Shown: positions 1-64,000 of the stretch, in pieces
Layout: every line of letters begins with the position of its first letter
Position numbering within the stretch: the stretch's first letter is position 1
The notes under the pieces: generated by a model
Seen by the model: only the letters and a program-made list of their open reading frames with translations
What the model was told of the DNA's origin: nothing
The model's database searches: none
From: Sanderia malayensis
Lineage: Eukaryota; Cnidaria; Scyphozoa; Semaeostomeae; Pelagiidae
Direction of reading: 5' to 3'
DNA length: 64,000 nucleotides
Assembly: GCA_013076295.1 (NCBI GenBank)
Contig: RQOL01000729.1
Coordinates: 5,270,001-5,334,000 of the forward strand
Made by a program: the position numbers and the translations under genes

Positions 1-287
1 TAGATATGATAGTCTGATGTATCGTAACTAACATTTGATCTATCTTCCAAGACCCTTAGGATTCATGATCTTGTAGGCAACGTAGACAAACATTAGGGAG
101 TTTAAACAACCACAACGCTAACGTAAACGTTAACCTTAGCTCCCATATTTTCTGCACTGCGCACACGCCAAAGGACATCCCATTCTGCTAACGTTTTGCG
201 TTAGTGTTCTGTGTCCCTAGCTCAGCATCCCTAGCGTTTTGCCAAAACGTTAACTTTTCTTTTACACTTTACGTTTCTTTTGTCGAT

Positions 288-1320
288 ATGAGTAGTCAAT
301 CAACTACATCAACATCAGAGAAAGCTGCTGGGTAAGTTTTACGCTGTTATTCTACAAAAATACCTCATAAATGATTCATAGAGCCATTCAATATTTGATA
401 AGCATCTAGGCCCAAAACTTATCTCGTGCAACTCAGGTACTGATTGCAATTATTATGGTCATTTAAGTTCCTAGATATAATCACAAACACGAGTTCATGT
501 TAGGAAGAGATTTAAGTGGTTAAAAACCCATGATGTGTTGCTGCTAGGAGAGGTTTTGGCTTCAGAATTGTGGATTTCGAAGGCGGGAGGCGTGGAAAGG
601 GGAGAGAAATGGAAGGCAATTTCAGAAAATCTGAACCATGTAGAACATCCCAGATTTAATACAAATCCAAGAAGTGTGAGGTAAAGGTTTGTGGTATTGC
701 TGGAGAGAAGAAAGGCGAAGAACATGGAAGAAGAGAGAGCAAGTGGCATTTGTCCTGAATTAACGGACACTGAGAAAATGTTAGATGAGTTGGTTGAGCT
801 CTTCAAATCAGCTGCTTAAGAGCAGAGTTTTGCGGCAAAAGAAAAAGCAAACAAGGTGGCAGGAGATATTGAAAAGGGAAGAAATAAGGAGGCTCAGAAT
901 GGAAAGTAGAGGGGAATCTGTTAAGAGGAATGAATGAAGCGTGGGGATGAATGAAGCGTGGGAATGAATGAAGAGGAATTAATAAAGAGTGGGAATGAGG
1001 CAGGAGGAAAGGAGAAACAAAAGAATTATGGAGTGGAGACATTTAAGTATTTAAATGGAAGTTGAAGTTTGAAATGGAGTGGAAAGAAAGAGAGCAGAAA
1101 TTGAAAGAGAAAGAATTGGAAGAAAAAGCAAAAGAAAGAGAGACTGATGAGAATGAGAGGAAGAAAAGAGAACAAAGAGAGGGATTTTACAAGGGTGGTT
1201 GAGCGTATTGAGCTGCAACTGCAGCAGCAAAACCAGTTGCTGATGCAAGCGATTCAACAACAGCAGCATCAGTGCAATCTCATAATGAACATTAAAGAAC
1301 AAATAAATAAGAAAGTCTGA
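288..1320 (+). pseudogene. Harbinger Myb/SANT-like DNA-binding protein (broken)
   Basis: Exon 1 is 288-331 (starts MSSQSTTSTSEKAAG, donor gtaagt) and exon 2 is 504-1320 (acceptor ttag), and the phases fit. Exon 2 begins GKRFKWLKTHDVLLLGEV and continues with a tryptophan-containing helix (GEKWKAISENLN) and an SVR-type turn, as in the Myb/SANT-like domain of Harbinger second proteins. In the family this protein binds the transposon ends and imports the nuclease. In-frame TAA codons follow the SVR block and the LVELFKSAA block, and a frameshift precedes the glutamine-rich C-terminal coiled segment (IELQLQQQNQLL). It is not translatable as one protein. Confidence 0.8.
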
Positions 1321-1332
1321 CATCTTGTTAGC

Positions 1333-2176
1333 TTATAATTTATAATTCTTGATTTTCAAAATAAATTTGCAACTCTGGTGGGTCAATGTCGAAAAATTTC
1401 GAAGTGGTACTGCCATACAGAGAGTTCCTTGCATTTTTTCACTTAATTGAATTTTCAAGTTCTTTTTAAAGTCTACAAATTTAAAATAATTGACAATATC
1501 CCCGAATAACCATTCCACACTCACTCTAACTGAACTGAATGAATTTTTTTATGCCCATTATATAGAACTCTCTGGTTGATGCCAGGTCTGCTAATGGGAC
1601 ATACAGTGCCATCTACAAAATCCCAACAGTTGCTAAGAGGGGCACCCTTGGCATGAATTGCCTTGGCATCCATTTGCAACACTGGAGAACTGAGAATCTG
1701 CCTATTAAATGAAGTTAGCAGAAATCCCCATTGCTCACTAATGGTATTCATTAAAGTGTTGCAAATCACACAGAGCTCTGGCACTGGTCTCGCAAACCTT
1801 GGAACCATGTCCAAGTATCTGCATGGATATGCAACTCTCTTTAACAAACAACATAAGGCTTCTGTGGTGTCAACTTTCATTATATTGTATGTGATAATTT
1901 CTCCTGGTAAATTTAATGCACGCTGAAAGTCATAAATGTGTCTTTTTTCGAATCGAAACTCTGCCTTGCATCATCGTCTGTTATTCTGTCCAAATCAAAA
2001 TGTTCGTACTGCCAGTATGGGATAACTAGATTTCCAGGTCTTTGTAAAAGGACAACATCCTCATCATCTAGTACATCTAATTGGTGTGCAGCATCAATGG
2101 CTTCGTTTACATTGGCCATTGTTGAATTTGAATACAAGATATATGCTCCGAAGGGAGTTTTCAGAAAATGTAGCAA
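1333..2176 (-). pseudogene. Harbinger DDE nuclease (transposase), internally deleted
   Basis: Read on -, the N-terminal part (about 2119 down to 1521) ends in NCWDFVDGTV, the block with the first catalytic aspartate, followed by NQRVLYNGHKKIHS. This matches the DDE_Tnp_4 family of PIF/Harbinger transposases. A frameshift near 1935 separates the first ~80 residues from the rest. Directly after the HSVQLE block the frame jumps to VSVEWLFGDIVNYFKFVDFK, which belongs near the C-terminus of the family. The middle, with the second Asp and the Glu, is therefore deleted and the enzyme cannot be active. It converges with the Myb-like gene. Confidence 0.85.
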
Positions 2177-2392
2177 AATGTTGAAATTTCTTGCGCAATG
2201 TAGCAGTTAGAATTGTTGCAACATGCTTAATTTCTGAAAACAATAGCCCTCTCATATCAATGTACGTCATTGCTTGCGTTCTCAGCTCGAGTCATGCTTT
2301 ACGCAGTTTCTGTAAGACGATAACGGAAACGATAATGTTAGCAGCTAACCGTACCGTTCACATTAGCGTTGTGGTTGCTTAAACTCCCTATT

Positions 2393-2729
2393 TCCTTCAA
2401 AGAAGCACAAACAGTTTTCACATACACTCTATAAAAAAAATGCATTTAGTTTATTCTCAAAAGTCAAATTACTTGCGATCCGAAGCAGAACACCCATGCA
2501 ATTAATTTCCCTGTTTTACAGTTTGACAGCAATAAAATATCAAAAATACACTTAGTGAGCATAGGTTACGGACCACCGTATGAAAAATGGCGTCTAAAAG
2601 TGGCCTGAGGCCGAAGCAAGGAAATTTACATAACAATACATAACTACCAAATGGGTTTCAATAGCGAATTTCTATAGCAGAAATATACTCGAAATTAAAT
2701 AAATTTTCCAGTGAAAACATAATTTAAAC
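2393..2729. other. Intervening sequence without recognisable content
   Basis: AT-rich spacer between the Harbinger element and the outer nested element. I see no ORF, repeat or domain here. Confidence 0.5.
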
Positions 2730-2839
2730 TATACAGTGTTTTCATGTGACGTCACCAATCTCACATCGGCCATATTGGATGCATTGGAGGGAGATGTATT
2801 GTCAATCATTCCCGTAAATTCGCAAAGTTCGTTGGTAAA

Positions 2840-3766
2840 ATGGTGAATTACTGTCGTATCTACGGCTGTCATAGTAGGCAAGATCGAGAATCACAACTCA
2901 AATTTTATAGACTGCCAAAGATAATTCGAAACCAAGGAGAAAACACGTTGAAATTGAGCGAGGAACGGCAGTTGAAGGAAAGAACTTGGACAACATTAGA
3001 ATTTTCTCACTCCATTTTGTGTCAGGTAATCATGAATTTCTATATTGTGTTTAGAATGTGTTTAATAGGCAATATGAGAAACATATGGGTTCCTTCTAGG
3101 GTCAAACAAAACCACAGTTGACATTCTAAGATCAAGCCTAAAATGGTGGGCCTAAATGTAGCATAACAGTTAACATTATTTCTTTTTGAAGCCTTTTTGT
3201 TCAGTATCTAAGAAAATAAAAGTTGGTTGCCTGTGCAAGGAATCAACTAATAGTAAGTATTTTCGATACCCCTAAGTGGTAAAATACTCTTACCAACCAG
3301 ATCTCATAATAGCAGCACCTTCTATGGTCGGGGCCTCTTGAATAAACCTAACCTTTGTTTAATTACACAGGTAAAAAAGCAGATCTTTATCAAAGAGATG
3401 ATCCAGACTGGGTTCCTTTTCTGCAAATGATGCCTGAGGGCAACCTGCCTTATGAGAAGGATTACTCACAATCAGCAACAGAAAGATTTACACGATGCAG
3501 GATCGTTTTTAAAGGAAAAAGGCTATGACTACAGCAACCACCACATCAGATCAGATCTTTTAACAGAGCTTATTGATACCCATAATTTGCATGTGGAAAA
3601 TAACTCTGGCATTGAAGTTCAGACAGATTTGACAGCAGGTCTTATAGATGCAATGGAGAATGAACTGAAGACGTTAAGAGCTGAAAACATGGAATTGAAA
3701 AAGAAGTTACAGTCAAGCAGCATCTCATTAGTAATAGTAATATACATGTTTGTGGTCAAGCTTTAG
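2840..3766 (+). pseudogene. THAP-domain protein (broken)
   Basis: The start MVNYCRIYGCHSRQDRE with LKFYRLPK is the N-terminal half of a THAP zinc-binding DNA-binding domain (C-x4-C, then the F-x-LPK block). The frame shifts before the second half, NLDNIRIFSLHFVSG, whose third zinc ligand (normally Cys in the C-S-x-H-F motif) is Phe. Exon 1 ends at 3025 (donor gtaatc) and exon 2 starts at 3371, in matching phase, with ADLYQRDDPDWVPFL. A further frameshift leads to 3452-3766, which ends in a coiled coil (ENELKTLRAENMELKKKLQ). The 3' end abuts the YqaJ gene of the opposite strand with no spacer, suggesting an internal deletion. Confidence 0.75.
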
Positions 3767-4073
3767 ATCTCCATTACCTTCTTTCTTTAAATAGAAATTC
3801 TTATCGTCACTTGCCTCTGCCATGTTTTTATCCCTTTTACAATATGGGCACTTAATCTCAACAGCTCTTTTACCACAGCAGTCACACTCCATAATTGCAT
3901 CAGGAGAAGCTCCAATATATGAATCACTGTTTTAATAAAAAAACCACTGCCCATAAGCATAACATTTTCATGCACAAGCTCAATTTCTGCTTCAAAAACT
4001 TCAAGAGCTTGTTTTTCATGTGAACATCCCCAGGAAGTAGTTTAGAAGTAAAACATTGTGCTTCTGGATAGCA
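3721..4073 (-). pseudogene. YqaJ-type nuclease, C-terminal part (split from its 5' half)
   Basis: Read on -, the frames contain CYPEAQCFTSK, then EKQALEVFEAEIELVHENVM, then IGASPDAIMECDCCGK and EIKCPYCKRDKN. GASPDA and the E-I-K triplet are the metal-binding core of the YqaJ/lambda-exonuclease PD-(D/E)XK fold. A frameshift follows CFTSK and another follows GSGFFI. The conserved tail normally found after the YYYY stretch is missing. The upstream half lies at 21869-23101, separated by a Helitron and by a LINE with its own insert. Across both junctions the reading frame is continuous once the inserts are removed. Confidence 0.8.
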
Positions 4074-6328
4074 TCTAATATATATATTCTGCGGAGTCAC
4101 GTGATGACGCACTTTCCTTGCCAAAAACAATGGATTCGACCCGAAACAATAGGTCAAACGCCCAAAAACAATGGGCCGAAACGGCGAACCGTGTGATCAC
4201 AAAGGCTTTTTTGCATGTGGGTATAAGGCAATGAAATTCACACTGAATGTTTAGTTTATTAATTTAACCAGGGTAATGGATTTTGTTTTTCGATTTTCTC
4301 CTGAAATTTTGAATTATTCCACTAATTATTCTGCTAATTTGTGCTATCACGAAAAAACTACGGTTTACGCTGGCGAAACTTCCAAATTCGCGTCCCGAAC
4401 TCCATTTTCGAACATAGTATTCGCTGTTCATGTGACCCGTTTCGCCTTTTGCTGGAATTTGATTGGCTCTTTCGCGACTTCACGTGAACAGTCACGCATA
4501 TTTCGTAATCATGCAAATTTGCCCTCGGGTTGAACAGCAGGTACTTTTGGAGAAGACACGTGTTTTTGTTTTGAACACAAAGGATAACTCGGCGCCTTTC
4601 AAAGTGTTTTACGACCTGAATTAATTTTGTAAAGACTTGCTAATTGTTTGAGAGACCTCTGGAAAATTACAAGAAACAATTCAGAACACAGGTGATAGCT
4701 TTGTTTTGTTTTTTGATTGAGATGGTTGTAGTTTTTGTAGTAGGCGACCGCCATTGTTGCTTCGGCATGCTGGCGACGCTTAGGCCTAATGTCAACAAGC
4801 CCAAAGTTTTATTAAACAAATTATGATAAGGGGTTATCAGGCGAGCGAAGCGAGCCAAACTGTTGCAAGAGGAGTAGGCAGAGGCATGAGCGAAGCGAAT
4901 GCAGCGCACGAAGTGCGCCCTATCAAGCAATGTTTCTTGATAATAGATAGACAGGCGAGCGCAGCGAGCTAACCCATTGTACGTGGGGTTGAAAGAGGCA
5001 TGAGCGAAGCGAATGCAGCGCACGAAGTGCGCCCTATCAGACAATGTTTCTTGATAATAGATAGACAGACGAGCGCAGCGAGCTAACCCATTGTACGTGG
5101 GGTTGAAAGAGGCATGAGCGAAGCGAATGCAGCGCACGAAGTGCGCCCTATCAGACAACGTTTCTTGATAATAGATAGACAGGCAAGCGCAGCGAGCTAA
5201 CCCATTGTACGTGGGGTTGAAAGAGGCATGAGCGAAGCGAATGCAGCGCACGAAGTGCGCCTTATCAGACAATGTTTCTTGATAATAGATAGACAGGCGA
5301 GCACAGCGAGCTAACCCATTGTACGTGGGGTTGAAAGAGGCATGAGCGAAGCGAATGCAGCGCACGAAGTGCGCCCTATCAATCAATGTTTCTTGATAAT
5401 AGATAGACAGGCGAGCGCAGCGAGCTAACCCATTGTACGTGGGGTTGAAAGAGGCATGAGCGAAGCGAATGCAGCGCACGAATTGCGCCCTATCAGACAA
5501 TGTTTCTTGATAATAGATAGAAAGGCGAGCGCAACAAGCTAACCCATTGTACGTGGGGATGAAAGAGGCATGAGCGAAGCGAATGCAGCGCACGAGGTGC
5601 GCCCTATCAGACAATGTTTCTTGATAATAGATAGACAGGCGAGCGCAGCGAGCTAACCCATTGTACGTGGGGTTGAAAGAAGCATGAGCGAAGCGAATGC
5701 AGCGCACGAAGTGCGCCCTATCAGACAATGTTTCTTGATAATAGATAGACAGGCGAGCGCAGCGAGCTAACTTATTGTACGTGGGGTTGACAGAGGCATG
5801 AGCGAAGCGAATGCAGCGCACGAAGTGCGCCCTATCAGACAATGTTTCTTGATAATAGATAGACAGGCGAGCGCAGCGAGCTAACCTATTGTACGTGGGG
5901 TTGAAAGAGGCATGAGCGAAGCGAATGCAGCGCACAAAGTGCGCCCTATCAATCAATGTTTCTTGATAATAGATAGACGGGCGAGCGCAGCGAGCTAACT
6001 CATTGTACATTGGGTTGGAAGAGGCATGAGGGAAGCGAATGCAGCGCACGAAGTGCGCCCTATCAGACAATGTTTCTTGATAATAGATAGACAGGCGAGC
6101 GCAGCGAGCTAACCCATTGTACGAGGGGTTAAAAGAGGCATGAGGGAAGCAAATGCAGTGCACGAAATGCGCCAACCACAGGCGAGCGCAGCGAGCTAAC
6201 TCATTGTACGTGGGGTTGAAAGAGGCATGAGTGTAAGCGAATGCAGCGCACGAAGTGCGCCAACCACATTAAGTTTTTCTCACTTGCCCCCCTCCGGGAA
6301 GCGAGCGTACGCGAGCGCCCCCGGCTAG
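4074..6328. mobile_element. Non-autonomous Helitron 1
   Basis: It starts TCTAATATATAT after host A4073 and ends GCCCCCGGCTAG before host T6329, which is the canonical A|T target with TC and CTRR ends. The 5' end aligns with the copies at 61296 and 63477 (TCTCTAATATATAATC, then CACGTGAC). The insertion splits the YqaJ gene exactly between two codons (agt ata | tgc tat). The 2,255-bp copy encodes no Rep/helicase. Its 3' two thirds is a 114-bp minisatellite. Confidence 0.85.
4838..6275. repeat. 114-bp minisatellite inside Helitron 1, about 12.6 copies
   Basis: The start-to-start distances measured at TGTTTCTTGATAATAGATAG are 114 bp. Each unit contains GGCATGAGCGAAGCGAATGC followed by the perfect hairpin GCGCACGAAGTGCGC (6-bp stem, GAA loop) and a CGAGCGCAGCGAGC block. 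The final unit runs into the Helitron 3' end (CAACCACATTAAG...). Because 114 is a multiple of 3, a spurious 502-codon open frame runs along the - strand. Confidence 0.95.
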
Positions 6329-6353
6329 TATACTTTTAATATGGCTTTGTGAG

Positions 6354-6361
6354 GGCTGAGT
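6354..6361. repeat. Left target-site duplication of the LINE (GGCTGAGT)
   Basis: The identical octamer recurs at 21861-21868, directly after the GA-rich tail. Collapsing the two copies rejoins the YqaJ frame (PTQPSQSHIKSICYPEA on -). Confidence 0.85.
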
Positions 6362-7614
6362 ACGAGCAAGAAGCCAAATCAAGCCAGAGATTGGGAAAGA
6401 ACAATGTGGTTTTGTACAAGATGGAGGTACAAGAAATGCAATATATATGTTTCCAACAATGTCAGAAAGAGCAATAGAGATGCAAAAAGACCTGTATATT
6501 TGTTTTATAGACTACACGAAAGCTTCTGACAAGGTTAAGCGCAAAGAGCTACTCAAAATACTAGAAGGTTTCGATCTATTTGGGAAAGACATTCGACTTC
6601 TTAGAAATTTATACTGGGAACAGACAGCATGCATTAGAATAGGGAATGATAAGAGTGATTTTGTCAAAATTGAGAGAGGTGTTTGACAGGGGTCTGTCTT
6701 TTCCCCAGATCTATTTAATATATACAGCGAAATGATCCGGAGAGAGTTAGAAGGCATTGAAGGATTTAATGTAGGTGGGCATAAATTTAATAACCTGCGT
6801 TATGCTGATGACACTGTGCTAATAGCCCATTCTAAGGAAAACTACAGAGTCTTCTAGACAGAGTTGTGGAAGAAAGTGCGAAAAAGGGTCTTACCATTAA
6901 TTGCAAAAAGACTGAGTGTATGATAATAAGCAAACAACCTGTTCAATCATGTGATCTAAAAATTGAAAACACTACCATCAAACAAGTCTAATCATTCAAT
7001 TACCTTGGAAGCATAGTAACTGAAGATGGAAAATGCGATTCCGAGATTAAGAAAAGGATTGGTATGTCTAAGCAGGCTTTTGAAAAGCTAGGAAAAATAT
7101 TGAGAGATAGAAAAATGTCAATTGAAACAAAGAAGAGAATCCTTCGCTGCTAGGTCTATTCCATCTTGACATATGGCAGTAAATGCTGGACAATATCAGC
7201 TCAGATGGAAAGTCGGTTGAAAGCTGCTGAAATGTGGCTTCTCAGAAGGATGATGAAAATTTCTTGGGTAGATCATGTTTCAAATGAGGAAGTTTTAAGA
7301 AGAGCTGGAGAAGAAAGGAGGCTTATCAAACTCATTAGGAAAAGACAGGCGGAATTCTTAGGGCATATAATGAGGAAAGAACAACCGGAAGAAATAATAA
7401 CAACAGGCAAGATTGAAGGCAAAAGAGGATGTGGACGACCACGTCTGAACTATCTGACAAGTCTCAGTAAATGGATGCAAGCTCAAGTTCCTAAGCTTGA
7501 GAGAGAAAATTACTCGGTCCAAAAAATGCTAAGAACCTGCAGGGACAGAAAGTTGTGGAAATCTATGGTCACCTACGTCCTGACAGGACATGGTACCTAC
7601 AGAGAGAGAGAGAG
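6362..7614 (+). pseudogene. 5'-truncated LINE: reverse transcriptase C-terminal two thirds
   Basis: The frame from about 6362 reads EQCGFVQDGGTRNAI, LYICFIDYTKASDKV (RT motif A), QGSVFSPDLFNIYSEMI and RYADDTVLIAHSKEN (catalytic YADD near 6800). It continues with INCKKTECMI, FNYLGSIVTEDGKCDSEI, MWLLRRMMKISWVDHV and EFLGHIMRKEQPEE. This is an apurinic-endonuclease-class non-LTR element resembling the RTE/L2-like group, and the clade is uncertain. The endonuclease domain is absent because of 5' truncation at 6362. In-frame stops (for example TGA at 6684 in the R-Q-G motif, and TAG near 7152) and a frameshift near 6850 kill it. The 3' end is a GA-rich tail (7597-7614) that resumes at 21831. Confidence 0.9.
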
Positions 7615-7620
7615 CGATAT

Positions 7621-7835
7621 TTAATGTTACAAATGCTGCACATGCATGTTACATTTGCTGCATGGCTCCTACATATGCTGCACAAATGTTACATATGCTG
7701 CATTACCAGCTGCTACATATGCTGCACAAGTATACTACATTTGCTGCATTGTGTGTTACATTCGCTGCACAGTGTGCTACTTTCGCTGCACAGCATGCTT
7801 CATTTGCTGCACTATTTTTGTTACATTTGCTGCAT
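7621..7835 (+). repeat. Left subterminal array of YTACATWTGCTGCA
   Basis: About ten direct copies of a 14-bp motif (TTACAAATGCTGCA, TTACATTTGCTGCA, CTACATATGCTGCA, TTACATTCGCTGCA, CTACTTTCGCTGCA and similar) are separated by 8-12 bp spacers, a period of about 23-25 bp. This regular spacing near an element end is what recombinase or transposase binding sites look like in other transposons. Binding is inference. Confidence 0.85.
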
Positions 7836-8232
7836 AAGACCTGAAAACGAGGCTAGGTGGCCTTGCAATTTTTGAGACTGTTTTTGTGTTTGTGCTTATG
7901 GTGCATTCCACTCTGCTGATCATCTTCAAGAAACGTGCATTCTTCGCTTGAAAGAATTATCAGTGAAATAATCAGTGGTAAGTGAATTTTTCATATAACT
8001 TTAGATAATTGCTGATTATGATAGTGCCATAATAGCTTTGTATCAAAGCTATGTAGCTTGATGCTCCAACCCGGAAGTTGAATTTCTTGCTTTCAGCTTC
8101 ATATTTCATGCTTTAAGTTCTTTAATCTAGCTGTTTTTACGGAACTCATACTTACTCTGCCCAGGCAGCTATTTGGTTTTTGTGACAATCATCCTACTTA
8201 TTTAGATTTGTTAATTTTTGTTGTTGTTTTAG

Positions 8233-11200
8233 GCACGCTACAAAATCGCTTAGGAGGCCTGTGAAATGTCAAGAAGACCTGGATTTGAAATTGGTAGGTG
8301 AACGATAATTACTTTGAATTTATTGTTAATTTGATATTTTGAAATTACTTTAATCGTTTCTTTTCTTTTAGTTTCTTCAGAACAATGTGATCCTGATGGA
8401 AAAAATGGTGAGGCTGGCTTTCTACCTATTTCATATTGGTATTACCCTACATATGGGCAATTCAAGTTACTTGACATTAACTTTCCAAAATACTATCAAA
8501 TTTTAAGGGCAAATCCTCTCTTTTTTAGAAGCTGTTGAATTATTTGATGACGACATGGATTCAAATAATGAAGAAAAAGGTAAACTGGATACTCTAAACC
8601 ATATTCTTCAAGGCCAATCTTCAAAGGAAATTAGAATTTAATCGAAACACAAAGAGTTTTTTCCTGTTACGTCATCTTCCAAAACTAAAACTATATTGAA
8701 TTACCGTAAATCCTCGAATTGCCTCCCCCTCGAATAAGCCCCCCCTCGAATATGCCCCTACCCTAGGACCACAAATTGTTAATAATCTTTGATCGGTACA
8801 GAACTTCAAAATAGCTTTGAAAATCGGAAACATAGTGAAACAATAACTACTAAAGCTTTTCGTCTGACACTCATCGGAGTAATACATCAGAAAGAGAAAG
8901 AAAATAAAAACCTAACAAACAATTATACCCAAAAGAGGATCGGAATTGGCCAATCAGAAAAGAGGTGAATGATTGGTATAGCGCTTGCATACAGCGAGTT
9001 CGAGACAATTTTGTTTTTCTAACCGTTTTTTCACCAATATCTGAGCATTCTTCTGATTATCTGTGTATGAAAAATACTTCGCTGTAACAACTAAACCAAT
9101 TTCCCGTTTCTTTTCCCAGTAACAACATCAATTTTTGCACCATATTTCAGATAGCTTTATAAGCCCCCCCCCCCTCGAATAAGCCCCCCTCTGAAAATGT
9201 CAAAAATAAATAAGCCCCCAGGGGGCTAATTCGAAGATTTACGGTAATTGTCTTATATACTTGTCTTCTAATTCTACTACATTTCATTTCCAGGCAGCAA
9301 TAAAACAAAACACTCTTCAGATGATAAAAGGAGCAAAGGTATAGATTAAAATTATGTGCATATATTATATGTTTAAGGCAGCAATAAATCAGGCTCTTGT
9401 TAAACTAACCAAAGTATCATATGTAAGCATAGCCTAGTATTACGTCTGTAAGGAAACCATGAATGAGGCTCATATCTAGCTAATAAGCACATTATTTGCG
9501 CTAAAAATAGCTTAGTATTTGAGGGTTATAAGGCAGCCAAAAATAAAGCTCTTATTTGATTAATCATCACAACATTTGTGTTAAGCACAGCTTAGTACTT
9601 CAAGTATATGACGTTGCCATAATTAAGGCTGTTATCTGGCTAATTGTCACATATTTTTGTCAGGCATGGCATGGTATGTAAGGTCTGTAAAACAGATATA
9701 GGTAGCGCTGATATATAACTAATCATCATATTGTTTGCACTGAGTATTAATTAGTATTTAGGTTCTGTTGGGCAGCTATAAGTAAGACTGATGACTGGCT
9801 CATCAGTGCATCATTAGCTCATTTGCACTAAGCATGGCTTAGTATTTTAAGTATAAAAAGCAGCCATAGATTAAGATCATAGTTTATGTTCTCATTCAGA
9901 CCTGCGAATTGTCATTACATCACATTTTATCCTTTTCATTCAAGGATCTTCCAAAACTGGAACAAGAAAACGAGAAACGCAATGCCCTGTCAAAACATGC
10001 CGTGTTAAACGTTATGACCTGCCTCGTCATATGCGGAAAGTGCACAATTGGCCGGACTCTGAAGCAAAACATGTCAAGGCCTTGTACGGACTACGGAAAA
10101 CATATGATAGTCAGGTGAAGCGAAAAAATCCAGAGTTGAAAAACTATCATGTTCCCAAAGCTTGCTCAGTTGAAGGGTGTAGGGCTGTTGTCATCAATCT
10201 TCCGAGACATTTGTCAGCTGTACACAAGGTTGATCCGAAAAGTGAGGAATTTGACATATTGAAGGCAAGAGCCGTACGAATGGAGAATTCTAAGTCACAA
10301 AAGACAAAAGTTCACACAGGAATACAACAGCAGAAATCCTTGACTTTGATCCTTAATCAAGGACTGATTGAGTCTGATTCTGATGACTCATCATTTGTAT
10401 GTTACACAGAATCTTCATCATCACCCTCTTCATCTTCCCTGTCTGAATGTGAAAGCCAGAAAAGGCAGCCAGAAAATAGAGAAGAACCTTATGCTTCAGG
10501 TAGCTTTCAACCAGAGCCATTCATACCACCAACGCCAGATATCGACCAGTATGAAGAGAGTACTGATTGTGATTACCAAGAGAGTGTCATCTCTGATGAT
10601 GATCTCATTGCGGAGATAGCAGTGCAGTCCCCAAAAGAAGAAATCAACGAAATTATGGATTCTTTCTACAATTTTTTGGTGTCTGCTGACTCCGCAAACA
10701 AAGACCCAAAGTCTGCACAGCAGTGCAGAGAGAGGGTAATAACAATCCTCAAAGTTGTTGATGAAACATATGACCCACAGAGCTTGCTGAACAGGAAAAT
10801 AATCCGGGACATTTTCCTCAAGCAGTATTGCCGCCAAAAGAATTTCCACCCTAAAACGATCCAAGCATATCTCACAAGCCTGTCTCACTTTTGCAACTAT
10901 GTGATAACTGAAAACATATCTGCATTTGACTGTGCTAGTGCAACGAGCTTTCAGACGCGACTAAAGACGTGGAAGTCGTCCTACATGAAAGAGGTGAAGA
11001 TAAAGGATATGGCAAAAATGGAGAATGACAGGCGAACAAAAATTACTCCTGATCATATTGTAAAATTTGAACAATCAAGCATTGTAAAGGAAACAATCAA
11101 GTTTCTGGGTATACTTGAAGAAAAAGACTTAGAAGTAACACAACATCGTTTTTCAAGTGTTAGGGACCTGCTGATTACTGAAATCTTCATAGATAATGGC

Positions 11201-12321
11201 CACAGAGCTGGTGTATTGGCCAATATGACGATGGGTGAATACGATAATATTGAATCAAAGAAGGGCCATCATACAATAACAGTTTTTAAACACAAAGAAG
11301 CACGTGCAGGGCCAATTAGAGTCATAATGAACGACAAGCTGTTTGGATGGGTGAAGATCTACATAGAAAAAGTTCGCCCCACCGTAACAGATGATATTTC
11401 ATCTTCGTCAAAGGTTTTTTTAACCTGGAATGGAGCCCCATTCATAAACTCGGGAGGCATAAGCAATGCCTCCACGGCTCTATGGAAGAAGGCTGGCATG
11501 GAAGGACGTTGTGGAGCCAATAAGTTCCGTAAAGCTGCAGTTTCGGCTGTTAGAAGTGAGAATCCCGAATCAGAGCTTATCCATAAAGACCTTGCAAACT
11601 TAATGGGCCATAAGAAAAGCACAGCCGATCGATACTACCATATGGAAGAGAAAGTTCAGTCATCGGATAGGGCTGCAAAAGAGCTTCCGAGCATCATGCG
11701 CAAATGCAATAACAGCATAATGGAGAAGGAAGGGGATGAAAAGGTTGACCAGGAAGACGAAGGAAAAGAATCATACCAGCAAAGTGTTGCTAATGCCAAG
11801 CGAAAGAACTTTTCAGATGGAGAATTGGCTGTTATAGAAGATATATTTTCTTCTGAAATAGAGATGGGCAGCATAATTTGAGCACTGTCCTGGAAAAAAT
11901 TGCAGAAAACTCACAGCTACAAGGTTGCTCGTCCAGGAGAGTCTATGATAAGGTTCGCCAGCTGTGCAAAAGAAAAAAAAGTGCAGAAACCCTTGCTTTG
12001 CCTACAGACTGCGAATCACTTCAAGACCGAATTGAAAGAATGACGGAGTCAAGAAGCGACAAAACCAGCCACGAGAGTGATGAAGACTTCTTGCCAACCA
12101 CATCATCCTCAAAAGTAAAGGACCTATTTGGTGCCAAAGAGCTGAAACTGTTGAAGGATGGTTTCAAAACCATTATCGCCAAAAGAAGTGTCCGGGAAGA
12201 AGATGTCCAGGCTGCTATTAACAGCAATCACGCCGCAAAAAAGCTATCTGAAATTATGAAAGTCACCACAATAAAGAATAGATTGAAATATGAAATAAGA
12301 AAAGCGAGGGCTCAGAAATAA
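8233..12321 (+). CDS. Crypton-like tyrosine recombinase with two C2H2 fingers, six coding exons
   Basis: Exons: 8233-8293 (ATG at 8266), 8372-8407, 8529-8579, 9294-9338, 9945-11881. All junctions are GT-AG and in matching phase, and a 5' UTR exon may end at 7977 (donor gtaagt). To 11881 this encodes about 698 aa: acidic linker, two C2H2-like fingers (CPVKTCRVKRYDLPRHMRKVH, here split as C-x4-C and H-x4-H; CSVEGCRAVVINLPRHLSAVH-type), a Ser/Asp-rich linker, an SAM-like core-binding region, then the catalytic domain. Catalytic candidates are Arg in DNGHRAGVL, Lys in FKHKEA, Arg in NKFRKAAVSAV, His in LMGHKKS and Tyr in DRYYHM. A second frame continues from 11878 to 12321 with two SANT-like helical blocks. 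AATAAA at 12317-12322 overlaps its stop. It is far better preserved than its neighbours. Confidence 0.8.
8704..9244. mobile_element. MITE in an intron of the recombinase gene
   Basis: Ends are CCGTAAATCCTCGAATT and, on the other strand, CCGTAAATCTTCGAATTAGC, flanked by TA on both sides (8702-8703 and 9245-9246), suggesting a TA target. Subterminal C-rich AATAAGCCCCCC tracts are shared with a relative at 27621-27974. No ORF of note. Confidence 0.75.
9375..9900. repeat. Degenerate ~82-bp tandem repeats in the last intron
   Basis: The block GGCAGCCATAAATAAGGCTC recurs, diverged, near 9375, 9453, 9531, 9612, 9690, 9771 and 9863, each followed by a TAATCATCACA-like and a GCTTAGTATTTAAG-like segment. 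It fills most of the intron 9339-9944. Confidence 0.65.
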
Positions 12322-12539
12322 AAACAATTGAAAAAACTCTTAACAAGAAGTTCTGTTTTAATTTTAACCATATAACTACAATAAGCTTCTTGTGTTTACT
12401 ACCATTTTCTTTCAACTGTTTAACTAATTTCAACTGATTTAAGAGTTCTTGTGATGGATTAATTTGGTTTCTTAATTGCTTTGCACTCTTACGCCCAATT
12501 GATGAGATATCAGTGCTGTTTCTTAGACACTGATACTTG

Positions 12540-15500
12540 ATCAGACTATGACCGTGGTATATAGCACAGCTACAGCTTCAACCAATGTTCGACGAGTACT
12601 AACAAGTCAAGTCAAGCCGTTATATATGACTTTTTATAAGGGCTGATACTAGCTTTCTATATTAAAATTATCGTGATGTAGAGTGCAGCTATAGGCAATG
12701 TATTTTATCTGCTAATCATAGCTTAATCAGTACTGGGAATAGCTTGATCTCTAGGCTCATTATATGACCTCTTCCAAACGCAATTACAAGACCTATGGCA
12801 TACTATGAGCCTGGTGTATAGTGCGGGTATATGCAATGTATTTTATCTGATAATCTTGGCTTATTCAGTTATGAGAATACCCTCATCTCTAGGCTCATTA
12901 TATGACCTCTTCCAAACGGAATTACAAGACTTAGGGCTTACTATCACCCTGGTGTATAGTGCGGGTATATGCAATGTATTTTATCTGCTAATCATGGCTT
13001 AATCAGTTATGAGAATAGCTTGATCTCTAGGCTCATTATATGACCTCTTCCAAACGGAATTACAAGACTTATGGCTCACTATGACCCCGGTGTATAGTGC
13101 GGGTATAGGCAATGTATTTTATCTGCTAATCATGGCTTAATCAGTTATGAGAATAGCTTGATTGCTAGGCTCATTATATGACCTCTTCCAAACGCAATTA
13201 CAAGACTTATGGCTTACTATCACCCTGGTGTATAGTGCAGGTATAGGCAATGTATTTTATCTGCTAATCATGGCTTAATCAGTTATGAGAATAGCTTGCT
13301 CTAGGCTCATTATATGACCTCTTCCAAACGCAATTACAAGACTTATGGCTTACTATCACCCTGGTGTATAGTGCGGGTATATGCAATGTATTTTATATGC
13401 TAATCATGGCTTAATCAGTTATGAGACTAGCTTGATCTCTAGGCTGATTATATGACCTCTTCCAAACGGAATTACAAGACTTTTGGCTTACTACGACCCT
13501 GGTGTATAGTGCGGGTATATGCAATGTATTTTATCTGCTAATCATGGCTTAATCAGTTATGAGAATAGCTTGCTCTAGGCTCATTATATGACCTCTTCCA
13601 AACGGAATTAGAAGACTTATGGCTCACTATCACCCTGGTGTATAGTGCGGGTATAGGCAATGTATTTTATCTGCTAATCATGGCTTAATCAGTTATGAGA
13701 CTAGCTTGATCTCTAGGCTCATTATATGACCTCTTCCAAACGGAATTACAAGACTTATGGCTTACTATCACCCTGGTGTATAGTGCGGGTATAGGCAATG
13801 TATTTTATATGCTAATCATGGCTTAATCAGTTATGAGAATAGCTTGATCTCTAGGCTCATTATATGACCTCTTCCAAACGGAATTACATAACTTATGGCT
13901 TACTATCAGCCTGGTGTATAGTGCGGGTATAGGCAATGTATTTTATCTGCCAATCTTGGCTTAATCAGTTATGAGAATAGCTTGATCTCTAGGCTCATTA
14001 TATGACCTCTTCCAAACGGAATTACAAGACTTATGGCTTACTATCACCCTGGTGTATAGTGCGGGTATAGGCAATGTATTTTATCTGCTAATCATGGCTT
14101 AATCAGTTATGAGAATAGCTTGCTCTAGGCTCATTATATGACCTCTTCCAAACGGAATACAAGACTTATGCTTACTATCACCCTGTGTATAGTGCGGGTA
14201 TAGGCAATGTAATTTATCTGCTAATCATGGCTTAATCAGTTATGAGAATAGCTTGCTCTAGGCTCATTATATGACCTCTTCCAAACGCAATTACAAGACT
14301 TTTGGCTTACTACGACCCTGGTGTATAGTGCGGGTATATGCAATGTATTTTATCTGCTAATCATGGCTTAATCAGTTATGAGACTAGCTTGATCTCTAGG
14401 CTGATTATATGACCTCTTCCAAACGGAATTACAAGACTTATGGCTTACTATCACCCTGGTGTATAGTGCGGGTATAGGCAATGTATTTTATCTGCTAATC
14501 ATGGCTTAATCAGTTATGAGAATAGCTTGCTCTAGGCTCATTATATGACCTCTTCCAAACGCAATTACATAACTTTTGGCTTACTATCACCCTGGTCTAT
14601 AGTGCGGGTATATGCAATGTATTTTATCTGCTAATCTTGGCTTAATCAGTTATGAGAATAGCTTGCTCTAGGCTCATTATATGACCTCTTCCAAACGGAA
14701 TTACAAGACTTATGGCTTACTACGACCCTGGTGTATAGTGCGGGTATATGCAATGTATTTTATCTGCTAATCTTGGCTTAATCAGTTATGAGAATAGCTT
14801 GCTCTAGGCTCATTATATGACCTCTTCCAAACGCAATTACAAGAATCATGGCTTACTATGACCCTGGTGTATAGTGCGGGTATAGGCAATGTATTTTATC
14901 TGCTAATCATGGCTTAATCAGTTATGAGACTAGCTTGATCTCTAGGTTGATTATATGACCTCTTCCAAACGGAATTACAAGACTTATGGCTTACTATCAC
15001 CCTGGTGTATAGTGCGGGTATAGGCAATGTATTTTATCTGCTAATCATGGCTTAATCAGTTATGAGAATAGCTTGCTCTAGGCTCATTATATGACCTCTT
15101 CCAAGCGGAATTACAAGACTTATGGCTTACTACCACTCTGGTGTATAGTGCGGGTATAGGCAATGTATTTTATCTCCTAATGATGGCTTAATCAGTTATG
15201 AGAATAGCTTGCTCTAGGCTCATTATATGACCTCTTCCAAACGGAATTACAAGACTTTGGCTTACTACGACCCTGGTGTATAGTGCGGGTATATGCAATG
15301 TATTTTATCTGCTAATCTTGGCTTAATCAGTTATGAGAATAGCTTGCTCTAGGCTGATTATATGACCTCTTCCAAACGGAATTACAAGACTTATGGCTTA
15401 CTATCACTCTGGTGTATAGTGCGGGTATAGGCAATGTATTTTATCTGCTAATCTTGGCTTAATCAGTTATGAGAATAGCTTGCTCTAGGCTCATTATATG

Positions 15501-18416
15501 ACCTCTTCCAAACGGAATTACAAGACTTATGGCTTACTATCACTCTGGTGTATAGTGCGGGTATATGCAATGTATTTTATCTGCTAATCTTGGCTTAATC
15601 AGTTATGAGAATAGCTTGCTCTAGGCTCATTATATGACCTCTTCCAAACGGAATTACAAGACTTATGGCTTACTATCACTCTGGTGTATAGTGCGGGTAT
15701 AGGCAATGTATTTTATCTGCTAATCTTGGCTTAATCAGTTATGAGAATAGCTTGCTCTAGGCTGATTATATGACCTCTTCCAAACGGAATTACAAGACTT
15801 ATGGCTTACTATCACTCTGGTGTATAGTGCGGGTATATGCAATGTATTTTATCTGCTAATCTTGGCTTAATCAGTTTTGAGAATAGCTTGCTCTAGGCTG
15901 ATTATATGACCTCTTCCAAACGGAATTACAAGACTTATGGCTTACTATCACTCTGGTGTATAGTGCGGGTATAGGCAATGTATTTTATCTGCTAATCATG
16001 GCTTAATCAGTTATGAGACTAGCTTGATCTCTAGGCTGATTATATGACCTCTTCCAAACGGAATTACAAGACTTATGGCTTACTATCACCCTGGTGTATA
16101 GTGCGGGTATAGGCAATGTATTTTATCTGCTAATCTTGGCTTATTCAGTTATGAGAATACCCTGATCTCTAGGCTCATTATATGACCTCTTCCAAACGGA
16201 ATTACAAGACTTATGGCTTACTATCACCCTGGTGTATAGTGCGGGTATAGGCAATGTATTTTATCTGCTAATCATGGCTTAATCAGTTATGAGACTAGCT
16301 TGATCTCTAGGCTGATTATATGACCTCTTCCAAACGGAATTACAAGACTTATGGCTCACTATCACCCTGGTGTATAGTGCGGGTATAGGCAATGTATTTT
16401 ATCTGCTAATCATGGCTTAATCAGTTATGAGACTAGCTTGATCTCTAGGCTGATTATATGACCTCTTCCAAACGGAATTACAAGACTTATGGCTTACTAT
16501 CACCCTGGTGTATAGTGCGGGTATTGGCAATGTAATTTATCTGCTAATCATGGCTTAATCAGCTATGAGAATAGCTTGCTCTAGGCTCATTATATGAACC
16601 TCTTCCAAACGGAATTACAAGACTTATGGCTTACTATCACCCTGGTGTATAGTGCGGGTATAGGCAATGTATTTATCTGCTAATCATGCTTAGTCAGTTA
16701 TGAGACTAGGCTTGATCTCTAGGCTGATTATATGACCTCTTCCAAACGGAATTACAAGACTTATGGCTTACTATCACCCTGGTGTATAGTGCGGGTATAG
16801 GCAATGTATTTTATCTGCTAATCATGGCTTAATCAGTTATGAGACTAGCTTGATCTCTAGGCTGATTATATGACCTCTTCCAAACGGAATTACAAGACTT
16901 ATGGCTTACTATCAGCCTGGTGTATAGTGCGGGTATAGGCAATGTATTTTATCTGCTAATCATGGCTTAATCAGTTATGAGACTAGCTTGATCTCTAGGC
17001 TGATTATATGACCTCTTCCAAACGGAATTACAAGACTTTTGGCTTACTACGACCCTGGTGTATAGTGCGGGTATATGCAATGTATTTTATCTGCTAATCA
17101 TGGCTTAATCAGTTATGAGAATAGCTTGCTCTAGGCTCATTATATGACCTCTTCCAAACGGAATTACAAGACTTATGGCTTACTATCACCCTGGTGTATA
17201 GTGCGGGTATAGGCAAAGTATTTTATATGCTAATCATGGCTTAATCAGTTATGAGACTAGCTTGATCTCTAGGCTGATTATATGACCTCTTCCAAACGGA
17301 ATTACAAGACTTATGGCTTACTATCACCCTGGTGTATAGTGCGGGTATATGCAATGTATTTTATATGCTAATCATGGCTTAATCAGTTATGAGAATAGCC
17401 TGATCTCTAGGCTCATTATATGACCTCTTCCAAACGCAATTACAAGACTTTTGGCTTACTACGACCCTGGTGTATAGTGCGGGTATATGCAATGTATTTT
17501 ATCTGCTAATCATGGCTTAATCAGTTATGAGACTAGCTTGATCTCTAGGCTGATTATATGACCTCTTCCAAACGGAATTACAAGACTTATGGCTTACTAT
17601 CACCCTGGTGTATAGTGCGGGTATATGCAATGTATTTTATATGCTAATCATGGCTTAATCAGTTATGAGAATAGCCTGATCTCTAGGCTCATTATATGAC
17701 CTCTTCCAAACGGAATTACAAGACTTATGGCTTACTATCACCCTGGTGTATAGTGCGGGTATATGCAATGTATTTTATATGCTAATCATGGCTTAATCAG
17801 TTATGAGACTAGCTTGATCTCTAGGCTGATTATATGACCTCTTCCAAACGGAATTACAAGACTTATGGCTTACTATCACCCTGGTGTATAGTGCGGGTAT
17901 ATGCAATGTATTTTATATGCTAATCATGGCTTAATCAGTTATGAGAATAGCCTGATCTCTAGGCTCATTATCTGACCTCTTCCAAACGGAATTACAAGAC
18001 TTATGGCTCACTATCACCCTGGTGTATAGTGCGGGTATATGCAATGTATTTTATATGCTAATCATGGCTTAATCAGTTATGAGACTAGCTTGATCTCTAG
18101 GCTGATTATATGACCTCTTCCAAACGGAATTACAAGACTTATGGCTTACTATCACCCTGGTGTATAGTGCGGGTATATGCAATGTATTTTATATGCTAAT
18201 CATGGCTTAATCAGTTATGAGAATAGCCTGATCTCTAGGCTCATTATCTGACCTCTTCCAAACGGAATTACAAGACTTATGGCTCACTCTGACCCCGGTG
18301 TATAGTGCGGGTATAGGCAATGTATTTTATCTGCTAATCATGGCTTAATCAGTTATGAGAATAGCTTGCTCTAGGCTCATTATATGACCTCTTCCAAACG
18401 GAATTACTAGGATTGA
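12540..18416. repeat. 136/138-bp satellite array, about 42 copies
   Basis: The anchor GACCTCTTCCAAACG recurs every 138 bp, or 136 bp where the variant agcttgCTCTAGG lacks two bases of agcttgATCTCTAGG. The unit includes CCTGGTGTATAGTGCGGGTA and GGCTTAATCAGTTATGAGA. The first copies (12540-12760) are diverged and the rest are very similar. From about 17260 to 18280, units with GACTAGCTTG...CTGATTATATG alternate with units with GAATAGCCTG...CTCATTAT, i.e. a 276-bp dimeric higher-order unit. The array begins about 200 bp after the recombinase gene polyadenylation signal. Confidence 0.95.
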
Positions 18417-18420
18417 GTCC

Positions 18421-19692
18421 CAATCTATAGAAAATTTCATGCATAAAAATTTCATGCCATTTTTTTTTCTTGTGTGTTATGAAAGAGGAAGTATCATTTT
18501 ATGGTATGATGCACTTTTTTGTTCATTAAAGTATTATTTACCAATTTAAAACAAATGTTGTAAAAGCGGCTTTAAAATTAGCCCCTAACAACCCAGCAGC
18601 ATGTTCAGTGTTCCTGTCTGCTATGGGTTTTCTCCGAAATTTTCCCCGCCAAGATTCCTCAGTGAAATTTCAAATTTTCCCGCTAGTCGAGTTAGCCTCT
18701 TTGCCTTGGTGAGGCCTGTCCATCCAACTATTCATTGCAGGATAAGCGATCCAAGAAGACCATGATTCGCCGCCATTTTTGTCAATTCTTTTCTTGCTGT
18801 CACTGTTCAACTTTTGCAATAAAGTAAAACGCCTTGTGTTTTGAAGAAGAAAAGCAAAGGGTTCTTCGGAAAGACAAAGTTGTATTGAATGAAGAGCAAG
18901 ATCGTGTTGTAAGTACTGAAATAAGTCCCGGAGCCAGTTGTAGGAATGAAACTGGAGAAGATGGAGCAGGGCCTAAATCCCAGACAATGAAACGCCCAAA
19001 ACAACTGCCAGAAAAGAACATGCGAAGTATATGTAAAGCTCGCCCATTCTGATTTTAAGAAACTTGAATGTGGAAAGAAGCTAGCAAGATCTTTCAGAAC
19101 TAAAATTGGCTTCCCAAGAAGTCAAATACTGAAGAGGCCAGTGGGATAAAAATCCTTGTAATATATTTTTTTGTAGTGTTTGTTTAACACCGTTTTTCTC
19201 AAAACTTTATATTTACAGTATCTCATCCTTTAGAAACAGTTTATTCCAAAACTGTGATTCCTTCAATGCTCCAATTTTATCATTACGTTCAACTTACTTA
19301 GTATTACAAATTGTACAATAGAAATTTAAAAATGTTTTGAAAATCCACTGTTACTATTGAAAAGGTGCTTTTTGGGCAGCTTCACATTTATACAAGGAAG
19401 GAAAATTAACATTGCTTAAATTAAAAATGTTGGTGTTGTTAATTTTTAAGTAAAAGTTTTTGCCAAGTATCTGTTCTGCTTTAAGAAAAAATGTTCCTAA
19501 GGTTTGAAAGTACCCTTCAATTAGTTACCGTTGTCATGGTAATGAAACCCTATTTTTCAGTTTTATTATTATTTTTGAATTATATGAATACAGAACTATC
19601 TTCCTGCAAATTTTTGACTCAATATCTTCATCCGGGCCATCACAATTCTAGATTATCTGGAAAGTTCCATTTTAGAATTTTCTATAGACTGT
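18421..19692. mobile_element. 1.27-kb insertion in the satellite with short inverted ends
   Basis: Left end CAATCTATAGAAAATTT. Right end on -: ACAGTCTATAGAAAATTC. GTCC lies on both sides (18417-18420 and 19693-19696), consistent with a 4-bp target duplication, and satellite sequence resumes immediately. The only open frame of note (18834-19052, about 72 codons) resembles nothing I recognise. Superfamily unknown. Confidence 0.6.
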
Positions 19693-19696
19693 GTCC

Positions 19697-19857
19697 TTAC
19701 TATGACCCTGGTGTATAGTGCAGCAATAAGCAATGTATTTGATCTCCTAATCATGGCTTAATCAGTACTGGGAATAGCTTGATCTCTAGACTCATTATAT
19801 GACCTCTTCTAAGCGCAATTACTAGGATTAGGTCTTACTGCGACCCTGGTGTATAGT
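19697..19857. repeat. Diverged satellite copy between inserts
   Basis: Same 138-bp family (ACCCTGGTGTATAGTGCAGC, GGCTTAATCAGTACTGGGAA) but visibly more diverged than the main array. It resembles the left-edge copies at 12680-12780. Confidence 0.85.
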
Positions 19858-20217
19858 CAGTGGTGATTTCTAAAAAAATTAACAAGGGGGGCTCCAAAAG
19901 CAAAACCTCTAGAGTGGGTGTGGTTTTTGTGACCACACCCATGTTTTCATGGGCGCAAATATGAAAAACGTGTTATAAACTTTTAAAGGAATAGAAACAA
20001 CTGAATAAAACACCGACGATACGAGAATTAACATCTGGCATGCAACGGATATCAGAAACTTTACAAATGAGGCCTTTAAAGTTTAACTTCTGGATAACGA
20101 GAAATTTTGCAGAGCACAAATGCAGAGAATGTTTGAGGGGGCTGCGCCCTCCCAAATTCAGCCTATATTTTCACAAGGGGGCTCCGCCCCCTGCGCCCCC
20201 CCTAGAAATCACCACTG
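19858..20217. mobile_element. 360-bp MITE with perfect 15-bp inverted ends
   Basis: Begins CAGTGGTGATTTCTA and ends TAGAAATCACCACTG, exact inverted repeats. It interrupts the satellite unit at gtgtatagt | gcaggtatagg. I cannot define a clear target duplication (only tt before gcagg on the right), so the superfamily is open. It contains GC-rich GGGGGCTCC and GGGCTGCGCCCTCC tracts. Confidence 0.8.
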
Positions 20218-20790
20218 TTGCAGGTATAGGCAATAATGTATTTTATCTGCTAATCATGGCTTAATCAGTTACGAGAATAGCTTGATCTCTAGGCTCATTA
20301 CATGACCTCTTCCAAACGTAATTACAAGAATCATGGCTCACTATGACCCTGGTGTATAGTGCGGGTATAGGCGATGTATTTTATCTGCTAATCGTGGCTT
20401 ATTCAGTTACGAGAATAGCTTGATCTCTAGGCTCATTACATGACCTCTTCCAAACGTAATTACAAGAATTATGGCTCACTATGACCCCGGTGTATAGTGC
20501 GGGTATAGGCAATGTATTTTATCTGCTAATCATGGCTTAATCAGTTATGAGAATAGCTTGCTCTAGGCTCATTACATGACCTCTTCCAAACGCAATTACA
20601 AGAATCATGGCTTACTATGACCCTGGTGTATAGTGCGGGTATAGGCGATGTATTTTATCTGCTAATCATGGCTTTATCAGTACTTTGAAAAGCTCGATCT
20701 CCAGGCTCAGTATATGACCTCTGGAAAGCACATTTTCTAGGGTTATGCTTGGCTATGATCGTTGTGCATAGTGCAGCTATAGCCATAGGT
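20218..20790. repeat. Satellite array, right remnant (about 4 copies)
   Basis: Continues the 138-bp family with its own diagnostic variants (ATTACATGACCTCTTCC, CAAGAATCATGGC). The last copy, near 20690-20780, degrades into unique sequence. Confidence 0.9.
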
Positions 20791-21003
20791 ATAGGTTTTT
20801 ACAGGGCTACATATTTGTAAAAATATGTTCAGAAGTCATAATTGCTATATTATCTGTTTTGTCACTATAATGATCCAAATAGCACAGTTTGGCGGCTCAT
20901 TCAAAGATCTAGCATGTCAAGAAGGCTAATTGTAATGCTTTTTTTTAACAAACTTCCAATAATTAGGTATGTTCTATTTTATGAACTCAAGTATCGCAAA
21001 ATG

Positions 21004-21812
21004 CTACAAATGCTGCATATGCTCTTTTTAGAGTGTGCAGCACATGTAGCACACAGAAAGTTTTGACATGGTTTTTTTCGCTGATAATCTTGACTCTGTC
21101 TCTATCCCTTTGCCATGCAGCTAAGTAGAATGTCCACCTATGCTTTTACAAATTCATCCTATTTGCCACTGTATTTTGGTTGAAATAAAATACTTTTCAA
21201 ATATCGCATGCAGGGGTAAAAATATCGCAAATCTGTGACATCTGCTGCACTGCTACGCAAATGTTGAATTCTAGAAAATGCCCCCGGATTCCTATATTTC
21301 TCATCCAGAAGCTTTAATTTTTTTACCAAACCATTATTAGTGTATGCTGAACCCGTGTGCAGCTGTCATGATAAAGGAACTATAGTAGCTTTTTCAAAAA
21401 TGAAGGTTAAAGTTAAAAATGAGGAAAACGTGTAATCGTAAAAAATTCTGAACAGCGTTTCGACTATAACTACATATATAAGCTGGTGTTTTCTTGCGGG
21501 GTCAAAAACTCCAGTTTTGGTGAATAGTGATTGCCCAAGGTACACTGAAAATTTACTTTGGCCATAGTAGAAGGTCATTTTAGATCAAGGAGACAAATTA
21601 AAGTGGCTTTTCTGCACTTTCCAACGATAATGTTACATTTGCTGCATTTAGATAGCTGTTTTGCTGTTAAAATTAAACGAATTCCAGTTTTTCAAAAAAC
21701 AACAATACCCTGATGTCTGCACACTCTTTTTCAAAGAAATAAACCTTGAAATGTGGCTTATCACTGAAAACTTTGTTAAGCAGGCAAAAAAAAACGCAAA
21801 TGCAGCACATGT
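21004..21812. repeat. Right subterminal copies of the TGCTGCA motif
   Basis: CTACAAATGCTGCA at 21004, its inverse TGCAGCACATGTAGC near 21036, TGACATCTGCTGCA near 21236, TTACATTTGCTGCA near 21633, and the inverse CAAATGCAGCACATGTTGC near 21796. At least five copies occur in both orientations, matching the left array at 7621-7835. Outside these motifs I see no gene in 20790-21830. Confidence 0.75.
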
Positions 21813-21826
21813 TGCAAAACTTAAAT

Positions 21827-21830
<4 letters not shown>

Positions 21831-21862
<32 letters not shown>

Positions 21863-21868
21863 CTGAGT
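21831..21868. repeat. GA-rich LINE tail and right target-site duplication
   Basis: (GA)n at 21831-21859 followed by GGCTGAGT (21861-21868), the same octamer as at 6354-6361. Taken with the GA tail at 7597-7614, this is the other half of the LINE 3' end. Confidence 0.8.
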
Positions 21869-23101
21869 TGGATCAGTGCAGCATACAGACTTCCTTTTGG
21901 ATGCAGTGATGCGTCCTCCATGAAAGCGAAACAATAGTTTGGATTTTACCTGATCTTTTGTTGTTTTCTCCACTGCAGTGGCCAGCAACTGTATTTTCAA
22001 TTTCCTGGCACCGTTTTAAAAGGTCAGCAAATATTAACATCATCTTCTCTTAAATCAGTGAGAATCGCTGGGAAAGTAATTTTATCTGCATTTGGAATAA
22101 ATCCATCAGCATAAGGGTCAATTAATGAAAATTTTCCACACCTTGCACCACCAATGTCTAAAGACTTCAATAAATTGCTGGCTTCTTCTGGTGTTGGTGA
22201 GGGTGCTGTGGCTCCAATTGTTTTCTTTGAAAGAATACGCTTTCCTGAATGTCCAGTTTCACCAACTGCACCAACTTTTTCGTCCAGTTTCTTTTTCAAA
22301 GTTCTTGCAGATATGAAGTCAGTGTCTTTACATTCTTTATATTCCATATTTTTCAAACAGTTTGGAAGAAGCCAGTAAGCCTTCTCTTGTGTAACTCTTT
22401 TGGAGTCCCGGAGTTTGTCCATTGCCTCTGTTGCAAAAAGTAGAGCTGCTACATGGGTGCATGTCTCACCTAGCCCTGCCATGCAATTACAATGACATGC
22501 TAAGACCTTCCCTTCTTTCTCCAAAATCACCCATGGCTATAATGCTTTTTTGTTGAGTCTTTGTGAGTGGAGAACCTGCGAAAACAAAATAAATTATTAA
22601 AAATTAATTGAATAACATAATTCATGCAAGTTCAAAGTTCAGTCACCACATTCATTAAAGCTCACTTTCGAGGGATGAATTATTTTAGTTTAACTTTAGC
22701 TAGGTAGATTTTATATGGCTTGTATTCTTTAATATTGTCAATTAAGTATAAAATAGTCCTACCGTTGCTCTAACAAGACATCTTCCCTTTACTTCTTTTG
22801 ATTTTACATCCCTGACCTACCCACTGACCATCTGGTTGTATGCTTCCAGGCTTTTATAGCTCTTTAAATCTTCAGATGTGTATGGGCTCGGAGTAAACAG
22901 CAAATAATTTACAATATCCGGGTATGTAATTTTTGGGAGGAAGCTCCAGTCAGGTAACAAGTCAGTCACATCGTAGGGGTCCATGCTGATTTTTTCGATT
23001 TTCTTAAAATATCTTTCTTTTTCAGCAGGTTCAAGACCTTCTTTGTACAGTCTTGCAGTATCTGATTTCTTCTTAACAGCATTGGACATGATACCTTCCA
23101 A
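21869..23101 (-). pseudogene. SWIM zinc-finger/YqaJ protein, N-terminal and linker part (broken)
   Basis: Exon 1 is 23101-22763: MEGIMSNAVKKKSDTARLYK, then LTYPDIVNYL-type and SLEAYNQMVSG blocks. A TAG at 22817-22819 replaces a Trp codon and the frame then continues (VRDVKSKEVKGRCLVRAT) to a gtagga donor. Exon 2 starts at 22575 (cgcag acceptor): VLHSQRLN, another in-frame TAG, then the SWIM finger CHCNCMAGLGETCTH (C-x-C...C-x-H). From 22024 a frameshift leads to LLKRCQEIENT and to RITAS, a motif that opens the YqaJ nuclease core, ending at the LINE insertion. The rest of the nuclease is at 3721-4073. In this family, SWIM plus a PD-(D/E)XK nuclease suggests DNA processing. The mobilisation role is unproven. 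Confidence 0.8.
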
Positions 23102-23539
23102 TTTGAATAAGAAAGATGGGTATAACCAAACAATCTATAACACCACTACTCGGTGAACCTCCAATATGGCCGCGCATCCGGGAACTCCTATCGATAATGA
23201 TGTCAGTGAAAACACTCTATATCATATTGTTTTACAATAATATTTAAGGAAAACTGCGAAGAGGTTCCTTAAAAAACCTTCACAAAAATTCATCGAAATG
23301 GAGTAATTAAAATGCAAATAATTATAATTTCTTTCACTCAAAGCCACGCAAATTCTCTCTCATTTAAAAGAGAATAATTTAAAATTTTGAATTAAGTTAA
23401 TTGACAGGGTGAATTAAGTTATCCCTTGGGAGTTGGTATGCATTGCTGAACCCGCCGCCCAACACTTTAATAAAATATTCCCGAAAAACCCGGGGTGGCA
23501 GGAGTAGTTGCAGCGCCAACGCTGAAGCTATGCAACGTG

Positions 23540-24030
23540 AACCTACCCTGCTCACGCATGTAAGCCGCTAATAACAACAATGTTGGATTGGCTCATCATA
23601 CAAGGACAGCTGTAGGCCGAATGCAATACAATACTGACTCACGAATGTGAGCTGCTGATAGCAACAGGCTGGATTGGCTCATCATGCAAACACAGCCGCA
23701 GGCAGAAAGCAAGTAAATACTGACTGGCGCAGGTGTGCCGCCAATAGAAACAATTTTGGACTGGTGCATCATACAAAGACAGCTACAGGCAGAAAGCAAG
23801 GTAATACTGACTCACGCAGGGGAGCCGGTAACAGCAACAATTTTGGATTGGCTCATGATACAAAAACCGCTGCAGTAGAAAGCAAGTAAATACTGACTCA
23901 CGCAGGTGAGCCCGAATAGAAACAAGTTTGGATTGGCTCATTATGCAAAGACAGCTGCAGTAGAAAGCAAAATAATACTGACTCGCGCAGTTGAAGTGCT
24001 GGAACCAAAATGGTGGGTTGGCTCATCATA
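23540..24030. repeat. ~87-bp minisatellite, about 6 copies
   Basis: The block TTGGATTGGCTCATCATACA recurs near 23584, 23671, 23759, 23846, 23933 and 24014, followed in each case by CAGCTGCAGGCAGAAAGCAA and ACTGACTCACGCAGGTGAGC variants. It lies between the outer transposon end and the DUF6589-like gene. Confidence 0.85.
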
Positions 24031-25043
24031 ATGCTACAGGATTTGATTTGACGTTGAAGTGCGGAATCTGCTTTAAACCTACAGTTTGCCATAATTTGTT
24101 GTGAAATTCCAGTTCTATGACGAAAAAACCACACTCTATTTTCTACACAAGTCTTGTCTAAAAAATCTAACGAGTTGTCTTCTTTTTTTCTAGATCTTTC
24201 TGATTGGATCTGTACTTGTGTTCCCCAGAAGGCCTGTAATTCTGCGAATTTTTATCCCACATATCTATCAGCTTTTTGTTTACAACCAAGCCTTTGCAAT
24301 ATCTATCAACTGCATCTTTGTTGTCAACATTTGAGCCCAGCTGGCGAAGCACACTCTTTATCATCTTATTGTAATGTTCCATTGCAAGGTCAAGGGGGAT
24401 GTTTCCACCGAGTCCTTGTCTAGTTTTGGAAAAGCGATTCCATGTGCAATGTGCAATGAGAGAATGGCATTGCATTGGGAAATTAAGTAAAATGCTTCCA
24501 AAGCATACTTCTTGCTGTCTCCATCATCTTCTTTCAAGTATAATAGCATGAACTTCCAGCAGTGGATTACATTCTCTCCATATCCCATACTGACTGCATA
24601 AAAAAATTGAAGAGATTCATCCCCAAATCAAGCAAGGACATTTGGTAGTTGTACATGTCATCTTGCTCTTGCTCTGTCTTCTTCTTCACAATGCACAGAG
24701 CACCACTGACTTCATGGCTAGCCTCATGATCATGCCTTCGCTTGCCATCAAACTTAAAAGACTTCTGGCAGCCTTTAAACGTACATGGATACTTCCCATC
24801 CTCTGTCATAGATTCTGCATCTGCAGCTAATTCTTTTACTTTTCTGAGTATTTTCTTGACCTGATCTTGATGCAATACGTACTTGTCAACAACCTTTGCA
24901 GCCAGGGAGTACAGGAATTGTCTTTTTTCTTGTTTTGCGCTAGAATGCAGCTCTTTTGGAATTTTGTCGAGTTAGAGCTCTCCATCAATGTTATCCAAGT
25001 TCAGTTCTCTTAGAACTGCTGCAACTACCTGACTTCTATTAAC

Positions 25044-25080
25044 CAAGTGAGTGCCTCAAATCCTTTGAGGCACTCACTTG
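25044..25080. repeat. Perfect 17-bp inverted repeat with 3-nt loop
   Basis: Arm CAAGTGAGTGCCTCAAA, loop TCC, then the exact reverse complement. It lies within the DUF6589-like pseudogene, where such a palindrome is not explained by coding constraint. Confidence 0.95.
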
Positions 25081-25248
25081 TGGTTTCACATTTTCACCAA
25101 CATTTCTTCTGTTTACAAGAGCTGCATCGCTAAACATTGTACAAGGTTCATAACTTGAGCCTCCAGAGTAAAAATTGTCAAATGCAAGCTAAAATAAAGA
25201 ATAAAAATTTATAAAATTCTTGTTCATACCAGGCCTGAACACAATTAG

Positions 25249-25266
25249 TTAGGGTTAGGGTTAGGG
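25249..25266 (+). repeat. Short interstitial telomere-type repeat (TTAGGG)3
   Basis: Three exact TTAGGG units within GTTAGGGTTAGGGTTAGGGT. This is compatible with a TTAGGG-telomere organism such as a cnidarian. It sits in the intron of the DUF6589-like gene. Confidence 0.95.
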
Positions 25267-25974
25267 TTTTATGCTTGTGAGCTTGTCTTGTTGTGTTTCT
25301 CGAATAGTTTTGAAAAATTTTGACCCAAATTTCAGCCTTGGTGTTTCTTATAAAAATTGTTCTTATATTATAAAAGCCTGTACACCTTCACTCGTATTGA
25401 TGGAATCGTTGTTAAGCTGGTGGCCTTTCCGCATGGCTGTACTGCATTCAACTGTTTTTTGTAATTTGGAATCCAAATGATAGATCAATGTAGGCTAGCT
25501 ATGGCTTAAGAAACAGCAGGCGGGGTAGCTGTAGGTAGTATATTTGGATACCCTAATAAATTTGTCTTTTCCAGTGTTGCTGTATACACCACTGTCACCA
25601 AATGATGCTGTATCCCACTCTTGGGGGATACAGCATAATTTGGTTGCAAAGTAATAGAATTATTACACCACTGAGCTACTGCACCTCCTGGAACAATAAT
25701 TAATGAAATACATTGCAGCAATGCTTACTTGAAGAAATTTTATTCCTGTATGAAAATCTCCTGCCTCAAAGTGGAGTGCCTCGAGTCTTTCTTCTGGGGT
25801 GTATCCATTAGAAATTTGAAGAAGGCAATTGACTCCTTATTCTAAAGATAACTGATCACCAACGTTCCCTTGTTCACTATAAATCCTCTTTTCGTCATCC
25901 CCAGCATGAGGAACCAACTTATGGAGCTCCTTCAGCACCTTATATATTCTGTCTGCATCATTGACTAGCGACGC

Positions 25975-26890
25975 GCATGCGCAAGCGAGTAGATGTTGGT
26001 GAGTGGGGAAAAATGTTGTGTCTGTGTCTGTGTCTGTGTAGACTTTTACTTGCCCATATAAAGTATGTGCCTCAGATTCAAACGTTCACTTTTGATTTGA
26101 AGTGAGGCCACCAGGTATGATATCACTTTGCAATGCAAATTTCTCATGGGGAAGGGCGAGACCACAAGCACGATTCACGCACTGAGCATTTTTCACTCGT
26201 TGGAAGCATCAGGTGAAAAGATAAAAGTTTTCCAGCTGTATTCTTATTTGGAATGATATCTGTTCCTATTTTCTGACTTCAATATTGTTGATTATTTTGT
26301 TATTTTATTTTAAAACCGACTTTTTTGCTGTTTTCATTTTAAATTTTATTAGTTAATATAAATAATAGGCCTACTCTAAAGGCCCATCTATTTTTTGCAT
26401 ATCCACTTACAGACTAACTGGACAGATTCAATTGAAGTTGATTGAAGTTAAATTGAGTTGAAAAACAAAGTAACACGCAATTGAGAATAAGTTGGAAGTT
26501 ATCTTAAAATTGAGCACACTGTGTTGTGAATACTTGGCAGCGTGCAAAACTCTGCTGAGTTAAAATCATAAATATATTAATCTTGTGAAAATCTTGAGAA
26601 ACAAACTGACACACTATTGAACATACCTTGGAAAACAATTCAGTATATCTTGGAAAACATAAATTGAGACATAATTGAGCATATACATTTTGAGAAATAA
26701 TTTCAGACAATTGAAGAAACAAAATCCATTCAAACGGAAACAAAAGCAAGTCTACAAGTAGAGTCATTGCACACAGTTGAAATTTACATCAAGTAAATTT
26801 TATTGAATGCTTTTAATGACGAAATTAAATTTATCACTTTTAATCATTCTGTTTTTTTTTTTAAGTTTTTTCTGACACCCCGCATGACCT
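25975..26890. other. Spacer, no recognisable gene
   Basis: Contains a short GTGTCT run near 26018-26036 and AT-rich sequence with recurrent AATTGAG words at 26400-26720. No domain or element end is recognised. Confidence 0.5.
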
Positions 26891-26893
26891 ATG

Positions 26894-27285
26894 TTAGCTT
26901 GTATGCAAACTATAGCAACTGTTGGATCCACACATTGGGAGTTCTGTCGATGAGTACCTGTTGAAAAGTAAAATGACCTCTGACAAGGTATGGGGTACTG
27001 ATAAAGTGATTATTACTGCCTTTGGTTGCAAGTCATTTGAGACATGCGCTTTATTATCAGCAAAGGAAAACTCCACATCAAAGGGAAGTGCTACATCTAC
27101 TGATGAACGTTGGTTCAAAATGAAGTCCTCTTTGTTTTCTGCTGCAAGAAGTCCTTTCAACACAACTGGGGACTTTGAAGCTTCAAGCTTTTGCAACTTG
27201 TTGTGAGAGCTTGTATCAAACCCTACCACACGACGTATTTTTGTTGGACTAACTTGTAAGCCAAAATTAAAATACTCATGGTCTC
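26894..27285 (-). pseudogene. RPA-like (Helitron helper type) gene fragment
   Basis: On - the frame runs EYFNFGLQVSPTKIRRVVGF, then KLEASKSPVVLKGLL and FILNQRSSVDV. The spacing and residues follow the N-terminal block of the RPA-like protein encoded at 38905-40001 (RVMVRANPGVKRQLFLQKQ, then ASAQPITLKNI and TSFFNSF). It is therefore probably a fragment of a relative of that gene. No other exons are seen around it. Confidence 0.45.
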
Positions 27286-27620
27286 GTTATGACCTTTTGA
27301 TAGGTGATAGAGTATGTATATAACCATGTTGAATCCCTAAAGAATGAATAATAAAGTTGTGTAAAAGCAAGTCAATACAGTCTGTTGCTTAAGGTTTATA
27401 AGTAATTTTATGACTTTATTAAATAGCGATAATCACAATAGCTATAACCAAGTCCAGCTAACACTTTAGGGTGCCTTAAGGGGTAAAAGCCATTTTCTAA
27501 ATGCTGAAGAATCTTTGAGCTCAACCCCATTCCAATCAATGGTGAAAAAATATTTTGATATCAACTTTTACAACAAACAAACTACTTTCTTTTGAACTAC
27601 AGCAACAAATCAATCGATTT

Positions 27621-27974
27621 ACCGTAAAAGCTCTATAACTCCCCTCCGTTAAGCCCCCCTTCTCAAGCAAAAATTTGAAATAAGCCCCCCTGTTTTGAAG
27701 ATAAGGCGAAAATTTGCGTCCCTGTCGGTACAGGTCGACAGTTGGAGACAAAAACACGCTGAACAGATAAGGATATTATTAAAATTCTTCATTCTTTATT
27801 AAAATAATATTTTTTGCTGCTAGCTAACTATCTTTCATAGATTTTAACCACAGCAAAAAACAATTATGTAGCTTTAATTGTGAACATTTATAATAACCGT
27901 CCCCTCTCTAATATGCCCCTCCCCTACTACTCCAAAATTAAATAAGCCCCCGGAGCTTAATACAGTTTTTACGG
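27621..27974. mobile_element. MITE related to the one at 8704
   Basis: Ends ACCGTAAAAGCTC and, on -, CCGTAAAAACTGTATTAAGC, with internal AATAAGCCCCC tracts at both sides as in the 8704-9244 element. Flanking duplication is not clear. 354 bp without ORF. Confidence 0.6.
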
Positions 27975-28314
27975 CAGACCACTTCAGGAATGTTATATTG
28001 ATGACCGCACTTGAACTCTTTTTCGGCGTAGTCACGGGTGCGACATTAATATGTAAGCAAGACAACTCCAATGGTGCCATCAAGCATCAACGACAGAATA
28101 ATCAGTTTGAATGAAAATATGACTGGTTTTTTGAATATTCAAAAAAAGTGGGAAATTTCCGATACACTTCCAAAATTCCCAAGAAATATCCCAAAGTTTT
28201 TTCGTTAAAATAATTCCCTAGGAAAATCCCATAAGCCTCAAGAGATCCCAAGTCTGACAACCCTGGACAGCTGCCTTCTTAACTTTTTGAGATCGCACCC
28301 TAATTCTTGGCATG

Positions 28315-29220
28315 ACACGTTTTTATTTTGTAAGAAACCTGGCTAAAGCTTCACCAGCGAAAGTTTCCTAATTTCAGGGCATTTTTGACACATTTTACCA
28401 GTAAAAGTTTCACAATTTTGAAAAAACGCAAGCATGGAATCAAAAACCTCGGGAAGCAAATCAAAAGTAAAGTTAGCCTGGAAAATCGATTAAATATAGT
28501 TCTTTATCTAACATTAATCAATAAGCATCATATCTACTCCCTTGATATTGATATTACCATGCACAGTAGTTATCTTCCGTATTTCAACAAGAATAAAAAA
28601 TTGAAAAGTTTCTTAGTGATTTCTTATTTACCAGTTTCTTAAATTGTCTGCCCTTTTACCAGTGAGTTTTTCATAAAGCGGTTTCTTATATAAAAAGAGG
28701 TCTATTGACAATTGTTTGTCAATAATATCATGGCGGTCAACAATTGACCGCTGACAGCCATGTTTAACTATTAAAAATGGCTGTCAGAAATTGCTTTAAT
28801 TTGTTTATGTTTTTTTCAAATACACGTTTTTTCTTTTATAAACAACCTGGCTCAAGGCCTAATAGTAAGAGTTTCTTAATTTTTAGCCACACTTTTGTTG
28901 TAAATATTTCTTAAAAGTTTCTTAATTTAATGAAAAAAAGTTGCCTTGAAAACGAAGAAAAAACGTAGATGTAGCAAAGTATTGTAACAAAAAAAATCGT
29001 TAATGCCAAAAATCGTCGAAAATGGAGCCGAACAATGTTATGCTTAGCACATAAACATATTCACTGCAGTTAACATTTGTTAAATCCGCAAAGGAAAAAC
29101 GTGTTTCCGAAATTTCTAATGTTTCTTGAATATTTCCTTGTAGTTCTAAAAGTTTCTTAAGTTTTAAGGCATCTAGATCTACGTTTCTTATAAACCGCTT
29201 TCTTATAAAAAAACACGTGT
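28315..29220. mobile_element. Possible non-autonomous element with inverted ends and AGTTTCTTAA words
   Basis: Left end ACACGTTTTTATTTTGTAAG. Right end on -: ACACGTGTTTTTTTATAAGA. The left-end sequence recurs at about 28823 (ACACGTTTTTTCTTTTATAA, followed by ACCTGGCT in both copies), so the element may be a partial tandem. Many AGTTTCTTAA words lie inside. No target duplication found. Confidence 0.35.
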
Positions 29221-29720
29221 AACATCATGAATATCGTGAAAATGCTTGTGCAATGAAAAAATACAATAAACAAAGTTTGTTTGAACTATAGTAACTACTT
29301 ATGATGCATTTTTGAAACACAGCAGCATGCGTGACTTAATAGCAACATTTTCGGTTGCACTTAATCGAATAGATTTAATCAAGCCAAGCGCCAAAGCCAC
29401 AATAATACGACAACAACGTAATGAATATATAAGATCATACCGTTTTTTTTTCATTTTTTTGAGCCATTTTGCAAAATCTCGAAAATCTGGAAACAGAAAA
29501 GTAAAATTCATAACGAAAAGAGTATTTGCGAATTAAAACCACAGTCACATTTCTCCAATAATTAAAGATCAGTACTACTATCTGCTGTCACGGTTTATTT
29601 TTAATCATCGAAGGTGTAACAATGTAAGTGTTAAACGTTTTTACAGATTTAAGTGAACATACCTGTTTCTTTTTTCGTCTTTCGCCTGATTTGCTGAACT
29701 TCTAATGAAAATACGTGGAC

Positions 29721-29758
29721 TATAAATTGGGATACTGGACCCAGTATCCCAATTTATA
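29721..29758. repeat. Perfect 18-bp inverted repeat with 2-nt spacer
   Basis: Arm TATAAATTGGGATACTGG, spacer AC, then the exact reverse complement. There is no adjacent coding sequence that would explain it. Confidence 0.95.
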
Positions 29759-32502
29759 CCTTTTTCTTTCTTTGTTTTCTTTTAATAACTCACGAATGAC
29801 ATGCGCAGTATAACTTCAATTTAAAAAAAAATTCTAGAACTGTTATCATTATTACTCAGCATTGCTACTCTAACGTCATACAGAGTCAGCAGTTACGTAA
29901 TTAACTATATTAAGAAAGATTACAATGCTCGAGGTTGTTCTGGAAGTTCTTGATTATGAATACGAGGCTAAACGGTATTATCTGTGTTAACAAAATGGCC
30001 GGCCTAACTAAAATAACGCTAATCAAAAATACTAGAATATTCTGGAAAGATTCTCATTACGAATCATCAATTACGTAAAATAAAGGTACTAATAAATCTA
30101 CACTACAGTCTTGTTCTCGAATCGTCATTTCATTTACACTACTTTCCCGACACTATTTTGAATACCCTCAAACTGCGCGTAGGTACTGATTAAAATGCAA
30201 CACTACTGAAAACACTCTGGTTTCACATAGCGTTCTTGCTTCTGTATTTCTTATTTCTCACGGTTTTTGCTATTTAACATTTTATTAATTATTATTTCTT
30301 CTTGCGTTTATGTCCCCACCGTTGCTTTCACTTGATTTATAGCGTTGTTTGTTCGAACTGTACCTAATGCTTCAAGTGTAAGCCACTGGCAACCAGAAAG
30401 ACCCAAGAGAGATAGGAAACAATTTAAAAAGCTAAGATGCGGAACAGACACCTGCATATCAATATTTTCCATAAATTTGTCATCAGAACTTTAGCAATTA
30501 AGAAAACTAATAAAGCAAAATAAAGCTTTGTTAAAGTGCAATTTAACATCCTACATTTACATAACCAGACCAAATGAAATATGCATTTATAATTTTGCGT
30601 GCTTTTGCATGTCTTAGTTCAGGGCATTCTTTGACCATGCATCTATATACCTCTACCTCATTTACTTTAGCCACAATCAGAGTTCTTAGATCAGTCCCTG
30701 AAACAGAAGTCGAATTTTCACGTTCAATTTTTACGTACAGCCAGTAAAATTGGGCAGAATTATGGATAAGTAAGCTTCTAAATCCTAGACAAGAACTGCT
30801 TTGGCGCTGATCTAATAATGCATTATTGTGAACTGAGTTCAACACTTGCTAATACCACAGAGAGCATTTTACGAAATATATGTTCATCTGCAGAATAGAA
30901 ATATTTACCTGACGTAGACTGATTGCAAAATTCATTTGCTTCTCTTCTAGTCACACATTTTTATGATTTTTCCATAACTTTTTGTGCAAGTGTTGCTCAA
31001 AAAGAAAAATGCTTTTTAGAAGTAACTTTTTGGTTTTTATGACAATAATGTAAACAAATGTAAGCAACTAATTCATTAATGATAATATTTCATTTTTTTG
31101 GAAAATGACACTTTTTGAACTTTGATGAAACCAGATCGAAAATTCAAGTCAAAACAAATGTTTTTTGAATTTGCTGCGTTCAATCCTGAAAATTAAACCC
31201 CAGGTATTTTATGTCCAGGAGCTAAAAAACGTCAATAGTCAGTTCAGTTCAGTTCATATAATTTGAATTCCACTACATACAAGTTATAAGCTTAAGATAC
31301 AGACAATTATTAAACTTAGAGGGATACAAGACAATATTACAACATGAAAATTTAAGCAAAGATTCAATAAACAAATACAGCTATATAAATTGCATGCAGG
31401 GAATTACTTAGAGGAGGAGCTCTCTCAATAGGTAGACTAATAGAGGACAAAACCTCCCTACCCTAAGTTGTTATTTGCGCTGTAAGCAGCAAATATTAAA
31501 ATACAGAGGGTGTGCAGGATATACGCTTCAGTGAGAAGGCGAGAAATTGGCCAATGGCAGCAGCTAATTCCATAAAGACAATGGCTACAACAATGGCTAG
31601 TTTAGCGTATTGTTTACCAGATTAGGATTTGCCAAAACCCACAATAATACGTGCGCGCGCAAAGTGTGAAACAATGTTTCAATCAACGTATCGAATTTTG
31701 ATGAACGAACAATAAAAACTGAAAAGAAAAGGGTTGGTTGGATTTGACAGGCTGGGTTGGTGAATGCAATGCAATCACTGAATGCAATGTGCAGCATTTT
31801 TTGGGCTTGGCGAGTAGCTTAGCTTGCAACGACGGACGACCAGCAGTGATCTTACGAGTAGCTTGGAACGACGACCAGCAGTCAGCAGTGATTTTTATTC
31901 TTTGATGGTAAGTAACTCACATCGTTTTAATTGCAATCTTATTTTTTTTATTGTTTCATCATCTTGAGCCTGTTGCTTGAATTTTGAGACATTTCAATCT
32001 GATATTCCAAAAAGAACCTCACCCACGGCCGCCACAGGTCCAGAGGGGAGTGAATTTTCATTCTTCACCTTTTTTGTTTTTTATTTAAATATATAGATAT
32101 TTTATGTTACTTTTTAATGTTAATACCTGAATGAAAAGATAAATATCTTTGCATTCACTGACCAGATGTTTAAAAACATCTAAAGAAAGTTGCTGCAGAG
32201 CAACGACTGACAGACAACAAAGTGACAAAAATAAGATGGCGGTTTGAATTCGGAGGGGAAGCATTTCGATAAAATAGTTATTGGACCTTTTTTGTTTAAA
32301 TATATAGATATTGTAAACAAAGTTTCGCTAGCAATATTAAAAATGTTATGCTAAATTCTGAAGTAAAATCCAAATTTCGAATTTCTGAAAAAGGATGCCA
32401 TGAGCGTGACAATCCAAAAAAAGCATGCCACGAGCGTGACAATCCAGCTCCATATATTTATCCATCAAAATAGAAAACAGAGGTATGTATTTTATTTTTA
32501 TC
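29759..32502. other. Long spacer upstream of the Helentron-type gene
   Basis: No convincing gene. It holds a short tandem duplication at about 31808-31900 (GAGTAGCTT...ACGACCAGCAGT). TTTAAATATATAGATATT occurs twice (near 32090 and 32295), and GCCAYGAGCGTGACAATCCA occurs twice (near 32396 and 32427). These last repeats could belong to the 5' end of the Helentron, but I could not define the terminus. Confidence 0.45.
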
Positions 32503-32506
32503 ATGA

Positions 32507-35500
32507 ATGAAAATGAACATCGATACTAGTATATCAACTTGTCAAGAGGGAGAACTTGGTTATATTTTAAATAGTTCTATTCAGGGAAACTTTAATCAAG
32601 GTGATGCAAGGTTTGAACTTACAGCTGGAAGACAATGTGTATGCAATTCTCTTACTGCATTAGTATGGTCTGTTGTAAAGCATATACAGTGGTGGGATAG
32701 CTGGGATCTTGACCAAATTTTAATTGAAGGTGACAAATTGTATAAAGGATTAAACACTGACACATTTCTATCTGCAGAGGATATCCCTCAAGTTGTTTGC
32801 CTTTTGGGACATACTTATGAAGTTGAGCATCTCATTAACCACAGTGGTATCTTCAATAATACAAATAACATTAAATTATCTGACATAATTTCTGCTTCAG
32901 CTAATAGGACAGAAAGTGGAATACTGTTATTTATTGATGGGTATTGCATTGCCTTGATATTTACTAAAGCTAGTGTGTATGTATTTGATTCACACAGCAG
33001 AAATGCTATGGGACAACCTGTACCAAATGGATTTTCAATAGTTTTAAAATTTATAAATTTGTGTGAAGTGCAAAAGTATCTTATTCATACATATGTTTTA
33101 AATAGCGACAACTGTAGTTTGCCATTTGAATTACAGTCACTATCCATACATGCAAATTCAAATAATATTGCAAATGCTTTTTCTAACTTGAAAAAGCACC
33201 GTAGGCAATGTGAGATTAAAAGGAATCAAAGAAAATTATTATCTGGTGACAATATTAAACAGCCAAAATTATCACATCAAAGCAAAAATTGTGCAGAAAC
33301 AATGATTTCCAATTTTAAGACAAAAATTTTACAAGGTCCATTTTACATATGTGTTGTATGTAATCGCTGTTTATATGAAAGAAGTGTTGTTATTTTTCAA
33401 AGAGAAAAATATGTTATGGAGTCAGCATTGTTATGTGCTGTAGTAGATAGTTTTGATAGCAGGCAATACATTTGCAAAACATGTCATCAAAAATTATGCA
33501 AGAAGAAAGTGCCATGCCAGGCAGTGTACAACAAATTATATGTTCCAGAAATTCCTTCTGAAATTAAAACATTAAACAGGCTTGAAAAGATTTTAATAGC
33601 AAAGAGAGTTTTGTTTAAAAAAATTGCCATCATGCCAAAAGGTCAATCATTGAAAATGAAGGGAGCCATCTGCAATGTACCTTTACAGTCCGATGATGTA
33701 TGTAATATTCTACCACAGCCTGCTAACAGCAATGGCCTTATATTAGTAAAACTTAAGAAAAAATTAGTATATAAAGGTCATGTATATTTTGAGCCTGTTC
33801 GACCAGATTTTATATCAACTGCTCTTCAATACTTGAAAATGAATAATGAGTTGTATGGAGATATTATAATAGACATTAATAAAATAGATAAGCGTTTATT
33901 GAACTTTGGTGATGAAATTTTAAATGTAGAAAACAGTGCAGAAAGTGACTTTCAAGTTCCAAGTTCAAGTTCACCCATAGAAGAAGTGCCGGAAGATGAC
34001 AATCCTTTCGATGTATTGAGAGTAAATACCAATGAGACAATGCTTGTGGGTAACATTCCTTGTCAAATAGACAATGAAGAAATGATTACAATAGCACCAT
34101 GTGAAGGAAAGAACCCTTTACCCATCTATTCTGATGAAAATTGTGAAGAGTTTGCCTTTCCATACTTATTTCCAACAGGAAAATTTGGTTATCAGGCATC
34201 GCGTGATATAAAACTTAGCCCCACTAAGTACTTTAATCAAAGACTGTTGAATTATAAGCAAACATATGCATCAAATGCAGACTACATTTTCTTTGCATCC
34301 TTTGTTTTACAACAGTACAATCTTAATAACTGCATCAATATTGCCATGAAAAAAGTTTTTTCCAGCACAGTAACTGCAGGACAAGTGACCTCAGACTACA
34401 AATCTTTGATGAATTCCCTTATTGCACAGGATAAAGGTTTTTCTTTCATGAGCTCTGTCAAAGGTACCCCAGCATATTGGAAAATTTTTTTGTATGATGT
34501 TGTGGCTATGGTGAAACAGTTAGGCTTACCAACCTTTTTCATGACATTATCATGTGCTGATTTGAGATGGAATGAATTAGTATCAATAATTTCCAAGTTA
34601 AAAGGAGAAAATATGTCTGATCAACAAATTAAGAATCTTTCATATTTTGAAAGATGTGCAATTTTAAACAGCAATCCTGTACTGTTAGCAAGGCACTTTC
34701 AATACCGTGTAGAACTGTTTTTCAAAGATGTTATTATGTGTAAGAATGGTCCATTAGGAGATGTGGTAAATTATGCACTACGGGTAGAATTTCAGGTGAG
34801 AGGGAGCCCTCACATTCATGCATTTCTTTGGGTCAATGATGCACCCACTCTAACCAGTGAATCGACAGATTCTTATACAACTTTTGTTGACAATGTAGTA
34901 AAGTCAGATACTCCATGTCAAAATGAAAAGCCTGAATTGCACCATTTGGTGTGTTCCTATCAAGTTCATAGTCATTCAAAATCATGCAGAAAATATAAGA
35001 ATGCAGAATGCAGGTATAACTTTGGTAAATTCTTCACAGAAACAACAATTATAGCCACACCTATTGCAAAGGATACAAGTGAGAAACATGCAATACTGCA
35101 AAAAAGGAACAAAATTCTTGATATTGTGAAGCAATTCATTGATGAAAACCTTAATCCCTCTATTTCCAACAATGAAAAACAAATTGGAGAAATTGATGAA
35201 ATTCTGAACTCACTGGGGATATCCAAGCATGATTACTACAGTGCACTTCAAATTTCCAATGATGATGATTTTCACATTCATTTTAAAAGGCACCCAAATT
35301 CATGTTTTGTAAACAATTATTTTGAAACTGGTTTGCTTGCATGGGAAGCAAATATCGATATTCAGCTAGTTTTTAACCATTATAAAGCTGTTTCTTACAT
35401 GTGTGCATATTTTTCAAAATCTGAAGATGCAACATCTGAAGCAATGAAGCAAGCTGCAAAAGAGGCATTTACTGAAGGGTTTCAAAATTTTGAGCAGATG

Positions 35501-38497
35501 AAAAAAATTGCAAGAGCATATTCTACCAGTCGTGAATGCTCAGTTCAGGAAGCAGTTTATCATGCTATGCCCATGTTATGGCTTAGGAAGTGTTCACCAG
35601 CAGTTTTATTTGCTAACAGTAACCTACCTGAAAATCGTTACAGAGTTTTTCTTTCTGAAGATGAGATTAAAAATTTGCCAGAAGAGAGTTCTGATGTGTT
35701 TAAACGATCAATGATAGACAGATATATTGACAGGCCAAATACTACTTTCAAAAATGGCCTGTATGGTATTCTTGATAATTTTTGCTTTGCAGAATTTCTT
35801 GCATATTATTATGTAGATTACTCTAGAAAGGATATGCCTAATGACTGCCAGCCAGAAATTCTTGATGATAACATTGAAAATGAAAATAATGCTTTTCAAC
35901 CTTCAGGATATCCAGCAATCATTCCTTTGATATCATGCAAGGATAAGTTAAAATGCAGGAAAAGAAGATCAGTTTTAAGATATCATGTTCCTAACAAGGT
36001 GACAGCACCAGAGAAATATGCTCATCATCTTCTGTTTTTATTTTTTCCATTTCGCAATGAGGAAGATCTTAAGAGCACTGTTGATGGATATTATGTGACA
36101 AAATTGAGAGAAGAAAATGTTGCTGAAATTGTTAATCACAACAAAACTAAGTTTGAACCATATGGTGATGTGGTAGATACTGCATTATACAATTTTGCTA
36201 ATGCGCCAACGTCTTTTGTGCAACAAAACCAATCATCAGATGAAAACATGACTAATTGTGAAGCTGAAAGTTCAGATACATCCAATGATTTACAACACAG
36301 CTATCCAAATGTTTCCCCTTTAAAATCTGATGAAGAAATAACTGCTATGATTCAAACTTTGAATCACAAACAAATGGAAATTTTTCAAGTTGTTAATAAG
36401 TGGGGTAGAGATCATATAAAATTTTTGCCACACGGTAGTTCTAAAGTTTTGCCATTACATCTTTTTATCACTGGAAATGGTGGATGTGGAAAGTCCTATT
36501 TAATAAAAACAATTTACCATTCTTTGAGAAAAATACTTTGCTACCATGCAAAAAATATTGAAAAAGAACGGGTTTTGCTTATGGCCCCAACAGGAATTGC
36601 AGCTATAAATATAGGAGGGACAACAATTCATTCAACTCTTAACATCCCTGTTGGAAAATTTAGTCAAACTATTCCAAAACTGAGTGATAAATCTAGATCA
36701 TCGTTGAGAGTTCACCTCTCTGAAGTGTGTGCACTAATTATAGATGAGATATCCATGGTTTCAAACAACTTATTGTTACACATAAATCAACGATTACTAG
36801 AAATATTTGGACCTATGGATAATGTCCCGTTTGCTGGGAAGTCTGTGATTGTAGTGGGTGATTTTTTTCAGCTTCCACCAATTCAGAGTAAACCAGTATA
36901 TTCACCTTTTAACAATGATTGGTATAACCTATCACATCCATGGAAGCTATTTAAGATGGCAGAATTAACTGAAATTGTTAGGCAGAAGGGTGATATTCCA
37001 TTTATCAACATGCTAAATCATATACGAACTAATAACATTGAAGAAGCTGATGAACAGATACTAAACTCAAGATTCATCAGTAAATCAGACCCTAACTATC
37101 CATGGGATGCACTTCATATTTTTGCAGAAAATGCACCAGCAGAAGAACATAATAATAACATGTTGACCTTAATTAAAAATGATTTGATAGTTATTAATTC
37201 AACAGATCAATATCCAAAAAATGTTTCTAAGTGTGAAATTGAAAAAGCATTAAATCAAAAAAAGAGTGAAACTGGTGGACTTGCACAAGTTCTGTCCATT
37301 AAATTAGGAGCAAGGATAATGTTGACTTCCAATGTAGACATAACAGACAGACTGATTAATGGTCAACTAGGAACTGTATCAGACATAAAAACAAATTTTG
37401 CAGGAGAAGTTACAACAATATATGTCACTTTCGATGATAGCTGGGCTGGAATAAAGAAAATGTCTTCCGAAAATTATGCATTTTCTCATCATTTTGTGCC
37501 AATACAGCAAATTGAGGCAAACTTCTATTTGGAAGCCAATAACACAAATTCATCACAAATCAAGAGAGTTCAGTTTCCAATAACGTTGGCCTGGGCATGC
37601 ACTGTGCATAAGGTGCAAGGACTAAGCCTTCAAAAGTCAGTGGTCAGCTTTGAGCTAAGAAGACAAAAATTCTTTAACTACGGACAAATGTATGTTGCAT
37701 TAAGCAGAGCAACAGCATTGCAGGGTTTATTCCTTCTTGGTCCTTATTGCAGACAAGCAATTAAATCTGACCCTAGAGCAGCAATGGAATATGAAACTTT
37801 GCGTCAAACATCTGTCATGAAACCTGTACATGTTCCTGATGAAGTACATAGATCAAAGTTTACTGTCGTCCTGTCAAATGTTAGATCTTTAAAAAAACAT
37901 TGTTTAGAAATCAAGTTAATTCCTTCACTGGTATGTTCTGATGTAATGCTTTTCACAGAGACTCAGTTAAAACCAGACTCTGATACAAATGCTATTTTGA
38001 ATTGTCTAAATGAATTTCAAATAATCTTCAACAATGAACTTCACCATTACAGTAGCACTGCTGCGTGTTTTCGTGATACTGTACAAGTGAAGCATAATGA
38101 GCACATAACAAGTGGCTTTTCAGTTTTAGAGTTCACAAAGAATACATTTTCTGCTAATGCTACACTCACTTTTTTGTTGATATACAAAGAGCAAAACATG
38201 CCATTGGCATCTTTTTATGAAACTTTGGCTTACTGCATTCAGTCAAAGAATATAGATGTCATTCTTGGAGATTTCAACATTGATGCATTATCACATGATT
38301 TTCCTTTGCTTTCGGAACATGGATTTATTTCATTAATTGACACTCCCACTCATATATCAGGATCTGTTTTAGATCATGTTTATGTAAAAGATACTTTGAA
38401 TGAATCTTTTGAAACTATTGCAACAGTATATCCCGTATATTTTTCAGATCATGATTCTATCACACTGATATTCTGTGATAAATTACAACAATTATAG
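32507..38497 (+). CDS. Helitron2/Helentron-type Rep-helicase-endonuclease, 1,996 aa, intact
   Basis: Single open frame from ATG 32507. Residues ~35-220: papain-fold cysteine protease-like (OTU/C76 type) with GRQCVCNSL (Cys44/46) and FDSHSR (Asp161, His163). Residues ~280-340: zinc-binding cysteines (CVVCNRC, CKTC), then a DUF6570-like region. The Rep domain starts near 550 (FAFPYLFPTGKFG), with the HUH motif SPHIHAFLW near 767 and the tyrosine pair YMCAYFSK near 962. PIF1-type SF1 helicase: Walker A GNGGCGKS near 1322, IIDEISM near 1410, GDFFQLPP near 1451, HKVQGLSL near 1697. The C-terminal EEP endonuclease has GDFNID near 1921 and SDHDS near 1979. This is a rolling-circle transposase of the Helentron class. 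All catalytic motifs are present, so it may be functional. Confidence 0.93.
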   Translation: MKMNIDTSISTCQEGELGYILNSSIQGNFNQGDARFELTAGRQCVCNSLTALVWSVVKHIQWWDSWDLDQILIEGDKLYKGLNTDTFLSAEDIPQVVCLLGHTYEVEHLINHSGIFNNTNNIKLSDIISASANRTESGILLFIDGYCIALIFTKASVYVFDSHSRNAMGQPVPNGFSIVLKFINLCEVQKYLIHTYVLNSDNCSLPFELQSLSIHANSNNIANAFSNLKKHRRQCEIKRNQRKLLSGDNIKQPKLSHQSKNCAETMISNFKTKILQGPFYICVVCNRCLYERSVVIFQREKYVMESALLCAVVDSFDSRQYICKTCHQKLCKKKVPCQAVYNKLYVPEIPSEIKTLNRLEKILIAKRVLFKKIAIMPKGQSLKMKGAICNVPLQSDDVCNILPQPANSNGLILVKLKKKLVYKGHVYFEPVRPDFISTALQYLKMNNELYGDIIIDINKIDKRLLNFGDEILNVENSAESDFQVPSSSSPIEEVPEDDNPFDVLRVNTNETMLVGNIPCQIDNEEMITIAPCEGKNPLPIYSDENCEEFAFPYLFPTGKFGYQASRDIKLSPTKYFNQRLLNYKQTYASNADYIFFASFVLQQYNLNNCINIAMKKVFSSTVTAGQVTSDYKSLMNSLIAQDKGFSFMSSVKGTPAYWKIFLYDVVAMVKQLGLPTFFMTLSCADLRWNELVSIISKLKGENMSDQQIKNLSYFERCAILNSNPVLLARHFQYRVELFFKDVIMCKNGPLGDVVNYALRVEFQVRGSPHIHAFLWVNDAPTLTSESTDSYTTFVDNVVKSDTPCQNEKPELHHLVCSYQVHSHSKSCRKYKNAECRYNFGKFFTETTIIATPIAKDTSEKHAILQKRNKILDIVKQFIDENLNPSISNNEKQIGEIDEILNSLGISKHDYYSALQISNDDDFHIHFKRHPNSCFVNNYFETGLLAWEANIDIQLVFNHYKAVSYMCAYFSKSEDATSEAMKQAAKEAFTEGFQNFEQMKKIARAYSTSRECSVQEAVYHAMPMLWLRKCSPAVLFANSNLPENRYRVFLSEDEIKNLPEESSDVFKRSMIDRYIDRPNTTFKNGLYGILDNFCFAEFLAYYYVDYSRKDMPNDCQPEILDDNIENENNAFQPSGYPAIIPLISCKDKLKCRKRRSVLRYHVPNKVTAPEKYAHHLLFLFFPFRNEEDLKSTVDGYYVTKLREENVAEIVNHNKTKFEPYGDVVDTALYNFANAPTSFVQQNQSSDENMTNCEAESSDTSNDLQHSYPNVSPLKSDEEITAMIQTLNHKQMEIFQVVNKWGRDHIKFLPHGSSKVLPLHLFITGNGGCGKSYLIKTIYHSLRKILCYHAKNIEKERVLLMAPTGIAAINIGGTTIHSTLNIPVGKFSQTIPKLSDKSRSSLRVHLSEVCALIIDEISMVSNNLLLHINQRLLEIFGPMDNVPFAGKSVIVVGDFFQLPPIQSKPVYSPFNNDWYNLSHPWKLFKMAELTEIVRQKGDIPFINMLNHIRTNNIEEADEQILNSRFISKSDPNYPWDALHIFAENAPAEEHNNNMLTLIKNDLIVINSTDQYPKNVSKCEIEKALNQKKSETGGLAQVLSIKLGARIMLTSNVDITDRLINGQLGTVSDIKTNFAGEVTTIYVTFDDSWAGIKKMSSENYAFSHHFVPIQQIEANFYLEANNTNSSQIKRVQFPITLAWACTVHKVQGLSLQKSVVSFELRRQKFFNYGQMYVALSRATALQGLFLLGPYCRQAIKSDPRAAMEYETLRQTSVMKPVHVPDEVHRSKFTVVLSNVRSLKKHCLEIKLIPSLVCSDVMLFTETQLKPDSDTNAILNCLNEFQIIFNNELHHYSSTAACFRDTVQVKHNEHITSGFSVLEFTKNTFSANATLTFLLIYKEQNMPLASFYETLAYCIQSKNIDVILGDFNIDALSHDFPLLSEHGFISLIDTPTHISGSVLDHVYVKDTLNESFETIATVYPVYFSDHDSITLIFCDKLQQL

Positions 38498-38519
38498 CAA
38501 TATACTGTTTTTTTAGAAA

Positions 38520-40001
38520 ATGGATTGTGAAAATTCACCAAAAAAAAGAAGATTAACATTTTTTGCTAACTCTCCTTCCCCTTCAAAGAAGTCAGCTTCA
38601 AGCTCAACAATGGGTAAGTCCATTAACATTTAATTTACAGTATACAGGATTTTTTGCAAATTTCATTATATGCTTCAGTGACAGACATGAGAGCGGGGCA
38701 ATGGTTGATCCATAACTTTTTTATGATTGTGTAAATTCTTTAAATTGGTTCTATTTACAAATTTAGCTCATTTTTTTGTTTTACTGTTTATGTTTTATTT
38801 AAACAATTATACCAGATGCATGATCACAACTGTCGTACATACCAAATTTGATGAAAAGAGTTTCATCCATGCTTCAACTTTTAACACTATTTTTCTCTCT
38901 GCAGACTTCACGGGTTACATCATAAGTGTTGCTGAGCTTGACTATAGTCAAAATGGTAATCCATTTTATGACATTCATATCAAGACCTCAATTGAAAAGA
39001 CAGAGCTTGTTAGGGTTATGGTTCGTGCAAATCCTGGTGTGAAAAGGCAACTTTTTCTTCAGAAGCAGGCATCTGCCCAACCAATTACATTGAAAAACAT
39101 TGAAAAGACTGACTCAGGAACATCATTTTTTAATTCCTTCAAAGGCAGCTGCATAGAGAATTGCATGGATGTTATTTCCTTTAAAATGGATGATATTCAT
39201 TTTGTGAATTTGTCTGAATTAAATTCAGAAGCTTCTGGATCCTTTAATATTCGTGGCAACCTTCACTGGACCAAGGAACCAGTGGAAATTCAAGTGAGAA
39301 AGAAGCCTTATTCTTCAGGTGCTACCATGCCAAAGTTGGTGAGGGAAGGGATCATTGCTGACATAACTGCCCATTACCCAATTTCCATCTGGTCAGACCA
39401 TGTTAACCTGCCAGATGATACATGGTACACACTCACTGATGTTGTCATCAAGAATTATCAAGGTAAAAAGTTACAAACTACCCCAAGAACAACTGTGTTA
39501 CAAGTTTCTTCTGAAGATACCATTGACTGGGCCACAATTTTGCCAGAAATTGAGAAAGTTGAGCATCCGTCGCCTGCAAAACCATCCAACGCAGGAAATT
39601 CTACTTTGCAGAATGTTGATATCACAAGCGTAAAGGTTAATACTTATCCACAGTGTGCCAATTCCAAATGCAAAAAGAAAGTTCTCATTATTCCTGGTGA
39701 GAATGTTGTCAAATGCAATTCATGTGAGAGAAAAATGCTGCCTTCAAAATGTCCATGTGGACTCAATTGTATAATTGATGTGGTGGATAATGAGAATGAA
39801 ATTTCTTTAACCATATTTCCAACAGAATTAGGAAAACTTTTCCGTGAAGAAATCATTGAATCTTATGGGATGCAACCAGACCTACTCGAAGAAAAAATCT
39901 TAATGCTTAATTCTGTTGATGTTACATTTAACAAAAAGAATGTAGTAACCAAGATTGCCATCAAGGAAAAGGAAGACAGTGAAGAGGGAAATGACCCATA
40001 A
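38520..40001 (+). CDS. RPA-like single-strand-binding helper, two exons, 396 aa
   Basis: Exon 1 38520-38613 (MDCENSPKKRRLTFF, with a basic nuclear-localisation-like PKKRR; donor gtaagt) and exon 2 38905-40001 (acceptor ctgcag) join in phase to give DFTGYIISVAELDY. The protein has OB-fold-like segments and a zinc ribbon near its C-terminal third (CANSKCKKK...CNSC, then CPCGLNC), the layout of RPA70-like proteins carried by Helitron2/Helentron elements. It follows the Rep ORF by 22 bp on the same strand. Presumed role: coating displaced single strand during rolling-circle transposition. No stop or frameshift seen. Confidence 0.85.
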
Positions 40002-40805
40002 ACAGCAAACTGTTGTCTTTCAATTTTGTAACAAATGAATTAACTCTTTCTTTATAATCAGTTCTGTTAAATAATTTCTTGAAGAAGTTGCAAGGAATCT
40101 AAAATGTAAGTTATTGAGCCAAAACTGAACTTTCAACTGTAGCACACACTCTGAACATATACAGTGACATTTGCTCCAGAATAGTATGCCTTATTACTTT
40201 TAATGATCCCTCAAAAATTTATGAAAATTCCAGAACTTTCACACTATTCCTGTAAAATTTTGAAATTTGCTTTCATATTTCCATTTTAAAATATTGCAAC
40301 TATTCATGAAATATGTATATATCATATTAATTATTTTTAGTATCCCACCTAGTAAGTACAGGAACTCCTTCATCGTAGCCAGGCGTTTCCTCGTTTTCCA
40401 ATCTGTACCATCATCCTCAAAATTTGCATATTGTTTCAAGCAACAAACATGTTTCATATTCAGTTCTGTACCTAATGTTGGGATGCTACTATTATATGTT
40501 ATTCTTGGTTACACTTCATGTTCTGTTCCTGTTATACTTCATGTTCTGTTACTGTAAACATTTTCATGATTCAACAAAATAACAAATGTATTTTTTCTGC
40601 CTGCGTTCTAACTACTTTCGGAAAATATACTTTAATATCTTGTAAAAATGTTACGCTTTGTGCAGTGACCTTGGTTCTTGAAGGCAAGAAACTTTTTTAC
40701 GATTTGAAACTGCCATTTTGTTTTTTGCTCCTTGTTGTTGTATCCTCATTAAAGTTATTTTGGCACATTATTTTAAATTAATAAAATCTAACCAATCACA
40801 GTACA

Positions 40806-40848
40806 CAATTTTCGGAATTCAAATTCCATTGGCTCCACCCGAAAATTG
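40806..40848. repeat. Hairpin downstream of the Helentron genes, possible 3' end
   Basis: CAATTTTCGG and its exact reverse complement CCGAAAATTG, separated by 23 nt, about 800 bp after the RPA-like gene. Helitrons end in a hairpin, so this is a candidate terminus. No CTRR follows, and Helentron ends differ from canonical ones. Confidence 0.3.
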
Positions 40849-42116
40849 GCAGAGCTGAACAGATTTACATTTAGTTACATTATCAGATTATCAGCCCTGC
40901 TGTGGGAGACAAGCGGAGCTGAGGAGGAGTTAATCTAATCATATTTAATCCAGGAAAAAGCTACAATTTCACGCCAACAAAGAAATGTTGCGTAGGCCAT
41001 ATAGCCATCCCTTTCTTGTACTAACATGCAAAGTTCATCCAGGCTGTTCCAGCTGATTACCGTAATCTGCACATCTCCACAGCGCAAATATTCGGATAGG
41101 ATATCCCTTGTTATGAATTAAATTAATATAGTCAATAAAATTAGTTATTCAGTTTTCCTGAAGCTCAACTTTTAGGCTGACAAAGTTTGACTTTAATTTG
41201 ATATTACTTTCTTCGCTTTCTGGATAATACAGTGAAATAGAAGCCATCTGTCGCGAGTCACCTCAAGGTTCCTTTGATTTTCATTTTCATATGCAATTTG
41301 ATGGAATGTCTGTTGTTATGTAAAGAAAAAAGATTAAGTCTGGAGCGACAAAATATGAATGTTTAGAATGTTGTAATAAAATTTGCTGTAAAACACTTTT
41401 ATTCTTGCTGTAAATCATGTTTCAAACCAGCAACCAGGAGGTAAGTGGAATTATCATGCAAGGCTATTTTCTTTGTGAGATGGATGTATAGTATTTAGTA
41501 AATTTAGCCTTTAAAATGTCACATGGGTCACAATTGCAGGAGTCTTTATACCACTCTCTTCTCTAATCTCATACATTGTAATTAAGAGGGGATTTCAATA
41601 CATATAGCTATTGTGCAAAAGAGTCTAGTTAAGAAATGTTCTTATACGCATCTTTGTAACAATGGCTTGATTGAGTGCGGGCATCAGAGCTCTCATCACT
41701 TTTGTGGACAATTTTTAAAAGTGTACAACAATATTGTTTGGGTCCATACCCCTTTTGGTAAATTCCAGGAGAGATTGCGATATAGTGCTGATCAAAGAAA
41801 AATGACAAACATTTCTTTATGTGCAATACTTACATTGATGGTAGGTTTTGAAGTTTCCTCAATGAATTTGTGACCAATGTACTGTGGTGTGACTTCTTTC
41901 AAGAAACACAGACTTTTTACATATGCCGTTGCAATTTTCATGACATGAAAAATGTAATTTGCCTGATGCTTTTGATGTTCACCTTGATTGTGGACCCATA
42001 GTCAATTTTCCATACTCTCCTTTGATACAACTCATGCCCTGAACTGCAAGAAGGGAGGTTTTGTTCACATGAGACACGATAGGATCTGAAACTTTGAAGC
42101 GAAACTACTATCAGAA
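40849..42116. other. Spacer, no recognisable gene
   Basis: AT-rich sequence with only short spurious ORFs. No element ends recognised. Confidence 0.4.
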
Positions 42117-42587
42117 GTGTGCAAAGATGTTCCTATTGAGCCAAGATTGATACCGGTTACGGGTGAAGCCTTCACTTTATCCTCCGCTAATACTAAAGAT
42201 AACGCCCGGCTGGATGTCAAAGCAAGAAGTTTTTTCCGTGATGGTCAGACTGCCTTTTTTGACGTAAGAATAACCAACGTGCTTGCCGAATCGAATAAAC
42301 ATGTACCAACAGAAAGTATTCTCAAGAAAGCAGAAAATGAAAACAAACGTGCAGACAACCAGAGGGTGATTGAAATTGAAAATGGAACTTTCACGCCCTT
42401 AATCTTTGCCGCAAATGGTGCTATGGGAAAGGAATGCCAAATTTACCATAAGCTTTTGGCCAAAAAACTTTCAGCCAAACAAAACAAAAAATACTGCGAA
42501 GTTATGTCGACGATCAGGACAAAAATTTCTTTTAACCTTTTACGTCCTATGCTTTTATGTGTTAGGGGTTCCAGAACATTTTTTTAA
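42117..42587 (+). pseudogene. Fragment of a repetitive cnidarian ORF (function unknown)
   Basis: The frame reads DNARLDVKARSFFRDGQTAF, FDVRITNVLAESN, RVIEIENGTFTPLIFAANGA, MGKECQIYHKLLAKKL and ends LLCVRGSR. I recognise this C-terminal block as one repeated in many cnidarian genomes next to retroelement remnants. I cannot assign a biochemical function, though the D...FDVR spacing could suit a nuclease-like fold. The N-terminal part is missing. Confidence 0.45.
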
Positions 42588-43077
42588 AATTCAGTGTTTT
42601 ATATTAGTTTTTTTATCCCTTATTTAACTTTTTCTTTGTTTTGAACAATGTTTTTAATAAAATTATTGAACAAAATTTTCCATACTTTGCAGGTCACCTT
42701 TAGGAAGACTGTCAGGCAGGTGGTTCCATAGGGGTAGAAAATTATAATTGTATGTAATTTTAATTAATTTTAGCCACCTTTGTAAATTATAGAGTTAGGA
42801 GCCATTTCGTCCTAGAAACTTGTGATTAGAAACATTTTAAAATGTATACGACGACAAAAATAGACATGATGAGAAAAAGCCTGAGACAAATTCAATTGAC
42901 AAGCCCAATTGACAAATCGATGAAATAAATTAAAATTAACTACAGCATAACCAGTAAAAATCACATGACGTTTCAGTGAGTAACTGTCAGCATCCTCAGA
43001 TGACAAGAAGTAGAGTAAATGCAATATTTATATATCAAAAAACAAAGGCATAACTAAAAGAAAAGAATACAATCTAC

Positions 43078-43436
43078 ACCAGTTTTTGACGTAGAATCCG
43101 AATCTGGATGTTATTCATGAAAACGAGGACGCTTTTTTGAGATATTGCGTAATATTGCCTCGTTTTGGTCAAAATTCTTATCAGGCTGCGCAACATGATG
43201 AATTTGCAAACAATTAGTGGAAATGGTTTTCTTGTGACTATAGTAGCTTAAAGGTATAGCTTGTTTCCTAATGTGGATGCTTTTCATGAAAACGAGGCTG
43301 CTTTTTTAGGATATTGCGTAATATTGCCTCGCTTTGGTCAGATTTATAGAAGGCTGCGCAAGTTTTAAATTTGCAAACAACGAGTGAAAATGGTTTTTTT
43401 GTGACTATAGCTGGGAGGTAAAGCTCGTTTCCTAAA
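43078..43436 (+). repeat. Left DIRS inverted terminal repeat, two tandem subunits
   Basis: Two ~165-180-bp subunits in tandem share AAACGAGG, ATATTGCGTAATATTGCCTC, GGCTGCGCAA, TTTGCAAACAA, GTGACTATAG and TCGTTTCCTA-type blocks. The same pair occurs inverted at 45686-46045. Confidence 0.85.
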
Positions 43437-43917
43437 GCAAATGAAGGCAACTTCGGTGTTTTAGAGAAACCTTTCTTTCAACCTGTCGAAGAACTACAAG
43501 TTAATATCTGAATCATTTTGGTAGAGCAACGCTTGAAGCTTGTGAAAAGTGAAAAGGGAGTGGTCTGTGGATGCCCAACTGCTATAAAGCCACAAATCAG
43601 GCATCTTGGATCCAGGGCTATTGCGCGCAGTGCCCACAGGGGTATAAGAAAGGTGAAATGATCCTAGTTGTCCTTTGAACAAATGAGCCCTCAGTGAGAA
43701 TAATAACCTATTGTCACTAAAGGCCATTGTTCTACTCTCAAACTGGTTAAGATATGGAGAGTGCTACGTCCATTATACTCTGGAAGAAAATGTACATACG
43801 TATGTCAGTTGGACAGAGTTCAAGGAATAGACCCAATTTCTGATAAGCAAAATCTTACCATCCAATACTGAGATAAAAACAAAAACCCTTCTAAAAGGAA
43901 AGGTAAGTGGGAAAACA

Positions 43918-44828
43918 TTAAGGGGTAATAGTCGGGGTGAGACCAGCTATTGAGTTCAAAGTTCTGAAGTCATAGCCGATTGAAGAGGCGCCCAGTGAAA
44001 CGTCGGCAGCAAGCCGGGATCCTGGGTGGTGAACTGCGAGGATCCGGTCAGACTGTGTGTAGTGGGAGACAACACCATCGGACTTCCAGCTCATAAAAGC
44101 GGCAATTTTAGATGTGGGGACGCCAAGCAAAGCCAACGTGATCGAGCAACCATTTTGCAGGCCATGAGCTGGTTCCCCTTTGAAGATTGACAAGTCTTGC
44201 ATGTGTTTCTTGAGTCTATTGATGACGGCGGAGCCAGCGAATGCGAGGGTAGTAATATGGCCACGGACGTCCAGGGGTCTAAACAGAAAGCCCAAACTGA
44301 GGTCGATTGTCATCAGACGAACGAGATGTAGGTTTGCCCTTTCCGACGACTTGATTAAAGACGAGAAGGGATCTGTCGGAGGAAATCATCACATCCACCG
44401 ACTTTACGAAGCCAAGATCGGAGGCCCTGTTGCCTGAGAATAAATCGATGCTGAAAAACGCCAGATCCCATACCAACGCGTACAGGAGGGACGGGGAGTC
44501 CACCAAAGAGAAGATACGAGATGGTCACATATTTTCTCCAGTTTGTCCATAAAAAGAGGAGAAACCTGACGTTGTGAGACTCTAGCTATGGATTGTTGCT
44601 CTTTCGCGACAAAGAGATAATCTTTGACTGAGTGATCAGCTGCCGGGTTACCAAGGCGTCTTTTCGGTCCTCAATTTGTGAGGTGTCAACATGGACCAAG
44701 GGAGGAGGGCTGACAAAGTTGGAGGCTGCCGGACTGCCACATTGTTGGCAGAAATGACAGTCAAAATCATTTGGGTGAAGACATGTAACGCATCTTGTCG
44801 CCGGTTTCCAAGTGCGCGGTACACACAC
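43918..44828 (-). pseudogene. DIRS-type tyrosine recombinase with N-terminal zinc ribbon (broken)
   Basis: On -, the start has a four-cysteine ribbon (CVTCLHPNDFDCHFCQQCG). Then come FSGNRASDLGFVKS with the first catalytic Arg and, after a frameshift near 44300, HGLQNGCSITLALLGVP (the HxxR motif with Gln replacing Arg), FMSWKSD and HYTQSD with the nucleophile Tyr. The loss of the second Arg and several frameshifts predict inactivity. Confidence 0.75.
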
Positions 44829-45020
44829 TGCAAGCTAGGAGCCGGGAAAGAGCAAAAACTTAGGGTGAGCAGTTGCAGAGAATAAAACCAAGAGAATGAA
44901 TGATATTGTTGTTTTATTTTAACAGATAGATGCATTACAAAACTAAAAAACGACACTTAAGAGGCCATAAGATAACCCCAGTAAAAAATTACAAAGGCAA
45001 CGCAAAGACAATAAACGGAA

Positions 45021-45656
45021 TCAGACTATCAAAGAAAAAACCCATAGGTCCCATTGAAGAGGCTTGTTGTGCCAGCCTTGGGTCATCGTTGGAAGGTATT
45101 TTAGGGTTCCCAACTGTCGTTTGGCACTGACCAGGGGCTTGTCTGTCGCATGCGATGTTAGAAGAGGCCACAAAGATTTCCAAGGACAAACATCCGGGAC
45201 GACCATGGAGACCGAGCAGCCTGAACTCCGTAGGAATCTCAAAAGTGGTCCTATTAGGAAAAACGGGGGGAAGACGTAGTACCTCTCAAAAGGAGTGAGT
45301 TCCTGAGCAAAAACATTCGTGGCGCAAGCTTCTTTGCAGGGGAACGATGAGTAGAATGGTAGTCTGAATCCACTTTTGTCAATGCGGACACTGTCGGCAA
45401 TGTCAAATGTGAGGGCCAAACGAGCGATCGACGATAGACCAAACAGGGTCTCAAAGACGACAGTCAATATCAGAACAGAATCGTAGAGTTCATCTGCGAG
45501 TTGTTCTGCAGATGGTACGAAGTGTAGGTGGAGAGAAATGTTCAGCCGAAGGGTAAGTTCGAAAATGTGTTTGATCTCCTCGTTGAGAGAAGGGTTGCGA
45601 CCTCCCTCATTGTTCCAAAAGTGAAAGAGGTTGGAATTATCCACATAGGCATCCAC
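45021..45656 (-). pseudogene. DIRS RT/RNase H C-terminal remnant
   Basis: DAYVDNSNLFHFWNNEGGRN (RNase H aspartate block), LHLHFVPSAEQLADE, TFDIADSVRIDKSGF-like and RYYVFPPFFLIGPLL are the C-terminal polyprotein blocks found before the recombinase in DIRS-like elements. The open frame starts inside the RNase H domain, and the reverse transcriptase upstream is deleted up to the inverted repeat. Confidence 0.7.
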
Positions 45657-45685
45657 ATGAGCATTTTCATGAAAAGCATCCAGAT

Positions 45686-46045
45686 TAGGAAACGAGCTAT
45701 ACCTTTAAGCTACTATAGTCACAAGAAAACCATTTTCACTCGTTGATTGCAAATTTAGAACTTGCGCAGCCTTCTATAAATCTGACAAAAACGAGGCAAT
45801 ATTACGCAATATCTTAAAAAGGCAGCCTCATTTTCCTAAAAAGCACCCAGATTAGGAAACGAGCTATACCTTTAAGCTACTATAGTCACAAGAAAGCCAT
45901 TTCCACTAATTGTTTGCAAATTCAGCACGTTGCGCAGCCTGTTAAGAATTCTGACCAAAACGAGGCAATATTACGCAGTATCTCAAAAAACCGTCCTCGT
46001 TTTCATGAATAACATCCAAATTCGGATTCTACGTCAAAAACTGGT
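45686..46045 (-). repeat. Right DIRS inverted terminal repeat
   Basis: Inverted copy of 43078-43436, also as two tandem subunits (GAGGCAATATTACGCA occurs twice, TAGGAAACGAGCTATACCTT occurs twice). Confidence 0.85.
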
Positions 46046-47929
46046 CTAGAATATGCTTGTCCCGTTAATTACCCACTCAGATGATACCTACCTCACTCAC
46101 CGCCTGGACTACAAGCAGTGCAATTGAATACGACATACAATGAATTGAAAAATATAACTCATTTTGGGATTTTGAATACAACACGACGTTTGGCTTTGGA
46201 CAACGATTTTTGTCATACATATACCCCATAGTCAGTGGGGGTCCTTGGTTTTAAATTAAGTGAAGGGGCAAATTTTTGGCTGAGGTATATGGGCATTGCT
46301 CTTAAAGCCCATCCTGCCCATTTCGATACCAATTTTTCCCATGATAAAAAAGTCTAACAATTTAACTTTTAAAAGAAATTTGAAACTTTACTGCAAGTTT
46401 CCTAGTTCATTGACGTTGCAGAGACAAATTATGTTTTCTTATATTTGTCATGTATCAGCCAGTTAGAGAAAGTTTAGAAATTTTCTCGGCAAACCACCAG
46501 GGCCCCAGCAGCTCCAGCAATGCTGAAATGCTTGTACAAAAAGTTGTGTATGCGTGTTATGTGTCTTTGTTAGTATTGGAGTTTTTTGATGAACTTGGAA
46601 CATAATTATATTCTGCTAACTTTTTTATTATTTTTCTGCAAAGATGAATTTGACTTTAGATTACTTGCCTATGCCCCAATTATGGGCGCTGCATTTGAAT
46701 TACATTACACATTGACCCTCTCCTCCCTACACCAATGTTATGCATTAAAACAGTGTGGGGATGGGAATGCAATTAAAAACTAGCTGTTAGCATTGTTAAA
46801 ATGAGTGCTGCTGTGATGTAACCAGGACTAAAGCATCTAGCATTTGATTAAAGCGATATGTTTTGAAATGAGTGCTTCAAAATAAATATGGAAAGGGGGT
46901 GTTTAGCAAGCTTGGAAGCCTTGTATCTATATTGGTAACAGCTCGTTTCTCTATATTTGATGTGTTTGAATGTTGTCATTTGTATTTGACATTTCTTATT
47001 GATATTTACGTTTCATAGCTGGATTTTGGAATTTCAGCAATAATAGACTTCTGCAAATTATTCTTTATCAAGAGAAGGTGTGCGCTCAGTTTGATGATCA
47101 AAGATAAGATTCAAATCTTTGTTGATGTGACTTCACAATGAACACAAAACAATACCAAAAACAGAGGAATAAATGTAGAAAACCCTAGATAAAAAAAACT
47201 AAATTAAATGCACATCAACAAGTTGAAATCTGAAGTCAGGATTTTCTGGACCGGGATTACTTTAAAAAAAACAATAAAACATGATGATGGTGCAAATGAT
47301 GATACAATAGTTTTTAAGGCCTACTCCCGCACAGCTTTTCTCTTCTGCTTGCAGGCATTCATTGTTATCAAATTATCCCCACGACAAGAAAGCAACTCCT
47401 GTGTTCTTGTCGAAATAAAAATGGCCTTTTTTGGGCCTTCTCGATTCTGGCCACGAATAAAAGTTAATAACCAGCAGATAAGCGTAAGCCAACCAAATAT
47501 TGTTTTCCCAATGTTTCTACTGAAACGTTGCACTGCAGCAAAGATTCAGCCATTGATGAATTGATAATAAACCCAGCACGCGGCTAAACGGAGGCGGATT
47601 TGAGGCCACGCGCATGCTAGAATCCGACAAACACACAAACATCTTCACATACATCTTTACAAGATTTTTTCTCAAGAAGGACTCGATTATATTCTGCTGC
47701 GCAGCCGCTTCACCTAGTTCCGCTACGCAGCAGCAATAAGGTGAAAATAACTCGAGCAAAAATTGTCATGAAAGAGAAAGAAGAAAAGAAAGCGTTCATC
47801 CATGATGCTAAAAGGAATATTTTATTTTCATAAAAAAATTAATCAATCAAAATAATGAAAACATTGAACAATTATTGCATTTACCTTTAGGTGACATTGT
47901 TTTTTTCTTTGCTTCCATTGTTGTTGTTG
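46046..47929. other. Spacer, no recognisable gene
   Basis: Only short overlapping ORFs without recognisable motifs. No repeats or element ends identified. Confidence 0.4.
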
Positions 47930-48164
47930 CAGCAGCAGCTTTATTGTATTTGTCGTCGTTTTTTCAACAGTTACAGTTAGAACAAACAACTCGAGCTCCG
48001 TACCCTTTTCCGTCATCAATTGTACCTGAGCATGGTGGAATAGTATGGCATGGGCTTTTGCACACTTTACAGCAGTGATCCCCAGAATATGACTCGTTGG
48101 ATGACACACAACGTGTGTCATCTATTTTGAAATAAAGCCCCACAATACTGGCACTGATGGTCAC
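47930..48164 (-). pseudogene. Cys/His-rich fragment like the tail of integrase-derived KRBA2/SCAND3-type proteins
   Basis: On -, SGDHCCKVCKSPCHTIPPCS followed by GYGARVVCSNCN gives paired C-x2-C and C-H ligands. I recall this spacing from the C-terminal zinc segment of gypsy-integrase-derived proteins. The fragment is short, has no catalytic core nearby, and the assignment is tentative. Confidence 0.35.
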
Positions 48165-48299
48165 ACAGGAATCTCACAACAACAACAACACAGCCTTCTG
48201 CGATGCGAGAAAAACCAAGCAAAGTGACAAGATCATTGACACCATTCCGTTTGAATGTTTACCTGCTGTAGGCTTATGTAAATTATGTTTTTTCACAAT

Positions 48300-48650
48300 T
48301 TTCAGGCACAAGCAGAACTGGCAGAACTGAAGATCTTGATTTTCAGTTTTCTGATTTGTGTGGCTGTGTAAATTTGCAGCTCACTAATATCAACTGCGCA
48401 GTTGAAGTAGAGGATCCCATTTACATGGGGCGGCTACAGTTGCGGCTGGGGTCTTTCCAATCTGGGTTTCAGAGGTCAAATGCCCCTGAAAATATTGCGA
48501 TAACCCAGTTGAGCACATTCTTCAGGTTGAAGTGAAGGGCGAAGATAAAAAGAGTAGCTTCTACCTTACAAAGGATGGGCATTTAAATAGAGAATATAAT
48601 TACTGGTTCCAAGTACCAGGTGAATGGGCCCCATTTTAGTAGATGGACCA
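48300..48650 (+). pseudogene. Second YqaJ-like nuclease fragment
   Basis: Near 48505-48640 the frame reads HILQVEVKGEDKKSSFYLTK and DGHLNREYNYWFQVPGEW. The E-V-K triplet, the FYL block and the H/N-YW-QV block match the second half of YqaJ-type cores. The region before it (DLDFQFSDLCGCVNL) is open but not assigned. No start or full domain. Confidence 0.4.
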
Positions 48651-48867
48651 CAAAACAACTGAAAATTATTGTCATATCAAGCGAAAGTAATTGGGAAGAG
48701 TGCATAATTAATGCATAAGTGCATCAAGTAAATCAAGTAAATCAAGTAAAAGAAAACAATATTTCAAAAATTGAAGAAAAACATCACACGATTTTGCAAT
48801 TCATATTTCAATGTCTGCACTGTCCATTGATGCAGTGAATAGAGTGTAAGGGGGGGGGGCTCTGGCG

Positions 48868-49088
48868 GACTATCATGTGACGTACAACGTCATTATAATT
48901 GACTACTCTAACATCATGTGAGGTCTCATGTGATGTATGACGTCATAATAATTAACTACTCTAACATCACATGAGGTCATTATAGATCTTGTAACGTCAT
49001 GTTATCAACCTGGGTTCTGGCCTACTATCACGTGACGTATGACGTCACTATAATTAACTACTCTAACATCACGTGAGGTCATTATAGA
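48868..49088. repeat. CRE-like ~75-bp repeat, three copies (left block)
   Basis: The unit ACTATCACGTGACGTATGAC, TCACTATAATTAACTACTCT, AACATCACGTGAGGTCATTA appears three times. It resumes at 53718-53850 and once more near 54524-54605. Each copy has CACGTGA and TGACGTCA-like palindromes. Confidence 0.8.
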
Positions 49089-50989
49089 TCTCTAATTAAT
49101 AATATTGGAGCGGTAACGGAACCGTGCGGTCAAAGACCCCCAGCGACGGCAGCTTTCCGACACTACTCCTCAAATTTCCCCGATCTGTTCTTTTCGAAAA
49201 CTATTCAGATGTGTTCCCAGTAATCTGTATATTTGTAATATCTATTTTGTTTTTCGAAATTGCTTTTCGTTTTCCAGATATTTTCACTTTTCTATTTCGA
49301 AAATTCTTCCGCCCTTTGTTTTTGTTTGAAGTTTGCTTTGTGTACCTTGTCAGATGCTGCTGTGCCGAGGCTTTTGTTTTGCGTGCGAGGGGGAGATGTC
49401 CCAAGCTTCCTCGCGTACTAAAGCATCGAGTCGAACAAAACCTGTTGTGCTCAGCGACCCTCGTGGCTAAATGCATTTGAAATGACGTCGTGCTTCTGGA
49501 AAGATCGATTGTGCGTTGTTTACCGTATTCGAAACAATGAATCCCTGTTGCGTTGGACACTAATCCGATCGCGCCTTTTGTTACTGTTTCCTTTGATTGA
49601 CGAGGAAGTTGCTTCCTTCCTTGAGCCAACGTTCAGTAGATGTCCATTTTCGAATTTGGGACGGGACAAACCGAATGAAATTATTTCGTTTTGTGGCTGC
49701 GTTTTATTTTTGCTGTCGTTTTACTCGAGCTTCCAAACTAAAGGCTTCTGAGGATTTAACTGGTAAGTGCCTAAGTTGTTTCTATTTGCCTCTACTAAAC
49801 TCCTCTATGTCTTTCTTATTTTGTTTTTGATTTATTATGATCCGTTGTTTACAGAACTTTCTGGGCGATCTAAAATTCTGAATAATTTTTTGCTTTACAA
49901 ATCTTTTCAATACTAAATCGAATGCTAAAACCATGAATTGTCAATTTCTGCTTTTATAATTACAGGTCTGGATGCAACCATCTAGAGAACGAATTTCAGA
50001 AATGGCAATTTCGTCATTTCACTGAAACGAAGCCATTGAAAGCACAGGCAGTTGTCTCAAACCTATTCTGCCCTTCCATGCAATCAACTGGAATTGGACT
50101 TGACATTTGCTATTTGCAACTATTTCCCAAAGAACTTCACTGGTGAGTGGGTACGTTTTTTCTATATTTTCCCCTCAGTTGTATTGTTTTATTTAGCTCA
50201 GATTCCGTGATCAACAACTCGCTTTTCAACTTTCTCCAGCAGTGCAATATATTTTCAAAATCTCAATCGTATTCTCTATAAATTGACTCTGATTTGTTTC
50301 AAACAGCTCTGATCGATCAATACTAAAATTCTAAATCGATTTTTACAGATTTCCATGTGAAACTTTAACTGGCCAGACTCGAAAACAGCTATTTTCATAT
50401 TGCATTGAAACAGGCCGTGCCCAAAAGCATGAAATCCCACGAAACCCTTTCTGCTTGGCATCCAGAGAATTACTGTTCACGACTGACCATCCTAAGGCTA
50501 AAGTAGTGGATTTCAATCACCTCATTTTCGTTCTCGATAACATAAACGTTTACTCGAGCTGGAAACAAGTTCTTCAACTTCACGTGGATTCTAAACTGGA
50601 AACGTGCCCACCATCATTCAGTTGCAATTGAAAACGCCAAAGTTGTGTATGTCGTCTTAGAAACATGTGAGTGAATCAATTAAAATTTTTAGGATCTCCT
50701 GTATTTGAAACCCTTTTATATATCATGAATTTTTGACTGCGTGTTTAGATGCATCTAACTTTGGGTTCCCTCTAAAATTTTCACAAAGCGCTTTTGTATT
50801 GCTTTCATGAAATTCGTGTAGCTGCAAATGTGTTTTTACCAATTTGATCTGTATTTTTGATATTGTATATTCTCTAATCGAAATTTTGAATTAAATGGAT
50901 CCAATTATGTTTTCTGATATAATATTCAATCGCAACGCTTCTCTCCGTTCGGTACAAATCGAGACGTTTCTGGCACGCTCAGAAGTGCA

Positions 50990-51450
50990 CAAACATTTGC
51001 ATTGCGAAAAAATGGACCTGGAACAACATTCCAATGGAATGGAACCTTTGCACTTCCATGGGGGGAAAAGATGAATATATATGGATCAGAATCATTTCAA
51101 ATTAAATCATGGAAGAAAACATGGACCCAGAACAACCTTGGAATGGAAGCTGGGATCGCGGATCCCATGAACCATGCTGTGGGGGAATGGATGCAACTTT
51201 GAAGATTTGAATGATTTCAAGTCAAGTCATGGGAGAAAACATGGACCTGGAACAACCTTGGAATGCAAGTCGGAACTCGGGGATTCCATGGACCATGTGG
51301 TCGAGGAATGGTTCCAACTATTACGACTTCAAGAATTTCAATTTAAGTCATCATGCACCTGGAACAACCTTGGAATGGAAATGGGGACTCGGGGATTCCA
51401 TTGATCATATGGTGGGGAATGGATGGCAGTATAAGGACATCAATGATTTC
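50990..51450 (+). repeat. ~115-bp tandem repeat, four copies
   Basis: ATGGACCTGGAACAACCTTG recurs near 51010, 51120, 51241 and 51353, with ATGATTTCAAGTCAAGTCAT-type spacers. It lies inside the Helitron-like insertion. Confidence 0.8.
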
Positions 51451-51602
51451 AAACAAAATTCATTTTCTTTGCGTGTCCGACAACTGATATTATCGCAAAC
51501 TAGGCAACTTTATTTACAACTGATTGCTTAACGTGTCCGCCAGCTGATCTCATCCCAACTTAATCAACTTTCATTAGAACGGATTGCTTAACGTGTCCGC
51601 CG

Positions 51603-53300
51603 CTGCAGGATGGTCTATAATATATAAGAGCTGTCGTCACATGACGTGCTGTAAACAAAGGAAAACTCGCCCTCCGCTCTCTGTGAACTCCTCCTACAGT
51701 TTTTGGTCTATTGCCGCGAAAAACGCACCAAACTGCTTGACGTATCCTTGGGAAGGTAATGAAAATTGCTTTTCGTGAATTTCGTTTTCGAGATATTCAG
51801 CTTTTTCTGAATCAAAAACTTTCTCAAAAAGTTTATTGTTTTTTTCAAAAGAATCGGCCTGACTTGCCACAGGAAGCAAATTTCCACCTTGATTCTCGAG
51901 TTGTTTTCTCCGCAATTCTTCATAAATTCATTTCGAAAATTCCAGATAACGTTAGCCTGGAATTCGCCCAGCAACTCGATGTTTTCCCTTTTCGATGTTC
52001 CAATTACTACCAGAGATGTGTCCACGTTAAACTAAACTACGGAGATCTCATCCCCAAATGTTGTTTCCAGCAAACAGTGTTCTGCCCTCGAGTCAGGATT
52101 TGCATCACTATTTGAAATTTGATATATTTTGGTATTAGTCATTCAAAGATCCAAAACACCGAATCCGGAATCTGGAATACGGACTTTAAATACGGAATAG
52201 TGAATAATAATAATCATTATTGTCATGAAACAAAACTATAAAGATATTTACAACAAAATCATAACTTGAAATTGCATTCTTCCCCAGCCCATGTTGTGCT
52301 TTTTCGCCAACGGGAAGCAATCTGGTATGCTGTTCTAGAGTATGCTACCCCCAACACGTATAGAATTCATCCCGCAGGCCGCAGTGGATGTGCTAGGAAG
52401 TAGAATGGTGTCCTTTGTTGTGAGATTGCATCTCTCTTCTCTGGAATAATTCGGGCAAAAATGCATGGTTCTAATGATGCAATGTTTTGCAATGTCCCAT
52501 GAAAATCAGAAGAGCTGTTGGAGTGAAAAGAACATCACAGAAACGAAAGCCAGTTGGACTTTTCAAATAAATATCACGATACCTCCGCTGTATCTGTGAC
52601 TTTAGCATTTTGCTCCTCTTTGAAGCATTAGTTTCCGCTGACTGTAATCTCCTCAAACCTCACACAAACAACTCTCATGTACTTCTGAATATTTCATCAA
52701 TCTATTAACAATTTTAGAGCTGCAACCATTTAACTAGTCGAATTCCCTAAACGATATCCAATAACAAAATACGTGTCCGTGATTCCTCTCCAACTTGAAC
52801 CATCTATAAGTGGGGCAGCAAGCACCCCTATATATACCCTCTCCTGGGGAATTACCCCACTAAGTAGTCAAAGTCATTGACTTTATCAATTAAAGATATA
52901 ATTACAACAGCTTGATTTCATCCCAAATAGATACCTTTTCTGGTATGAATTCGGTTGGACATGCTTTACTTCTTCAACAACTTGACACCAGAACGAGGCC
53001 AATACATCATTGTTCTCGCACTCCCCCTTCAGTCGTGTCCTTTCGCATGCGTCGCTGTTCTAGCTATTTCGATCAGCACGCTGTTACTCGCTAATCAGCA
53101 CACAGCCAGAAAATAACGGCAAAAAGCTGAACTGACAGCTGTTCATCTGCGGTAACAATAGCTTCCTGTTGGCAAAAAATCACAACATGGGCTGAGGAAG
53201 AATGCAATTGCAAGTTTTGATTTTGTTGTAAATATCTTTCCAGTGTGTTAACTAACAATAATAATTATTCAACAGATGTCGGTCTGAAACAATATAAGTT
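51603..53300. other. Interior of the Helitron-like insertion, no recognisable gene
   Basis: Preceded by a two-copy repeat of TTGCTTAACGTGTCCGCC (near 51524 and 51585). Otherwise only short unrecognised ORFs. Confidence 0.4.
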
Positions 53301-53354
53301 AAAACATCGAAGACATCGGAGAGAGAGTTCCTCTTCACCCGATCGCTTTTCCAC

Positions 53355-53665
53355 TCGCATCGAAACCCACCCCACTTTTGTTGAAGATCACTGTCCCACT
53401 TACATTGAAGGCCAAAACAATAGAAATCCACCCCACTTTTCTTCAAAATCACGGTCCCACTCACATCGAGGGCCAAAACAATAGAAATCCACCCCACTTT
53501 TCTTCAAGATCACTGTCCACTCACATCGAAGGCCAAAACAACAGCAAACCCACCCTACTTTTGTTGAAGATCACTGCCCCACTCACATTGAAGGCCAAAA
53601 CAACAGAAACCCACCCCACTTTTGTTCAAGATCGCTGTTCCACTCGCATCGAAGGCCAAAACACT
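53355..53665 (+). repeat. ~61-bp minisatellite, five copies, next to the 3' hairpin
   Basis: AGGCCAAAACAAYAGAAAYC recurs at intervals of 60-63 bp (53407, 53470, 53531, 53591, 53653), with CCACCCCACTTTTSTTSAAG between. As in Helitron 1 and Helitron 2, the tandem array sits immediately before the 3' terminus. Confidence 0.85.
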
Positions 53666-53717
53666 AGGGAGATGGCGTGCAAAGCGCGCCAGCCTTCCTA
53701 GTGGAAAAGTGGATAAG

Positions 53718-53850
53718 TCTTGTAATATAATGTGATCAACCTGGGTTCTGGCGCACTATCCCATGATGTATGATGTCATTATTATTAACTACCCTAAAAT
53801 CATGTGAAGTCATTATAGATCTAGTAGCATCATGTGATCAACCTCGCTTT
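53718..53850. repeat. CRE-like repeat, right block
   Basis: GATCAACCTGGGTTCTGGC then CACTATCCCATGATGTATGA and related words. It continues the unit broken off at 49088. Another copy lies at 54524-54605. Confidence 0.75.
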
Positions 53851-54026
53851 GATGTGAGATGCACAAGGTTAAGTAGACAAGAAGACACAGGAGTACCTAC
53901 ATTAATTTAATTCAGTCCAATTTCCAGAAGGTTTCTAATTGATTATAATAACATATTATCTCATTCTCAAGCTCATGTGTCGTCGCTTTTCCAACCCGTA
54001 AAAGTTCTAAATTAAGTGTAAGTAAA

Positions 54027-54401
54027 TTAAGGTACATTAAGTCTATTTGCTAATATCCTTTCGATTGATCCACCTTTATAAAACATAACATTACAATAGT
54101 TCCAAAACAATATTTCCTTCACAAATTCTTCAGCATCTTGACATTTGTAGAGTTTAGATGTTGGATTATATGGTAGTTTGTGTACATTTTGTAAACAGTG
54201 GCGATAAGCATTTTTGTACTTCTCATCCAAATCTCTATATTGAATACATGGTGTGAATTCTCTTGTAAAAACTGTTGTTCCATCATTCAAGAGGATTGCA
54301 AGTTTTCGGTAACATTGATGACTTCTACTTGTTTGTATGTATTCACAATCAAGAATACAAAAGTTCACCTTCTTTTCCTTTAAATCTCTTATTGTAGACA
54401 T
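54027..54401 (-). CDS. Hypothetical protein next to the PolB gene, possible exonuclease-like N-terminus
   Basis: A 124-aa open frame with CILDCEYIQT near residue 15, a D-x-E pair that could belong to a DnaQ-like fold, followed by RKLAILLNDGTTVF and YKGGSIERILANRL at the end. I recall similar ORFs near cnidarian Maverick-type polymerases. No function can be assigned with confidence. The frame ends early relative to what a full nuclease would need. Confidence 0.4.
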   Translation of the reverse strand: MSTIRDLKEKKVNFCILDCEYIQTSRSHQCYRKLAILLNDGTTVFTREFTPCIQYRDLDEKYKNAYRHCLQNVHKLPYNPTSKLYKCQDAEEFVKEILFWNYCNVMFYKGGSIERILANRLNVP

Positions 54402-55014
54402 TTTCCACGTCTTTGTAGTATCGATGATTGCTACAACTAATAATCAATGTCATCACACCTAAATTTATAATCATTAATTATGCTACCATTCGAATTTCGA
54501 ATGCTAACATCACCTTTCAATCAACCTGGGTTCTGGCTCACTATCACGCGACGTATGGCGTCACTATAATTAGCTACTCTAACATAAGGTGACGGCTTTA
54601 TAGATTGATAGACTCCTTTTCAATTGAATGATTTTATCAATTAGAAATTGTTTTATTTAACAAATTTTTGAAATAGATGCAATTAAAATATATACAATAT
54701 TTATCATTCAATTTTCAACAATTAAAATATATACAAAATTTATCATTCAATTTTCTCATTAACATATCTCATTATCTCTCTTATTAACATATCTCACTAC
54801 CATTCGAATTTCGAATCCAATAAAGACTTTTCAACCTTTCAATAAAGACTGGAAATTTCGAAAGAACATTCGAGAACATTCAAAAAGAAGGTTCGAGACC
54901 ATTTAAATGATGATGTAATCATTAACCAATCAAATCCCACCATCTTCAGTGTTCAAATATACTATAAGGGCAATGAGGCGCTTCGCTTACTCTCATTTAT
55001 GAAGAGCACACACC

Positions 55015-58000
55015 ATGAAGAGAGTAAGAGAATCTAATTCAGATTATGAGCCTAAAAAGAAAAAATTTAAATGTTCAGAATGTTCAAAGGAGTTTACAAA
55101 GCATTTAAATTTAGAACATCACAAGCAAACAGCACATAATGATCAAAGAAATACCACATCTGGTGCTGGAATGAAACAGAAGAAACATGAAGCTTATCGA
55201 GTTTTCATCAACGAAGAACAACTACTAGATCAAGCGACACGTGAAATAGCTGAACAAATCTATAATGAGCTAGAAGAACACGATCAGGGAATAAAGTATT
55301 ACCTTCGCACAGAAATTGTTTTCAAGAAATTAATTGGTGATGTTGAAACTGATCCACCTCCAGTGTTGAGATCGAAAGTACTTTCACAGTTAAGGATTGC
55401 TGACATTGAAGATATTAGAGATCAAGTCACAAAAGCTATTGATAAAATCTATGAACATATAAGTGAATATACAGAAAACGGTAGCGGATGGACATTGGAA
55501 AAAGTTTTGAATTATAAGATTCATTTCTTCAATTATAAACCAATCAAAGGCGGATCATACATACCAACACCAAAACTCTTGAGGGCAAGAAAGCAATCAT
55601 TAACGTACAAAATAGAGATGACAAGTGTTTTGCGTGGGTTGTCTTGTCTGGTTTGTACCCAGTAGATAAGGATTCTGATAGAACAACAAAGTATGATCAA
55701 AGTCGACTGAATATGGATGGTTTGAAATTTCCAGTGAATCCCACAAATTTCAATATGATAAAGAAATTTGGGGATAACAACAATGTTTCCATCAGCATCT
55801 TTTATTATGAAGATGATGAAGTTTATCCCGGAAGGCTAACGAATCAATCAAAAGAGAAACATCTCGATGTATTGTTATTGATGGATGATAATGGTAACTC
55901 ACATTACTGTTGGATAAAGAGTTTGACCCGACTACTCGCTAGACATCCTTTGCACAAGCATAAAACAAGAAGGTTCTACTGTCATTTCTGTCTCAGTTCA
56001 TGTAACACACAAGAATCTCTTAACAAACACATCAATATTTGCAAACAGAATGAAAGTAAAGCCTTTACATTTCCAACCGAAAAAGATGCCCAACTATCCT
56101 TTAGCAACTTCAAGAAGCAAATGTTTCTCCCATTTGTAATATATGCTGATTTTGAATGTATTCTTGAGAAGATGGATGATCCTTTCAAGTATCAGAAACA
56201 TTTTCCGATTAGTTATGGTTTATATGTAAAGTTGATTGATAGATGCTTGAATATTGGACCAGAAGCTTACACTGGTGATGATTGCATGCTGAAATTTATG
56301 AATAGGATGGATGAGTTGAATGAACACATACGAGAGATATTCAAGGTAACAATGCCAATGAAAGCACTGATGCAACAACAACAACATCGACATGATGAAG
56401 CAGCACACTGTTTCTGCTGTAAGGGGGAATTTGGAAAAAAGGCTTGAGATCATTGTCACAACACAGGAGAATATAGAGGTGCAGCATGCGAGTATTGCAA
56501 TCTAAACAATTTGAATATCATCACAAAAACCCACCTCATTCCCGCAGTTTTTCACAATTTGGAAGGATATGACATGCATCATATAATGGCAAATCTTGAT
56601 CGAAGGAATGTACGAATCATTGCAAACTCATCAGAAAAGATCGTAACAGCCTCCATCGAATCAGCAAGTCATTCTGATGTTGATAATGATGAGGATGTTA
56701 AAAGTAATTGGGTTCCTGGTGGAATAAAGTACATTGATTCGCATGCGTTCTTAAGTAGAGGTTTGGCGGAACTTGCAAATAACGTACCTGATGATGAATT
56801 AACGCTAGTAAATGAATATCTAAGAAGAACATGGAATGATGCAGATTTTGATGAAGGATTCAGATTATTGAGAAGGAAAGGGGTTTATCCGTATGATTGG
56901 GTAGAATGTGCAGAAAAGATGCATGCCACAACATTACCTTCCCAAGAAGAATTCTATAATGAACTGAACAATTGTGGAACAAATGATGATGATTATGAAC
57001 ATGCTCAAAACGTTTCGGGGTTCTTTAGATGTAACACCTTCAAGGATTATCATGAACTCTACTTGGTAACTTACATTCTCCTACTCGCTGATGTTTTTTA
57101 ATCATTTCGCAAGCTTGGACTCGATTATTATGGTTTAGGTCCTGCATGGTACATATCACTACCAGCATTTGCGTGGGAGGCAATGTTGAAGATGACAGTT
57201 ATCAAGCTGGAATTATTAACTGAAGAGAAGAAGATATTTTTTTTTACTGGAAAGAGGTATACGAGAAGGTGTATTGATCACGATGAAGCGACATGCAGAG
57301 ACTACAGAACACTCATCAATCATATACAAGGATGCGAACAACCTATATGGACATGCAATGTCACAAGGTCTCCCAACAGATGGTTTCAGACTGTTAAGTT
57401 CTGAAGAGATTCAAAGATGTTCGCCAGATGTTTGAAAGAGAAGATCGAAGAAAAGGTTACATTTTTCGAGTGGATCTCGAATATCCTCATGAATTACATC
57501 ATAAGCATGCAGATTTACCCCTTGCTCCTAAGAGAGCTAAAGTTAGAGAAGGGTGGTTATCACCACTACAAAAAAGAAATGTATCAGCAAGTTTATAATA
57601 AGACCTTTTCCACCACACCAAAGTTAATACCAACACTTTTAGACAAGAAAGGTTGACGAAATGGGTTCATTTTCCTCAGTTCTATGGAGTGATTAACGTC
57701 AATGAAGATACATTGATCGTGCAGAGAAAATTGAAAACAGTGCATCTGAACAAACAAATCTATCTCGGTTTCAGTATTTTAGATCTCAGTGAAGAGCACA
57801 TGTATGATTATCACTACAACTATGCGAAACATGCCTTTCCGAATGCAAAACTCTGTTATATGGATACTGACAGTTTTATCTACGAAATACCACGTCCACT
57901 CGAAGAGGTTCATCAAATCATGAACGATTTGATGAACCAATGATTTCCGCAACTATCCTAAAGAACATCCTAATTACTCTACAACCAATAAGAGAGTTTT

Positions 58001-58343
58001 TGGGAAAATGAAGGATGAGTTGGAGGGAAAAGCAATAGATGAATTTATTGGGTTAGGACCAAAGATGTATTCATGCAAGATAACAGGAGGAAAATCTATA
58101 AGGAAAGCAAAGGGAATCAAGAAACTTGTGGTGAAGAAACACATAAACTATCAAGATTACCAAGAATGTTTAATGATGCATCAAGTTTTTGTTCATGAAA
58201 AACGTAATATAATCTTAAAGAATCAAATGACGTATAGTGTGAAGCAGAAAAAGACATCTCTAGCATCTTTCGATGATAAGCACTACATACTAGAAGATGG
58301 GATACGAACACTACCATATGGACACTATTTGTTGAAACAGTAA
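55015..58343 (+). pseudogene. Maverick/adintovirus-type DNA polymerase B (broken)
   Basis: Successive frames 55015-55665, 55644-56447, 56511-57101, about 57110-57420, 57653-57943 and 58008-58343 follow one polymerase in order. Landmarks: an N-terminal C2H2-like finger (CSECSKEFTKHLNLEHH), another at 55970 (CHFCLSSCNTQESLNKHINIC split), exonuclease motif YADFECIL near 56141, polymerase motif A DANNLYG near 57335, and motif C YMDTDS near 57858. The block between a PTLLDKKG segment (57640) and 57660 is missing, which removes motif B with its catalytic Lys. Together with at least five frameshifts or stops this shows it cannot work. In the family it replicates the element by protein priming. Confidence 0.85.
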
Positions 58344-58561
58344 CAACTACATAGAAAGAGACGCTATATAATAAATAATTGTAAACTATATCTTCTTTGA
58401 ACATATTGTCGAACGTATACATCATTTTGTAACTTATTATTAACATTAAAATATCTACTTATTAACACGTTCATTGTAAGTTGTTTTTTTGTTCTATTAA
58501 TGAGGAAAATATACAATGTTGTCCACATGTGTCACTCTCATACGATTGAATCTGAGTATCA

Positions 58562-58795
58562 TTATAAACCTCTACCAAAGGAATCGTAGAATTCCAGATT
58601 TCTATCTTCATCAATATAGATGGCTACCCAATGTGTACCCTCACCAGTGAAATTATCCTCATTGAAAATAAATGAACAGGGAAGTGAATGTATATTGATT
58701 TTCTTAATTTCATCCTTTCCAAAGACACCATGGAAATATGGAAGCTTTTCCTTCTTTGCTAACAAGTTATTAATTGTAACATCATCCATTACCAA
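58562..58795 (-). pseudogene. Adenain-like cysteine protease, truncated before its Cys
   Basis: Of the Ulp1/adenain fold, the frame shows the catalytic His region GTHWVAIY and LEFYDSFG, the block just before the nucleophile region. It then stops (GRGL), so the catalytic Cys and helix are absent. It overlaps the end of the capsid-like gene by 7 bp on the same strand. In the family it matures virion proteins. Here it is inactive as read. Confidence 0.75.
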
Positions 58796-59580
58796 TCACG
58801 GATGACGTTTTTGTGAGCATTAATTTTAATCACTCTATCAAACTCTCTCAAGAGGATTATATTCAATAGAGAGTCCACAGCATCTGCAAAGTTTATGCTT
58901 ATCCTAAGACTGCCCTCTCGTTTCAATAGATATTCCTCATTTTCACAATTTCCCTTTGGAGTCAAATCAAAACCACAGATTGTGGATCCTTGCTTGAACG
59001 TGGTGTAATCAATCAAGCTTGGGGAATAGTTAGGTGTAGACACCAAACGATTGTAAGCATCCAAATAATCATCATCATCAAAGCTTAACCTGAGAGGAGG
59101 TGTAATCTCTTGATTATCAACAGTTACTTGTATAGCAGAAACATTATTATGTTCAAAATTGAATGGATTTTGTTCAAGCATTCCATTATATGCAGAATTT
59201 TCAACGATTCCAAAGAACAACCTATTCGGAACTTTCCCATTGAGAACATTATCCTGTACCCAGCTAGTTGTAGTACTAGGGATTAGATAAGTCACCATGT
59301 GTGGTTGACAGACTGGATACATGGCTGGAGATTTCATCAGAGTCCTTTCTATGCCCTGTAAGATGGCATCCTTGATGTGTATATGTCGCAGTACCAGTTT
59401 AACTTCTTTTATATGTAGGTTCACCGCAACACCATTTTTACTCATTAAACAAAAAGCATTACTGTTTGGACTCAATCTCCATTGAAGGCGAACTCCAGGT
59501 AGTAAGTTTTTGAGTTGGTTACAGATATTCACGTGTGGCTTTGTCATAACTTTAACGGTTGCACTGTTATCAAATGCCAC
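58789..59580 (-). pseudogene. Capsid-like protein of the F54H12.2-like family, N-terminally truncated
   Basis: The 263-aa open frame contains AMYPVCQPHMVTYLI, NRLFFGIVENSAYNG, NPFNFEHNNVSAIQV, YLDAYNRL and FDLTPKG, and ends in a REFDRVIKINAHKNV-type block. These are the C-terminal blocks of the F54H12.2-like proteins encoded by Maverick/adintovirus-type elements, thought to be capsid components. The frame begins mid-domain, so roughly the first half of the family length is missing. Upstream sequence toward 59700 is low-complexity and holds no continuation. Confidence 0.7.
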
Positions 59581-59919
59581 TGATAGTAGTATATGTATGC
59601 TAACGAGCAGCCGCTTTTTTTTAATGTTTAAGGAAAGGGCAAAGATCGCGCAGGTTGTTGGTTAAATGTTTAAGAAGCGCCCGGCGGATGAAAATGGATG
59701 GGTTGATTTGGATTGTAAAAAAAGTTTGAAAAAGTTAAATTAAAAAAAAGTCGGAAGGGTGGACGGTTTGTTAAATGTTTAAGGAAAGGGTTGTGGATTA
59801 AAACGGATAGTGAATTTTAGATTGATGCAGAGAAAAAAATGAATTAAAATATAATAAATGAAGTGTTTTGGATGATATAAGCAGAAGCGAGTTAAAATCA
59901 AATTAAAATGTGAGAAATC

Positions 59920-60129
59920 ATGAATGGAACAAAGTATGATTGTGGTGTAGAAAAGTTGATGGATATAATAGAATATCATCATGGTGTATTGTTCATGATG
60001 ACTTTGTTCACTTTATTGTTCACGTTTGTGTTTGGAGCACACGGCTATTTTGTTTTAGCAAGATCTTGGGCGGAAATGAATGAGCGATATTGGGAAAAAA
60101 GAGAACGATTAGATGCACATGAAATTTGA
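59920..60129 (+). CDS. Small putative membrane protein
   Basis: A 69-aa frame with one hydrophobic segment (VLFMMTLFTLLFTFVFGAHG) and a charged C-terminus. It lies between the capsid-like gene and further small ORFs. No homolog recognised; it may be a Maverick accessory gene or chance. Confidence 0.3.
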   Translation: MNGTKYDCGVEKLMDIIEYHHGVLFMMTLFTLLFTFVFGAHGYFVLARSWAEMNERYWEKRERLDAHEI

Positions 60130-60145
60130 ATTGTAAAGTGTTAGG

Positions 60146-60256
60146 ATGGAGGAATTAAGTGCAAGTGAATGTGTTGAAGCAGTAAGGGGCTTCGAGGAAG
60201 ACGAAATTGAACCAGTAGAATGTGCATGGATGGATTTCAAGTATTGGAATAAATGA
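60146..60256 (+). CDS. Very small acidic ORF
   Basis: 36 aa, starting MEELSASECVEAVRGFEEDE, 17 bp after the preceding small ORF. Acidic, no motif. Listed because it lies in line with the other small + strand ORFs. Confidence 0.2.
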   Translation: MEELSASECVEAVRGFEEDEIEPVECAWMDFKYWNK

Positions 60257-60406
60257 GGATTGAAATGAACGAAATACAGATGGAGAAGAAAAAAGATAAA
60301 AGAGAGAAATTGCTAGCTGAGAGAATTTAGAAATGAAAATGAAAAAAGGTAAAGAAAAGAAATATGTAAAAGGGAGAAAAAAAGAGAAGAGAGTTAGTCA
60401 GATACG

Positions 60407-60598
60407 ATGGAAATTGAAGAGAGCATACGAGATATGAATGTGAAGTTAGCCAAGTTGAAATGGCGACGGGAGATAGAAAATGTGAAGGTTACGTATTTTG
60501 AAGGAGATGGAGAAAAGTTGAGTGAAATAGAAGATGAAATTGCAAAGCTGGAGTGTCTGAGAGAAAAGCGATTACAAGAAGTAATGAAAGAAGAATGA
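60407..60598 (+). CDS. Small coiled-coil ORF
   Basis: 63 aa, charged and heptad-like (MEIEESIRDMNVKLAKLKWR, EIEDEIAKLECLREKRLQEV). Located in purine-rich sequence, so composition alone could produce it. Confidence 0.3.
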   Translation: MEIEESIRDMNVKLAKLKWRREIENVKVTYFEGDGEKLSEIEDEIAKLECLREKRLQEVMKEE

Positions 60599-60684
60599 TT
60601 GATTGATGGACAGGTGAATGATTGACAGTTAGATTTACTTGGAAGTGTATATAAGGAACAGGGAAGGTGTATGTATTATTTGAA

Positions 60685-61309
60685 ATGGAAGGAGAGGGAG
60701 AAAGTAATCTAAAATTGAGGAAACTATGGGAATTACAAAGAGAAAATAATGCACCGTTGAAGGTACAAATAAAAAACGCGTTGTTGATGAAAAAATTATC
60801 CAAAGTGGATGCTGATTGTGCAGCGATAGTCGAAAAAAACGCATTGGAAATTGATTTGTTGTATGCGAGTGTCATATCCAAAGACTTGCATACGGAAGTG
60901 GAAGAATTTGTGGAAAAAGTGACTGAGATAAATGATGATTGTGTTGAAAAAGGGAAAGAGGTTTGAAGAGGTTACAGAGATGATGTTGAGGGTTGAAGAA
61001 ACGGCGGGGTTTGAAGATGCAAGATTGTTAAAAGGAGAATTTAGTAAATGGTATAAAGTATATATGAAGATGATAAAGATGCTTGAAGATGATATTGATG
61101 ATCTGTTTGAAGAATTGACAAAGAAAATGGATGGGGTGTATAAATCATTGCCGCACATTAGAAATAGTGGTGGGGGAGAATGTTGGAGACAAGTATGGTG
61201 GTTGATTACGGTGTGGGATTTTGTCACACCGATTTTGACGTGGGAGAAAATATTGGAGTTGGTGAGAAAGATAGGACGAGATGATGTTGCTGATATCTCT
61301 AATATATAA
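60685..61309 (+). pseudogene. Charged helical protein, frameshifted and cut by Helitron 2
   Basis: 60685-60966 (MEGEGESNLKLRKLWELQ...) and 60932-61309 (FEEVTEMMLRVEETAGFEDA..., WWLITVWDFVTPILTWEKIL) overlap and appear to be one gene shifted near the A/G run at 60950. The open frame ends 14 bp inside the Helitron (start 61296), so the true C-terminus was displaced. No family recognised. Confidence 0.4.
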
Positions 61310-62299
61310 TCTACGTCGACACGTGACCGGCCGACTGTAAACAATGGGCTATTGTTTATTGAACAATCGACGTTCGACCGAACAATGGGATCAAAGGAGC
61401 GGGCGTTGCCACTCAAAGGCTTTTTTTCTGGGGGTCAATAAGGGTGCAAATTAGTACAAAAATGATCGCTGCGTTGTGCTGATGAAACTAAAGTTTTCCG
61501 CTAATTTCTAACCCCAGCGGTTCGAGAGTTATGACCCATTTTGTGTTCCGACCTTCTAGAAAGTTCCGAGGACCGAGTTAATGAGATGCAAGACGAGCAG
61601 GGAGAAGCACGTGTTTTTTCGGTTGAACGGGCGGCAAGTTGCTCGGGTTTAAACGTGAATACGTGCCGGAAATCAATTGTAAAGACGTGTCAATTGTTGT
61701 CAAGACCTGTGGAGACAATTGGTGAACAATTATTTCAAGGTATTTCCTTTATTCAATTGTTTTTGGCTGAAAATAGCACGAGTTTTGTTTTGTTTCAACT
61801 CACGTTTTTCTTTCGGCTCGAGGGCCTAACCAAAACACGAAGACAATTTTGATTTTCTCGGGTCGTTCTGGGCCGATTTTCCCCATTTAAACTTTCGATA
61901 ACTGTTTATTTACACGAGAACTAAAGTTATCTGGCTTTGTTTTTTCTGTTTTCTTGATTATCCTCTGTTTTTGGACAGTTTTGGCTGAGATTGGGTTTTG
62001 GTGGAAAACACGAAATTTTCATGCAACACGCGTGTGTTTTGCATTTGCGAAAACTATTTTTTAACCTGCCAAAACTTTGTTTTTTTCACACAAATACTTT
62101 CGATAAATGTTCGCCAAGCTATTAGCTTCATGTTGATATTTTCGTGGGTTCTGTAGGACAAAAATTGGCCACGTTAATTTAATTTGAAAGTTTTAGTGTT
62201 TTTAAAGTACTTGATGAATTCATTTTTTCACTTTCAGAAGAAACAGCTTTTAGGGGGGCGGCAGGGTGGGCGCTGGGTGGTCGCTTGCCAGAGGGGAAG

Positions 62300-62985
62300 T
62301 ATGGTAGGGTATGTATGGTAGGGTATGCATTGTAGGGTATGTATTGTAGGGTATGTATTTTAGGGTATGTATTGTAGGGTATGTATTGTAGGGTATGTAT
62401 CGTAGGGTATGTATCGTAGGAAATGTATCATAGGGTATGTATTTTAGGGTATGTATTGTAGGGTATGTTATGTAGGGTATGTATTGTAGGGTATGTATTG
62501 TAGGGTATGTATTGTAGGGTATGAATTGTATGGTATGTATGTAGGGTATGTATTGTAGGGTATTTATTGTAGGGTATGTATTGTAGGGTATGTTTTTTGG
62601 GGTATGTATTGTAGGGTAGGTATTGTAGGGTATGTATTGTAGGGTATGTATTGTAGGGTATGTATTGTAGGGTATGTATTGTTGGGTATGTATTGTAGGG
62701 TATGTATTGTAGGGTATGTATTGTAGGGTATGTATTGTAGGGTATGTTATGTAGGTTATGTATTGTAGGATATGTATTGTAGGGTATGTATCATAGGGTA
62801 TGTATCGTAGGGTATGTATCGTAGAATATGTATTGTAGGGTATGTATCGTAGGGTATGTATTGTAGGGTATGTATTGTAGGATATGTATTGTAGGGTATG
62901 TATCGTAGGGTATGTATCGTAGGGTATGTATCGTAGAATATGTATTGTAGGGTATGTATCGTAGGGTATGTATCGTAGGGTATGT
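62300..62985. repeat. 14-bp minisatellite (TGTAGGGTATGTAT)n, about 49 copies
   Basis: Consensus TGTAGGGTATGTAT with frequent YR variants (CGTAGGG, CATAGGG). It creates spurious Tyr/Thr/Ile/Pro frames on -. It grades into (TATG)n at 62985. Confidence 0.95.
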
Positions 62986-63000
62986 ATGTATGTATGTATG

Positions 63001-63476
63001 GGCATGAGCGGGAGCGAATGCAGCGCGCGAAGCGCCCCAACTAGATTAAGCTTTGTTTACTCGACGGGCTCCGGGGAGGGAGCGAAGCGACTGAACCCGG
63101 CTCATGTTTGTATGTATGTATGTATGTATGTATGTATGTATGTATGTATGTATGTATGTATGTAGGTATGTATGTAGGTATGTATGTATGAATGTATGTA
63201 TGTATGTATGTATGTATGTATGTATGTATGTATGGGCATGAGCGGGAGCGAATGCAGCGCGCGAAGCGCGCCAACCAGATTAAGCTTTGTTTACTTCACG
63301 GGCTCCGGGGAGGGAGCGAAGCGACCGAACCCGGCTCATGTATGTATGTATGTATGTATGTATGTATGTATGGGCATGAGCGGTAGCGAATGCAGCGCGC
63401 GAAGCGCGCCAACCAGATTAAGCTTTGTTGCTTGGGGGCTCCGGGGAGGGAGCGTAGCGACCGGGCCCCCGGCTAG
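63001..63476. repeat. Three tandem copies of the Helitron 3' end module, separated by (TATG)n
   Basis: GGCATGAGCGGGAGCGAATG followed by GCGCGCGAAGCGCGCCAAC, AGATTAAGCTTTG and GGCTCCGGGGAGGGAGCG starts at 63001, 63235 and 63373. The first two end CCCGGCTCATG and run into (TATG)n (63098-63234, 63337-63372). Only the third ends CCCCCGGCTAG. The same module ends Helitron 1. Confidence 0.9.
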
Positions 63477-64000
63477 TCTTTATATAATAAAATGTGATCA
63501 CACGTGACCGGCCGACTGTGAACAATGGGCTATTGTTTGCTGAACAATCGACGTTCGAAAAAACAATGGGATCAAAGGAATTTCCTTGATACCATAAAGG
63601 CTTTTTTTCTGGGGGTCAATAAGGGTGCAAATTGGTATCAAAATGATCGCTGCATTGTGCTGATCAAGGTAAAGTATGTGGCTAATTTCTACTCCAAACG
63701 GTTCAGAAGTTATGGCCCATTTTGTGTTCCGACTTTCTAGAAAGTTCCCCGGATGGAGTTAATAAGATGCAAAACTAGCAGGGAGAAGCACGGGTCTTTT
63801 TAGTTGAACGGGCGGCAAGTTGCTCGGGTCTAAACGTGAATACGTGCCGGAAATCAATTGTAAAGACGTGTCAATTGTTGTCAAGACCTGTGCAGACAAT
63901 TGGTGGACAATTATTGCAGGGTATTTCCTTTATTCAATTGTTTTTGGCTTTAAATAGCACGAGTTTTGTTTTGTTTAACCTCACGTTTTTTGTGTTCAGC
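63477..64000. mobile_element. Non-autonomous Helitron 3, 5' part, head-to-tail with Helitron 2
   Basis: Begins TCTTTATATAATAAAATGTG directly after CTAG of Helitron 2, then CACACGTGACCGGCCGACTG. It can be followed side by side with 61316-61850, with scattered differences, to the window end. Confidence 0.85.

Follow-up and report, generated by a model that had tools for sequence, protein, structure and literature searches.

A scyphozoan contig (C686 of a 184-Mb, 918-contig Sanderia malayensis assembly) contains a 14,216-bp unit at 7615..21830 on the plus strand of the 64,000-nucleotide stretch analysed here, called the window. The unit carries a tyrosine recombinase gene and lies between GA repeats, and the question it raises is whether it is a mobile element with ends of its own. 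It very probably is a real mobile element. The left junction, at 7615, reads (AG)7 followed by CGATATTTAA, and the right junction, at 21830, reads TTAAATATTG followed by (AG)n, with the last G of the element doubling as the first base of (GA)15. The imperfect inverted ends proposed in the initial annotation were recovered: the ten terminal bases pair in inverted orientation at nine positions, forming the pair C(G/A)ATATTTAA, which is exact over 8 bp. Random pairs of 10-mers from the window reached a 9/10 inverted match in 25 of 400,000 draws.

Table 1. Features of the element and its target tracts (window positions)
Feature	Position	Strand	Remark
Left (AG)7 target tract	7601..7614	+	3' tail of LINE
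Whole element	7615..21830	+	Ends identical in C900:100833-114470(-); homology halts at GA tracts
Left terminal inverted repeat CGATATTTAA	7615..7624	+	Pairs with right end at 9/10 bases, inverted
Left array, ten direct copies of YTACATWTGCTGCA	7628..7834	+ (all ten)	Putative arm-type sites
Small upstream recombinase exons	8231..8593	+	Gene models only (P0001, P0002 alignments)
Recombinase main exon	9944..11881	+	Two C2H2 fingers, SAM-like core-binding domain, tyrosine-recombinase catalytic domain
Conserved C-terminal part of recombinase	11857..12321	+	Other frame in window copy; continuous with main exon in gene model P0002
Internal 138-bp satellite	12677..18407	+	41.8 units
Second block of 138-bp satellite	20236..20782	+
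Right-end motif site	21005..21017	+	1 mismatch
Right-end motif site	21036..21048	-	1 mismatch
Right-end motif site	21237..21249	+	2 mismatches, weak
Right-end motif site	21634..21646	+	No mismatch
Right-end motif site closest to border	21801..21813	-	Inward-reading; 2 mismatches, weak
Right terminal inverted repeat, inward reading CAATATTTAA	21821..21830	-	9/10 match to left end, inverted
Right (GA)15 target tract	21830..21859	+	Adjoining sequence had no second copy found

The genome was queried with the left 601 bases and the right 861 bases of the element. Either query had one other near-complete match, both on contig C900 and in the correct order, and the left-end query additionally had two partial matches on contig C866. 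The second copy (C900:100833-114470, minus strand) is 13,638 bp long. Over the left 5.06 kb it differed from the window copy by 4 substitutions and 6 one-base gaps, and over the last 3.5 kb, including satellite, by 11 mismatches and 2 gaps, with identity throughout the last 1,048 bp. Its two ends agree to the base with those of the window copy, and it also has the recombinase gene, the satellite and, at the same threshold, 14 of the 15 motif sites described below. Homology of the two copies halts inside the GA tract on the left and on the right, and the flanks are unrelated. In other words, the same defined ends occur at more than one genomic location, and the differing flanks rule out an allelic duplicate instead of a second insertion. 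This copy supports the original proposal in so far as a recombinase mobilises a unit that has defined inverted ends, near one of which lies the recombinase gene. Because both ends co-occur around a homologous gene at this second, unrelated GA site, neither outcome named in advance as contrary, end sequences that never recur together or a recombinase gene alone within closer boundaries, was found in the source genome.

Most of the element's size is made up of the internal 138-bp satellite, all 37 matches of which lay within the two copies (4 candidates scored), which speaks against a host satellite taken up as cargo. Within the element just three frames reach 150 aa: two belong to the recombinase and the third runs antisense to these. 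Two smaller inverted-repeat elements were also observed. One, at window 8699-9249, has 29-nt arms (86% complementary), lies upstream of the recombinase main exon and falls in a stretch aligning continuously with the C900 copy; the other, at 19858-20217, has 15-nt perfect inverted ends, adjoins the satellite remnant and also falls in a stretch that aligns with C900. Elsewhere in the window are a GC-rich satellite of 114-bp units (4838-6173) and a Helitron-like protein of 1,996 aa in one open frame (32507-40001, plus strand), with Helitron_like_N, PIF1 helicase and herpes-tegument-N-like domains and a weak endonuclease match; the frame that comes next has a weak RPA-like match.

The stop-to-stop recombinase frame spans 668 codons (9875-11881) and matched PF00589 at E 1.6e-7. 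The gene first described as nearly intact beside the left array is confirmed as a recombinase gene; as to its intactness, it has one frame break in the window copy, because the conserved C-terminal part lies in another frame. A similar C-terminal part was present in several homologues. In the predicted structure a SAM-like domain and a Cre/Xer/lambda-Int fold accompany two finger folds, the two-finger domain spanning residues of about 10-110, and the catalytic residues R, K, R, H and Y of a YR were all found. In a 21-row homologue alignment read by eye, the H was present in 16 rows and the second Y in 17, the other rows being truncated, gapped or different. Where HxxR usually begins with a histidine, this protein has N526, and the position varies in relatives. 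The public gene model P0001 joins exons at window 2840-3724, outside the element, to the recombinase exons, which may be a prediction artefact or may reflect real fusion transcripts; the upstream residues of P0002 differ from those of P0001 and had no alignment in the window.

Analysis of the motif TACATWTGCTGCA with up to two mismatches showed 24 matches in the window versus 5.6 expected by chance (100 shuffles, highest count 13). Fifteen of the 24 were in the element, at its ends only, with none in the intervening 13 kb, and all nine outside it carried two mismatches. The motif arrays reported at both ends were thus borne out, with ten sites at the left and, at the right, five in mixed orientation (three plus and two minus, spanning 21005-21813), two of them weak. 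Spacing in the left array is 20-24 nt, with a mean of 21.6 nt or 2.05 DNA turns. When sites were scored with a weight matrix built from the ten copies of the left array, the two lowest-scoring sites of the right end reached 14.8 and 14.9 bits versus 14.6 for the best outside site, and they are unconvincing alone because these scores are barely above it. Information content in the left array was 1.76 bits per position in the 13-nt core versus 0.46 in the spacers. This far greater conservation of the cores suggests, at the level of sequence, that the left array consists of binding sites and is not a recent tandem repeat.

A motif-pair pattern had 15 matches in 184 Mb: four in the window copy, four in the C900 copy, and seven at C866:447532-447777. 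The reversed control had no matches genome-wide. The recombinase search (9 candidates scored) found just the two copies and pieces on C866, which form a relic at about C866:451583-454345 with 40-47% identity, comprising fingers and part of the SAM-like region. The C866 array, which is fairly homogeneous and has an amplified look, is about 4 kb from this sole other recombinase relative found by search; an array and a recombinase relic within 4 kb of each other in 184 Mb can hardly be due to chance. Other features of the locus do not fit a simple reading. The array is inverted in orientation relative to the relic, and a catalytic-domain match was not found in the stretch up to 462,000. The 28.5 kb at this locus had no GA/TC run of at least six repeats, only two 8-nt runs, and its one ATATTTAA-type word, at 434393, is 13 kb away from the array. 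The relic is possibly a decayed copy or a tamed DNA-binding gene. Between array and relic there is also an 88-bp satellite (C866:449924-450800) that looks similar to the GC-rich 114-bp satellite of the window.

In a less likely but conceivable alternative the arrays are not arm sites for recombination: they would serve the recombinase gene as promoter or operator sites, or be plain tandem repeats, in an element that would still be mobile. The ten-copy array directly precedes the first exons that the gene models assign to the recombinase, but five sites are at the opposite end, nearly 9 kb beyond the gene, and at either end the outermost site faces inward, with 13 bases between it and the border at the left and 17 at the right. 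The appearance of the C866 array would suit plain repeats, yet these would not account for cores that are conserved next to spacers that are not.

Patterns made from the ends were also searched with up to two mismatches. The left-end pattern occurred at three places, exactly in the two copies and with two mismatches on C155 (reversed controls: 2), and the right-end pattern at five, exactly in the two copies, with one mismatch on C859 and at C866:354111, and with two on C613 (reversed controls: 1). C859:6473559-6473578 and C866:354111-354130 match the 20-base right end including GAGAG and share their one mismatch; judged from these bases they are possibly further right ends. A few solo ends or short derivatives may be among the four mismatched places.

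The element had been described as lodged in a LINE tail seen on both sides. The LINE is present at the left, whereas the right flank is a GA tract and then sequence matching only itself. Five other copies of the window LINE 3' end (one each in C675, C866 and C391, two in C847) were read and represent about three independent insertions as judged by downstream sequence; in all five a short (GA)n is followed by other sequence, without the element. The C900 copy comes after a different repeat with a LINE-like end; by coordinates, eight further matches of this repeat end within a GA tract, and six further copies of the C900 right flank start just past the tract (40 of 1,401 candidates scored). Since both left-flank repeats end in GA tracts elsewhere too, both insertions sit in GA tails. 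Neither an exact empty allele nor a circle or an excision was seen. The two copies share their orientation relative to the GA strand, which fits exchange inside a GA core, a weak indication from two of two copies. Inserting into the (GA)n tails of other mobile elements could also spare the host harm.

The GA context is open to another reading, which we regard as unlikely: a single insertion into a GA tract by any means, with the second copy arising by ectopic or homologous GA-GA recombination (gene conversion or a GA-GA circle) and not through the recombinase. All flanks of both copies are GA, so that homology would likewise end inside GA, and the left flanks of both are LINE ends. However, this leaves unexplained why, at the left and at the right alike, the inverted pair directly abuts the GA tract and why a recombinase gene and private motif arrays are inside the element.

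The unit is likely to be a tyrosine-recombinase DNA transposon that moves as a circle, recombines at a GA core and has its fingers on arm-like sites. This is the best explanation of the copies, their exact ends, the GA context in unrelated flanks and the arrays, which were read from the sequence, and of the predicted fold; the circle, the GA-core exchange and the arm binding are what we infer. The recombinase would excise the element as a circle with the junction TTAAATAT-TG(AG)nCG-ATATTTAA, in which a GA core is enclosed by an AT-rich inverted pair. This core would recombine with genomic (GA)n, in the present case with LINE tails, and because the exchange would fall within GA sequence common to both partners, it would leave GA on both sides and fix the orientation. 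The catalytic and SAM-like domains would work on the core. The lambda integrase arm-binding domain acts at arm sites in the recombination complex; by analogy, the fingers may bind the TACATWTGCTGCA sites near the ends, of which one arm has ten and the other five, and may assemble or regulate the complex. A circle intermediate has been proposed for Cryptons, and the published description of YR sites gives them inverted repeats of 11-13 bp around 6-8 bp (PMC3212892); the inverted arms here, exact over 8 bp, are a little shorter. This shortness counts against the explanation, as do the layout of the C866 locus, N526 and the two weak right-end sites. The end structure rests on one family because there are just two good copies.

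Like CryptonA and other animal Cryptons (Kojima and Jurka 2011, PMC3212892), this is a DNA element in which a tyrosine recombinase is the only protein seen among frames of at least 150 aa. DUF3504 had no match at E 10 in ten protein pieces (two from the window and eight of the 22 homologues), in a search whose filters discard most weak matches. The test was able to give a positive, because the same model found one locus in this genome, C781:2336884-2337327, not the element; none of the 14 control genomes matched. That CryptonA-type match is inside a 577-aa open frame without stops, which may belong to a transposon or to a tamed gene. By the features examined, the missing match and the terminal inverted repeats with 9/10 ends, the element is not a CryptonA as such, and an unusual CryptonA-type form is improbable, since animal Cryptons are described without terminal repeats (PMC3212892), whereas this element has inverted ends, motif arrays, N-terminal C2H2 fingers and a GA target. 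A DIRS/Ngaro reverse transcriptase was not seen, with no further sense frame of at least 150 aa in the element and a Pfam scan covering the two recombinase frames. Crypton boundaries are described as hard to characterise (PMC3212892); here both ends and the target can be seen alongside a candidate binding code, and therefore core-and-arm recombination in a eukaryotic transposon is directly testable.

A remnant of a large DNA virus integrated into GA repeats by its integrase is highly improbable: nimaviruses of crustaceans do insert into simple repeats, and C2H2 and SAM-like domains are typical of their recombinases (PMC10871703), but the element has no further sense-strand frame of at least 150 aa, and its ends enclose a recombinase, a satellite and two inverted-repeat elements. 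The likeness to Nimavirus YRs is one of description, and the majanivirus genomes are of 278-401 kb with (TAACC)n or 28S rDNA as targets (PMC10871703). Phaeovirus endogenous elements (PMC13236599) also resemble the unit, having an attP in which a short core lies between AT-rich inverted repeats, direct repeats close to one of the ends and a recombinase of XerH-like fold, but they belong to a giant virus and have a CC core where GA is found here, and viral genes were not seen in the element.

The suggestion of a Starship-like, cargo-carrying element was not upheld: a Pfam-A scan of the same ten pieces gave no DUF3435 match (which holds if the DUF3435 model is in the library), and cargo genes were absent among the frames listed above. 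Starships share the recombinase gene at one end and sometimes have TIRs (PMC12134995). The element is just below their stated lower limit of 15 kb (PMC12134995) and, unlike them, has end arrays and named relatives that are cnidarian, with Montipora foliosa and Clytia among the sources of relatives.

Tentatively, and with slightly less than even confidence, the element may represent a new superfamily of eukaryotic tyrosine-recombinase transposons, lambda-like in combining an AT-rich inverted core and GA microsatellites with arm arrays at both ends read by fused zinc fingers; at the protein level it has relatives in a coral and a hydrozoan at least. Lambda Int and Tn1549-type integrases have the same core-binding and catalytic fold with a separate N-terminal DNA-binding domain, and the element would share their core and arm sites. 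Unlike these systems, it is eukaryotic, zinc fingers are its presumed arm domain, and there are up to ten arm sites on one side.
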